Assembly: GCF_012489685.1 (NCBI RefSeq)
Contig: NC_080043.1
Location: forward strand, 60,292,283-60,356,282
Source of the DNA: Lotus japonicus
Taxonomy: Eukaryota; Streptophyta; Magnoliopsida; Fabales; Fabaceae
Direction: 5' to 3'
DNA: 64,000 nt
Shown here: piece by piece, positions 1 to 64,000 of the stretch
Layout of the letters: each line of letters starts with the position of its first letter
Position numbering within the stretch: position 1 is the stretch's first letter
Position numbers and translations under genes: made by a program
The notes under the pieces: model-generated
What the model was told of the DNA's origin: nothing
What the model saw: only the letters and a program-made list of their open reading frames with translations
The model's database searches: none

Positions 1-12
1 TCCCTCCCTGCT

Positions 13-19
13 TATAAAG
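13..19 (+). promoter_or_regulatory. TATA-like box upstream of Transposase_28-type ORF
   Basis: A TATAAAG heptamer lies about 180 nt upstream of an ATG at 200 that opens the first coding segment of the antisense ORF. The spacing suits a plant promoter with a leader. Only the motif is seen; no expression evidence is possible here. Confidence 0.35.
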
Positions 20-199
20 ACGCTGCTCCTCTTACCCTTTAATCCTTTCATAACCACGACCGTTTGCTTCCTCTTTCACGCATGAGTCCCCCTTCATAGA
101 TCATTGTCTCTGCCTTCCCAGCTTCCCACGCGCCACCCCCTTTCTCGGCGAGCTTTCCCATCGCTAGAATAACCTCTACTTCATATCCCCTTTTTCGAA

Positions 200-1303
200 A
201 TGACCTCGAAACGCCAAACCAGAAACTCTAATCGCAACGTCACCGTCGCCACCCCTTTAAGGTGTGTTCCTCCCGTCGACCCGTCCCCCCCGGGGGAGCT
301 CCACTCGAGGAAAAAGACATTGTTGCCTTCCGAACGAGAACCTGGGAGTCTTTGCCAGTTCCCACGGTAAGAGCCCTTCCCGCCGGGACGATGCCTAACC
401 AATCATCTAGCTTGGAGGAATGGTCATCCATTCAAGAAATTTCTTCGGAATCTGGTGGGTTTTGTCACGAGAAACCCCTTGACAACCTTATGTACTACGG
501 AATTTGCTCATCCTTTGAGCGCCCTTGGCTCCATCCTCAAGACAATCATGTGGGTGATCACAAGCTTGGGAATTAGGTTTCCTTTTTCTCCTTTTATTTG
601 CTCTGTGCTCCATAGTATCAATGTCGCTCCCAGTCAACTTCACCCCAACAGTTGGGCCTTTTTGCGGTGCTTCGAAATCATCTGCGACGCGATCCAGCAA
701 GAGCCTGAACCCTCCCACTTCTTCTATTTCTATCGCGTGTCCGCCCAGTTATCGCCGCCACGCAACTGGGTTTCCCTGGAAGCTAGACCTGGACGTCAAC
801 GCTTCAACCCTTTTTGGTCCAACATCACCGTTGACCTGGCCCGAAAGTACTTCAGGGTCATAGTGTCCCATAAGTACCCAGAGGTTTTTACCCAGAGGGA
901 CGACACCACCCGATTCCCCTTCTACTGGACTCAAGAAGTGCTCCAGGTAGTTGATCTACCCGAGGATTCCTTAACCCCCGAGGACAAAGTTGTCATCAGC
1001 TTCCTGGCCAGACTCCCTGTTTTAGACTGCACTCATGTGATTGGTAAGTTCTTCCCTTGTTCACTTTGTATTCCATACTTCCTGTCAACTCATCCTTGCT
1101 GTTCTTTGCTTCGGGAAAAATACGCCAGGTCAATGAAGATCTCCTGGGTGCCTTTGGGAAGAAAAGAAAAATCTCATTTCCACCTCAGGTTGATCTGAAG
1201 GGCGACAAGACGTCTTTGTTGAAGGCCCAGGCGAGTGGGAAACAACATCCTGGCGAGGAGACTCCTCGCCCTTCCCCCAAGAAACCGCACCTTGCTACTG
1301 TTG
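200..1303 (+). pseudogene. 5' part of 'putative gypsy type transposon' (Transposase_28-like) gene, antisense ORF of a Tat element
   Basis: Coding runs from an ATG at 200 to a likely donor (GTAAGAG) near 367, resumes in the frame open from 455 to about 1043, then continues from about 1129. The 455-1043 part has the family signature: a GIRFPFSPF stretch, then VAPSQLHPNSWAF, FEIICDA, FFYFYR, NWVSLEARPGR and a PFYW motif. This is what Pfam calls putative gypsy type transposon (PF04195), from memory. A GTAAGTT donor at 1044 and CAG at 1126-1128 suggest an intron, but the phases do not join cleanly, so small indels are likely. The gene runs opposite to the Tat gag-pol at 5.8-8.3 kb, like the antisense ORFs known from Tat elements. 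A solo LTR splits it after 1303. Catalytic function is not established for the family. Confidence 0.65.
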
Positions 1304-3163
1304 TGTAACACCCCGATTTCGGTGGCGTCACTTTAGTAACCAAAAGTAAACTTAATGCGGAAAAACGTGAATATTTTTTTTTCGATATTACCCACATAGC
1401 ACATAGCATGTAAGTCAATCATCAAAAACATTCAGTAGATGCATCATCTACATTGTCAGCCGAAGCCTCAGAAAACGTTTTTCCAATCAAACACAAACAA
1501 TTGCATAAACAGTAAATCAAGTCGAAAGTATCGACCCTAAGCATTAACTAGGGATTCAGTGAGTAGCCCTCACCTGTAGATTCTCCAGGACGATCTCCTA
1601 ACACTTGTTCACAATCAAAGGCTTGCTCCTCTGGGAATTCCTCAAAATCACCTTTAGAGCAAAACCACAGAAATACTATCAGAATCTATTGGAAACTCAG
1701 CAAACAATAGACACTAGGGTTACTCGAAGTAGTACATACTCCGAGGTACGATAATCTAGCGCGAAAGGACAAGTTTTCGAAAAAGGAATTTTCCTCCTCC
1801 TCCCCCTATAGGGTCGGCCACTTTAGGTAATTAGGGGACTCGATTTTTCTTCGATCAAACTTGGTTCCTATGCTATCATTAGCCGTAACTAAGGGTATTC
1901 TGAACTCGGAAAAATTATCGGATCAAAAACTATCGCAGGGGTATTTTGGTCATGATTTTTAACATAGAATTTTCAAAACTGAAATCCCAAAAATCAATTT
2001 TGACAGGGACGTCACCAACGACGTTTATGACAACTAATCCTACTAGCACTAAGCTAAGGCGATAGTTTTCAGCCTAAAGGTTGAAGCTTTACTTCAAAAA
2101 TTCCAAAAATGGGTATTTAAGGCTAAAATTGATTCCGGCGGAAATTCCGGCGACATAACGGAAAATCTAACCCGGCAGAAGTGATCTTGGGCATGTAAGG
2201 AAGAGGTTTAGAATCAGAAATGAAATATTCAGGATAGTTTTGCAAAAACCTCAAAACTATCAGCTCAGAAAAGTCTACAGAAAAGCTATGGAAAAAGCGA
2301 TCAGAGGTAAGGATTAGCGACTATACCTCGGCACCTTGAAGTAGCAACTGTTGGATCGACGATCAAGCAAGAAATGAAGAAAATCTTCTCCTCCTCCTCT
2401 CCTCTCAAACTCGCGGCCTTGGTGGGGAAAATGGGTATGGTTTTGTGTTTTTTCTCATTTCTTGGCTATATATAGAGGTTGGCAAAACGCGGTAAAATGA
2501 AAGTTTCGCGAATCTGATTTTTCCGGCGTCATTCTCCGTGAATTCTAAGATATGTTTTGGCGAAAGAATTCCAAAACTAAAATGAGGTCTCCTTGTATTT
2601 TTAGCAACTAATGCATAGTCGGTATAAAACTATTTTACCCGATAAGTTGCTTTTTGCATCGGATGTCGGAATAGAAAACTTCCTTCTGAAGAAAGATTGA
2701 AATCATCAAGAGAAATGGGTGTACGCGTGTAGAATCTTCATTTGAAGCTCTGAATAGAAAAATTCTTCCCTGTCGGGTGATTCTAGGGTTTTGAAATACC
2801 AGGGTTTCGTTTTCGGCAAACTTCCGATGATTGGAATCAGACGTTCGTAGATTCTAGAGTTTCGCCTCGAAACGATTGTGATATATGGAAAAAGAGAAGT
2901 TCTAACATTTCTCTGAAGATTTTTCTGGAATTAACTTCCATCGTGCCTAAAAGTGAATTAACTTCCTAGGTTTAAGCGTATAACGATCGTGCTATAACTT
3001 TTAGCGACTCTGGTACAATCCTTAGACTTTTCCTGAACTTTCTCCTTCATATATTTATTTCATTTGGTAAACTCTAGTTAAGGTTTCCCTTCACGATACA
3101 TCAACCCTAATCGTGAATAGGATTCTATTTACTTGGCATAAGTTTAAAAACTTGGGCCTTACA
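1304..3163. mobile_element. solo LTR (1,860 bp) with 5-bp TSD
   Basis: The segment begins TGTAACACCCCG and ends GGGCCTTACA, the TG...CA ends of an LTR. It is flanked by a perfect TGTTG duplication at 1299-1303 and 3164-3168. Removing it and one TSD rejoins the reading frame of the Transposase_28-like gene (LATV then ASPPG). No gag or pol lies inside, so this is a solo LTR left by LTR-LTR recombination. A TATATATAG motif near 2468 could be its promoter. I lean to minus orientation, because a reversed start TGTAAGGCCC is typical of some gypsy LTRs, but this is not settled. Confidence 0.88.
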
Positions 3164-4171
3164 TGTTGCATCACCCCCTGGTGGGGAAAGCACTCCCGCT
3201 ATCTCCACTGCTTTCAATGAGCCTGAGGAGACTCTCGAGGCGAACCAGCCCGGCGGGCCTCCAAAGGTGACTCCAGTTTCCTCGCCCAACGCCCGGGGTG
3301 ATCCTGTCGACAGATCTTTCCCTGGTACGCGGGTTATCTCGCCATCTCCTGGCCAAAACTTATTTCCATCAGTGTTCTGCCGCCGAGTCATAATCTCGCC
3401 TCGCCCTCGGGCTCTGCAAACCAGGAATTGCCATATTTCCTATCCTTGACGCCATCGCAAGTTGTGAGGATGGATGAAGTGGTCAAGCAGCAGGGTTTGG
3501 ACGGAGTTCCAGAAGGCGCATTGGCGACAATGCTCCATGCTTTCCACCGCTACAAGCGGTCTGCCCAGGATGCCGGAGCGTTGCGATCAGAGGTGGTGCG
3601 CCTCCGCGCCCTCAACGCTGAATTCGTTGAGGAGCGCAAAACGCTCCTTGCCCAGCTAAATGCCAAGGAAGCCTCGTTTTCCAAGGAGTCGGCCGAGCAG
3701 ACCAACCGTGCTGAGGTTAGCTTGGAGTTTCGAGACAAGAAAATTTCGGAACTGGAGATAGCCCTTGCAAAGCTCCAGCAGGAGGCGAAGTTGGAGTCCG
3801 ACACGAAGGAAGATTTGGTGGCCTCCAAGGATCAAGCCATTTCTTCGATGAGCGAGGAACTTGAAGCCCTTCGTGCCGAATTGGCGGAGAAAAATGAGGC
3901 TCTGTCTGCAGCAAAGGCTCAGGCCCAGTCTGACGCAAAGGCCTTAGAAGAGAGGATGAGGTCAGATGCCGTTGCCGCCGCCGTCTTCGAGCGTGGTCGT
4001 GGGTTCTTCCTTGCCAAAAACCAAGTTCAACGCCTCCATCCCTAAATTGATCTCAGCCAGATGGGAGCATTCAAGAAGGTGACTCCCGTCGGGTTAGTTG
4101 GTCCCGACGATCCTCCCGATTTTGTCGTCGAGCGTTTCTTGAATGAAGAAGATGTAGAGGGGAACGCATAA
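3164..4171 (+). pseudogene. 3' part of Transposase_28-like antisense ORF (coiled coil)
   Basis: This continues the gene interrupted at 1303. A proline/serine-rich linker runs from 3164 to about 3425. After an AG at 3420-3421 the frame switches to one beginning ELPYFLSLTP, so either an intron ends here or a frameshift occurred. From about 3430 to 3990 the product is a long heptad-rich region (repeated LRSEVVRLRALNAE, ELEALRAELAEKNEAL) typical of the C-terminal half of putative gypsy-type transposon proteins. The open frame ends at 4045. Another frame reads on to a conserved-looking acidic tail (GPDDPPDFVVERFLNEEDVEGNA) and stops at 4169-4171, so there is a frameshift near 4020-4060. The gene is broken at least twice, counting the solo LTR. 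Confidence 0.6.
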
Positions 4172-4442
4172 TTTTAGCAATTTTTATGTTGATCTTGTAA
4201 TAATGGTCTATTTCCCTGCTGTCTCTTAATGAAAATTCCAAGTTCCCTTTTTGTTTTGCCTTGCTATGTTTCCCTCCTTTTTTTTTAACTTCTATCGAGC
4301 TCAGACTTTCCTTCTCTACCGACGTTGTAACCATTATGAGCCTTGGGCGCGCGTATCATACCGAGGAAACTCTTAGATTGTGAATCATGCGAGTCACCCC
4401 TCGTATAGAGTCCCAAAACTCCAACGGAGGCTTATCGTTGAC

Positions 4443-4554
4443 CACCGGCCAGGAGCACTTATGACTTTATTACGATTTGCTTCATATTTGAAGGAAAACT
4501 TCTCGAGAAACCGCTTTAGCAATAACTCCTAGAAACTGAACTTAGTGTATAAAT
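4443..4554 (+). promoter_or_regulatory. promoter of the mini-gene: CACCGG, TCGAGAAAC box, TATA
   Basis: CACCGG sits at 4443-4448. A box starting TCGAGAAACCG at 4503 runs on to TAGCAATAACT ending at 4527. TATAAAT is at 4548-4554, 65 nt before the ATG at 4613. The same three elements precede the homologous ORF in the SIRE-like copia elements (plus strand 44193-44294; minus strand 37475 down to 37422). The TCGAG-to-TATA spacing is 45 nt in all three, so the similarity is more than a chance TATA. Confidence 0.6.
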
Positions 4555-4612
4555 GGCAGTTAAACCATAACAGTCTTCACATCTCATCTTGTTTCTGAAT
4601 TCAAGCTTCACA

Positions 4613-5002
4613 ATGGCATCCTTCGAAAATTGCATCAGTGAGCTGAGGAAGAAGGCCTTTGACGAGGATCTTTTCATCAACGTTAGACATCCAGAGAATC
4701 CGAGTGTCTATCAACTGACCAATCAGTTGCTAGGCATGAGCCCAACCCCAGAGATGGACATCAAACTCAGAGGGTTCCTCGTGTTCGTGGAGGAGCTTCA
4801 GGATCGGTTCCAGCGGGAGTTGGACAATTATGCCGCTATTCGAGCGGTGGAGGCTTCGTTGGAAGCCATGGCGGAGGGTCCTATGAAGCAGGAGGTTCGC
4901 CAGAACTTGGTTCAATTGGAGTACAAACAGCACCGTCTAGAGCTTGAGAAAACCGAGTTTCATCGTCAATGTAAAGTCATGAGGAGAAATCCTCCATTTT
5001 AA
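4613..5002 (+). CDS. 129-aa mini-gene product, charged coiled-coil-like, homologous to the antisense ORF of the copia elements
   Basis: ATG at 4613 opens a 129-codon ORF ending with a TAA at 5002. I chose this start over an upstream in-frame TTG because it follows a TATA box by 65 nt and matches the start of the copia homologues (MAS[FY]). Shared blocks are ELRKKAFDEDLFINVRHPE near the N-terminus, FL.FVEELQ mid-protein, and a C-terminal MRR.PPF ending. The body is rich in E, R, K, L and Q with heptad character, suggesting a coiled coil; no catalytic motif, signal peptide or membrane segment is seen. It lies downstream of the Transposase_28-like gene on the same strand and antisense to the Tat gag-pol. 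The frame is intact although the neighbouring Tat genes are broken. Function unknown. Confidence 0.7.
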   Translation: MASFENCISELRKKAFDEDLFINVRHPENPSVYQLTNQLLGMSPTPEMDIKLRGFLVFVEELQDRFQRELDNYAAIRAVEASLEAMAEGPMKQEVRQNLVQLEYKQHRLELEKTEFHRQCKVMRRNPPF

Positions 5003-5804
5003 GATGTAATGCAAATGATGCGAATGATATGAATAAAATAGTTTTTTATGAATGCCTCTAGATGTGTGCTAGTATGAATGTGTGAGCAGGTAAATAATGA
5101 ACGAAAAAATCGAAAAACGAGTGACTAAATAAATGGGCGAGGCGGGTGGCCCGCTACGAGTTCCACCTTTCGTTTCTTCACCGTTTTAGCACGTGTTTTC
5201 AGTGCTTGATTCCGAGTTTTGCGTGAGTAGCTTTGAGAGTGTGCCACGTATAACTAGGACTTTCACTCAGTATTGGACCGAGGCTTTTGTTCACACTCAT
5301 ATTTCCTGTAAGAGCAGGTGTGGCCCCACCAGCCTTATTAGGCGGGGTCTTATAGTTGCACGGGGACCAATGGCCATATGGGTTTCCCGAGACTTTAGCC
5401 TAGTTAAAAATGCTCGCCCGCGTTTCGGGAAGACTTGACTAGCCCATATTTTGGGGAGGTTCTTTGGATAAGAGGCTTATCCGCACACGTCGCCAACAGA
5501 CTTTCCGGAGCGATCCCCAGACATCAAGGTCGTGTTGGGATCGCCACCTTCAGGGATTTTTTCCCACCGAGCTGCCGTCTCAGTTTAATTGTTAGGAGTA
5601 TTGCTGAGAATATCCTTTTGTATTTGATTTTGTAGAAAATTTTACATCGAGGGATGCCTCGTTAAAAAACTCCAGTGATAGAGAAAAAGAGTGCATCTTT
5701 ATTTTTGGTCCTAGATTTTCATTTGTTTCCTTGCCATGCTCTTGCTTTGTGACTGGCTCCATTGATCAGAGTATCACACCCAGCGCTCCATCCTCGTCTC
5801 CCTG
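5003..5804. other. non-coding interval between mini-gene and Tat pol remnant
   Basis: No convincing coding sequence. A stretch at about 5640-5695 (GATGCCTCGTTAAAA, then a purine-rich GAGAAAAAGAGTGCAT) resembles non-coding sequence I recall from the 3' part of Tat/Ogre-type elements. The RT, RNase H and integrase domains expected between 5.8 kb and the mini-gene are absent, so a deletion probably ends in this interval. Confidence 0.4.
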
Positions 5805-6197
5805 TTAAACAACCCTGTAGTAGAAAGGGATTTTCCCTTGTTCACCCTCCCGCTCGGTGCAACGGGCTGACTTCGTTGGCCTCTTATTCTCAACTCCTAG
5901 CTGCTCGCATTTCCTTTTATCCTGTCTGCACTGTGACCGGTTACCCTTTCCTTCTGCCTCTCTCTTTTCCCTAGTTTGACGAATTCCTCCTTTGTCTACC
6001 TCTAGTCCTGCCCCCTTTTCCTTTTCTCTCGCCCTCCGTGAAGGTTTGCTGAATGCGGGTAGCCCCCAAGGAGTTGCTTCCTTTTCCTCCCAACTAAATA
6101 GGTCAATGTTGTCTTCTACCAACTTATCCAGGCGCCCCTCTTGAGCGGTGGTGAGCCTAGGTTCAATCGCCTGTACGCCCCTGTTGGTTGCATCCAT
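5805..6197 (-). pseudogene. start of Tat-1 reverse transcriptase region, truncated
   Basis: Read on the minus strand this begins shortly after the protease ORF stop and carries EPRLTTAQEGRLDKLVEDNIDLFSW. That is the segment preceding RT in Tat-type gypsy polyproteins (compare LTQEQEAHLGRLLGENLDLF in Tat-2 on the plus strand near 13.73 kb). The sequence then loses resemblance. No RT palm motif, RNase H or integrase follows, so pol is truncated after about 30 recognisable residues. Confidence 0.6.
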
Positions 6198-6200
6198 ATC

Positions 6201-7256
6201 CTAGTTCTCCCAACGCCGCTCGTTATCAACACGAGCAAAGGATCTGTCCCGCCCTATCTCCTGGGCTTTCTCGCCCTGACTTTCCTCTTTCTTCAACCTT
6301 TTTACTTTTTTTTCGACCCGTCGTCCTCGCCTACCCGTGTCGTTCTGGCTCTGTGTAGCCGGACGCTCTTGTTCGCCTTCAGCGACCTCAATCTCATGAC
6401 ACTTGTGTCCATCGCTAGCCCCCTTTCTACCGTACAAGTTAAGGCAGTTGCTATAGCATTCCTTCGCCCCCTTCTGATCTACCGTTATTTTCCCTATCCT
6501 TCCACAGAGTAGTGGATATTTTACCGCGAGGTGGGCCGTTGATATCACCGCACGGAGGCGATTCAGAGTTCTTCGTCCTATGATGACGTTATATTCTGCT
6601 ACAACCTGTAAGACCAGATACCTTACCCTTAGGAGCTCAGCGTTCTCGCCCACTCCAAAGACTGTGTCCAAATCCACATAGTCGCGCACCCGAACCTGCT
6701 TTCCCGAAAAACCTACCAGGCTTCCTGTATATGGCATCAAATCCCTGTCTGTTAACCCCAACTGTCCAAATGCATCTCCGTAGATGATATATGCTGAGCT
6801 GCCTTGGTCCAACAGCACCCTCTGCTCATTGAAACCACTAATTCTTACCATTACCACCAACGGATCATCTGTATGGGCCTCGATTCCTTCAAAATCCGCT
6901 GACAATATTATTATATCTGGGTGTTGGCATCCAAATGGAGTAAGATATTCCTGTATCGATGCTACCACCCTTACTCGCTTCTGCCTCACCGTTGATGTGC
7001 TGTCACCCTCATCGAAACCCCCTGCGATTGTGCTGGCCGTTTCGACTGACGCCCAGCCTTTGTCATTGACAGCTTCCCCCGCTTCCTTTCCCCTTGACAA
7101 ATTCATCTTCCCTTTACCTGTAATTGGCGCTCGCCTCCGACTATCGCGTCGGTCCCCGTCTAATCCATGACCTGTCACCCGTGGTTGCCTCGCCCTGATC
7201 AAATGCCTAACTTGGCCCTTCAACGATAAACAGTCACTGGTGTTATGGCATTCCAA
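6201..7256 (-). pseudogene. Tat-1 (Ty3/gypsy) gag C-terminus and aspartic protease
   Basis: A 351-codon minus-strand frame. It opens with ECHNTSDCLSLK, the degenerate zinc-knuckle remnant of Tat gag (the CEYH half lies just upstream past a stop). Then come STIAGGFDEGD, the conserved linker before protease, and VLLDQGSSAYIIY, the protease active site with the DQGSS variant in place of the usual D[ST]G. NVIIGRRTLNRLRAVISTAHLAVKYP follows, the usual protease-to-RT connection. The enzyme would process the gag-pol polyprotein. The frame itself is open but is bounded by nonsense codons on both sides, so it is a remnant. Confidence 0.8.
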
Positions 7257-7274
7257 GTTGTGATATTCACACCA

Positions 7275-7901
7275 CTAGGACCGGCCCTTGATACCATACC
7301 ACGGCTCAATCCCGCATTTGCCATCCTTTCCCGTTGCCGCCACCGTCGCTTCCTGGAACGACTTTGCCAACTCCTCATTCAAGTGCCACCCCAGCCTCCG
7401 TCGCTGGCAAGAGTTAGTTGTCCGCCGAGGACGCTTACACTCTATGCTCTCTCTTCCCGAACATAGTAGTTTTCCCTTGAACTTCTTGATGAATTGACCA
7501 ATTTCCTTAACCTTTCGCACATTACTTGCCTCCTTATCCTGTATCTGTTTCCTCGCTAGCGACACCTTCGCCGCCCTCACGCATTTCCTCTTATATACGT
7601 CGTCCTCCTCTTCCAAGATGTAGTCCCTTGCTCGGACGCGAACTTCTGTCATTGAGCGCGTTGGTTTCCTACTCAGCTCCCAGCTCAACTTTCCCACCAT
7701 CAAACCGCTATTGAAAGCGCACACGCACATCCGAGATTCCAATTCCTCGAACTTCGTGGACGCAGCGTTGTACTGCTTCAAGGTTTCCCGCTCCCTCTGC
7801 CAAATATCGAACAGATCTTCGATCGTTCCTACAGAGAACTGGACAAGGAATTTGGACGAGAGGTCGCGGAACCTCGCTATGGATCCTTTAGGCAGAGTCA
7901 T
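7275..7901 (-). pseudogene. Tat-1 gag, C-terminal half
   Basis: Minus-strand frame with the retrotransposon gag (PF03732-type) signature LPKGSIARFRDLSSKFLVQFS, then IWQRERETLKQY and a basic linker with RARDYILEEEDD. The frame upstream ends ALA-stop-F where the family has ALAWF, and the frame downstream ends GRS-stop-CEYH where an aromatic residue is usual. Both fit TGG to TAG changes, that is, C-to-T decay on the opposite strand. The capsid-like product is no longer made in one piece. Confidence 0.75.
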
Positions 7902-7904
7902 AAA

Positions 7905-8288
7905 CTAAGCAAGTGCCGCACGTCGAAATGTAAAGGGAAGCATCCTGCACTTCACGGCATCAGAAGTCGTGCTCACCGCCATCTTTTCATTGAACTGAAG
8001 CAAATAATCTTTTGGATCGGTTCGACCCTCGTACGTTTCCAACACAAGGTTATTCATGCCATCCGGTAAGGTCACCTCTCTCACCGCTACTGAGAACGGC
8101 TCGACTTTCGCAGCAGCTTCAGCCTCCTTCGCCTCTTCATTCCACTGTCTGAGGCGGTAATACTCCAATTCTTCCTGCAAACAATCGTTTTGCAGTCTCA
8201 CGTCGGTAGCTTGTAACCGTCGCGCTTTTTCACGGTACAGTCTCCCTATCCTTTCGCAGCGTGGTGAGGATTCGTGCTTCTGCTCCAT
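7905..8288 (-). pseudogene. Tat-1 gag, N-terminal half
   Basis: This frame covers a charged N-terminal helix region (RLQNDCLQEELEYYRLRQWNEE). The conserved gag entry follows: LETYEGRTDPKDYLLQFNEKM, then DAVKCRMLPFTFRRAALA, ending at a nonsense codon exactly where the family has tryptophan. It lies about 165 bp inside the primer-binding site at 8453-8470, the right distance for the gag start of a minus-strand element. Confidence 0.75.
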
Positions 8289-8452
8289 TTCCTCGCGACG
8301 CCTTTAGCGGCGTGGCTTCATCAAGATTTATCAGCCGACCGAGAATCCAGGCAAAGAATCGAGAATCGAAAATCCACAAGCCGAATCCGAAAATCAAACT
8401 TCACCCAACCAAATCACAATCCACGTAGTCCGGGAATCGAAATCTACCGATC

Positions 8453-8470
8453 CTCACAGACGGCGCCAAA
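8453..8470 (-). promoter_or_regulatory. primer-binding site of Tat-1
   Basis: On the minus strand the sequence just inside the LTR end is TTTGGCGCCGTCTGTGAG, the typical start of the internal region in Tat-type plant gypsy elements. The same motif, slightly mutated (TTTTGGCCCGTCTGTGGGG), follows the Tat-2 LTR at 11405. It fixes the LTR boundary at 8471. Confidence 0.75.
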
Positions 8471-8900
8471 TGTTCTAACCAAGAACATAGAGATGAGGTA
8501 TAGTACCTAGAGTGTAAGGATCGTGATGTGAGATTCCTAGAGAGAATGAGAGCGTAACCGCTTTAGAGAGAGAAAGTAACTGAATTTCAATCTTGTTATT
8601 TCTCCAATGAGCTAAGAGTCCTTTACAACTGGTGTTCATCCCCTATTTATAGATGTGGAGTTGGGCCTGATGCCCCTAACCCTTCCTAATGGGCTGGCTG
8701 GGCCTCTGGGAGGAGGCTCAAGTCCCTGGTCAGCCCATTAGGAAGGGTTAGGGGCATCAGGCCCAACTCCACATCTATAAATAGGGGATGAACACCAGTT
8801 GTAAAGAGGAGGCTCAAGTCCCTGGTCAGCTCGTCGCCCTAAGCTGGTGCTCCTCGGCGAGGGACCCTGGGGTCTCGCCCAGTCTAGGTGGTGACCTCCC
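8471..8900 (-). repeat. Tat-1 5' LTR, internally rearranged
   Basis: On the minus strand this region ends ...TTGGTTAGAACA next to the primer-binding site. It contains CTCTCTCTAAAGCGG and a TATAAATAGGGG promoter motif (CCCTATTTATAG on the plus strand at 8641-8652). The same modules occur in the LTR pieces at 10.0-10.3 kb and 11.2-11.4 kb. The 5' limit is vague: similarity to the other pieces fades near a CGCCCAGTCTAGGT motif at about 8876-8890. A 75-bp inverted repeat inside it is listed separately. Confidence 0.65.
8622..8805. repeat. perfect 75-bp inverted repeat with 34-bp spacer
   Basis: 8622-8696 and 8731-8805 are exact reverse complements by eye, covering the LTR TATA region. A short block (GGAGGCTCAAGTCCCTGGTC) occurs both in the spacer, near 8712, and directly after the right arm, near 8808. 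This looks like a fold-back template switch that copied the LTR promoter in reverse, giving two outward-facing TATA motifs. Confidence 0.85.
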
Positions 8901-10016
8901 GCTAAAGGGTGGCGACCCTATGCAAATTCAGTTTTATTAACTACTTTTTAAACACTTATTCATGTTGTTTAACAAAAACTTTGCTCATGTTCCTAATAAG
9001 GACACATCTTTGATGATCGATTTATCTTTGATGGTTTGGGGGATTGCATACTTATAACTAAATTGTTTGATGTAATATACCTGCCAAGGAGGGGAATGAT
9101 GAAATTGGAATTATGATTATGATTCTTGAAGCACTGATGATTATTTGTAGTTGAGAAATGTTATAAATAGGAAACCGGTTAGACAGGATGGCAATGGCGA
9201 CGCGGCGAGTGAGGTCACTCCTAGCCCTCGAGACTTGGACATGGAGCTTGGCAGACTTGTGGACTGGGCGAGAGAGTGCATGTTTATTGGGTGGATCTTC
9301 TCCTGGAGATGATGCGGCGACGACTTCAGCGTGAAGACACACTACGCTCTCATGTTTCGAGCTCGATGTCTTGTGGGATTGTGGATTGGTTGAGTCCCCT
9401 CACCATATTGGGGACCTCGCCCAGGAAGCAGTTTGATCCATAAGGACGCTACGATGAGCGAAGGCGATGAGAGGATGGTGGGAGACCATGTCACCGGGCG
9501 AGCGAGCTTCTATTCAGCGAGTCACCTCACATGTGACGGGCCATCACGACTCCTTCATCCTATAAGCGTTTGAACACTATTTTTCTAGTTCCCGCGTCAG
9601 TTGGCAGATCATGTACTTATGTATTTTCTTGCACAGTTGGCGGTTCATGTTTCGTATACCCCATGTTAGCGACCTACACGCTTTAGATAGACGTTGTTGA
9701 TCTCGCCGAGCAGCGTGGTTAGGTTATCTCTTGGGCGGGGAAGCTATTGCAACTAGAAGCTTGGGAATAGTTCCTGCGCGTTGGTCAAAACCGCCAGCCG
9801 AGGAACGCCGTACCAAGTGGAAAGTGGCAACGGACGACCTGCTAGAGGGATCACAAGGGAACGAAGATTGGTCGTCATATTCTTAAGACACAATTAGGGG
9901 GCCTACGCCCAGGGATTACCCGTCAAGCGGCGGTCACACAGCCTGGGAATTGGGCCTCCCTTAGCGAGGCCCAACCGACCCAACAAGGGTAGTTACACTT
10001 ATTAGGCCCAGCTCCC
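8901..10016. other. rearranged Tat LTR debris, no gene recognised
   Basis: An AT-rich stretch (8920-9180) gives way to GC-richer sequence with CTCGCC/GGCGAG words typical of the neighbouring Tat LTRs (9690-10010). No frame here has recognisable domains. It probably represents the upstream part of one plus-strand Tat LTR whose promoter lies at 10017 onward. Confidence 0.4.
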
Positions 10017-10280
10017 CCACTATAAATATGGAGCGGTTACCATTTGAAAGGGACTCTTGGTTCATTTGATCAATAACAAACTCTAAATTCAGTTATTTTC
10101 TCTCTCTAAGCGGTTACACTTTTTCGGTATAGTACCTAGAGTGAAGGGATTTCAACAAGAGAGAGAATCTAGAGAGAGAGTGTAACCGCTTAGAGAGAGA
10201 AAATAACTGAATTTAGAGTTTGTTATTGATCAAATGAGCCAAAAGTCCTTTACAAGTGGTAACCGCTCCCTATTTATAGG
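10017..10280. repeat. inverted repeat of two Tat LTR segments, head to head
   Basis: A plus-strand LTR piece (TATA motif CTATAAATATGG at about 10019, then the leader ending CGGTTACACT at 10120) is followed after a spacer of about 58 bp by the same sequence reversed (about 10179-10278). The arms are about 100 bp with a few mismatches. The minus-oriented half continues to a CGCCCAGTCCAGGT motif near 10381-10394, matching the end of the 8.5-kb LTR. Confidence 0.75.
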
Positions 10281-10399
10281 CTAGGGTCTGGGCCTTGTGA
10301 GTTTAACTACCCTTATTGGGCCAGTTGGGCCTCGCGGGGGAGGCTTAACTCAGAGCCTATGGGACGGCCGCTAGAGGGCCTCGCCCAGTCCAGGTAATA

Positions 10400-10916
10400 T
10401 GTAAACAAATTATTTGATGATGTCATGTACTAAGTAGTGTAAAAGTATCTCGGATATTATTCCATAATAAATTAAAAATTTAATTAATTTCAAAAATAAT
10501 AATAATTTTTTTATTAATTAAATTAAATAAATTATGAAAGGAACTACGCATTATGGAAGTTTTAAATGTTTTTAAAAAATTATTTTAATATATTGAGTGT
10601 GGAAACCAAATTTAGGAACCGAATAAAAGTTCTTATGGAAAATATGTATATGTTATACGATTCAAGAATTGAATAGGTTTAAGATATGAAATATTTATGT
10701 TTTATTACATATTAATATATTAAATCGTCATTTATAAATTTGGATATTATTCTTAATTTTTTAATGAAAGGTAATAATTTGACTCACATGAAAATTTCTC
10801 TCTAAAAATTCTATTAATATTATATAGTTTCTAAGATAAAAAATCGAACAACTTGTATATATAAGTTTATATTAATAATATTTATTTATTTAATATTAAA
10901 TTATTTTTTAACTTAT

Positions 10917-10947
<31 letters not shown>

Positions 10948-11035
10948 TTAATTAGTCAGTTTTTTTAATAGTAAAATAATTAAGGCACTTAAGTGCTTAC
11001 TATTTATTGGAATATACAATAAATAAAATTAAAAG
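10400..11035. other. AT-rich intergenic DNA with (AAT)n at 10919-10946
   Basis: Strongly AT-rich sequence without coding potential. It holds a short AAT microsatellite and ends where a gene-promoter-like fragment begins at 11036. Confidence 0.55.
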
Positions 11036-11112
11036 AATCCTCCTAGCAACATACTTTCATGTCTTTATAAAGAACCTTGATTCCCAAACACTATACTTCC
11101 AATTCTTTTTCT
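11036..11112 (+). pseudogene. promoter fragment related to the B3-like gene upstream region
   Basis: About 77 bp matches the upstream region of the B3-like gene (38846-38930): CTAGCAACATA, CTTTATAAAGAACCTTG, TTCCCAAACACT and ACTTCCAA in the same order, roughly 85 percent identical by eye. The match stops abruptly where Tat LTR sequence begins at about 11113. It looks like the stump of a related gene cut off by the Tat-2 insertion. Confidence 0.6.
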
Positions 11113-11404
11113 AGGCGAGCCTTGCCCCTAAGGGCTCGCATAGAAGGGACCCCGCCAAGTGGAGGGCACCTGGTCAGTTAGCTGGGCCTCGGCAAGCGAG
11201 GCCCAATAGGCCTACTTGGGGGTTGGGTAGTTACACGGGAAACCCAACCCCCACACTATAAATAGGGGACGATTACCAATTGTAAGGAACCTTTTGGTTC
11301 ATTTGATCAATTCATACACATGAAATTCAGTTATTCTCTCTATTTCTAGTGCAGTCTCTCTACTTTCTAAGGGTTACCCTTTCTTTGAGTGTTGAACCAA
11401 GAAC
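11113..11404 (+). repeat. Tat-2 5' LTR (3' part only)
   Basis: Plus-strand LTR piece with TATA motif (CTATAAATAGGGG at about 11258-11270), the leader AATTCAGTTATTCTCTCT, and an end ...GAACCAAGAACA directly before the primer-binding site at 11405. The left end is abrupt against unrelated sequence, so the 5' part of the LTR is missing or the boundary is rearranged. Confidence 0.7.
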
Positions 11405-11423
11405 ATTTTGGCCCGTCTGTGGG
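11405..11423 (+). promoter_or_regulatory. primer-binding site of Tat-2 (mutated)
   Basis: TTTTGGCCCGTCTGTGGGG follows the LTR end. Tat-1 has TTTGGCGCCGTCTGTGAG in the same place. The GGCGCC core has become GGCCC, so priming would be impaired. Confidence 0.65.
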
Positions 11424-11498
11424 GATCGGTGAAATTTTGATTTCCAGATTACGTGGGTTGGTTGCACGTTTTTGAGCAGTTTAGATTTCAGGAAGTTC

Positions 11499-12662
11499 AT
11501 GGAAACTCGTCGTCGACGACGACACTTGTCGGCGACGGCGCTTGCCGACGTCGGCGCTTGTCGCCGGATTGGAGGCGCGTCTCGTCTCCGATCCGTTTCA
11601 GGCAGCAGGAGAGGGAGGAGAGAGTACGACCTGAGGATGCGCAGGGAGAGCAAGCTTTTCATGAACTAGAGATTGGGAATGGAGGTCAGCCTCCTCCACC
11701 TCCTTCGCCATCTCTGCCACCATCGGCTTCACTACCGCGAACTCCAGTCCGTTCACGCACACTGTTTCCTTCGCCTTCGATGACAGGGGAATGGAGAGAG
11801 CTTATGCGCAACATAAGCGATATACAACAGCGAAACGAGCATTTTCAAGCGCAACTCGACTTCTTCCGCTAAGAACAACAAGACGATGGCGTTCGTGAAG
11901 CGAAGATGGTCGCATATTTTCGTCCTTTCTCGGCAGAGGTGGAAAACGTAGCCATTAACGTTAAGACTCTAGTTCCAAAGTCTTACAATGGAGAAACGAT
12001 CCAAAGGATTATCTCCTCTACTTCAACATGAAAATGGTGATACGTGCAGCTTTAGACGCAATAAAGTGTCAACTTTTAAATCGACGGTGATGATGTGGTT
12101 CACCACTTTGCCTCGAGGTTCGATAACGAACTTTCGAGATTACTCGTCAAAATTCTTAGTTCAGTTTTCGGTGAACAAGATCCAACAGGTAATGATCAAC
12201 GACTTGTTCAACATTCGTCAACAGGAGAGAGAGTCGCCGAAGCAGTACATGGCGCGCTATAGTGCGACATCGGTAAAGGTGGAAGATTCTGAACCACGCG
12301 CCTGTGCGCAGGCATTCAAGAATGGTATGCGACCTAGATCGTTAAACAACAAGTTAAGTAGGACGCCTGTGAAATCCATAGTGGAAATACGAGCGCGGGC
12401 GCTCACATACATTTTAGATGAAGAGGATGATGCCTTCAAGTGCAAGGGCGCGAGGATAGAGAAGGAAGGCATGTTGTCAAAGAAATTTGGGAAGGATAAG
12501 TTTGGTGGAGAGAAAGGAGAGGGCAACGAGTGTAAGGAGGAGAGAGCTCTCGTTGTAAGGCCATCTAAGGAGGCGACGCTCCCAGCGCGGGATAGTTTTG
12601 AGCGCCGCTGCCCTACCCTCGCCAGCGGCAGGTGTCGGGTGTGGCATTTAACAAAAATATGA
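11499..12662 (+). pseudogene. Tat-2 gag
   Basis: An ATG at 11499 opens METRRRRRH. The frame shifts to the one running to 11872, which has a proline-rich linker and ends NEHFQAQLDFFR. After a stop and a gap, the frame from 11988 to 12662 carries the gag signature WFTTLPRGSITNFRDYSSKFLVQFS, then IRQQERESPKQYMARY and RARALTYILDEEDD, parallel to Tat-1 gag. Multiple frame changes make it non-functional. The GRCRVWHLTKI end belongs to the region before the zinc knuckle. Confidence 0.7.
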
Positions 12663-12862
12663 CAGACATCATTTGAGAAATAAAGGCCACGCTTATTGTT
12701 GATGAGACTGAATTGCCAAAGCGCCCACTGAGAAATGTTGACACGAAGAAGTGGTGCGAATACCATCGCACAGTAGGATACGACTCTGATGATGGTTTTA
12801 CTCTCAAGAAAGAAATCGAGGAGCTAATCAATGCGGGACAAATGAGGAGGTATGTTTCAAGA

Positions 12863-13441
12863 AATGATCACCACTAGGCCCCAACGAAGGAGGATAAGAA
12901 GGAAACCATGGCGGCCAGGACACGCTGGGCGGAGGAGATGTTTCCTCAGGAGTTGGGCTCGCCAGTGGGAACCATGACCACAATCGCCGGAGGTTTTGGC
13001 GGTGGTGGTGACACACACGCGGTGCGCAAGCGACACTTGCGGGCAGTGAATTCCGTTCAAGAAATAACTTTTGGGTTTGATCACCTAGACATTACAATTA
13101 CGAGGGCAGATTTCAAGGGAATCAAGCCTCGTAAGGATGATCCTATCGTGGTCTAGCTGAGAATCAACAGTTTCGATATTAAACGTGTGATGTTGGACTA
13201 AGGCAGTTCGACCGATATTATCTACAAAGATGTGTTTGACAAGCTAGGCCTAACCGATATTTCTTTGACCCCTTACACGGGGACTCTTGTAGGGTTTGCC
13301 AGTGAGCAGGTATGGGTGCGAGGATATCTAGATTTGGACACAATTTTTGGAGAACATGAAAATGTGACAGTTTTAAAGGTAAGGTACTTGGTTCTGCAAG
13401 TGGTGGCCTCATACAATGTGATCATTGGAAGAACACTTTAA
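12863..13441 (+). pseudogene. Tat-2 aspartic protease region
   Basis: The linker TTIAGGFGGGGD (about 12977) matches STIAGGFDEGD of Tat-1. The protease site then reads MLD-stop-GSSTDIIY near 13190-13220, where Tat-1 has LLDQGSS: the glutamine codon CAA has become TAA. A second stop lies at 13154. YNVIIGRTL ends the domain at 13441. The enzyme is therefore inactive in this copy. Confidence 0.75.
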
Positions 13442-13446
13442 ACTGT

Positions 13447-14349
13447 TTGTGCGATGTTATCTCAACGACTCATCTGGCGGTTAAATACATGTTGGATAGC
13501 GAGAAGGGCGGAAGAATAGTGGTCGATCAACGGCGAGCCAGAGAATGCTACAGCAATTGTTTGGATTTGTATGGAAGGAAGAACGCTACGATAGGACATC
13601 GATGCTACGAGATAGAAACTCATGTGGAAAAATTTTATCCAAGGGGCGAAGGGCGTTTGAATAGGCCCGCGCTAATTGAGGAGACCAAGGCGCTGAAGTT
13701 TGGGGAGCAGGTCTTGAAGATTGGGACTAGACTTACTCAGGAGCAGGAGGCACATTTGGGAAGGCTGCTAGGCGAGAATCTCGACCTGTTTGTGAGTAGT
13801 TGGAAGGATATGCCAGAGATAGATCCCAACTTCATTTGCCATAAATTGTCATTGAATCCGAGAGTTAAGTCTGTGTCGCAGATTCGCCGCCGGATGGGCG
13901 ATGAAAAGGACAAGGCGGTGAAGAAAGAAGTGGACAAATTGTTGGTGGCGGAATTCATCCGGGAAATCAAGTACCCCACATGGTTGGCCAACGGGGTAAT
14001 GGTAAAGAAAGTGAATGGTAAGTGGCGGATGTGTGTTGGTTACACGGACCTTAACAAGGCAAGCCTGAAGGATTCTTATATATTGTTGAGCATCGATAAG
14101 CTGGTGGATGGTGCGTCATGCAATGAGCTGCTCAGATTGATGGACGCTTATTCTGGCTATCATCAAATTCGCATGCACCCGGCGGGCGAAGATAAAACGG
14201 CCTTCATGACCGCCAGAGTGAATTATTGTTATCGCACAATGCCTTTTAGGTTAAAGAATGTCGGGGCGACCGACCAAAGGCTGATGGATAGGGTGTTTGC
14301 CAATCAAATCGAGAAAAACATGGAGGTGTACATTGATGACATAATCTAA
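13447..14349 (+). pseudogene. Tat-2 reverse transcriptase, N-terminal and palm
   Basis: A 300-codon frame containing LTQEQEAHLGRLLGENLDLF, NPRVKSVSQIRRRM, AEFIREIKYPTWLANGVMVKK (RT fingers), WRMCVGYTDLNKA, MDAYSGYHQIRMHP (palm motif A), a variant of the TMPFGLKN motif reading TMPFRLKN, and the catalytic YIDDII just before a TAA at 14347-14349. RT copies element RNA into cDNA. The stop immediately after the active site, and G-to-R in the FGLKN motif, mark it as dead. Confidence 0.85.
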
Positions 14350-14352
14350 AAA

Positions 14353-14900
14353 TCGGTCGTGGGAGTGAATCATTATGAGGATCTGTCGAAGGCTTTCGGC
14401 GAGAGTCGCAAGCACAACATGCGACTCAACCCTGAAAAGTGCTCCTTTGGGATCCAAGGTGGGAAGTTCTTTGGCTTTATGATCACATCTAGTGGGGTCA
14501 AAATTAACCCAGACAAGTGCAAAGCCATACAACAAATGAAAAGTCCTCGGAACGCGAAGGAAGTTCAACGTCTAACGGGGCGAATCGCAACATTGTTGAG
14601 GTTCCTGCCACACCTAAGCAATAGGTCAGCACCATTTTTCAAGTGCCTAAAAAAGAATGCGGCGTTCGAATGGCGAGCAAAAGATAGTGTACTTCGTAAG
14701 TCACACGTTACAGGGTGCTGAGGTCAGATATCATAAGATTGAAAAGGCAGCGTTGGCGGTACTTGTAACCGCTAGGTGGTTAAGGCCATACTTTCAGAGT
14801 TTCCACGTGAAGGTGCAAACAGATCTACCCCTGAGGGAGGTCCTTCACAAACCTAACCTATCAGGGAGATTGGTGGCATGGTCATTAGAGTTGTCATAGT
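14353..14900 (+). pseudogene. Tat-2 RT thumb and first RNase H
   Basis: After the stop the frame continues as SVVGVNHYEDLSKAF, RKHNMRLNPEKCSFGI, GKFFGFMITSSGVKINPDKC and the thumb/connection region to FEWRAKDS. A frame change near 14690 leads to YFVSHTLQGAEVRYHKIEKAALAVLVTARWLRPYFQ, the RNase H segment of gypsy elements. Some sequence between FEWRAK and IVYFVSH appears deleted compared with the family. A stop follows at 14897-14899. Confidence 0.75.
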
Positions 14901-14929
14901 ATGGCTTGTAGTATGATAAGTGCGGGAAG

Positions 14930-15301
14930 ATGGGAGCGGAAACCTTGGCTGATTTTGTGGTCGTATTGACGCCAGAGTCTGACGAGAGGGTGAACACCCA
15001 ATGGACATTGTTCGTAGACAGTTCTTCCAATGGAAAGGGGAGCGGCGCCAGAGTGACACTAGAAGGTCCAGGAGATTTGATTTTGGAGCAATATCCGAGA
15101 TTTGAGTTTCAAACTAGCAACAATCAAGCTGAGTACGAGGCACTGATTGTGGGGCTGAAGTTGGCGATTGAGGTGAAGATTGAGAGTTTACTCATTAGAA
15201 AAGACTTACAGGTGGTGGTGAGCCAGGTGCAATGGGTTTTCCGGGTGAAGGAACCCCACTTGATAAAATATTTGGAACCACATGCATGCCTAAATGGCTA
15301 A
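14930..15301 (+). pseudogene. Tat-2 additional RNase H (aRNH)
   Basis: The frame contains ETLADFVVVLTP, WTLFVDSSSNGKGSGARV (first catalytic aspartate), NNQAEYEALIVGLKLA (catalytic glutamate) and LLIRKDLQVVVSQVQ (second aspartate, as IRKD instead of the usual [VI]xxDS). A second RNase H after the first is diagnostic of the Tat lineage. The protein ends HLIKYLEPHACLNG and the element stops here: no integrase or 3' LTR follows. Confidence 0.8.
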
Positions 15302-18300
15302 GTCAAATCCCACATCACCACATGCCTACCCTATCTTAATTATTTCTTCTGATATGAAGTCAACACTACAGTCATGGGACTCATGTTTGGTGGTTTGCTA
15401 CGGTGCTACCAAATGTCCAAATTGAATACATGGCAACCTCACCTTAATGCTACAGACTCACTTTTTCAAATTTCACTCACACACTCATCACTCACTCTCT
15501 GTCTCTCTCGAATTTTCCCCTTTCAAGCTTTCACTCACTCTCTGTCTCGCTCACCGCCTCCCACTCACCCACGCCTCATTCACATCTCCGCCTCACCCAC
15601 GTCGTCCTCACTAACCCACCGCCACTACATCACTCACCCAGTCTGTCAGCCACACCCACGCCTCACCTTTAAATATTTACATTTTTCTTTTCTTTTTTTG
15701 GGCCCAAAAGATGATCTGGTCCAAAGAAAAAATTATTATTTTTTGTCAGAGCTTGGGCATAGGCCCAACCACACAGTCAACACCGTTAGCTTAATTTATG
15801 TATTCATACATGTACCTATGTTTCAATCTCGAGGAGTTAATTCTTCTTTGAAAACTAATTTCAGTAATTTATTTCACGATCAATTTTCTTTGAAAAACTA
15901 TCAGGTCTCCTTTCATACTTATCAAATACCACTTACAATTTTATTTATGGCACATATCTTTCTCATTGAAATTTTACTAGAATTTGGTTGAATAACTATG
16001 GGATGTAGGGTTCTCATTTTGACCTTGTAATGAAAATGATTTAAGCATCTAGAACTTCCATATCATTTATTACTTCTTAAATAACAATACAGAAGCTAAA
16101 AATATTTAAGTTCCAAGGAAACTTAGGAATGATGATGATGTGGATGCCATAGACAAATTAGGAATGACGATGATGTGGGGGTTGGAAGGAGGATTGAGCC
16201 TAAAGTTCAAAGGAAGCGAGGTCATCCATGAAAAGGGACGAAGACGAAGGTTATGGACGCGTTGATCACATGTGCTTCTAGTTTGACAGAGATCTCTCAT
16301 CTCATGTCACTGATAATCCGTTGATTTTACCAGAGTCTTAGGAGTCTAATGGCGTGCTAACTAAGGAAAGAAGGGCTTTAATCTTGAGCAAAAGGGAGGA
16401 CGTTGTGTATATGTTCTCAGATGAGGCGGCGCTCCAAGGATTAATTAAGTAGATTGTGTTTCATAAAGTTGTTTAAGGGTCCTGTGTTGGAGTTGGATTT
16501 GAGAGGCATTGCTTTATTTCATCTCTTCATTTGTTCTATTTTCTGATTTCTTTTTGGGTAATTTTGGTTTGTAATCTTTTGGGTTTTTCTCTCTATTTTG
16601 GGTGGTTTGCGCGGTTGTTGGGATTCTTTGCTCAGTGTTAGGTAAGCGGGCTGTTTTTTTTCTTAAGCATTTGAAAAAAAACTGAACATAATAAAACTAT
16701 ATAGTCGACAAATAAGCATGTTCATTTGTTCTCGGCAAATAATGTAAACACTACACAAGGTAAACCTAAGAGGGGGTGTGTAGGGTTGAAGAGACGCAAT
16801 TGGATTCCTTTATTATGCCCATGTATTTTCCAAAGTGGATGAAGTAAAGCAAATAATTGTTGTTGAAGTGTCTGTAAAGAACAAACAAGCAATTAAGAGA
16901 AATTTCTGAATGATAGTGGATAACACTACCAGTATAGAATATGTGGTAAACTTTTATGTATTTCTGTATGAAATTTCTTACAATGGATGTAGAGTTTCTA
17001 TGGAATGGAAATAACTAAAAGATAACAATACTCAGAAGAGACACATAGACTAGACTAGAGAAGAGAGGTGAGTCCACAATATTCCACACCCTCTCTCATT
17101 CACCCAACCATGCTTATACCCCTCTCAGCCACACACGTAATCCCTCAATTGAGAATTGGTTATTTTCTCTCTAGAGCTTCTTCTCAATTTCTGTTTCTCA
17201 TTGTCATGTGCCACGTGACCCACCTCTTTGTCTATTATGCCCTTTTCATTAATTCCTTCTTCATTTGTTTCCCCTGGCTTCTTAACAGTGTCTTTTACCC
17301 TTCAAACGGTGAAATCTATCCAAAATAAGTTGGAATGGACACTTTCCGGATAACATTGATGTTTTTGTTCTTGATAAAAAGAAAATAAGGCGAGGGTTAG
17401 TGTCTAAGTCCTTAAGAGTTGTTTATGAACCTATTTTTTCAGCTACGTTTGGCAAAGATACTATGGATGCATTATTCTCAAAGTTTGGAAAAAAGAATTC
17501 ACAAATCTTGGAGATGGAGACTTTGCAGTACATAGATGTAATTATGTCCATGACAAAAGCTACTTGAAGAAGGGAAACAAAAACTAATCATTTTTTTACT
17601 AAGAAGGTGGTGGTTTCAAAGTGATTTGAGAAGGTTTCACAGAGTTGAATAATGAGCCAAGAAACGACCCAAATCAACTCAGAGTTTTATGAAACTTTCC
17701 ATAAGTCATACTTATATTTCTAGAAACATTATGGTGGTGGTTTCGAAGCGATTTGAGAAGGTTTCAGTCAAGGATAAAGGTTGAAGATGAGGAACATGTT
17801 GAAGATGAAGCTCAAAACTAATGCTATCGTGCCCATAACCTCACCAAACTCTCCAAAATTTATCCTCACATATCCAGAAACATAATTGAAGTGGTTTTGG
17901 AGAAAATTGAAGAGTATTTCGTGAAGAACATAATGGAGAAAATGAAGAACAAGTTGACGGTTTGTCAGGAAAATTGAGAGCTTCTTTCTCTGATTTCTGA
18001 AGCCTAGGTCGAGTCGTAGGTGTGGTGTGACTTCAGAGTTGAAGAGTGGTCGAATTATAGGCCAAGGGTTGAGAAAACTTGAAGGACATGTGGCCATGAA
18101 ATTCTCTTCCTTTTCAATACAAGTGGTCAGCTCTTTGCACTAATCCGTCTTTAAGACTTCTGATTGAAGCTGAATTAGTCAAGTCAATGGATTAGCCAAG
18201 GTATGTGTGAATGAGGTTTCGGTTTTCATCATTTGTCAAAGAATTATATTTTATTTAACTTTTCCTTATTTTAATTTCTAAAAACATTCTTCTAATAATA

Positions 18301-18449
18301 ATTAACACTCTAAATTTTAGTCAGCAAAGTAATTATTCATACCATCATAAAACATTTTGCTCTTCTTTTAAATTTATCGAAATCATCTTATTTTATGATA
18401 ATATACACACATCAACAACAACACAATGGTTCCAAAAAAAACAACACAA

Positions 18450-18500
<51 letters not shown>

Positions 18501-19097
18501 TGTAGTAGTAATAATAATAATAACACATCAACTTAGTAGGAGAAAAATAGGATGTTACACAGTCTTTCAATACGCAATGGTCTGGTCTTATGTGGTGCAT
18601 ACACACATCTTTATTCTTCAATTTTTTGCGTATATACTTAGGAGTGAAGGTATAGTCGTTGGTCTTCTATCCATTAGAGAAACTTCTATCCAATTAAAGA
18701 TGGAAGAAACATTGACGGTTTCATGTTTAAAAAAAAACATTGACAGTTTCAATTACTCAACATAATCAACCAAATACATTAAGTTATTTGTTCTTTGACT
18801 ATGTCTATATTTTAGATTAAGCATAATTAACAATTATTTTTTATCAAACAATTGTGAGAATAAACTTTTTTTTTAAACAAAGTGATTGGCTGTTTATTAT
18901 TATTTTTAAAAATATTAATTAACATTAATATAAATATTTATAATTTTCCGCCACGTCATTGCATGGGTTCATGCACTAATAAATTATTACTTTATTGAAT
19001 TATATTGAAAAGTAACACTTTATCGAGAAATTATATTTCAATTTCAAATTTTTAAAGAATATTTTTCCGCTCATTGAACGCACATATATTGTACAAA
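15302..19097. other. AT-rich intergenic DNA, no gene recognised
   Basis: No domain was recognised in either strand. Notable contents are CT-rich, UTR-like sequence at 15470-15600; a stretch near 16660-16745 weakly resembling the B3-gene upstream region; a 34-bp direct repeat at 17606-17639 and 17733-17766 with three mismatches; and an AAT microsatellite at 18449-18523. Degraded coding fragments may exist around 16.1-16.4 kb and 17.4-18.1 kb, but I cannot name a family. Confidence 0.45.
18449..18523 (+). repeat. (AAT)n microsatellite
   Basis: About 17 perfect AAT units, a short interruption with GTAGTAGTA, then more AAT units. It produces an artificial polytyrosine frame on the minus strand. 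Confidence 0.9.
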
Positions 19098-19107
19098 CTA
19101 AAATACT

Positions 19108-20125
19108 TTTTTTGATACATCGGAAAACTAACAATACAACTAAACTACGGCAAAGCTAAACGATCTCTCAATAAGAGGATCTCAACTTCCAGGGGAGGAA
19201 CTTCAAGGATGCAAAGATCAACGTTTGGTGACGAGGCTCCCTTCCTAGCTAGCCAATCCGCGGGCTGGTTACACTCTCTGCTGATAGTACTTAGGGAAAC
19301 ATACCAATTCCTAGCCATTAATTCCAAAATATCATCAAGAATGGGCAAGAAAGTACGACTGTCAACATCATTCAGTGCTTGAACCAACGTGCCACAATCC
19401 ACGGTACATTGAACCTTTCTCCACCCTTTATCCTACGCGATCTGTAGTCCGATCTTCAGCGCCATTGCCTCTGCCAGCAGCGCGTTTCCTCCGCCCATGT
19501 GGCTGAAAAACCCGGCGAGCCACCGACCCTGGGAATCACGAGCCAACCCGCCCGAGCCCATGCAAATCCTCTCCCTGCTATAGCTTCCGTCTAGGCACAA
19601 ATTCACGGTTCCTTCCCCAGGCGGATTCCACCTAGTGGACATCATAGTACGATCATCTTCTATCTGATCCTCCTCTGTGCATCTCATGATTTCATCATGC
19701 TCATGACAAATACGACGCCACGCCTCATGAACTGGCCACGGAGAGTCTTCGAAAATCATATTATTGCGCCACTTCCAAGCACCCCACAAGCAAGCGATGA
19801 ATTTGATTCCATTCGTCCCTTGTGCGTGCCGAGACACCCAATCCGTGCATCCACTCACCTGGAATCCTGGCCAAGCGAGAGCCCCTGCTCTCATCCAAAT
19901 TTCTCTTGAGTGCGGACAATCTCTAAGGCAGTGTAAAGCATCTTCCTTCGCCGCTGAGCACCGGGCACAACTCGGGGATGATGATAGATTGCAGCGGAAG
20001 CGGTGGCTGTTTGTTTGAATTGAATTATGCAGCAACAACCAGATGAAAATGCGTATACGCTCCGGAACCTTGAGCCGCCAAACCCAACGCCAATCCAGCA
20101 GCGACGTCGGCGTTTGATTGCGCTT
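19108..20125 (-). mobile_element. LINE-a: 5'-truncated L1-type LINE tail with TSD
   Basis: Minus-strand LINE 3' end. The plus-strand T run at about 19106-19112 is the poly(A) tail. CTAAAATACT at 19098-19107 recurs at 20126-20135, a 10-bp TSD. The body encodes a zf-RVT zinc-binding segment (CARCSAAKEDALHCLRDC) and an RNase H domain. The 5' end is truncated, as is usual for L1-type retrotransposition. Confidence 0.8.
19145..20038 (-). pseudogene. LINE-a zf-RVT plus RNase H (RVT_3) coding remnant
   Basis: The minus-strand frame 20038-19433 has the zinc-binding reverse transcriptase C-terminal region (Cys-x2-Cys, then His/Cys pairs), a WGAWKWRNNMIFED motif typical of plant LINE ORF2, and the start of RNase H (VNLCLDGSYS, GSGGLARDSQGRWLAGFF). 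A TAG at the 19433 end, probably from TGG, splits it from the second part (19402-19145), which carries CGTLVQALNDVD and ECNQPADWLARKGA. The RNase H would act on RNA:DNA hybrids. This copy is nonsense-broken and lacks RT and endonuclease. Confidence 0.8.
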
Positions 20126-20135
20126 CTAAAATACT

Positions 20136-20420
20136 AGTATAATTAGAAGTTTGCTTCGACCCTTCTTTGAGGGATTGCATTTTTTTTTAATCTATTTTAA
20201 TAAATAGCTTGCTCTCTATAAAAAAATACTAGTAAAATTAGAAGTTTTTATCTTTTTCACTTATAGAGTAGAAAAATTATATAGTCATGTTTCGTAGGGA
20301 AAAATGCATAAAACCATCCAAAAGATATAGCTTTTCAAATAGACATTGTTAACGGTAATTTTATCCTAATTCATCTTCAAATTCTTAGTATTATAATCGG
20401 TCCGTTTGTGAATTTGAGTT
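20136..20420. other. AT-rich DNA between two LINE insertions
   Basis: No gene seen. ATACTAGTA followed by AATTAGAAGTTT occurs twice (about 20131 and 20226, slightly diverged), a short local duplication. Confidence 0.4.
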
Positions 20421-20442
20421 AACTCACCGATTATAATTTTTT

Positions 20443-22229
20443 TTCTTTGAAAAAGAAATGAATATTATTAATATAAGAAGTCTGAGCCAAAAGTAACTTC
20501 AGACAAGAAACAGTGTACAATACGAGCTGAACCTGAAACAAGGCGACGAAGCTTCACCTTGCCCTAAGGAAAATAAACTCACCACCAACCCACAGAATGA
20601 CTAAGGACTAGTTCCCAAGAAATAGTCTCATTAAAACCTTGCTAGGCAAAACACAATGGGAAAAAACCTAGCAAGGAAAAAGAGTACACAATCCTGGGAA
20701 AGCCATTCTGCATCTGAATACAAATTTATAATTTAGCAGCAGCTATAATGGTCCCAAAATTAAATACAAATGACCAACATCAAGGTAGTATGCACATCTC
20801 CTATAACACTTATTGCTAACAACTAGAAGAATAAGAACCCTCCATTTTTCACACGAGCAACTTGTAATTCTAATTTGCAGCAACACCAATTTATTTTGTG
20901 TGAACCAACAACACAAACACCTTAAATGATATTCAGCAGCAATAAAAATCACATCAGCAATGCCACAAAACAGCACTTTCCTTAACAGCATCCTCATAGA
21001 AACACCCAACAGCAACAACACTTTTCATAACAGCAACAACAACAGGTTCACAGCATCAAAAACGATACAGCAACAGCAACAGGTCCACAGCAACAGCTCC
21101 AATTAACAGCAACAACACTAAAAAAAAAGCTCTAAAACATCACTCAATTAACAGCAACAGCAATATATTCACTACAATTTTAGTTTGTATGAGCCAGCAC
21201 TCTAAAACAGCAGTACCAGCACTCAAATAAAGGCTCAACAACAGTAAAAATCATCTCCTCTAGGCATCAATGTAAACCGTAACACCCCCTGTAATAGTTC
21301 AGCAGCCGTAAAAATAATGTTAGCAAGGCATCCAAAACATAAGCACAACAGTATTCTCATTGAAACACCACAGCACCCTTCCTTTTCCAATTTCAGTAGC
21401 AGCAACAGCCCAAATTGTATAACATCAACAACACTCTAATCCTTCATAAATCCACCCCAACAGCATAATAATCATAACAGCAACAGCACCACGTCCACAA
21501 CACCATCTCCAAATAACACCAGCAACAGGCCAGCAACACCAGTAGAATGACAGCAACACAAAACAAATAGGAGAATATGAATAATCCTCACCACCCCAAA
21601 TCAATAGCCCAGCGGTAACAGCATTGGGGCACTATTAAAATTAAGACACACCACATATGAAGGGCAGCATATAAAGAGCCACAAAAGTACAGCTCTATAA
21701 TGCTTATTGCAGCAACAACAACATGTAATGGCTGCAACCACCAGGATACCACAACCGCGGCTTCAAATTATAGTGACATAACCTGCAAAACTCATCAAAC
21801 ATTAGAAGAAAAACCCTACCCCCACTCCGCCAATCACCTTAACTATCCTCCCTTCAAAACCTCACCCACAACAACTTAGTTCTATCACACGCCTCCTTTG
21901 CTAAAGTATCAGCTCTTGTATTTGATTCACGCAATATATGAGCGACTGAGAAACAATCCACCTCCTGACGCAAATAGTCAATAGAATTCAACATATTCAG
22001 CAGCTTCCATGGCCTAGAACTCGCCGCTAGAACCCACCCCACCGTGAGCGTGCTATCACTCTCTATCATGATATGCTTATAATTATACTCCTTGCAGAAT
22101 TCCAGCGCCAGCAGAATAGCATGGACTTCGGCTTCATAGGCATAGATTAAGCCTAGAGGCTTTGAGAAAATTCCCAACTCCACCCAATGGCAATCAAATA
22201 ACACCCCCTGCACCCCCAATGCCAGGAGC
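20443..22229 (-). mobile_element. LINE-b: 5'-truncated LINE with 22-bp TSD and CAA/CAG-rich 3' UTR
   Basis: The flanks 20421-20442 and 22230-22251 are the same 22 bases, beginning AACTCACCGATTATAA: a textbook LINE TSD. Poly(A) appears as the T run at about 20437-20445. The coding tail is an RNase H domain at 21854-22229 on the minus strand. Between coding end and tail is about 1.4 kb of 3' UTR, very rich in CAGCAACAA-type words on the plus strand (about 20990-21560). Confidence 0.85.
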
Positions 22230-22231
22230 AA
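21854..22231 (-). pseudogene. LINE-b RNase H (RVT_3) C-terminal domain
   Basis: Minus-strand frame with AYEAEVHAILLALEFCKEY (catalytic glutamate region), HIMIESDSTLTVGWV (catalytic aspartate) and HILRESNTRADTLAKEA (C-terminal aspartate). The first residues read in a shifted frame, since GIGGAGGVLFD is expected before the CHW. The domain begins at the 5' truncation point, so this is a passenger fragment, not a working gene. Confidence 0.8.
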
Positions 22232-22251
22232 CTCACCGATTATAATTTTTT

Positions 22252-23740
22252 AATGTCTTCTAATTTAAAAAACTTATAATTTTTTAATGTTTAAATAAAA
22301 AACAAAAAACATAAAAACATAAAAAGAATAAATATAAAGTTTTGATTATAAAGTTTTTTCATCATTGTTTTCCAATGGAACAAAAAAAAAAGTTTTTTCA
22401 TCATTAAACTGCCAAATAAATATGATTATTATGTGCCATTTTTTTTGTAGGAATCGCAAAATTTGTTTATTATTTTGATTTTTTAAAAAAATATGTTTTT
22501 AGTTTTTGTTATGATATAATTTAAAAGTGAATATCTTTCGAAAAAATATATATTTTTATGTTGATTTTGTAATTAATAGTTTTTTATTTAAGGTTATTAA
22601 TTAGTTAATAGGAAGAAAATAGGAAACAAATAGTTCATTAAAAATTTGCACTTAAGAGGGAATATGTTTTGAAAATAAAATTTTAATATTTTTTATTTTT
22701 TTTAGATTTATCTTAAAAGTTAATATGTTTGGAAAAATATATTTAGCTTTTTTTATTGTAATTGTAAGTTTTTAAAATTTTTATAATAATAAAGGTTCAT
22801 AATAACTTAACATTTATAGTTTTTTTGTTGAACTTGAAGCTAACATTCGTAGTTAAATGTAATAATTGTTTTTGAAACTATAGTTAAATGTAATATGAAA
22901 TGGTTGGAATGATGAATAAAACTTGTTTTTGCTGTTAAAAACTTACTACCTACATTCCTATTTATTATGAAATGGTTGGAGAGAAATTCAATATTAATGT
23001 TTTATTTGAAATTCAAATTATTCATAGGAAACAAGCATTAAATGGTGATTTTATTCATTTATTTTATTAAATAATTATTGGAATAATAATTTTCATTTTG
23101 GAGGGAAACTACATGTCTAGGATGAGGAGATGTGACATAAGTCTTTTAGTAAAAAACCATCTTCAGGAATAAACAAGAATTGATTATTTTTTTAACTTTA
23201 ATAAAATAATATTATGAAATAGAAATCAATTGTATTAAATAGGAAAAAGAAAATTTTAATAATGGATAAAAATTGTAGTGTTTAAAATTGGAATTAATTA
23301 TTTCAATCAATATTAATGTTATTTAGTCAAACTTTTATTAAATTTAATTAATAATTGATATATAGTAAAGGATATGTATTTAGTATCCGAACTAATAAAA
23401 AAATTTAAAATTTGAATTGCAATTAAGTTTTTTTTTTCAAAATGAATTGCAATTAAGTTTATATGCAAATTTAAAATAGAAAATAAAATGTACTCTTAAT
23501 AAGTATGACAAACTTGTTAAAAAAAAATATGACCAACTAATGCCAATTTTCAAAATTTGAAATGAGTAGTTAATACTTTCAAAAATAAATAGTTTTTTTT
23601 TAACTTAAAATAAATAGAGTTAATAAGTAACATATTTGGAATGTTCTTTTTTGACAATAGTTACACAGATCATAAATATCATTGCCTATTTAATGAGATA
23701 CTAAGTTTTGGTAGGAATAGTCATTTATAGTGAGAAAAAA
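22252..23740. other. AT-rich DNA including a repeat shared with 40.5-40.9 kb
   Basis: No gene. About 22897-23165 (AATATGAAATGGTTGGAATG ... GGAGGGAAACTACATGTCTAGGA) is clearly similar to 40527-40810. The similarity resumes around 23265-23320 against 41335-41390, on the far side of a LINE insertion in the other copy. Confidence 0.6.
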
Positions 23741-24039
23741 ATCGACTACTAATTTTTTTGTTTTGAAAATGTAAATATATTATAATAAAAATTTTTGAGA
23801 ACAACCTCTCTCAAGTGAGAAAAATAACAACCAGGCAAGAAAAAGGTAACAATAAAACAAGAAGGAAGGGAAAACAACAGAAAGAAAACAACAACAAAAA
23901 ACATGAGAGGAAGAGATAAACACAGCAACCACCGTCCCAATGAAGTAGCAGTATAAGAAGGTAATAGCAGCACCATGAGAGAAAGAGCCCTTGGAGATGG
24001 AAATAATATCAGTTAGAGCTTACCCTAAACAGGGGAAGA

Positions 24040-24432
24040 CCTGAGAACACCTGTTTTGGCTAAATGGTCTGCTAGGCCATTTGCCTCCCTGTACATATGC
24101 GTTATTCCAAGGCAATTAACTTCTGCCATTAGCATGTCAATCTGAAATAAGTCCTGAGACAGTTTCCATGGCCTATTCTAGTCGGACGAAACCCATCCCA
24201 CTGCAAGTGCAGAATCTGATTCAATTAAAACATGGTGAAGCTGGAATTGCTTACAGAACAATAGTGCATTCAGGATAGCTTTAACTTCTGCCTCATAGGC
24301 CCAGGCAGTTCCAGCATTTGCAGAAAACACTCCCAGAATCCTCCTCAAAGAGTTTCGTAAACCCCCCCCCCCAAAACCACTTGGGCCAGGATTCCCCAGA
24401 GAGGAGCCATCAGCGATTCTTGAGACATGCAT
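24040..24432 (-). pseudogene. LINE-c RNase H remnant
   Basis: The minus-strand frame 24432-24178 reads IADGSSLGNPGPSGFGGG, then AYEAEVKAILNALLFCKQF, HHVLIESDSALAVGWV and a stop. Past the stop, homology continues as NRPWKLSQDL ... ITHMYREANGLADHLAKTG, the C-terminal RNase H motif, to about 24040. A poly-C run at 24361-24370 may be a mutated or mis-sequenced site. Confidence 0.75.
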
Positions 24433-24501
24433 GTCCCAGACATTTTCAGAGATGAAGTTTCCATTTTGAAGAATGAGAGAATTCCTATCAAGCCAGATGC
24501 A

Positions 24502-24801
24502 CTAACACAGAGAAAAAGGAATTAGTTCCCATAATACTTGGTCAGAAACACTTCTGAGGGAATTCCATTCCAGAATTAATCCTTCAAGGTTTTGGTGGCA
24601 GCACCAAAGAATGCCCTCACGAACCATTACTGAGTACCAAAGCTTCCAAATCCTCTCACAGTGGATTAGCAAGTGGTTAGTAGTTTCCACCAACAGACCA
24701 CAAATGCTGCATAGCCCAGAATTTTCCACCGTAACGCCTCTCTTCATCAGATTATCTTTAACAACAATTCTATTCAAGCAAGTTTGCCAAAGGAATATCA
24801 C
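24502..24801 (-). pseudogene. LINE-c zf-RVT segment
   Basis: Frame with FLWQTCLNRIVVKDNLMKRG, CSICGLLVETTNHLLIHC and WKLWYSV, the zinc-binding reverse transcriptase C-terminal domain (PF13966-type) found just upstream of RNase H in plant LINEs. A stop and frame change separate it from the RNase H remnant. Confidence 0.75.
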
Positions 24802-24843
24802 GACTTTTGGTGGTGCAATTATACCAATTTTCTTGGATATAAT

Positions 24844-26064
24844 TGTAAGATCAAGTTTTGATCTAGTAGTACAACTCTATGTTTTGATGATTACAAGTTA
24901 ACCTTTTGATATGAACAATTGTGGTACTCTAACGTGTTTTTCTGAGTGTGCTATTTACAGGCTCTGACCTCAACTCAATCTCACACAAATCAGAAGCACT
25001 GTGTATAAAGGGTAACCCAAGCAACGCTTTCGCATTCACCATGTTCAGTATGAACAGTGGAAAAGCTTCAGAAGTTCTGAAGCTATACAAACTCTGATGT
25101 GGACTCAGTCGCTAGAAGCTCTGAAGATCCAGAAGTTCTGATAACCAAGAAACACTGAAGGTTCAGATGTTCTGATGGTGTAGAAGACTCTGAAGATCCA
25201 GAAGCTGAATAGTGGAAACTCTGATGTCCAGAAGCAAGAAACTCTGAAGGCCATGTTCTTCCCTCTGAGTTCAGAATCAGAAGATAGAATGGTCAGAGGA
25301 TCTGTGCTTTCCCTCTGACTCTGATCAACCGGCTTCACAAGTTCCAATATGAAGTATTCCTCTGATCAGAAGTCTCCTAGGTTAAAAGGTCAAGTCGCTA
25401 TCCAAGTACAAAAGCAAGTGTACCTTCCTGACGACCTACCTAACGTTCTCAGCCACAGCAGAAGCTGGATTTTCCAGAACTGCCCTCCAACGGTAGCATT
25501 TCCCATGCAACGCTCAACCCTAATCCTTGGAGTATATATAGAGGCTGAAGATTGAAAGAAGCGGCTAAGAAACTAAGAAGAAGCAATACACACGCGCAAG
25601 ACATATTCAAAATATTCTAAGCTTTCTTTCATCTGAAATTCATTGTGTTTACTATAAGCTTTTTAGAAGCAATTTCTTTGTAAACAAGAACTTCATATAC
25701 AGTTGTATAGTTTGCCTTTAGGAGATCAAGGTTGATCGGATCCTAGAGAAGACTAAGAGAGTGAATCTTAGTGTGAGCTAAGTCAGTGTAATTGTTAGTC
25801 ACTTGTAGGTTTCAAGTGCAGTTGTAACTCTTACCTGATTAGTGGATTGCCTTCATTCTAAGAAGGAAGAAATCACCTTAACGGGTGGACTGGAGTAGCT
25901 TGAGTGATTTATCAAGTGAACCAGGATAAAATCCTTGTGTGCTTTTCTATCTCTTATCTTTAGCACTTAAGTTCTCGAAAGATTTGTCAAAATCTTTAAG
26001 GTGGAAGTTTTGTTCTGAAAACGTTATTCAAACCCCCCCCTTTCTACCGTTTTTCATACCTTCA
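24844..26064 (+). repeat. element A 5' LTR
   Basis: It starts TGTAAGATCAAG and ends CATACCTTCA, 1,221 bp. A TATATATAG promoter motif lies at 25533-25541, followed by a leader. It is dense in AGAAGCTCTGAAGATCC-like words, so several false short frames recur in every copy of this LTR. Confidence 0.92.
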
Positions 26065-26066
26065 AT

Positions 26067-26078
26067 TGGTATCAGAGC
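26067..26078 (+). promoter_or_regulatory. primer-binding site (initiator Met tRNA)
   Basis: TGGTATCAGAGC, two bases after the LTR end, is the standard complement of the 3' end of plant initiator tRNA-Met used by most copia elements. Confidence 0.92.
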
Positions 26079-26136
26079 GCAAGTTCTGATTACCACACCT
26101 AACAGTGTTCAGTGATCCGGGCCGGTGTGAAAAACA

Positions 26137-28047
26137 ATGGCTGCCACCACCAGTGAAACTCAAAGAGATGGTTACAACGCAAAGCCTCCTATGTTCGATG
26201 GTCAAAGGTTCGAATATTGGAAAGATAGACTGGAAAGTTTCTTTCTGGGTTTCGATGCAGATCTCTGGGATATTATTGTGGATGGCTATGAGCGTCCAGT
26301 TGATGCAGATGGCAAGAAGATCCCAAGGTCAGAGATGACTGCAGATCAAAAGAAGCTGTACTCACAACATCACAAAGCAAGAGCAATTCTTCTAAGTGCT
26401 ATTTCCTATGAGGAGTACCAGAAGATTACAGATCGTGAGTTTGCTAAAGGCATTTTTGATTCTCTGAAGATGTCTCATGAAGGAAACAAGAAAGTCAAAG
26501 AATCAAAGGCATTGTCTTTGATCCAAAAGTATGAATCCTTCATCATGGAGCCAAATGAGTCCATTGAAGAAATGTTCTCCAGATTTCAATTGCTTGTAGC
26601 TGGCATACGACCTCTCAACAAGAGCTACACAACAAAAGATCATGTCATAAGGGTCATCAGGTGTCTTCCTGAAAGCTGGATGCCTTTGGTGACTTCAATA
26701 GAGCTCACGAGAGACGTTGAGAATATGAGTTTAGAAGAACTCATCAGCATTTTGAAATGCCATGAGCTGAAACGCTCAGAGATGCAAGATCTGAGGAAAA
26801 AGTCCATAGCCTTGAAATCCAAATCTGAAAAGGCTAAGGTTGAGAAGTCAAAGGCTCTTCAAGCTGAAGAAGAAGAATCTGAAGAAGCATCAGAAGATTC
26901 TGATGAAGATGAGCTGACTCTGATCTCCAAGAGACTCAACCGCATCTGGAAGCACAGGCAGAGCAAGTTCAAAGGCTCTGGAAAGGCAAAAGGCAAGTAT
27001 GAGTCCTCAGGCCAGAAGAAGTCTTCAATCAAGGAAGTCACATGTTTTGAGTGCAAAGAATCTGGGCACTACAAAAGTGATTGTCCAAAGTTGAAGAAAG
27101 ACAAGAAGCCAAAGAAGCACTTCAAGACCAAGAAGAGTCTGATGGTGACATTCGATGAATCAGAGTCAGAGGATGTTGACTCTGATGGTGAAGTCCAAGG
27201 ACTCATGGCCATTGTCAAAGACAAAGGAGCAGAGTCAAAGGAAGCTGTTGACTCTGACTCAGAATCAGAAGGAGATCCTAACTCAGACGATGAAAATGAG
27301 GTATTCGCTTCCTTCTCTACCTCTGAACTGAAACATGCTTTGTCTGATATCATGGATAAGTATAACTCTTTATTGTCTAAGCATAAAAAGTTAAAAAAGA
27401 ACTTATCTGCTGTCTCTAAGACTCCTTCTGAACATGAGAAAATTATTTCTGATTTGAAAAATGAAAATCATGCTTTGGTAAATTCTAACTCTGTGCTTAA
27501 GAACCAGATTGCTAAGTTAGAAGAAATTGTTGCCTGTGATGCCTCTGATTGTAGAAATGAATCTAAGTATGAAAAGTCTTTTCAAAGATTCCTAGCTAAA
27601 AGCGTGGATAGAAGCTTAATGGCTTCAATGATCTATGGCGTAAGCAGAAATGGAATGCATGGCATTGGCTATTCTAAACCAATTAGAAATGAGCCTTCTG
27701 TGTCTAAAGCTAAATCCTTGTATGAATGCTTTGTTCCCTCTGGTACCATATTGCCTGATCCTGTACCTGCTAAAATTGCTAAAAACCCTCTTAAAAAGGG
27801 ATCTTTCTCTATGACTAAATATCATGCAAATATTCCTTTAAAATATTATGTTGAGACACCCAAGGTGATCAGAACCTCTGGGGTAACTAACAAAAGAGGA
27901 CCCAGAAAGTGGGTACCTAAGGACAAGATTATCTATCTTGCAGATATCCTTGATAGCTCCACTGAAACACCAATCATGGTATCTGGACAGTGGATGCTCG
28001 CGTCACATGACGGGAGAAAAGCGTATGTTCCGAGAGCTGAAACTTAA
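26137..28047 (+). CDS. gag: element A Gag (copia type, UBN2-like) with zinc knuckle
   Basis: ATG at 26137 opens 636 codons. Residues about 15-60 carry the start motif [19 protein letters not shown] of copia gag (DUF4219/UBN2-type). The capsid-like region follows to about residue 220, then a lysine/glutamate-rich linker. The zinc knuckle [14 protein letters not shown] (CX2CX4HX4C) is at residues 303-316. An acidic serine-rich region and a coiled-coil-like stretch come next, then a basic C-terminus. The frame is completely open. It overlaps the pol frame by at least 110 nt, with pol in the +1 frame; the last residues (after VSGQWML) are the protease codons read out of frame. Either a programmed +1 frameshift links gag to pol or one indel occurred here; element B lacks this region. 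Confidence 0.85.
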
Positions 28048-31000
28048 GCCTGGAGGCGAAGTTGGCTTCGGAGGAAATGAAAAGGGTAAAATTGTTGGTA
28101 CTGGTACTATTTGTGTAGATAGTAGTCCATGCATTGATAATTTTTTATTGGTAGACGGCTTAACACATAACTTATTGTCTATAAGTCAATTAGCTGACAA
28201 GGGTTATGATGTTATATTCAATCAAAAGTCCTGCCGGGCTGTAAGTCAGATCGATGGCTCTGTTCTGTTTAACAGCAAGAGGAAGAACAACATTTATAAG
28301 ATCAGATTATCTGAGTTGGAGGCTCAGAATGTGAAGTGCCTTCTGTCTGTTAATGAAGAGCAGTGGGTATGGCATAGACGGTTAGGGCATGCCAGTATGA
28401 GAAAGATTTCTCAGCTGAGCAAGCTAAACCTTGTCAGGGGCTTACCCAATCTGAAGTTCGCTTCAGACGCTCTTTGTGAAGCATGTCAGAAAGGCAAATT
28501 CACAAAAGTCCCTTTCAAGGCAAAGAATGTTGTCTCAACCTCAAGGCCGTTGGAACTTCTGCATATCGACCTTTTTGGACCAGTGAAAACTGAGTCTATA
28601 GGTGGCAAGAGATATGGGATGGTTATCGTTGATGACTATAGCCGCTGGACATGGGTAAAGTTTCTAACCCGCAAGGATGAGTCTCATGCTGTGTTCTCTA
28701 CCTTCATTGCTCAAGTGCAAAACGAGAAGGCTTGTAGGATTGTGCGTGTCAGAAGTGACCATGGTGGAGAGTTTGAGAATGACAAGTTTGAGAGTCTGTT
28801 TGATTCCTATGGAATTGCACATGATTTCTCTTGTCCCAGAACTCCTCAACAAAATGGTGTTGTTGAGAGGAAGAACAGAACTCTTCAGGAGATGGCTAGG
28901 ACCATGCTCCAAGAAACCGGCATGGCTAAGCACTTTTGGGCAGAGGCAGTAAATACAGCATGTTACATTCAGAACAGAATCTCTGTGAGACCAATTCTGA
29001 ATAAGACTCCTTATGAATTGTGGAAGAACATAAAACCCAACATTTCTTATTTTCATCCTTTTGGCTGTGTTTGTTATGTTCTCAATACTAAGGATAGATT
29101 GCATAAATTTGATGCTAAGTCTTCTAAGTGTCTATTACTTGGTTATTCTGATAGATCTAAAGGTTTTAGATTTTATAATACTGATGCTAAGACTATTGAA
29201 GAATCTATTCATGTTAGATTTGATGATAAGCTTGACTCTGACCAGTCAAAGCTAGTTGAAAAGTGTGCAGATTTAAGCATTAATGTTTCTGACAAAGGCA
29301 AAGCTCCAGAGGAAGTTGAGCCAGAGGAAGATGAACCAGAGGAAGAAGCTGGTCCCTCTAACTCACAAACTCTGAAGAAGAGCAGAATCACTGCAGCTCA
29401 CCCTAAGGAATTGATTCTGGGCAACAAAGACGAACCAGTCAGAACCAGATCTGCCTTCAGACCCTCTGAAGAGACCTTGCTGAGTCTGAAAGGATTGGTG
29501 TCCTTAATTGAACCCAAGTCCATAGATGAAGCTCTTCAGGACAAGGATTGGATTCTGGCCATGGAAGAAGAACTGAATCAATTTTCCAAGAACGATGTTT
29601 GGAGCTTAGTGAAGAAGCCTGAGAATGTTCATGTTATTGGAACGAAATGGGTATTCAGAAACAAGCTAAATGAGAAAGGAAAAGTAGTCAGAAACAAGGC
29701 AAGGCTAGTTGCTCAAGGCTACAGCCAGCAGGAAGGAATAGACTACACTGAAACATTTGCTCCGGTAGCAAGACTGGAGGCAATTAGACTGTTGATCTCC
29801 TTCTCAGTAAATCACAACATAGTTCTACATCAGATGGACGTAAAGAGTGCCTTCCTAAATGGTTATATCTCAGAGGAAGTCTATGTTCATCAACCCCCAG
29901 GTTTTGAAGATGAAAAGAAACCAGACCATGTGTTCAAATTAAAGAAATCACTCTACGGTCTGAAGCAAGCTCCCAGAGCATGGTATGAGAGACTTAGCTC
30001 ATTCCTTCTGGAGAATGAGTTTGTAAGGGGTAAAGTAGATACAACTCTTTTTTGCAAGACTTATAAAGATGATATCTTAATTGTGCAAATTTATGTGGAT
30101 GATATTATATTTGGTTCTGCTAATCAATCTCTATGCAAAGAATTTTCTGAGATGATGCAGGCTGAATTTGAGATGAGTATGATGGGAGAATTAAAGTACT
30201 TTCTGGGAATACAAGTTGATCAAACACCAGAAGGAACATATATCCATCAGAGCAAGTACACTAAAGAACTTCTGAAGAAGTTCAATATGCTGGAATCTAC
30301 AGTGGCCAAGACTCCAATGCATCCTACATGCATTTTGGAGAAAGAAGATAAAAGTGGTAAAGTATGTCAGAAGCTCTATCGTGGAATGATAGGTTCACTT
30401 CTATACTTAACTGCATCTAGGCCAGACATATTATTTAGTGTTCACTTATGTGCTCGTTTCCAATCAGATCCAAGGGAAACCCACTTAACTGCTGTTAAGA
30501 GGATCCTAAGGTATCTGAAAGGCACCACTAACCTTGGCTTGATGTATAAGAAAACATCAGAGTATAAGCTTTCAGGTTATTGTGATGCTGATTATGCTGG
30601 AGATAGAACATAGAGAAAAAGTACTTCTGGAAATTGTCAATTTCTGGGAAGCAATCTAGTCTCATGGGCAAGCAAGAGGCAATCAACCATTGCACTATCA
30701 ACTGCAGAGGCAGAATATATCTCAGCAGCAATATGCAGCACTTGTAAGATCAAGTTTTGATCTAGTAGTACAACTCTATGTTTTGATGATTACAAGTTAA
30801 CCTTTTGATATGAACAATTGTGGTACTCTAACGTGTTTTTCTGAGTGTGCTATTTACAGGCTCTGACCTCAACTCAATCTCACACAAATCAGAAGCACTG
30901 TGTATAAAGGGTAACCCAAGCAACGCTTTCGCATTCACCATGTTCAGTATGAACAGTGGAAAAGCTTCAGAAGTTCTGAAGCTATACAAACTCTGATGAG

Positions 31001-32258
31001 GACTCAGTCGCTAGAAGCTCTGAAGATCCAGAAGTTCTGATAGCCAAGAAACACTGAAGGTTCAGATGTTCTGATGGTGTAGAAGACTCTGAAGATCCAG
31101 AAGCTGAATAGTGGAAACTCTGAAGTCCAGAAGCAAGAAACTCTGAAGGCCATGTTCTTCCCTCTGAGTTCAGAATCAGAAGATACAATGGTCAGAGGAT
31201 CTGTGCTTTCCCTCTGACTCTGATCAACCGGCTTCACAAGTTCCAATATGAAGCATTCCCCTGATCAGAAGTCTCCTAGGTTAAAAGGTCAAGTCGTTAT
31301 CCAAGTACAAAAGCAAGTGTACCTTCCTGACGACCTACCTAACGTTCTCAGCCACAGCAGAAGCTGGATTTTCCAGAACTGCCCTCCAACGGTAGCATTT
31401 CCCATGCAACGCTCAACCCTAATCCTTGGAGTATATATAGAGGCTGAAGATTGAAAGAAGCTGCGAGAATACTAGAAGCAATACACACGCGCAAGATATT
31501 CAAAATATTCTAAGCTTTCTTTCATCTGAAATTCATTGTGTTTACTATTAGCTTTTTAGAAGCAAATCTCTTGTAAACATTTCTTTGATAAACAGTTTGT
31601 TTAGTTCCTTTAGGAGATCAAGGTTGATCGGATCCTAGAGAAGACTAAGAGAGTGAATCTTAGTGTGAGCTAAGTCAGTGTAATTGTTAGTCACTTGTAG
31701 GTTTCAAGTGCAGTTGTAACTCTTACCTGATTAGTGGATTGCCTTCATTCTAAGAAGGAAGAAATCACCTTAACGGGTGGACTGGAGTAGCTTGAGTGAT
31801 TTATCAAGTGAACCAGGATAAAATCCTTGTGTGCTTTTCTATCTCTTTATCTTTAGCACCTAAGTTCTCGAAAGATTTGTATAAATCTTTAAGGTGGTAG
31901 TTTTGTACTGAAAACGTTATTCAAACCCCCCCTTTCTACCGTTTTTCATACCTTCAGCACTCAGATGCTCTGGATGAAACATCAGCTGGAGGATTATCAG
32001 ATCCTTGAGAGCAATATCCCAATTTATTGTGATAACACTGCTGCAATCTCGTTGAGCAAGAATCCTATCTTGCATTCAAGGGCAAAGCACATTGAGGTAA
32101 AGTATCACTTCATTAGAGATTATGTGCAGAAGGGCGTACTTCTTCTGAAGTTTGTTGATACTGACCATCAATGGGCAGATATCTTTACAAAGCCCTTAGC
32201 AGAGGATAGATTTAATTTTATTCTGAAAAATCTAAACATGGACTTTTGTCCAGAGTGA
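27938..32258 (+). pseudogene. pol: element A Pol: protease, integrase, RT, RNase H; broken by a stop and a solo LTR
   Basis: The frame from 27938 (a TTG, not a true start) has protease [14 protein letters not shown] with D near residue 17, and the HHCC integrase zinc domain (WHRRLGHA ... CEACQKGK). Integrase catalytic residues D211, D274 and E310 show exact DX35E spacing ([23 protein letters not shown]). The RT core includes [25 protein letters not shown] and YVDDIIFG at about 719-726, then RNase H from [13 protein letters not shown] at 30611-30613 stands where element B has GAG. The RNase H is further split by solo LTR 30743-31956 and resumes at 31957 ([24 protein letters not shown]) to the end DFCPE at 32258. 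Everything up to the stop is intact. Confidence 0.9.
30743..31956 (+). mobile_element. solo SIRE-like LTR inside RNase H of element A, TSD GCACT
   Basis: A complete LTR (TGTAAG...CTTCA, 1,214 bp) of the same family, in the same orientation, flanked by GCACT at 30738-30742 and 31957-31961. The uninterrupted version exists in element B (minus strand near 48541), where the same codons read through with a single GCACT. It differs from the other copies around 31560-31610, so it is a somewhat diverged subfamily member. Confidence 0.95.
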
Positions 32259-32701
32259 AGATGGATCAGAACCTCTGACTATGATACTTCTTGATCAGAA
32301 GATGTCTAGTCCAGAAGGTAACTCAATCAGAGTGTGTGTGCCCACTGGTACTGACTCTGAAGCTGAGACAACAACACGTGTGTCAGAATTTCTGATGCAT
32401 AATTCCTTGTGCCCGTGTGACAGTATGTTATGATTGCGTGTAGATATGCTTATCTCCTGTGTGTGATTGTGTATTTTACTGTTACTATCTATCTTTAATT
32501 TTCAACCGTTGATCTTAAAGTGCTTTTTGAATCAACAACGGTTATTTGATAAAACCCACTATACACACACGTTCTCGTTCACTTCCGGTTTTCACTCTCG
32601 CACTCTCTGCTTTTCAAAACCGCCTCTTTCTTGATTTCTCTCTCGATCTCTCTTCATCCTTCAAACTTCATCTTCTACCTCAAACCTTCAACCTCTTCAA
32701 A

Positions 32702-35700
32702 ATGGTGAGACAAACCAGAAGATCTACTGCAGATGCACCTCAGTTCCCTCATATGGAAGTTGGTTTGGCAACGGGTCAAAGGGGCTCTGAGAACCCGGTG
32801 TAAGATCAAGTTTTGATCTAGTAGTACAACTCTATGTTTTGATGATTACAAGTTAACCTTTTGATATGAACAATTGTGGTACTCTAACGTGTTTTTCTGA
32901 GTGTGCTATTTACAGGCTCTGACCTCAACTCAATCTCACACAAATCAGAAGCACTGTGTATAAAGAGTGACCCAAGCAACGCTTTCGCATTCACCATGTT
33001 CAGTATGAACAGTGGAAAAGCTTCAGAAGTTCTGAAGCTATACAAACTCTGATGTGGACTCAGTCGCTAGAAGCTCTGAAGATCCAGAAGTTCTGATAAC
33101 CAAGAAACACTGAAGGTTCAGATGTTCTGATGGTGTAGAAGACTCTGAAGATCCAGAAGCTGAATAGTGGAAACTCTGAAGTCCAGAAGCAAGAAACTCT
33201 GAAGGCCATGTTCTTCCCTCTGAGTTCAGAATCAGAAGATACAATGGTCAGAGGATCTGTGCTTTCCCTCTGACTCTGATCAACCGGCTTCACAAGTTCC
33301 AATATGAAGTATTCCTCTGATCAGAAGTCTCCTAGGTTAAAAGGTCAAGTCGCTATCCAAGTACAAAAGCAAGTGTACCTTCCTGACGACCTACCTAACG
33401 TTCTCAGCCACAGCAGAAGCTGGATTTTCCAGAACTGCCCTCCAACGGTAGCATTTCCCATGCAACGCTCAACCCTAATCCTTGGAGTATATATAGAGGC
33501 TGAAGATTGAAAGAAGCGGAAGAAACTAAGAAGAAGCAACACACACGCGCAAGACATATTCAAAATATTCTAAGCTTTCTTTCATCTGAAATTCATTGTG
33601 TTTACTATAAGCTTTTTAGAAGCAATTTCTTTGTAAACAAGAACTTCATATACAGTTGTATAGTTTGCCTTTAGGAGATCAAGGTTGATCGGATCCTAGA
33701 GAAGACTAAGAGAGTGAATCTTAGTGTGAGCTAAGTCAGTGTAATTGTTAGTCACTTGTAGGTTTCAAGTGCAGTTGTAACTCTTACCTGATTAGTGGAT
33801 TGCCTTCATTCTAAGAAGGAAGAAATCACCTTAACGGGTGGACTGGAGTAGCTTGAGTGATTTATCAAGTGAACCAGGATAAAATCCTTGTGTGCTTTTC
33901 TATCTCTTATCTTTAGCACTTAAGTTCTCAAAAGATTTGTCAAAATCCTTAAGGTGGAAGTTTTGTTCTGAAAACGTTATTCAAACCCCCCCTTTCTACC
34001 GTTTTTCATACCTTCACCCGGCACAAGAACAAGTTCAAGCTCAAGAGCAGATTGTTCCAATTGCAGAACGGGGCTGTGCCGTTCACTGCGTATTTGCTCC
34101 TGAGGAACTCCAAGTCCTGACAGAATGGAGATTCAACCTCGATAACTTGGCTGCAAATGGGTATGATCTTCGTCCTGAAGTCCAAGCTCAAGGTTGGGGA
34201 AACTATTTCAATCGACTTCGAGGACCGGTGTATGAGAAATTGGTAAAGGAATTCTGGAAGCACGCAGACTGCGATGACACTCAGGTGGTCTCTCACATTC
34301 TTGGCAGGAAGATCATTATCACTGAGAAGTCATTCGTGAATCTGCTAGGTGCAGATACTGCTTATGGGTATCGTTTCCAACTGACGGAATCGAAGCTGAA
34401 ACCCAGCACCAAGGACATAGTCAACCAGGCTCTGTACACCACCTTCAAACCGGGCAAGACGAGTTACAAAGTGATGGATCTTCACCCCAAACTCAGAATC
34501 TGGCACAAGATCCTGCTCAACTGCATAAACCAGAGACCGAAGGGCAGTTCTCCAGACTACATCAACTTCAACCAGAAGGCGATGCTGTTCTTCATTCAAG
34601 ACAAGGAGAAGATCTGCCTTCCCTACTTCCTGTTCTCCTACTTAAAGGAATGCATCCGGAAGTCTCGCACCACCGCCTCCATCAAGTCTGCAATCAAATA
34701 TATCCCTTTTGGGAGGCTGCTCTCAGACTTTCTCATTGAAAGCAACTTGGTGCAAGATTTGATCGATGCTGGTTGCACAGAGGATTTGAGCACAATTGTC
34801 AGTGATGTCTTCACTGCAAACTCCTTGAAGAAGATGGGCTTAATCCAGAAGAAGATTGCTCCTGCTCATGAAGACACATCTTCTGAGATCAGAGGAAGAA
34901 GAATGCCTCTGAATGACTACCCTCTGTGGACTCAAGCAGACCATCCTGAAGCCATCAGATGCTATGTTGAAGACCTCAGGGCTCAAGGTTTCGAAATTGA
35001 CCTTGATGATTTCGTCAGCAGACTACCGCCAGCTCCAGAGTTTCCTTCTCCTCCCAAGAGGAAAGCTCAGAGGAAGATGGTTCTGGAAGAATCCTCTGAA
35101 GACTCTGATGTCCCTCTGGTCAAGAAGACGAAGAGAAAGCCTGATGATGGTGATGATGATGATAGTGAGGATGGTCCTCCAAAGAAGAAGCAGAAGAAGG
35201 TCAGAATCGTGGTGAAGCCTACTCGGGTGGAACCAGCTGCTGAAGTGGTCAGAAGGACTGAACCTCCTGCCAGAGTGACTCGATCATCAGCACATACAAG
35301 TAAGCCTGCACTTGCTTCTGATGATGATTTGAATTTATTTGATGCACTCCCTATTTCTGCTTTGCTCCAACACTCCTCAAATCCCCTCACTCCTATTCCT
35401 AAATCCCAGCCAGCCGCACAAACCACCTCTCCACCACATTCCCCAAGATCTTCCTTCTTTCAACCTTCTCCTACTGAAGCATCACTCTGGAATCTGCTTC
35501 AGAACCCAACCTCTAGGTCAGAAGAACCAACATCTCTCCTTACCATTCCATACGACCCATTATCTTCTGAACCAATCGTCCAAGACCAACCTGAGCCCAA
35601 CCAAACAGAACCACAACCCAGAACGTCTGATCACTCTGCTCCCAGAGCATCAGCACGTCCTGCTGTCAGAACCACGGATACAGACTCTTCAACCGCCTTT

Positions 35701-36774
35701 ACACCTGTATCCTTCCCAACCAATGTTATTGACTCTCCTCCCTCCAATACCTCTGAATCAATTAGAAAATTCATGGAGGTTAGAAAAGAAAAGGTATCTG
35801 CCTTGGAAGAGTATTACCTTACCTGTCCAAGCCCTAGGAGATATCCTGGCCCTAGACCTGAACGTCTAGTTGACCCAGATGAACCTATCTTGGCCAATCC
35901 TATCCAAGAGGCAGACCCCTTAGTTCAACAAGCTCATCCTGTCCCTGACCAACATGAGCCTATTCAACCAGACCCTGAACCTGCACAATCAGTGTCTAAC
36001 CAATCCTCGGTTAGATCACCTCACCCTCTGGTTGACACTTCAGACCCTCACCTTGGAACCTCTGAACCCAATGCTCCCATGATTAACATTGGTTCTCCAC
36101 AAGGTGCCTCTGAAGCTCATAGCAGCAATCACCCAGCCTCTCCTGAACCCAACCTCTCCATAATTCCCTATACTCACCTTCAACTCACATCTCTCTCTGA
36201 GTGCATCAATATCTTCTATCATGAAGCCTCTTTGAGGCTCCGCAATGTGCACGGTCAGACTGATCTCAGTGAGAATGCTGAAAATGTGGCTGATGAGTGG
36301 AACAATCTGAGCACTTGGCTAGTGGCTCAAGTTCCAATTATGATGCAGCTCCTGCATGCAGAGGGCAGTCAGAGCATTGAGGCCGCAAAGCAAAGGCTTG
36401 CTAGGAGGGTGGCTCTTCATGAACTAGAACAGAGAAATAAGCTTCTTGAAGCTATTGAAGAAGCCAAGAGAAAGAAAGAACAAGCAGAAGAAGCTGCACG
36501 TCAAGCAGCAGCTCAGGCTGAACAAGCCAGACTTGAGGCAGAGCGTCTTGAAGCTGAGGCTGAGGCAGAGCGACTTGCACCGGTTGTGTTTACTCCTGCT
36601 GCTTCTGCTTCCATTCCAGATCCTCAAGCTGCTCAGAATGTTCCTTCCAGTTCTTCTCAGCCAAGCTCTTCCAGACTCGACATCATGGAACAACGTCTTG
36701 ACACTCATGAATCCATGCTGATTGAGATGAAGCAAATGATGATGGAACTTCTGAGACGCACTGACAAACCTTAG
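32702..36774 (+). pseudogene. element A third ORF: 'putative plant transposon protein' domain, interrupted by a solo LTR
   Basis: ATG at 32702 starts MVRQTRRSTADAPQFPH. After 32 codons the solo LTR 32799-34016 intervenes, and the frame resumes with AQEQVQAQEQ near 34018. Without the LTR the product is about 950 aa, matching element B. The N-terminal third has RGPVYEKLVKEFWKHA, VVSHILGRKIIITE, LRIWHKILLNCINQRP, SSPDYIN and IPFGRLLSDFLIE, the signature of the 'putative plant transposon protein' domain (PF20167-type, from memory). A basic nuclear-signal-like patch (KKTKRKPDD, PPKKKQKKVRIVVK), a long proline/serine-rich middle and a C-terminal coiled coil (KRKKEQAEEAARQAAAQAEQ) follow. SIRE elements have an extra ORF here, often called env-like; I see no convincing membrane segment. 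Confidence 0.75.
32799..34016 (+). mobile_element. solo SIRE-like LTR inside the third ORF of element A, TSD CCCGG
   Basis: A 1,218-bp complete LTR flanked by CCCGG at 32794-32798 and 34017-34021. Element B shows the empty site (GAACCCGGCACAAG on its strand, near 47698). The left break of the 17.2-kb tandem duplication falls inside this LTR at 33051. Confidence 0.95.
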
Positions 36775-36976
36775 TTTTTAGGATCTCTTCTTTTTCTTCT
36801 TTTTCGTTAACTTTGTTTTCCTTTTGTTAAACTCTGTTTCTTTTTATTTATTTATTCTCTTTTGTTCGTTTGTGATTATATATGCATAACTATATACTTA
36901 TGACAAATATGTTTGCTAAACTCGTTTTATTCATAATTGTTCTATGTTTACATCATATTTCTTTACATCATATAAT
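36775..36976. other. convergent intergenic spacer between third ORF and mini-gene
   Basis: About 200 bp of T-rich then AT-rich sequence between two convergent ORFs (third ORF ends 36774, mini-gene ends 36977). It contains AATAAA-like words on both strands, fitting shared 3' ends. Nothing else seen. Confidence 0.45.
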
Positions 36977-37369
36977 CTAGAATGGAGGATCCCTCCTCAT
37001 TCTTCTGCACTCCTGGCGCTGCTCTGACCTATCCTTTTCCAGACGATCCAGTACATGCTGGATGTTGCTGAGCCTGATCTTTAGCTCATCCCTCTCCAGA
37101 ATGTCTTCTGAAGTCCTGAGCTTCTCTTCCAAAATTTCTTTTTCTTCCAGCAGCTTGAGTTCAAGCCGGCTGAGTTCTTGCACCTCCTCCACGAAGGCAA
37201 GAAATTCCTTCAGGTCTCTCTCCAACTCTGGCCGCAGGTCCTCTTCCAGCAGTGTCCGTGTCAGCTCCGCGATGGTAGTTGCACCCTCTGGATGCCTGAT
37301 GTTCAGGAACAAGTCCTCTTCAAAGGCCTTCTTCCTCAGCTCTTCTAGTGCTACGTTGTATGATGCCAT
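36977..37369 (-). CDS. antisense 130-aa mini-gene of element A
   Basis: An intact minus-strand ORF, starting MASYNVALEELRKKAF and ending RRMRRDPPF. It is homologous to the 129-aa ORF at 4613-5002 in a gypsy element and nearly identical to 44348-44740 in element B. The protein is strongly charged, with E, L, R and K in heptad patterns from about residue 45 to 115 (probable coiled coil), and no known domain that I can name. It has its own TATA box 61 nt upstream (37430-37422) and a TCGAGAAAC box starting at 37475. Compared with element B, the six changes noticed between residues 75 and 115 are mostly conservative (E/D, K/R, I/V), which suggests selection on the protein. Function unknown. Confidence 0.75.
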   Translation of the reverse strand: MASYNVALEELRKKAFEEDLFLNIRHPEGATTIAELTRTLLEEDLRPELERDLKEFLAFVEEVQELSRLELKLLEEKEILEEKLRTSEDILERDELKIRLSNIQHVLDRLEKDRSEQRQECRRMRRDPPF

Positions 37370-37421
37370 TCTTTTTTAATGAAACTTGTTCGAGGTGTGA
37401 AGCTTACCTTTCTCTCCAACG

Positions 37422-37475
37422 CTTTATATAGGCTTCACTTTCTCTCTGAAAGTTACTGCTCTTACGGTTTCTCGA
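37422..37475 (-). promoter_or_regulatory. mini-gene promoter (element A)
   Basis: On the minus strand TATATAAAG runs from 37430 to 37422. TCGAGAAAC begins at 37475, 45 nt before the TATA start. The same distance is found upstream of the mini-genes at 4613 and 44348. Confidence 0.6.
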
Positions 37476-38173
37476 GGTTAAGTTCTTGGTAACTGACCCT
37501 TCTATTTACTCACTTGACCGGTGGTAAACGTTCATCCTTTGCGTTAACTCTTCTATTTCTTTTCGCCTAACTCTGATTCTTACATCGTTTTCATTTTCTT
37601 TAAACTTAGACCTTCTCTAAGGGGGAGTACCTTGTACTTCAAGCTAAGCTTTTCACACCCCAAGCTTTTTGCTTATGACAAAAAGGGGGAGTAACCCAGT
37701 TTTTGATGTGTAAGATGTGTTAGTGTGATTTATTTTTCTTTTGGAGAATTTAAGAGTTCCACCTTCATGACCATAGATGTGTCACTGGGCAAATACAAGG
37801 AATACATTTCACTTCTTCTGAAGTGATTATAAGTTGACTCTGATACCCAAGACTCTGATACCTTGTCCATGACTCTGATCACTTATGCGCTCTGATTATT
37901 CGTTTTTCATCTATGTCATAAGCTTTTCACTCTGAACTCTTATATTTTTTTTGGCTCAGAATCTAGACTTTACTAACGTTTTCATCAAGTATTAGATTCA
38001 GGGGGAGCTAAGCTCAGAATCAAGCAGTGACTTGAATTCAGAATGAGCAAGATAAACTATTCACATCAGGATAAGTATTATTCTATATCTCTAAACTCTG
38101 AGTGAATTCAGTTTAATGTTTAAGAATTGTTCATCAAAAATCTTAGTTTTGTCATCATCAAAAAGGGGGAGAT
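37476..38173 (+). other. 3' untranslated region of element A with repeated polypurine tracts
   Basis: Non-coding. GGGGGAG occurs four times on the plus strand: near 37621, 37683, 38000 and 38164. The last, AAAAAGGGGGAGAT, abuts the 3' LTR and is the polypurine tract that primes plus-strand DNA. The others are candidate extra tracts. Confidence 0.7.
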
Positions 38174-38558
38174 TGTAAGATCAAGTTTTGATCTAGTAGT
38201 ACAACTCTATGTTTTGATGATTACAAGTTAACCTTTTGATATGAACAATTGTGGTACTCTAACGTGTTTTTCTGAGTGTGCTATTTACAGGCTCTGACCT
38301 CAACTCAATCTCACACAAATCAGAAGCACTGTGTATAAAGGGTAACCCAAGCAACGCTTTCGCATTCACCATGTTCAGTATGAACAGTGGAAAAGCTTCA
38401 GAAGTTCTGAAGCTATACAAACTCTGATGTGGACTCAGTCGCTAGAAGCTCTGAAGATCCAGAAGTTCTGATAACCAAAAAACACTGAAGGTTCAGATGT
38501 TCTGATGGTGTAGAAGACTCTGAAGATCCAGAAGCTGAATAGTGGAAACTCTGATGTC
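38174..38558 (+). repeat. element A 3' LTR, truncated to 385 bp
   Basis: It starts TGTAAGATCAAG right after the polypurine tract and matches the 5' LTR with one mismatch up to CTCTGATGTC at 38558. There it changes abruptly to ACTTGGAGGG, unrelated to the LTR. The remaining 836 bp of LTR are missing. Confidence 0.9.
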
Positions 38559-38968
38559 ACTTGGAGGGAAACTGGATGAGTTGGGAGGTGCCACGTGGCA
38601 TAGGTTTTCTTGAAGAAAACCTTCCTTTCACATATATATAGATTCTATATGTACCAATCTACTCTATAATCAGGAAAACACACAATCAATATTCCTTCAC
38701 TTCTCTATACCACTGTTGTACCTTTTTCTTCTACTGTATCGTTTCCTTATTTTTATTTTGTATATTGAAGAAAACTAACATATATTAAACGGTATAATCG
38801 ACAAATAGTCATCATCATTTGTTCTTGAAAAATAAAAAATTCATTAGGAGTCCTCTAGCAACATATTTTCTTGTCTTTATAAAGAACCTTGTTTCCCAAA
38901 CACTCAATACACTTCCAACTCTTTTATGTTTTTTCACTATCACAAATACAGATCTTTCAATTACCACT
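38559..38968 (+). promoter_or_regulatory. upstream region of the B3-like gene
   Basis: Contains GCCACGTGGCA (a palindromic G-box-type core CACGTG) near 38592-38602, an ATATATATAG motif near 38632, and TATAAAG at about 38878-38884, which is about 90 nt before the ATG and the better core promoter candidate. The segment with GGAGGGAAAC and GAAGAAAACCTTC resembles 40736-40812 and 23098-23166. Confidence 0.5.
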
Positions 38969-39460
38969 ATGGCTGCTGAGAACTGGGGTCAGGATTACAA
39001 GCGTTTCAACTTGCTCTGGCAACCCCAAGAGGTTAACAAACAACTTTCGCCTATTCTCTAAACTTTATTTAGTTATGTCATTGATACTCATTTTATGTTG
39101 TTGTGTTTGCAGGAAGTAGAATTGAGGATCCCACAGAGGTTCTGGAATATGTGGGGCGATATAGTAGATGATGTTATTGAGGTATGGGACCCTGTTGGAA
39201 ACTATTTCCATTGTCGGGTCAACCATGATGGTGAAGGTGGTTTCTTTATGGATGATCTGACCACCATGCTCCGCCAACGTTACCATGTAGAACGCAGCGC
39301 CGTTATTTACTTTCGAATGTTAAGGAGCAATCTCTTCCTCATTCACATTGAGACAACATCAGGCGAAGTATATGTTTACCCGAGGTTCAACAATGCGAAC
39401 CAGCAGCAACTTGATGATGAGGGTGATGGGGTATTGTCGGAGGAGAGTGTCGAGAACTGA
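38969..39460 (+). CDS. small B3-like DNA-binding protein, two exons
   Basis: Exon 1 is 38969-39031 (MAAENWGQDYKRFNLLWQPQ plus E). A GT...AG intron of 81 bp spans 39032-39112, with donor GTTAAC and acceptor TTTGCAG. Exon 2 is 39113-39460. The joined protein is 136 aa. Exon 2 reads like a B3 fold: VELRIPQRFWNMW, a DPVGNYFHCRV strand pair, GGFFMDDLTTML, and AVIYFRMLRSNLFLIHI, followed by a short acidic tail (DDEGDGVLSEE). B3 proteins bind DNA as plant transcription factors; single-domain forms are common in REM-like groups. The intron is phase 0 and frame is kept, so it may be a working gene. B3 is my reading of the fold, not a search result. Confidence 0.6.
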
Positions 39461-40480
39461 ATGAAGCGACCTTGTTTTACTACCCAAACATGAATGCAAC
39501 TATTTACTCTTAATTGTATTCAAATTTTGTTCACATTTGGTTTGCCTTTTGAACTCGATCTATCTCATGCATATTTTATCTTTAGATTATATGTCTTGGA
39601 TAATCTTTTTACTTTATTTCTTCTCTAATTCTTTATTGATGTGTTACTTGTTAAGATCAACACATAGTAGATAGAAACTTGAGTCAAATCGCATATTTTT
39701 CGATTTTGTATGTTACGAAGTGGAAAGAAGAAGTAACACAACCATTTCTCAAGCATGCTACACATTAGTTTGCGCTTCTTTCTCTATTTCAGGCATCGTT
39801 TCATTTTTTAATAATAATTAATTTTATTAATAATATCAAATTTGAATAATTTTGGCATTCATTAGTATAGAATTTATTAATTTTAAATTTGAATTTAAAT
39901 AAAATCATATTTTTGTTATATTTTATAACACGGAAATAGGATGAAATAAATTTCGTTAATTCTAAATTTTGCATTAAATATTAATAATGATTACTTCGAT
40001 GAATGATTTCGAATATAATAAATTTTTCGTGAATTAGTATTACATTGATAAATTTGGAATTCAGATTTTAAAAAAACTAAAATTTTATTATATTTTATAA
40101 CACGTAGAAGGAAGAAATAAATTTATTTTATTTGAAAATTTTCATTAAATAGTAATTATGATTAATTTGATGAATAATTTGGAATTTTAATAATTTTTTA
40201 TTAATTAGTATTAAATTGATTAACTTTTAATTAAACATTAAAACTAAAGCACGCCTAAACATTAAAGATCGGTTGTTGCTCTTTAGATTCGTGGCATTGT
40301 TTTGGGATTTCTTTTTCCTTTAAAGATGGATGATGTACTCTTATCTATTCTTCATTCCATATATATAAAATATTTGCTTTTGAAATTTTTTTTTGTTAAA
40401 TGTACTCTGGCTGGTGCCACTTTTTTTTTGGTACATCAACACTAAAAGAAAGAAAACAACACCACCAGGCTAATTAATAT
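39461..40480. other. AT-rich DNA downstream of the B3-like gene
   Basis: No gene. Very AT-rich from 39800 to 40260, with repeated TAATAATTTTGG/ATTAGTATTA-like motifs. A likely transcript 3' end for the B3-like gene lies in the first 200 bp. Confidence 0.45.
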
Positions 40481-40880
40481 ATATGTTTGGTTTTAAAAAA
40501 AACTAATTTAACATTTATAGTTAAATGTAATATGAAATGGTTGGAATGATGAATAAAACTTGTTTTTGCTGTCCAAAAATATATGATATGGTTGGCGAGA
40601 AAGTCAATATTAATGTTTTATTTGAAATTCAATTTCTTTTGAAATGGAAATTCAAATTATTCATAGGGAATCAAGCATTAAAATTAAATGCTGATTTTAC
40701 TCAATTATTTTATTAAAAAATTATTGGAATAATAATTTTCATCTTGGAGGGAAACTTACATGTCTAGGACGAGGACACGTGACATAATTCTTTTAGTAGA
40801 AAACCTTCTTCGATATAAAAAAAATTGATTATTCTTTTAACTTTTTAAAAGATAATATTTCGAAATAGCAATCAAATGTA
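40481..40880. repeat. copy of the AT-rich repeat also at 22.8-23.3 kb
   Basis: Shares AATATGAAATGGTTGGAATG, TTTTGCTGT, AATATTAATGTTTTATTTG, ATTGGAATAATAATTTTCAT and TTGGAGGGAAACT...ACATGTCTAGGA with 22897-23165, in the same order. It is interrupted at about 40885-41330 by a LINE tail that the other copy lacks. Confidence 0.7.
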
Positions 40881-40946
40881 TTTTTTATGATGCATCGGAA
40901 AATTACAAAAAAACAACGAAAAGCTAAGGAACTGACAGAGAGTCCT

Positions 40947-41327
40947 TCAAGCACCACGTCTTGCTAATGAGTCTGCTACCATATTGCTATCCCAATGAAT
41001 CAAATTGATCTTCACATCCCAAGCTCTCTGCAGCAGCAGTAAAATCTAAGAGAGAACCAAGAACTCCACATGAAATTGCACTACCGTGGCATCTTCCAAA
41101 ACTGTAACCAATTCAGCGCAGTCCACCTCGCAAAGAACTTTACGAAATCCCTTCTTCCAAGCTACCTTGAGCACGTCCCATAACCCAGAGCTTCAGCTTT
41201 AAAAGCGCTTCCCTCCATCCCACCAGCGAAACAACCCACAACCCAGTGGCCATTCTGGTCTCTAATCACTCCACCGGCCCCATACATGTTCTCCAGCCCT
41301 TTAAAGCTTCCATCTGAGTTACATTTA
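40947..41327 (-). pseudogene. LINE-d RNase H remnant
   Basis: On the minus strand: CNSDGSFKGLENMYGAGGV, RDQNGHWVVGCFAGG, a one-base deletion, then KGFRKVLCEVDCAELVTVL, a stop, and IHWDSNMVADSLARRGA with a terminator at 40947-40949. This is the plant LINE RNase H domain with its catalytic D, E and D positions still visible. The poly(A) side is the T/A run near 40880. The surrounding repeat at 23.2 kb provides the empty site. Confidence 0.75.
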
Positions 41328-41379
41328 ACAGTTAATTATGGATAAAAGTTGTAGTGTTTAAAATAGGATATAATTATTT

Positions 41380-42320
41380 AAAGCAATTGTTGGTCAATCT
41401 GCAAGTGTACAGAATATACCCGGTTTTAAATTATCGAACCTCAGGGAATTAGATTGCAAATTCAGTTTAAGAGTCAAGTTCAAGGTTGAAAAGCAAGTAA
41501 AACTCAGTTTTAAAGGTTGATTGTTTCTTTGATTATGTGAAAGACAAGTGAACGAGTAATAAAGCGATTGAAATTCAGAAGAAAGATTGCCTTGGGTTCT
41601 TGTTCAACTAATTCAGTTTTAGCAAACCTTCCTATTCAATAAATCATGAGTCTCTCCTTGATGTTCTAGCCTAAATAGTCATCTATCGATGCCTCGTAAA
41701 GAAAACCCTTTCTAATCAAAAGATAGGTTCAATTCCTTGATAACCTAAACATTTGCTAGAAGCACTAAGCATACATTTCGGGCCAACAAACCCCAACCCT
41801 TCCTCTATTCCTAGCAGCAAGTATAGTAGAGGTAATCTCACAACAAGTCCCTATTCTATAACAAACTATCGTTATGATTATAGAAAAGTAAAAAACTAGC
41901 ATGCATTCAAGCTTGAAAGATAAAGCATAGGAGTGAGATTCAAGGGTTTACTCAGAACAACATGAATAGAAAATGATTGAAAGCTAAAACATTCAAAGTC
42001 TTAGAAAGAACCCAAAGCAAAAAGGGTTTTAGCCAAGCATGGCTATGAAATCCAAACAAGAAAGTAAAGATGAAACCTGGAACATAAGGCTTAGAGAAAG
42101 CTCCTCAAGCTCCAGAACTCAAACCCTCTCTTCTAACTTATTACAATATGAGAAATTGACAAAAGGTCCCAAGAAAAATGCCTAAAAACCAATTTATAGG
42201 CAAAACAGGCGAGTCTGGGCGCTCAAGCGCCAATTCAGAGCGCCTGAGCACCAATTCAAGCTGAAAACATGCTCTCTGGAAGGTAATTGGCGCCTAGGCG
42301 CCAATTCCCAGCGCCTGGGC
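41380..42320. repeat. unidentified interspersed repeat with GGCGC palindromes
   Basis: The sequence beginning GCAAGTGTACAGAATATACC ... TATCGAACCTCAGGGAATTAG resembles a common plant interspersed repeat I recognise but cannot assign. It ends with several GGCGC-rich palindromic words (42214-42320), including a perfect 22-bp palindrome at 42286-42307. It stops exactly where the element B LTR begins. Confidence 0.45.
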
Positions 42321-43542
42321 TGAAGGTATGAAAAACGGTAGAAAGGGGGGGTTTGAATAACGTTTTCAGTACAAGACTTCCACCTTAAGGATTTTGGCAA
42401 ATCTTTCGAGAACTTAAGTGCTAAAGATAAGAGATAGAAAAGCACACAAGGATTTTATCCTGGTTCACTTGATAAATCACTCAAGCTACTCCAGTCCACC
42501 CGTTAAGGTGATTTCTTCCTTCTTAGAATGAAGGCAATCCACTAATCAGGTAAGAGTTACAACTGCACTTGAAACCTACAAGTGACTAACAATTACACTG
42601 ACTTAGCTTACACTAAGATTCACTCTCTTAGTCTTCTCTAGGATCCGATCAACCTTGATCTCCTAAAGGCAAACTATACAACTGTATATGAAGTTCTTGT
42701 TTACAAAGAAAGTGCTTCTAAAAAGCTTATAGTAAACACAATGAATTTCAAGATGAAAGAAAGCTTAGAATATTTTGAATATGTCTTGCGCGTGTGTATT
42801 GCTTCTTCTTAGTTTCTTCCGCCGCTTCTTTCAATCTTCAGCCTCTATATATACTCCAAGGATTAGGGTTGAGCGTTGCATGGGAAATGCTACCGTTGGA
42901 GGGCAGTTCTGGAAAATCCAGCTTCTGCTGTGGCTGAGAACGTTAGGTAGGTCGTCAGGAAGGTACACTTGCTTTTGTACTTGGATAGCGACTTGACCTT
43001 TTAACCTAGGAGACTTCTGATCAGGGGAATACTTCATATTGGAACTTGTGAAGCCGGTTGATCAGAGTCAGAGGGAAAGCACAGATCCTCTGACCATTGT
43101 ATCTTCTGATTCTGAACTCAGAGGGAAGAACATGGCCTTCAGAGTTTCTTGCTTCTGGACTTCAGAGTTTCCACTATTCAGCTTCTGGATCTTCAGAGTC
43201 TTCTACACCATCAGAACATCTGAACCTTCAGTGTTTCTTGGTTATCAGAACTTCTGGATCTTCAGAGCTTCTAGCGACTGAGTCCACATCAGAGTTTGTA
43301 TAGCTTCAGAACTTCTGAAGCTTTTCCACTGTTCATACTGAACATGGTGAATGTGAAAGCGTTGCTTGGGTCACTCTTTATACACAGTGCTTCTGATTTG
43401 TGTGAGATTGAGTTGAGGTCAGAGCCTGTAAATAGCACACTCAGAAAAACACGTTAGAGTACCACAATTGTTCATATCAAAAGGTTAACTTGTAATCATC
43501 AAAACATAGAGTTGTACTACTAGATCAAAACTTGATCTTACA
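42321..43542 (-). repeat. element B 3' LTR (complete)
   Basis: 1,222 bp on the minus strand from TGTAAGATCAAG (43542) to CATACCTTCA (42321). It is preceded on that strand by the polypurine tract AAAAAGGGGGAGAT and contains the same TATATATAG promoter motif. Confidence 0.92.
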
Positions 43543-44192
43543 ATCTCCCCCTTTTTGATGATGACAAAACTAAGATTTTTGATGAACAATTCTTAAACAT
43601 TAAACTGAATTCACTCAGAGTTTAGAGATATAGAATAATACTTATCCTGATGTGAATAGTTTATCTTGCTCATTCTGAATTCAAGTCACTGCTTGATTCT
43701 GAGCTTAGCTCGCCCTGAATCTAATACTTGATGAAAACGTTAGTAAAGTCTAGATTCTGAGCTAAATGATGTAAGAGTTCAGAGTGAAAAACTTATGACA
43801 TAGATGAAGAACGAATAATCAGAGCGCATAAGTGATCAGAGTCAGGGACAAGGTATCAGAGTCTTGGGTATCAGAGTCAACTTAGAATCACTTCAGAAGA
43901 AGTGAAATGTATTCCTTGTATTTGCCCAGTGACACATCTATGGTCATGAAGGTGGAACTCTTAAATTCTCCAAAAGAAAAAATAAATCACACTAACACAT
44001 CTTACACATCAAAAACTGGGTTTACTCCCCCTTTTTGTCATAAGCAAAAAGCTTGGGGTGTGAAAAACTTAGCTTGAAGTACAAGGTACTCCCCCTTAGA
44101 GAAGGTCTAAGTTTAAAGAAAATGAAAACGATGTAAGAATCAGAGTTAGGCGAAAATAAATAGAAGAGTTAATGCAAGGGATGAACGTTTAC
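43543..44192 (-). other. element B 3' untranslated region with polypurine tracts
   Basis: Mirror of 37476-38173. On the minus strand it shows GGGGGAG at the LTR edge and near 44031 and 44095. The internal tract near 43710 is altered to GGGCGAG. Non-coding. Confidence 0.65.
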
Positions 44193-44294
44193 CACCGGTC
44201 AAGTGAGTAAATAGAAGGGTCAGTTACCAAGAACTTAACCTCGAGAAACTGTAATAGCATTAACTTTCAGAGAGAAAGTGAAGCCTATAAAAAG
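44193..44294 (+). promoter_or_regulatory. mini-gene promoter (element B)
   Basis: CACCGG at 44193-44198, TCGAGAAACTG at 44241 running on to TAGCATTAACT at 44265, and TATAAAAAG at 44286-44294, 62 nt before the ATG at 44348. Order and the 45-nt box-to-TATA spacing match the gypsy-borne copy at 4443-4554. Confidence 0.6.
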
Positions 44295-44347
44295 CGTTGG
44301 AGAGAAAGGTAAGCTTCACACCTCGAATAATTTTCAGTAAGAAAAAA

Positions 44348-44740
44348 ATGGCATCATACAACGTAGCACTAGAAGAGCTGAGGAAGAAGGCCTTTGAAGA
44401 GGACTTGTTCCTGAACATCAGGCATCCAGAGGGTGCAACTACCATCGCGGAGCTGACACGGACACTGCTGGAAGAGGACCTGCGTCCAGAGTTGGAGAGA
44501 GACCTGAAGGAATTTCTTGCCTTCGTGGAGGAGGTGCAAGAACTCAGCCGCCTTGAACTCAAGCTGCTGGAAGAAAAAGAAATCTTGGAAAAGAAGCTCA
44601 GGACTTCAGAAGAGATTCTGGAGAAAGATGAGCTAAAGGTCAGACTCAACAACATCCAGCATGTACTGGAGCGTCTGGAGAAGGATAGGTCAGAGCAGCG
44701 CCAGGAGTGCAGAAGAATGAGGAGGGATCCTCCATTCTAG
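44348..44740 (+). CDS. antisense 130-aa mini-gene of element B
   Basis: Intact plus-strand ORF, antisense to element B. It has the same start (MASYNVALEELRKKAF) and end (RRMRRDPPF) as the element A copy. An upstream in-frame start at 44297 exists, but the homologues and TATA spacing favour 44348. Changes against element A between residues about 75 and 115 are few and mostly conservative. The frame survives although the third ORF of the same element carries a nonsense codon. Function unknown. Confidence 0.75.
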   Translation: MASYNVALEELRKKAFEEDLFLNIRHPEGATTIAELTRTLLEEDLRPELERDLKEFLAFVEEVQELSRLELKLLEEKEILEKKLRTSEEILEKDELKVRLNNIQHVLERLEKDRSEQRQECRRMRRDPPF

Positions 44741-44944
44741 ATTATATGATGTAAAGAAATATGATGTAAACATAGAACAATGAATAAAAAAGACTTTTGC
44801 AAACATATGTGACATAAGTATATAGATATATATGCATATATAATCACAAACGAACAAAAGAGAATAAATAAATAAAAAGAAACAGAGTTTAACAAAAGGA
44901 AAACAAAGTTAACGAAAAAGAAGAAAAAGAAGAGATCCTAAAAA

Positions 44945-47794
44945 CTAAGGTTTGTCAGTGCGTCTCAGAAGTTCCATCATCATTTGCTTCATCTCAATCA
45001 GCATGGATTCATGAGTGTCAAGACGTTGTTCCATGATGTCGAGTCTGGATGAGCTTGTCTGAGTAGAGCTGGAAGGAACATTCTGAGCAGCTTGAGGTTC
45101 TTGAAGGGAAGCAGAAGCAGCAGGAGTAAACACAACTGGTGCAAGTCGCTCTGCCTCAGCCTCAGCGTCAAGACGCTCTGCCTCAAGTCTGGATTGTTCA
45201 GCCTGAGCTGCTGCTTGACGTGCAGCTTCGTCTGCTTGTTCTTTCTTTCTCTTGGCTTCTTCAATAGCTTCAAGAAGCTTATTTCTCTGTTCTAGTTCGT
45301 GAAGAGCCACCCTCCTAGCAAGCCTTTGCTTTGCAGCCTCAATGCTCTGACTGCCCTCTGCATGCAGGAGCTGCATCATAATTGGAACTTGAGCCACTAG
45401 CCAAGTGCTCAGATTGTTCCACTCATCAGCCACATTTTCAGCATTCTCACTGAGATCAGTCTGACCGTGCACATTGCGGAGCCTCAAAGAGGCTTCATGA
45501 TAGAAGATATTGATGCACTCAGAGAGAGATGTGGGTTGAAGGTGAGTATAGGGAATTATGGAGAGGTTGGGTTCAGGAGAGGCTGGGTGATTGCTGCTAT
45601 GGGCTTCAGAGGCACCTTGTGGAGAACCAATGTTAATCATGGGAGCATTGGGTTCAGAGGTTCCAAGGTGAGGGTCTGAAGTTTCAACCAGAGGGTGAGG
45701 TGATCTAACCGAGGATTGGTTAGACACTGATTGTTCAGGTTCAGGGTCTGGTTGAATGGGCTCTTGTTGGTCAGGGACAGGGTGAGCTTGTTGAACTAAG
45801 GGGTCTGCCTCTTGGATAGGATTGGCCAAGATAGGTTCATCTGGGTCAACTAGACGTTCAGGTCTAGGGCCAGGATATCTCCTAGGGCTTGGACAGGTAA
45901 GGTAATACTCTTCCAAGGCAGATACCTTTTCTTTTCTAACCTCCATGAATTTTCTAATTGATTCAGAGGTATTGGAGGGAGGAGAGTCAATAACATTGGT
46001 TGGGAAGGATACAGGTGTGAAGGCTGTTGAAGAGTCTGTATCCGTGGTTCTGACAGCAGGACGTGCTGATGCTCTGAGAGCAGAGTGATCAGACGTTCTG
46101 GGTTGTGGTTCTGTTTGGTTGGGCTCGGGTTGGTCTTGGACGATTGGTTCAGAAGATAATGGGTCGTACGGAATGGTAAGGAGAGATGTTGGTTCTTCTG
46201 ACCTAGAGGTTGGGTTCTGAAGCAAATTCCAGAGAGGTGCTTCAGTAGGAGAAGGTTGAAAGAAGGAAGATCTTGGGGAATGTGGTGGAGAGGTGGTTTG
46301 TGCGGCTGGCTGGGATTCAGGAATAGGAGTGAGGGGATTTGAGGAGTGTTAGAGCAAGGCAGAAATAGGGAGTGCATCAAATAAATTCAAATCATCATCA
46401 GAAGCAAGTGCAGGCTTACTTGAATGTGCTGATGATCGAGTCACTCTGGCAGGAGGTTCAGTCCTTCTGACCACTGCAGCAGCTGGTTCCACCCGAGTAG
46501 GCTTCACCACGATTCTGACCTTCTTCTGCTTCTTCTTTGGAGGACCATCCTCACTATCATCATCATCACCATCATCAGGCTTTCTCTTTGTCTTTTTGAC
46601 CAGAGGGACATCAGAGTCTTCAGAGGATTCTTCCAGAACCATCTTCCTCTGAGCTTTCTTCTTTGGAGGAGAAGGAAACTCTGGAGCTGGCGGTAGTCTG
46701 CTGATGAAATCATCAAGGTCAATCTCGAATCCTTGAGCCCTGAGGTCTTCAACATAGCATCTGATGGCTTCAGGATGGTCTGCTTGAGTCCACAGAGGGT
46801 AGTCATTCAGAGGCATTCTTCTTCCTCTGATCTCAGAAGATGAGTCTTCATGAGCAGGAGCAATCTTCTTCTGGATTAAGCCCATCTTCTTCAAGGAGTT
46901 TGCAGTGAAGACATCACTGACAATTGTGCTCAAATCCTCTGTGCAACCAGCATTGATCAAGTCTTGCACCAAGTTGCTTTCAATGAGAAAGTCTGAGAGC
47001 AGCCTCCCAAAAGGGATGTATTTTATTGCAGACTTGATGGAGGCGGTGGTGCGAGACTTCCGGATGCATTCCTTTAAGTAGGAGAACAGGAAGTAGGGAA
47101 GGCAGATCTTCTCCTTGTCTTGAATGAAGAACAGCATCGCCTTCTGGTTGATGTTGATGTAGTCTGGAGAACTGCCCTTCGGTCTCTGGTTTATGCAGTT
47201 GAGCAGGATCTTGTGCCAGATTCTGAGTTTGGGGTGAAGATCCATCACTTTGTAACTCGTCTTGCCCGGTTTAAAGGTGGTGTACAGAGCCTGGTTGACT
47301 ATGTCCTTGGTGCTGGGTTTCAGCTTCGATTCCGTCAGTTGGAAACGATACCCATAAGTAGTATCTGCACCTAGCAGATTCACGAATGACTTCTCAGTGA
47401 TAATGATCTTCCTGCCAAGAATGTGAGAGACCACCTGAGTGTCATCGCAGTCTACGTGCTTCCAGAATTCCTTTACCAATTTCTCATACACCGGTCCTCG
47501 AAGTCGATTGAAATAGTTTCCCCAACCTTGAGCTTGAACTTCAGGACGAAGATCATACCCATTTGCAGCCAAGTTATCGAGGTTGAATCTCCATTCTGCC
47601 AGGACTTGGAGTTCCTCAGGAGCAAATACGCAGTGAACGGCACAGCCCCGTTCTGCAATAGGAACAATCTGCTCTTGAACTTGAACTTGTTCTTGTGCCG
47701 GGTTCTCAGAGCCCCTTTGACCCGTTGCCAAACCAACTTCCATGTGAGGGAACTGAGGTGCATCTGCAGTAGATCTTCTGGTTTGTCTCACCAT
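44945..47794 (-). pseudogene. element B third ORF, 'putative plant transposon protein' domain, with one nonsense codon
   Basis: Minus strand from ATG at 47794 (MVRQTRRSTADAPQ) to the terminator at 44945. The two open parts are 47794-46349 and about 46348-44945, separated by a TAA where element A has CAA (after LPISALL). Full length would be about 949 aa. The domain order is as in element A, here without the LTR insertion, so this copy shows the uninterrupted N-terminus and the empty CCCGG site. The upstream frame extends beyond 47794 to 47950, but the MVRQ start matches element A and follows a leader. Confidence 0.75.
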
Positions 47795-48237
47795 TTTGAA
47801 GAGGTTGAAGGTTTGAGGTAGAAGATGAAGTTTGAAGGATGAAGAGAGATCGAGAGAGAAATCAAGAAAGAGGCGGTTTTGAAAAGCAGAGAGTGCGAGA
47901 GTGAAAACCGGAAGTGAACGAGAACGTGTGTGTATAGTGGGTTTTATCAAATAACCGTTGTTGATTCAAAAAGCACTTTAAGATCAACGGTTGAAAATTA
48001 AAGATTGATAGTAACAGTAAAATACACAATCACACACAGGAGATAAGCATATCTACACGCAATCATAACAGACTGTCACACGGGCACAAGGAATTATGCA
48101 TCAGAAATTCTGACACACCTGTTGTTGTCTCAGCTTCAGAGTCAGTACCAGTGGGCACACACACTCTGATTGAGTTACCTTCTGGACTAGACATCTTCTG
48201 ATCAAGAAGTATCATAGTCAGAGGTTCTGATCCATCT

Positions 48238-50244
48238 TCACTCTGGACAAAAGTCCATGTTTAGATTTTTCAGAATAAAATTAAATCTATCCTCTGCTAA
48301 GGGCTTTGTAAAGATATCTGCCCATTGATGGTCAGTATCAACAAACTTCAGAAGAAGTACGCCCTTCTGCACATAATCTCTAATGAAGTGATACTTTACC
48401 TCAATGTGCTTTGCCCTTGAATGCAAGATAGGATTCTTGCTCAACGAGATTGCAGCAGTGTTATCACAATAAATTGGGATATTGCTCTCAAGGATCTGAT
48501 AATCCTCCAGCTGATGTTTCATCCAGAGCATCTGAGTGCTGCATATTGCTGCTGAGATATACTCTGCCTCTGCAGTTGATAGTGCAATAGTTGATTGCCT
48601 CTTGCTTGCCCATGAGACTAGATTGCTTCCCAGAAATTGACAATTTCCAGAAGTACTTTTTCTCTCTGTTCTATCTCCAGCATAATCAGCATCACAATAA
48701 CCTGAAAGCTTATACTCTGATGTTTTCTTATACATCAAGCCAAGGTTAGTGGTGCCTTTCAGATACCTTAGGATCCTCTTAACAGCAGTTAAGTGGGTTT
48801 CCCTTGGATCTGATTGGAAACGAGCACATAAGTGAACACTAAATAATATGTCTGGCCTAGATGCAGTTAAGTATAGAAGTGAACCTATCATTCCACGATA
48901 GAGCTTCTGACATACTTTACCACTTTTATCTTCTTTCTCCAAAATGCATGTAGGATGCATTGGAGTCTTGGCCACTGTAGATTCCAGCATATTGAACTTC
49001 TTCAGAAGTTCTTTAGTGTACTTGCTCTGATGGATATATGTTCCTTCTGGTGTTTGATCAACTTGTATTCCCAGAAAGTACTTTAATTCTCCCATCATAC
49101 TCATCTCAAATTCAGCCTGCATCATCTCAGAAAATTCTTTGCATAGAGATTGATTAGCAGAACCAAATATAATATCATCCACATAAATTTGCACAATTAA
49201 GATATCATCTTTATAAGTCTTGCAAAAAAGAGTTGTATCTACTTTACCCCTTACAAACTCATTCTCCAGAAGGAATGAGCTAAGTCTCTCATACCATGCT
49301 CTGGGAGCTTGCTTCAGACCGTAGAGTGATTTCTTTAATTTGAACACATGGTCTGGTTTCTTTTCATCTTCAAAACCTGGGGGTTGATGAACATAGACTT
49401 CCTCTGAGATATAACCATTTAGGAAGGCACTCTTTACGTCCATCTGATGTAGAACTATGTTGTGATTTACTGAGAAGGAGATCAACAGTCTAATTGCCTC
49501 CAGTCTTGCTACCGGAGCAAATGTTTCAGTGTAGTCTATTCCTTCCTGCTGGCTGTAGCCTTGAGCAACTAGCCTTGCCTTGTTTCTGACTACTTTTCCT
49601 TTCTCATTTAGCTTGTTTCTGAATACCCATTTCGTTCCAATAACATGAACATTCTCAGGCTTCTTCACTAAGCTCCAAACATCGTTCTTGGAAAATTGAT
49701 TCAGTTCTTCTTCCATGGCCAGAATCCAATCCTTGTCCTGAAGAGCTTCATCTATGGACTTGGGTTCAATTAAGGACACCAATCCTTTCAGACTCAGCAA
49801 GGTCTCTTCAGAGGGTCTGAAGGCAGATCTGGTTCTGACTGGTTCGTCTTTGTTGCCCAGAATCAATTCCTTAGGGTGAGCTGCAGTGATTCTGCTCTTC
49901 TTCAGAGTTTGTGAGTTAGAGGGACCAGCTTCTTCCTCTGGTTCATCTTCCTCTGGCTCAACTTCCTCTGGAGCTTTGCCTTTGTCAGAAACATTAATGC
50001 TTAAATCTGCAAACTTTTCAACTAGCTTTGACTGGTCAGAGTCAAGCTTATCATCAAATCTAACATGAATAGATTCTTCAATAGTCTTAGCATCAGTATT
50101 ATAAAATCTAAAACCTTTAGATCTATCAGAATAACCAAGTAATAAACACTTAGAAGACTTAGCATCAAATTTATGCAATCTATCCTTAGTATTGAGAACA
50201 TAACAAACACAGCCAAAAGGATGAAAATAAGAAATGTTGGGTTT
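48238..50244 (-). pseudogene. pol: element B Pol, RT-RNase H part, 5' truncated
   Basis: Open on the minus strand from the break at 50244 to the stop at 48238. It begins within the integrase C-terminal region (about where element A reads [11 protein letters not shown]) and includes the full RT ([20 protein letters not shown]) and an unbroken RNase H ([41 protein letters not shown]). It has GAG at the codon that is TAG in element A and no solo LTR, so it gives the reference reading for both lesions. Protease and the integrase core are missing. Confidence 0.88.
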
Positions 50245-51210
50245 GATGTGGACTCAGTCGCTAGAAGCTCTGAAGATCCAGAAGTTCTGATAACCAAGAA
50301 ACACTGAAGGTTCAGATGTTCTGATGGTGTAGAAGACTCTGAAGATCCAGAAGCTGAATAGTGGAAACTCTGAAGTCCAGAAGCAAGAAACTCTGAAGGC
50401 CATGTTCTTCCCTCTGAGTTCAGAATCAGAAGATACAATGGTCAGAGGATCTGTGCTTTCCCTCTGACTCTGATCAACCGGCTTCACAAGTTCCAATATG
50501 AAGTATTCCTCTGATCAGAAGTCTCCTAGGTTAAAAGGTCAAGTCGCTATCCAAGTACAAAAGCAAGTGTACCTTCCTGACGACCTACCTAACGTTCTCA
50601 GCCACAGCAGAAGCTGGATTTTCCAGAACTGCCCTCCAACGGTAGCATTTCCCATGCAACGCTCAACCCTAATCCTTGGAGTATATATAGAGGCTGAAGA
50701 TTGAAAGAAGCGGAAGAAACTAAGAAGAAGCAACACACACGCGCAAGACATATTCAAAATATTCTAAGCTTTCTTTCATCTGAAATTCATTGTGTTTACT
50801 ATAAGCTTTTTAGAAGCAATTTCTTTGTAAACAAGAACTTCATATACAGTTGTATAGTTTGCCTTTAGGAGATCAAGGTTGATCGGATCCTAGAGAAGAC
50901 TAAGAGAGTGAATCTTAGTGTGAGCTAAGTCAGTGTAATTGTTAGTCACTTGTAGGTTTCAAGTGCAGTTGTAACTCTTACCTGATTAGTGGATTGCCTT
51001 CATTCTAAGAAGGAAGAAATCACCTTAACGGGTGGACTGGAGTAGCTTGAGTGATTTATCAAGTGAACCAGGATAAAATCCTTGTGTGCTTTTCTATCTC
51101 TTATCTTTAGCACTTAAGTTCTCAAAAGATTTGTCAAAATCCTTAAGGTGGAAGTTTTGTTCTGAAAACGTTATTCAAACCCCCCCTTTCTACCGTTTTT
51201 CATACCTTCA
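50245..51210 (+). repeat. unit 2: solo LTR, 5' 252 bp missing
   Basis: Copy of 33051-34016. It begins in mid-LTR at the duplication junction, directly abutting cut pol sequence of element B. Confidence 0.92.
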
Positions 51211-53968
51211 CCCGGCACAAGAACAAGTTCAAGCTCAAGAGCAGATTGTTCCAATTGCAGAACGGGGCTGTGCCGTTCACTGCGTATTTGCTCCTGAGGA
51301 ACTCCAAGTCCTGACAGAATGGAGATTCAACCTCGATAACTTGGCTGCAAATGGGTATGATCTTCGTCCTGAAGTCCAAGCTCAAGGTTGGGGAAACTAT
51401 TTCAATCGACTTCGAGGACCGGTGTATGAGAAATTGGTAAAGGAATTCTGGAAGCACGCAGACTGCGATGACACTCAGGTGGTCTCTCACATTCTTGGCA
51501 GGAAGATCATTATCACTGAGAAGTCATTCGTGAATCTGCTAGGTGCAGATACTGCTTATGGGTATCGTTTCCAACTGACGGAATCGAAGCTGAAACCCAG
51601 CACCAAGGACATAGTCAACCAGGCTCTGTACACCACCTTCAAACCGGGCAAGACGAGTTACAAAGTGATGGATCTTCACCCCAAACTCAGAATCTGGCAC
51701 AAGATCCTGCTCAACTGCATAAACCAGAGACCGAAGGGCAGTTCTCCAGACTACATCAACTTCAACCAGAAGGCGATGCTGTTCTTCATTCAAGACAAGG
51801 AGAAGATCTGCCTTCCCTACTTCCTGTTCTCCTACTTAAAGGAATGCATCCGGAAGTCTCGCACCACCGCCTCCATCAAGTCTGCAATCAAATATATCCC
51901 TTTTGGGAGGCTGCTCTCAGACTTTCTCATTGAAAGCAACTTGGTGCAAGATTTGATCGATGCTGGTTGCACAGAGGATTTGAGCACAATTGTCAGTGAT
52001 GTCTTCACTGCAAACTCCTTGAAGAAGATGGGCTTAATCCAGAAGAAGATTGCTCCTGCTCATGAAGACACATCTTCTGAGATCAGAGGAAGAAGAATGC
52101 CTCTGAATGACTACCCTCTGTGGACTCAAGCAGACCATCCTGAAGCCATCAGATGCTATGTTGAAGACCTCAGGGCTCAAGGTTTCGAAATTGACCTTGA
52201 TGATTTCGTCAGCAGACTACCGCCAGCTCCAGAGTTTCCTTCTCCTCCCAAGAGGAAAGCTCAGAGGAAGATGGTTCTGGAAGAATCCTCTGAAGACTCT
52301 GATGTCCCTCTGGTCAAGAAGACGAAGAGAAAGCCTGATGATGGTGATGATGATGATAGTGAGGATGGTCCTCCAAAGAAGAAGCAGAAGAAGGTCAGAA
52401 TCGTGGTGAAGCCTACTCGGGTGGAACCAGCTGCTGAAGTGGTCAGAAGGACTGAACCTCCTGCCAGAGTGACTCGATCATCAGCACATACAAGTAAGCC
52501 TGCACTTGCTTCTGATGATGATTTGAATTTATTTGATGCACTCCCTATTTCTGCTTTGCTCCAACACTCCTCAAATCCCCTCACTCCTATTCCTAAATCC
52601 CAGCCAGCCGCACAAACCACCTCTCCACCACATTCCCCAAGATCTTCCTTCTTTCAACCTTCTCCTACTGAAGCATCACTCTGGAATCTGCTTCAGAACC
52701 CAACCTCTAGGTCAGAAGAACCAACATCTCTCCTTACCATTCCATACGACCCATTATCTTCTGAACCAATCGTCCAAGACCAACCTGAGCCCAACCAAAC
52801 AGAACCACAACCCAGAACGTCTGATCACTCTGCTCCCAGAGCATCAGCACGTCCTGCTGTCAGAACCACGGATACAGACTCTTCAACCGCCTTTACACCT
52901 GTATCCTTCCCAACCAATGTTATTGACTCTCCTCCCTCCAATACCTCTGAATCAATTAGAAAATTCATGGAGGTTAGAAAAGAAAAGGTATCTGCCTTGG
53001 AAGAGTATTACCTTACCTGTCCAAGCCCTAGGAGATATCCTGGCCCTAGACCTGAACGTCTAGTTGACCCAGATGAACCTATCTTGGCCAATCCTATCCA
53101 AGAGGCAGACCCCTTAGTTCAACAAGCTCATCCTGTCCCTGACCAACATGAGCCTATTCAACCAGACCCTGAACCTGCACAATCAGTGTCTAACCAATCC
53201 TCGGTTAGATCACCTCACCCTCTGGTTGACACTTCAGACCCTCACCTTGGAACCTCTGAACCCAATGCTCCCATGATTAACATTGGTTCTCCACAAGGTG
53301 CCTCTGAAGCTCATAGCAGCAATCACCCAGCCTCTCCTGAACCCAACCTCTCCATAATTCCCTATACTCACCTTCAACTCACATCTCTCTCTGAGTGCAT
53401 CAATATCTTCTATCATGAAGCCTCTTTGAGGCTCCGCAATGTGCACGGTCAGACTGATCTCAGTGAGAATGCTGAAAATGTGGCTGATGAGTGGAACAAT
53501 CTGAGCACTTGGCTAGTGGCTCAAGTTCCAATTATGATGCAGCTCCTGCATGCAGAGGGCAGTCAGAGCATTGAGGCCGCAAAGCAAAGGCTTGCTAGGA
53601 GGGTGGCTCTTCATGAACTAGAACAGAGAAATAAGCTTCTTGAAGCTATTGAAGAAGCCAAGAGAAAGAAAGAACAAGCAGAAGAAGCTGCACGTCAAGC
53701 AGCAGCTCAGGCTGAACAAGCCAGACTTGAGGCAGAGCGTCTTGAAGCTGAGGCTGAGGCAGAGCGACTTGCACCGGTTGTGTTTACTCCTGCTGCTTCT
53801 GCTTCCATTCCAGATCCTCAAGCTGCTCAGAATGTTCCTTCCAGTTCTTCTCAGCCAAGCTCTTCCAGACTCGACATCATGGAACAACGTCTTGACACTC
53901 ATGAATCCATGCTGATTGAGATGAAGCAAATGATGATGGAACTTCTGAGACGCACTGACAAACCTTAG
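51211..53968 (+). pseudogene. unit 2: third ORF of element A, lacking its N-terminus
   Basis: Identical translation to 34017-36774. The first 32 codons lie outside the duplicated unit. The frame runs in from LTR sequence without an ATG, so there is no natural start until an internal methionine in the KVMDLHP region. Confidence 0.75.
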
Positions 53969-54170
53969 TTTTTAGGATCTCTTCTTTTTCTTCTTTTTCG
54001 TTAACTTTGTTTTCCTTTTGTTAAACTCTGTTTCTTTTTATTTATTTATTCTCTTTTGTTCGTTTGTGATTATATATGCATAACTATATACTTATGACAA
54101 ATATGTTTGCTAAACTCGTTTTATTCATAATTGTTCTATGTTTACATCATATTTCTTTACATCATATAAT

Positions 54171-54563
54171 CTAGAATGGAGGATCCCTCCTCATTCTTCT
54201 GCACTCCTGGCGCTGCTCTGACCTATCCTTTTCCAGACGATCCAGTACATGCTGGATGTTGCTGAGCCTGATCTTTAGCTCATCCCTCTCCAGAATGTCT
54301 TCTGAAGTCCTGAGCTTCTCTTCCAAAATTTCTTTTTCTTCCAGCAGCTTGAGTTCAAGCCGGCTGAGTTCTTGCACCTCCTCCACGAAGGCAAGAAATT
54401 CCTTCAGGTCTCTCTCCAACTCTGGCCGCAGGTCCTCTTCCAGCAGTGTCCGTGTCAGCTCCGCGATGGTAGTTGCACCCTCTGGATGCCTGATGTTCAG
54501 GAACAAGTCCTCTTCAAAGGCCTTCTTCCTCAGCTCTTCTAGTGCTACGTTGTATGATGCCAT
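54171..54563 (-). CDS. unit 2: antisense 130-aa mini-gene (copy of element A)
   Basis: Same translation as 36977-37369, intact, with the same TATA and TCGAGAAAC boxes upstream on the minus strand (54616-54669). Confidence 0.75.
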   Translation of the reverse strand: MASYNVALEELRKKAFEEDLFLNIRHPEGATTIAELTRTLLEEDLRPELERDLKEFLAFVEEVQELSRLELKLLEEKEILEEKLRTSEDILERDELKIRLSNIQHVLDRLEKDRSEQRQECRRMRRDPPF

Positions 54564-55367
54564 TCTTTTTTAATGAAACTTGTTCGAGGTGTGAAGCTTA
54601 CCTTTCTCTCCAACGCTTTATATAGGCTTCACTTTCTCTCTGAAAGTTACTGCTCTTACGGTTTCTCGAGGTTAAGTTCTTGGTAACTGACCCTTCTATT
54701 TACTCACTTGACCGGTGGTAAACGTTCATCCTTTGCGTTAACTCTTCTATTTCTTTTCGCCTAACTCTGATTCTTACATCGTTTTCATTTTCTTTAAACT
54801 TAGACCTTCTCTAAGGGGGAGTACCTTGTACTTCAAGCTAAGCTTTTCACACCCCAAGCTTTTTGCTTATGACAAAAAGGGGGAGTAACCCAGTTTTTGA
54901 TGTGTAAGATGTGTTAGTGTGATTTATTTTTCTTTTGGAGAATTTAAGAGTTCCACCTTCATGACCATAGATGTGTCACTGGGCAAATACAAGGAATACA
55001 TTTCACTTCTTCTGAAGTGATTATAAGTTGACTCTGATACCCAAGACTCTGATACCTTGTCCATGACTCTGATCACTTATGCGCTCTGATTATTCGTTTT
55101 TCATCTATGTCATAAGCTTTTCACTCTGAACTCTTATATTTTTTTTGGCTCAGAATCTAGACTTTACTAACGTTTTCATCAAGTATTAGATTCAGGGGGA
55201 GCTAAGCTCAGAATCAAGCAGTGACTTGAATTCAGAATGAGCAAGATAAACTATTCACATCAGGATAAGTATTATTCTATATCTCTAAACTCTGAGTGAA
55301 TTCAGTTTAATGTTTAAGAATTGTTCATCAAAAATCTTAGTTTTGTCATCATCAAAAAGGGGGAGAT

Positions 55368-55752
55368 TGTAAGATCAAGTTTTGATCTAGTAGTACAACT
55401 CTATGTTTTGATGATTACAAGTTAACCTTTTGATATGAACAATTGTGGTACTCTAACGTGTTTTTCTGAGTGTGCTATTTACAGGCTCTGACCTCAACTC
55501 AATCTCACACAAATCAGAAGCACTGTGTATAAAGGGTAACCCAAGCAACGCTTTCGCATTCACCATGTTCAGTATGAACAGTGGAAAAGCTTCAGAAGTT
55601 CTGAAGCTATACAAACTCTGATGTGGACTCAGTCGCTAGAAGCTCTGAAGATCCAGAAGTTCTGATAACCAAAAAACACTGAAGGTTCAGATGTTCTGAT
55701 GGTGTAGAAGACTCTGAAGATCCAGAAGCTGAATAGTGGAAACTCTGATGTC
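55368..55752 (+). repeat. unit 2: truncated 3' LTR of element A
   Basis: Copy of 38174-38558, preceded by the polypurine tract and ending at the same CTCTGATGTC/ACTTGGAGGG junction. Confidence 0.9.
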
Positions 55753-56162
55753 ACTTGGAGGGAAACTGGATGAGTTGGGAGGTGCCACGTGGCATAGGTT
55801 TTCTTGAAGAAAACCTTCCTTTCACATATATATAGATTCTATATGTACCAATCTACTCTATAATCAGGAAAACACACAATCAATATTCCTTCACTTCTCT
55901 ATACCACTGTTGTACCTTTTTCTTCTACTGTATCGTTTCCTTATTTTTATTTTGTATATTGAAGAAAACTAACATATATTAAACGGTATAATCGACAAAT
56001 AGTCATCATCATTTGTTCTTGAAAAATAAAAAATTCATTAGGAGTCCTCTAGCAACATATTTTCTTGTCTTTATAAAGAACCTTGTTTCCCAAACACTCA
56101 ATACACTTCCAACTCTTTTATGTTTTTTCACTATCACAAATACAGATCTTTCAATTACCACT

Positions 56163-56654
56163 ATGGCTGCTGAGAACTGGGGTCAGGATTACAAGCGTTT
56201 CAACTTGCTCTGGCAACCCCAAGAGGTTAACAAACAACTTTCGCCTATTCTCTAAACTTTATTTAGTTATGTCATTGATACTCATTTTATGTTGTTGTGT
56301 TTGCAGGAAGTAGAATTGAGGATCCCACAGAGGTTCTGGAATATGTGGGGCGATATAGTAGATGATGTTATTGAGGTATGGGACCCTGTTGGAAACTATT
56401 TCCATTGTCGGGTCAACCATGATGGTGAAGGTGGTTTCTTTATGGATGATCTGACCACCATGCTCCGCCAACGTTACCATGTAGAACGCAGCGCCGTTAT
56501 TTACTTTCGAATGTTAAGGAGCAATCTCTTCCTCATTCACATTGAGACAACATCAGGCGAAGTATATGTTTACCCGAGGTTCAACAATGCGAACCAGCAG
56601 CAACTTGATGATGAGGGTGATGGGGTATTGTCGGAGGAGAGTGTCGAGAACTGA
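56163..56654 (+). CDS. unit 2: small B3-like protein, two exons
   Basis: Exon 1 is 56163-56225 and exon 2 is 56307-56654, with the same 81-bp intron. The predicted 136-aa protein is identical to the 38969-39460 copy, and the upstream region is duplicated with it, so both copies should have equal regulatory sequence if the duplication is real. Confidence 0.6.
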
Positions 56655-58140
56655 ATGAAGCGACCTTGTTTTACTACCCAAACATGAATGCAACTATTTA
56701 CTCTTAATTGTATTCAAATTTTGTTCACATTTGGTTTGCCTTTTGAACTCGATCTATCTCATGCATATTTTATCTTTAGATTATATGTCTTGGATAATCT
56801 TTTTACTTTATTTCTTCTCTAATTCTTTATTGATGTGTTACTTGTTAAGATCAACACATAGTAGATAGAAACTTGAGTCAAATCGCATATTTTTCGATTT
56901 TGTATGTTACGAAGTGGAAAGAAGAAGTAACACAACCATTTCTCAAGCATGCTACACATTAGTTTGCGCTTCTTTCTCTATTTCAGGCATCGTTTCATTT
57001 TTTAATAATAATTAATTTTATTAATAATATCAAATTTGAATAATTTTGGCATTCATTAGTATAGAATTTATTAATTTTAAATTTGAATTTAAATAAAATC
57101 ATATTTTTGTTATATTTTATAACACGGAAATAGGATGAAATAAATTTCGTTAATTCTAAATTTTGCATTAAATATTAATAATGATTACTTCGATGAATGA
57201 TTTCGAATATAATAAATTTTTCGTGAATTAGTATTACATTGATAAATTTGGAATTCAGATTTTAAAAAAACTAAAATTTTATTATATTTTATAACACGTA
57301 GAAGGAAGAAATAAATTTATTTTATTTGAAAATTTTCATTAAATAGTAATTATGATTAATTTGATGAATAATTTGGAATTTTAATAATTTTTTATTAATT
57401 AGTATTAAATTGATTAACTTTTAATTAAACATTAAAACTAAAGCACGCCTAAACATTAAAGATCGGTTGTTGCTCTTTAGATTCGTGGCATTGTTTTGGG
57501 ATTTCTTTTTCCTTTAAAGATGGATGATGTACTCTTATCTATTCTTCATTCCATATATATAAAATATTTGCTTTTGAAATTTTTTTTTGTTAAATGTACT
57601 CTGGCTGGTGCCACTTTTTTTTTGGTACATCAACACTAAAAGAAAGAAAACAACACCACCAGGCTAATTAATATATATGTTTGGTTTTAAAAAAAACTAA
57701 TTTAACATTTATAGTTAAATGTAATATGAAATGGTTGGAATGATGAATAAAACTTGTTTTTGCTGTCCAAAAATATATGATATGGTTGGCGAGAAAGTCA
57801 ATATTAATGTTTTATTTGAAATTCAATTTCTTTTGAAATGGAAATTCAAATTATTCATAGGGAATCAAGCATTAAAATTAAATGCTGATTTTACTCAATT
57901 ATTTTATTAAAAAATTATTGGAATAATAATTTTCATCTTGGAGGGAAACTTACATGTCTAGGACGAGGACACGTGACATAATTCTTTTAGTAGAAAACCT
58001 TCTTCGATATAAAAAAAATTGATTATTCTTTTAACTTTTTAAAAGATAATATTTCGAAATAGCAATCAAATGTATTTTTTATGATGCATCGGAAAATTAC
58101 AAAAAAACAACGAAAAGCTAAGGAACTGACAGAGAGTCCT

Positions 58141-58521
58141 TCAAGCACCACGTCTTGCTAATGAGTCTGCTACCATATTGCTATCCCAATGAATCAAATT
58201 GATCTTCACATCCCAAGCTCTCTGCAGCAGCAGTAAAATCTAAGAGAGAACCAAGAACTCCACATGAAATTGCACTACCGTGGCATCTTCCAAAACTGTA
58301 ACCAATTCAGCGCAGTCCACCTCGCAAAGAACTTTACGAAATCCCTTCTTCCAAGCTACCTTGAGCACGTCCCATAACCCAGAGCTTCAGCTTTAAAAGC
58401 GCTTCCCTCCATCCCACCAGCGAAACAACCCACAACCCAGTGGCCATTCTGGTCTCTAATCACTCCACCGGCCCCATACATGTTCTCCAGCCCTTTAAAG
58501 CTTCCATCTGAGTTACATTTA
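58141..58521 (-). pseudogene. unit 2: LINE-d RNase H remnant
   Basis: Copy of 40947-41327, with the same frameshift and stop. Confidence 0.75.
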
Positions 58522-59514
58522 ACAGTTAATTATGGATAAAAGTTGTAGTGTTTAAAATAGGATATAATTATTTAAAGCAATTGTTGGTCAATCTGCAAGT
58601 GTACAGAATATACCCGGTTTTAAATTATCGAACCTCAGGGAATTAGATTGCAAATTCAGTTTAAGAGTCAAGTTCAAGGTTGAAAAGCAAGTAAAACTCA
58701 GTTTTAAAGGTTGATTGTTTCTTTGATTATGTGAAAGACAAGTGAACGAGTAATAAAGCGATTGAAATTCAGAAGAAAGATTGCCTTGGGTTCTTGTTCA
58801 ACTAATTCAGTTTTAGCAAACCTTCCTATTCAATAAATCATGAGTCTCTCCTTGATGTTCTAGCCTAAATAGTCATCTATCGATGCCTCGTAAAGAAAAC
58901 CCTTTCTAATCAAAAGATAGGTTCAATTCCTTGATAACCTAAACATTTGCTAGAAGCACTAAGCATACATTTCGGGCCAACAAACCCCAACCCTTCCTCT
59001 ATTCCTAGCAGCAAGTATAGTAGAGGTAATCTCACAACAAGTCCCTATTCTATAACAAACTATCGTTATGATTATAGAAAAGTAAAAAACTAGCATGCAT
59101 TCAAGCTTGAAAGATAAAGCATAGGAGTGAGATTCAAGGGTTTACTCAGAACAACATGAATAGAAAATGATTGAAAGCTAAAACATTCAAAGTCTTAGAA
59201 AGAACCCAAAGCAAAAAGGGTTTTAGCCAAGCATGGCTATGAAATCCAAACAAGAAAGTAAAGATGAAACCTGGAACATAAGGCTTAGAGAAAGCTCCTC
59301 AAGCTCCAGAACTCAAACCCTCTCTTCTAACTTATTACAATATGAGAAATTGACAAAAGGTCCCAAGAAAAATGCCTAAAAACCAATTTATAGGCAAAAC
59401 AGGCGAGTCTGGGCGCTCAAGCGCCAATTCAGAGCGCCTGAGCACCAATTCAAGCTGAAAACATGCTCTCTGGAAGGTAATTGGCGCCTAGGCGCCAATT
59501 CCCAGCGCCTGGGC

Positions 59515-60736
59515 TGAAGGTATGAAAAACGGTAGAAAGGGGGGGTTTGAATAACGTTTTCAGTACAAGACTTCCACCTTAAGGATTTTGGCAAATCTTT
59601 CGAGAACTTAAGTGCTAAAGATAAGAGATAGAAAAGCACACAAGGATTTTATCCTGGTTCACTTGATAAATCACTCAAGCTACTCCAGTCCACCCGTTAA
59701 GGTGATTTCTTCCTTCTTAGAATGAAGGCAATCCACTAATCAGGTAAGAGTTACAACTGCACTTGAAACCTACAAGTGACTAACAATTACACTGACTTAG
59801 CTTACACTAAGATTCACTCTCTTAGTCTTCTCTAGGATCCGATCAACCTTGATCTCCTAAAGGCAAACTATACAACTGTATATGAAGTTCTTGTTTACAA
59901 AGAAAGTGCTTCTAAAAAGCTTATAGTAAACACAATGAATTTCAAGATGAAAGAAAGCTTAGAATATTTTGAATATGTCTTGCGCGTGTGTATTGCTTCT
60001 TCTTAGTTTCTTCCGCCGCTTCTTTCAATCTTCAGCCTCTATATATACTCCAAGGATTAGGGTTGAGCGTTGCATGGGAAATGCTACCGTTGGAGGGCAG
60101 TTCTGGAAAATCCAGCTTCTGCTGTGGCTGAGAACGTTAGGTAGGTCGTCAGGAAGGTACACTTGCTTTTGTACTTGGATAGCGACTTGACCTTTTAACC
60201 TAGGAGACTTCTGATCAGGGGAATACTTCATATTGGAACTTGTGAAGCCGGTTGATCAGAGTCAGAGGGAAAGCACAGATCCTCTGACCATTGTATCTTC
60301 TGATTCTGAACTCAGAGGGAAGAACATGGCCTTCAGAGTTTCTTGCTTCTGGACTTCAGAGTTTCCACTATTCAGCTTCTGGATCTTCAGAGTCTTCTAC
60401 ACCATCAGAACATCTGAACCTTCAGTGTTTCTTGGTTATCAGAACTTCTGGATCTTCAGAGCTTCTAGCGACTGAGTCCACATCAGAGTTTGTATAGCTT
60501 CAGAACTTCTGAAGCTTTTCCACTGTTCATACTGAACATGGTGAATGTGAAAGCGTTGCTTGGGTCACTCTTTATACACAGTGCTTCTGATTTGTGTGAG
60601 ATTGAGTTGAGGTCAGAGCCTGTAAATAGCACACTCAGAAAAACACGTTAGAGTACCACAATTGTTCATATCAAAAGGTTAACTTGTAATCATCAAAACA
60701 TAGAGTTGTACTACTAGATCAAAACTTGATCTTACA
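59515..60736 (-). repeat. unit 2: element B 3' LTR
   Basis: Copy of 42321-43542, complete, with the polypurine tract adjoining on the minus strand at 60737 onward. Confidence 0.92.
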
Positions 60737-61540
60737 ATCTCCCCCTTTTTGATGATGACAAAACTAAGATTTTTGATGAACAATTCTTAAACATTAAACT
60801 GAATTCACTCAGAGTTTAGAGATATAGAATAATACTTATCCTGATGTGAATAGTTTATCTTGCTCATTCTGAATTCAAGTCACTGCTTGATTCTGAGCTT
60901 AGCTCGCCCTGAATCTAATACTTGATGAAAACGTTAGTAAAGTCTAGATTCTGAGCTAAATGATGTAAGAGTTCAGAGTGAAAAACTTATGACATAGATG
61001 AAGAACGAATAATCAGAGCGCATAAGTGATCAGAGTCAGGGACAAGGTATCAGAGTCTTGGGTATCAGAGTCAACTTAGAATCACTTCAGAAGAAGTGAA
61101 ATGTATTCCTTGTATTTGCCCAGTGACACATCTATGGTCATGAAGGTGGAACTCTTAAATTCTCCAAAAGAAAAAATAAATCACACTAACACATCTTACA
61201 CATCAAAAACTGGGTTTACTCCCCCTTTTGTCATAAGCAAAAAGCTTGGGGTGTGAAAAACTTAGCTTGAAGTACAAGGTACTCCCCCTTAGAGAAGGTC
61301 TAAGTTTAAAGAAAATGAAAACGATGTAAGAATCAGAGTTAGGCGAAAATAAATAGAAGAGTTAATGCAAGGGATGAACGTTTACCACCGGTCAAGTGAG
61401 TAAATAGAAGGGTCAGTTACCAAGAACTTAACCTCGAGAAACTGTAATAGCATTAACTTTCAGAGAGAAAGTGAAGCCTATAAAAAGCGTTGGAGAGAAA
61501 GGTAAGCTTCACACCTCGAATAATTTTCAGTAAGAAAAAA

Positions 61541-61931
61541 ATGGCATCATACAACGTAGCACTAGAAGAGCTGAGGAAGAAGGCCTTTGAAGAGGACTTG
61601 TTCCTGAACATCAGGCATCCAGAGGGTGCAACTACCATCGCGGAGCTGACACGGACACTGCTGGAAGAGGACCTGCGTCCAGAGTTGGAGAGAGACCTGA
61701 AGGAATTTCTTGCCTTCGTGGAGGAGGTGCAAGAACTCAGCCGCCTTGAACTCAAGCTGCTGGAAGAAAAAGAAATCTTGGAAAGAAGCTCAGGACTTCA
61801 GAAGAGATTCTGGAGAAAGATGAGCTAAAGGTCAGACTCAACAACATCCAGCATGTACTGGAGCGTCTGGAGAAGGATAGGTCAGAGCAGCGCCAGGAGT
61901 GCAGAAGAATGAGGAGGGATCCTCCATTCTA
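61541..61931 (+). pseudogene. unit 2: mini-gene of element B with a one-base deletion
   Basis: Copy of 44348-44740. An A is missing from a run near 61784, so the frame shifts after KEILE and stops at 61828. The old C-terminus (ending DPPF) is still readable in another frame to 61931. The change is a homopolymer deletion, the class of error most common in long-read assemblies. Confidence 0.75.
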
Positions 61932-62136
61932 GATTATATGATGTAAAGAAATATGATGTAAACATAGAACAATGAATAAAAAAGACTTTTGCAAACATAT
62001 GTGACATAAGTATATAGATATATATGCATATATAATCACAAACGAACAAAAGAGAATAAATAAATAAAAAGAAACAGAGTTTAACAAAAGGAAAACAAAG
62101 TTAACGAAAAAGAAGAAAAAGAAGAGATCCTAAAAA

Positions 62137-64000
62137 CTAAGGTTTGTCAGTGCGTCTCAGAAGTTCCATCATCATTTGCTTCATCTCAATCAGCATGGAT
62201 TCATGAGTGTCAAGACGTTGTTCCATGATGTCGAGTCTGGATGAGCTTGTCTGAGTAGAGCTGGAAGGAACATTCTGAGCAGCTTGAGGTTCTTGAAGGG
62301 AAGCAGAAGCAGCAGGAGTAAACACAACTGGTGCAAGTCGCTCTGCCTCAGCCTCAGCGTCAAGACGCTCTGCCTCAAGTCTGGATTGTTCAGCCTGAGC
62401 TGCTGCTTGACGTGCAGCTTCGTCTGCTTGTTCTTTCTTTCTCTTGGCTTCTTCAATAGCTTCAAGAAGCTTATTTCTCTGTTCTAGTTCGTGAAGAGCC
62501 ACCCTCCTAGCAAGCCTTTGCTTTGCAGCCTCAATGCTCTGACTGCCCTCTGCATGCAGGAGCTGCATCATAATTGGAACTTGAGCCACTAGCCAAGTGC
62601 TCAGATTGTTCCACTCATCAGCCACATTTTCAGCATTCTCACTGAGATCAGTCTGACCGTGCACATTGCGGAGCCTCAAAGAGGCTTCATGATAGAAGAT
62701 ATTGATGCACTCAGAGAGAGATGTGGGTTGAAGGTGAGTATAGGGAATTATGGAGAGGTTGGGTTCAGGAGAGGCTGGGTGATTGCTGCTATGGGCTTCA
62801 GAGGCACCTTGTGGAGAACCAATGTTAATCATGGGAGCATTGGGTTCAGAGGTTCCAAGGTGAGGGTCTGAAGTTTCAACCAGAGGGTGAGGTGATCTAA
62901 CCGAGGATTGGTTAGACACTGATTGTTCAGGTTCAGGGTCTGGTTGAATGGGCTCTTGTTGGTCAGGGACAGGGTGAGCTTGTGAACTAAGGGGTCTGCC
63001 TCTTGGATAGGATTGGCCAAGATAGTTCATCTGGGTCAACTAGACGTTCAGGTCTAGGGCCAGGATATCTCCTAGGGCTTGGACAGGTAAGGTAATACTC
63101 TTCCAAGGCAGATACCTTTTCTTTTCTAACCTCCATGAATTTTCTAATTGATTCAGAGGTATTGGAGGGAGGAGAGTCAATAACATTGGTTGGGAAGGAT
63201 ACAGGTGTGAAGGCTGTTGAAGAGTCTGTATCCGTGGTTCTGACAGCAGGACGTGCTGATGCTCTGAGAGCAGAGTGATCAGACGTTCTGGGTTGTGGTT
63301 CTGTTTGGTTGGGCTCGGGTTGGTCTTGGACGATTGGTTCAGAAGATAATGGGTCGTACGGAATGGTAAGGAGAGATGTTGGTTCTTCTGACCTAGAGGT
63401 TGGGTTCTGAAGCAAATTCCAGAGAGGTGCTTCAGTAGGAGAAGGTTGAAAGAAGGAAGATCTTGGGGAATGTGGTGGAGAGGTGGTTTGTGCGGCTGGC
63501 TGGGATTCAGGAATAGGAGTGAGGGGATTTGAGGAGTGTTAGAGCAAGGCAGAAATAGGGAGTGCATCAAATAAATTCAAATCATCATCAGAAGCAAGTG
63601 CAGGCTTACTTGAATGTGCTGATGATCGAGTCACTCTGGCAGGAGGTTCAGTCCTTCTGACCACTGCAGCAGCAGCTGGTTCCACCCGAGTAGGCTTCAC
63701 CACGATTCTGACCTTCTTCTGCTTCTTCTTTGGAGGACCATCCTCACTATCATCATCATCACCATCATCAGGCTTTCTCTTTGTCTTTTTGACCAGAGGG
63801 ACATCAGAGTCTTCAGAGGATTCTTCCAGAACCATCTTCCTCTGAGCTTTCTTCTTTGGAGGAGAAGGAAACTCTGGAGCTGGCGGTAGTCTGCTGATGA
63901 AATCATCAAGGTCAATCTCGAATCCTTGAGCCCTGAGGTCTTCAACATAGCATCTGATGGCTTCAGGATGGTCTGCTTGAGTCCACAGAGGGTAGTCATT
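62137..64000 (-). pseudogene. unit 2: third ORF of element B, partial
   Basis: Copy of 44945-46807 and beyond, running off the window. It keeps the TAA (near 63539) seen in unit 1. Two single-base deletions near 62982 and 63026 break and restore the frame out of phase, and a 3-bp insertion near 63671 adds one alanine. Confidence 0.75.

Follow-up and report, generated by a model that had tools for sequence, protein, structure and literature searches.

A short antisense gene and the promoter-like sequence that precedes it are shared, as one unit, by Ty1/copia elements of the Sirevirus type and a Ty3/gypsy locus of Tat/Retand-like type. Both lie within a 64,000-nucleotide stretch of Lotus japonicus DNA, the whole of which was analysed and is called the window below. 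The copies of this gene (aORF) in the two superfamilies are homologous, run in the same orientation relative to their elements, have a common spacing of upstream boxes and are constrained in the antisense frame. With slightly better than even confidence, we attribute this to one accessory gene that moved between a Sirevirus and a Tat/Retand-like element by a route other than its own mRNA, and whose product, a predicted helical hairpin, may act in trans.

Five copies of the aORF were found within the window, and the three described first are each antisense to gag or pol of their own locus. Copy A (36977-37369, minus strand) is antisense to the plus-strand copia element A and copy B (44348-44740, plus strand) to the minus-strand copia element B; both encode 130 aa. 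The gypsy copy (4613-5002, plus strand) encodes 129 aa and is antisense to gag. Two further copies lie in a tandem duplication that relates 33050-46807 to 50244-64000 at an offset of 17.2 kb, with 99.95% identity over 13,761 columns before the window ends: a copy of A at 54171-54563 (minus strand) and a copy of B at 61541-61933 (plus strand, end approximate), which is frameshifted near codon 81. The number of independent copies is therefore three, two copia and one gypsy. The joint of the duplication (33050-64000) lies inside a Sirevirus LTR, and the duplication is either recent or an effect of the assembly.

The initial annotation, made from the sequence alone, had described the ORFs of A, B and the gypsy copy as homologous along their length. 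BLASTP bore this out, aligning copia copy A with the gypsy copy end to end with 50 of 130 positions identical (38%) and 79 of 130 positive (E 2e-28). Scores no better than those of shuffled coiled-coil sequences had been named as an outcome that would count against it, and this outcome was not seen. The Smith-Waterman score was 231, and the maxima were 67, 63 and 84 in 3,000 shuffles (full, heptad-preserving and 10-residue window; 1,000 each). Taken separately, both halves contributed: the N-terminal half reached 160 where its shuffles peaked at 44, and the coiled half reached 76 where they peaked at 46. Because the score is far above all shuffle maxima, the similarity is not that of shuffled coiled coils.

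Elements A and B are Sirevirus as judged by features rather than by an RT tree. The features used were AGGGGGAG tracts upstream of the 3' LTR, a polyC run and the primer site (PMC2829016). Element A, on the plus strand, is ordered 5' LTR (24844-26064), gag (26131-28044; Retrotran_gag_2 and a CCHC zinc knuckle), pol (27887-30610), ORF2 (33892-36774), aORF and truncated 3' LTR. Its pol has the copia order, with the integrase (rve at 202-303) before RVT_2 (552-795, E 4.4e-84). Four AGGGGGAG octamers occur on the plus strand in the linker of A, at 37620, 37684, 38000 and 38164 (37620-38173); the last is followed by AT, and the truncated 3' LTR begins with TG at 38174. Three more lie in B, and 14 of the 15 matches in the window fall in the linkers of A, B and their duplicates, with 1.7 expected by chance in the window. 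Towards the 3' end of the LTR a run of C is present near 26030, and the LTR end is closely followed by TGGTATCAGAGC, which we take to be a tRNA-Met primer site. Element B (42321-50249, minus strand) is truncated at its 5' end and retains pol, ORF2 (in two pieces), aORF and 3' LTR; read from 50249 to 42321, it has the same order as A from pol onward. Thus, the aORF lies antisense between pol and the 3' LTR (the aORF-3R position) in two of two copia elements. Two LTR copies of the same Sirevirus family, apparently solo, interrupt element A at 30742-31956 and 32799-34016; the latter lies in ORF2, and the ORF2 listed above starts within it.

The gypsy copy sits in a different setting. The gag and protease region of this locus (5808-8303, minus strand) is preserved in pieces running from 8303 to 5808, and the pieces are 38-59% identical in amino acids, over their aligned parts, to a neighbouring locus at 11973-15298 (plus strand). 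That locus contains Retrotrans_gag, RVT_1, RT_RNaseH and a further RVT_3 domain; integrase was not seen in it. In the Ogre/Retand arrangement, an additional RNase H domain is placed after the first RNase H and before integrase (PMC6317226). Beside the aORF, two other ORFs are found on the plus strand, antisense to gag. The ORF at 371-1195 has a match to Transposase_28 (PF04195, E 6.4e-10), a Retand marker, and that at 3302-4042 looks like a coiled coil by eye and has no Pfam match. In Retand clusters, antisense Transposase_28 ORFs were reported in 97%, Smc-type antisense ORFs in some, and some elements are non-autonomous (PMC11963269). RT was not found in 1-8600, and hence no Retand-lineage RT in that region, so the element is deleted or non-autonomous and we call it Retand-like; its 3' LTR lies beyond the window. 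A single AGGGGGAG octamer occurs at 1800 (minus strand, gag sense); chance alone would give about 1.7 in the window. The claim that the gene is shared across Ty1/copia and Ty3/gypsy is thus supported by Sirevirus features on one side and a Tat/Retand-like locus on the other.

The initial annotation had missed that the similarity of A, B and the gypsy copy extends upstream of the ATG. It starts at CTCGAGAAAC, 107, 108 and 111 bp before the ATG, respectively, and in the comparisons made the blastn match runs from there into the ORF over 312-313 columns (64%, E 9e-20 to 1e-17). On the minus strand of copy A, the CTCGAGAAACCG box (37465-37476) begins 46 bp before a TATA box (37425-37430), and a start-like motif, CTTCACACCTC (37392-37402), lies 28 bp after it. 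The corresponding region of copy B (44240-44324, plus strand) has CTCGAGAAACTG at 44240, TATA at 44286 and CTTCACACCTC at 44314, and that of the gypsy copy (4502-4585, plus strand) has CTCGAGAAACCG at 4502, TATA at 4548 and CTTCACATCTC at 4575. The TATA boxes are at -61 (A), -62 (B) and -65 (gypsy) from the ATG, 46 bp on from the CTCGAGAAAC box in all three. The start-like CTTCACAYCTC follows 27-28 bp past TATA in each, a distance at which transcription in plants is expected to begin.

The test of this upstream similarity was local alignment against shuffles and random places. The 115 bp upstream gave a local score of 24 for A and 22 for B, whereas 500 dinucleotide shuffles per copy reached no more than 19 and 17; among 1,961 random places in the window the highest score was 19, against 24. 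Measured by global identity, the stretch exceeded shuffles by little (75, where the highest of 500 shuffles gave 70). The spaced patterns CTCGAGAAAC-36-TATAWA and TATAWA-21/22-CTTCACA matched at the five aORF copies only in 64 kb on both strands, a uniqueness that is descriptive since the patterns were taken from the alignment beforehand. Further out, the sharing did not exceed chance: downstream AATAAA signals (+46, +43, +30) were reached by 49 and 42 of 500 shuffles, and a ACCACCGG block further upstream scored 14 against a shuffle mean of 13.8 and maximum of 20. We conclude that promoter-like sequence and ORF are shared together as one unit. CTCGAG hexamers, of which the window has 10, also precede the Transposase_28 ORF (at 304) and the ORF at 3302-4042 (at 3234).

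Coding constraint acts in the antisense frame. Among 36 frame-against-frame comparisons of the copia and gypsy copies, the antisense pair scored best (231; next 132). Differences between copia A and the gypsy copy numbered 55, 51 and 80 at codon positions 1, 2 and 3, corresponding to a dN of 0.62 and a dS of about 2.0, which is near saturation. Copies A and B differ by six synonymous and six non-synonymous changes (dS 0.071, dN 0.020; synonymous excess p 0.034).

Three protein searches yielded eight homologous proteins (P0003-P0010), whose longest contigs measure 483 to 1,102 bases. Five of the eight are 129-130 aa long and three are pieces of 81-84 aa. P0003, P0005 and P0009 are 60-66% identical to the gypsy copy. 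P0004, which sits on a 561-base contig, and P0010 are labelled Bradyrhizobium sp. TM233, a sorghum-root isolate (PMC7104290); with identities of 91% and 88% to the aORF of the Sirevirus, they probably represent plant contamination in the TM233 draft genome. In a tree of the eight rows of at least 125 aa (the three pieces of 81-84 aa were left out), the gypsy copy grouped with P0003 and P0005, while P0004, P0006 and P0007 joined the copia copies. Within this set, any two proteins were between 38% and 95% identical, with P0005 and P0007 intermediate.

No match above the curated cut-off, Transposase_28 included, was obtained for 11 members against Pfam or for four members against NCBIfam. Structure prediction, which had been suggested as a further check, gave two short N-terminal helices followed by a long hairpin of two helices, at about residues 46-86 and 90-126. 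Two models of the same 11 sequences reached mean pLDDT values of 79.3 (gypsy first) and 79.2 (copia first); residues 21-30 were poorly predicted (block means 50 and 56). In the window copies, the predicted hairpin is flanked by the conserved RKKAF.EDLF.N.RHPE on its N-terminal side and by the MRR.PPF end. Fold comparison of the predicted structure returned no meaningful match.

These data are consistent with the following scheme. The unit would comprise the promoter-like sequence and the ORF of 129-130 aa, placed head-on to gag-pol in both elements, downstream of pol in the Sirevirus and downstream of the remaining gag/protease in the Tat/Retand-like element. It would descend from one gene that passed between the two, either in the form of DNA or within the genomic RNA of an element, in the latter case through template switching while reverse transcription was under way. 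Capture from its own mRNA would not account for the shared sequence upstream of the expected start site, provided that the start is placed correctly. RNA polymerase II may transcribe the aORF from its own promoter, independently of the LTR, and the product, predicted to be a helical hairpin, may serve the element in trans as an accessory factor of a regulatory or nuclear kind, much as has been suggested for Grande gene23 (PMC7264820) and for HBZ and other antisense genes of retroviruses.

The initial annotation had considered the gene probably captured by, or moved between, the superfamilies. Homology across them stands, whereas capture or movement itself is our interpretation, with one locus on the gypsy side. 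The intermediate homologues P0005 and P0007 support an exchange; its limits are that single gypsy locus, in which RT was not found and whose 3' LTR lies beyond the window, and a dS near saturation.

Independent capture of the same host gene by both elements, promoter included, appears unlikely. Cases in which retrotransposons took up host genes are on record (PMC7264820), and the unit, with its TATA, leader and ORF, looks like an ordinary small gene. However, both captures would need to have landed antisense downstream of gag-pol with identical box spacing. Moreover, no hit named as a plant protein, and no host gene, was obtained in the three protein searches, in a collection of uncertain plant coverage and with a third search confined to the 7,994 candidates that had most words in common.

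We consider it quite unlikely that the gypsy copy is a separate fragment, either a stand-alone gene or a piece of an unknown, diverged Sirevirus, inserted in the Retand-like locus. Such an insertion would suit a single locus with no flanking LTR pair in the window and with RT missing beside the aORF. Against it, Sirevirus gag, pol and in-frame ORF2 pieces (for ORF2, two pieces of element B) had no tblastn match in 1-8600 at E 0.01, and neither had the Sirevirus LTR at the cut-offs used. When 1-8600 was compared with the window by blastn (E 0.001), only the aORF unit was common with the Sirevirus elements. The initial annotation had itself named a SIRE-like fragment at 4613-5002 as the outcome that would count against it; we found no other Sirevirus similarity in 1-8600 at these cut-offs, although this concerns a single locus whose LTR pair is not in view. 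In addition, the position of the aORF between gag/protease and the antisense Transposase_28 ORF is the Retand order, and the homologues P0003, P0005 and P0009 resemble the gypsy copy elsewhere, albeit seen without context.

A variant compatible with exchange is that the protein counters host silencing rather than regulating transcription of the element. Its small size, predicted helical hairpin and basic tail would fit, and a Pfam match at chance level to Cucumovirus 2b was obtained for one of 11 members (E 0.11). It lacks significance, as 11 other families were also weakly matched, some at lower E (Mod_r, 0.014). We regard the variant as a live alternative, though an unlikely one. Another reading, brought up for antisense ORFs in general (PMC7264820), is that antisense transcription itself is conserved, acting through dsRNA or small RNAs, and not the protein. 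We consider this very unlikely, because the amino-acid frame is conserved, third positions vary most and five of the eight database homologues keep 129-130 aa, while the remaining three are pieces of 81-84 aa.

Extra ORFs in plant LTR elements have been characterised as highly heterogeneous and mostly of unknown origin, and their function has been questioned (PMC6317226, PMC7264820). Antisense ORFs have been described as a class in Retand, Grande and RIRE2, and a review reports an own promoter and a nuclear product for Grande gene23 (PMC7264820). In common bean, 15 of the 78 gypsy families were reported to have extra ORFs in antisense; in its copia elements extra ORFs were reported in two of 65 families, and these are env-like and not antisense (PMC4093653). 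Like the antisense additional ORFs of Grande, RIRE2, Retand and bean gypsy elements, TRP28 ORFs included (aORF-3R), the aORF of the copia elements is antisense between pol and the 3' LTR. The promoter reported for Grande gene23 would have its counterpart in the promoter-like sequence of the aORF (PMC7264820). The aORF differs in having no Transposase_28 match and in occurring also in a copia element, as far as the descriptions of the published proteins allow a comparison. No antisense gene in a Sirevirus, and none common to copia and gypsy, was among the matches listed in our literature search, the scope of which left subscription literature mostly outside; the word 'antisense' is absent from the main text of PMC2829016. 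The earlier statement that no function has been described for this gene agrees with the literature found, though antisense ORFs as a class are described (PMC7264820, PMC4093653).

The retention of one short gene, along with the spacing of its upstream boxes, in both superfamilies speaks for a function. It also points to an exchange of genes between the copia and gypsy superfamilies and suggests that unrelated kinds of retroelement can trade accessory genes. It is possible, though we put this forward tentatively, that promoter and ORF form a portable module circulating in antisense among superfamilies of plant retroelements, one that remains active under silencing of the LTR promoter and aids its carrier against control by the host. 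One parallel is HBZ, which is a helical protein. Like HBZ and other antisense retroviral genes, the aORF is an antisense accessory gene near the 3' LTR (PMC11963269). What differs is the promoter-like sequence, which lies inside the element some 740 bp away from the LTR; the likeness considered is one of position. Bdelloid retroelements offer another parallel, with the same types of accessory ORF3 found across unrelated retroelement classes. Those ORF3s differ from the aORF in being rotifer enzymes (GDSL esterase, DEDDy exonuclease), and no shared promoter is mentioned for them in the abstract (PMC5408684).

At 129-130 aa, the aORF is smaller than the bean ORF2s (211-939 aa; PMC4093653) and is too short for the main size cut-offs that the published surveys consulted had applied (chiefly 600 bp, PMC11963269; 250 codons, PMC6317226), so more such genes may have been missed. 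In the available text of PMC6317226, only the env-like eORF-3'F is named as characteristic of SIRE, in 74% of elements. The aORF resembles eORF-3'F as an extra gene in the linker past pol and differs from it in being antisense; the same element has ORF2 in sense. In ORF2, no stretch of 19 residues is strongly hydrophobic (the highest mean is about 1.1), and no clear membrane segment is apparent. In this env-like position, ORF2 of A (33892-36774) and of B (47965-44948) matched Transposase_32 at 41.4 and 42 bits, just under the cut-off of 45.
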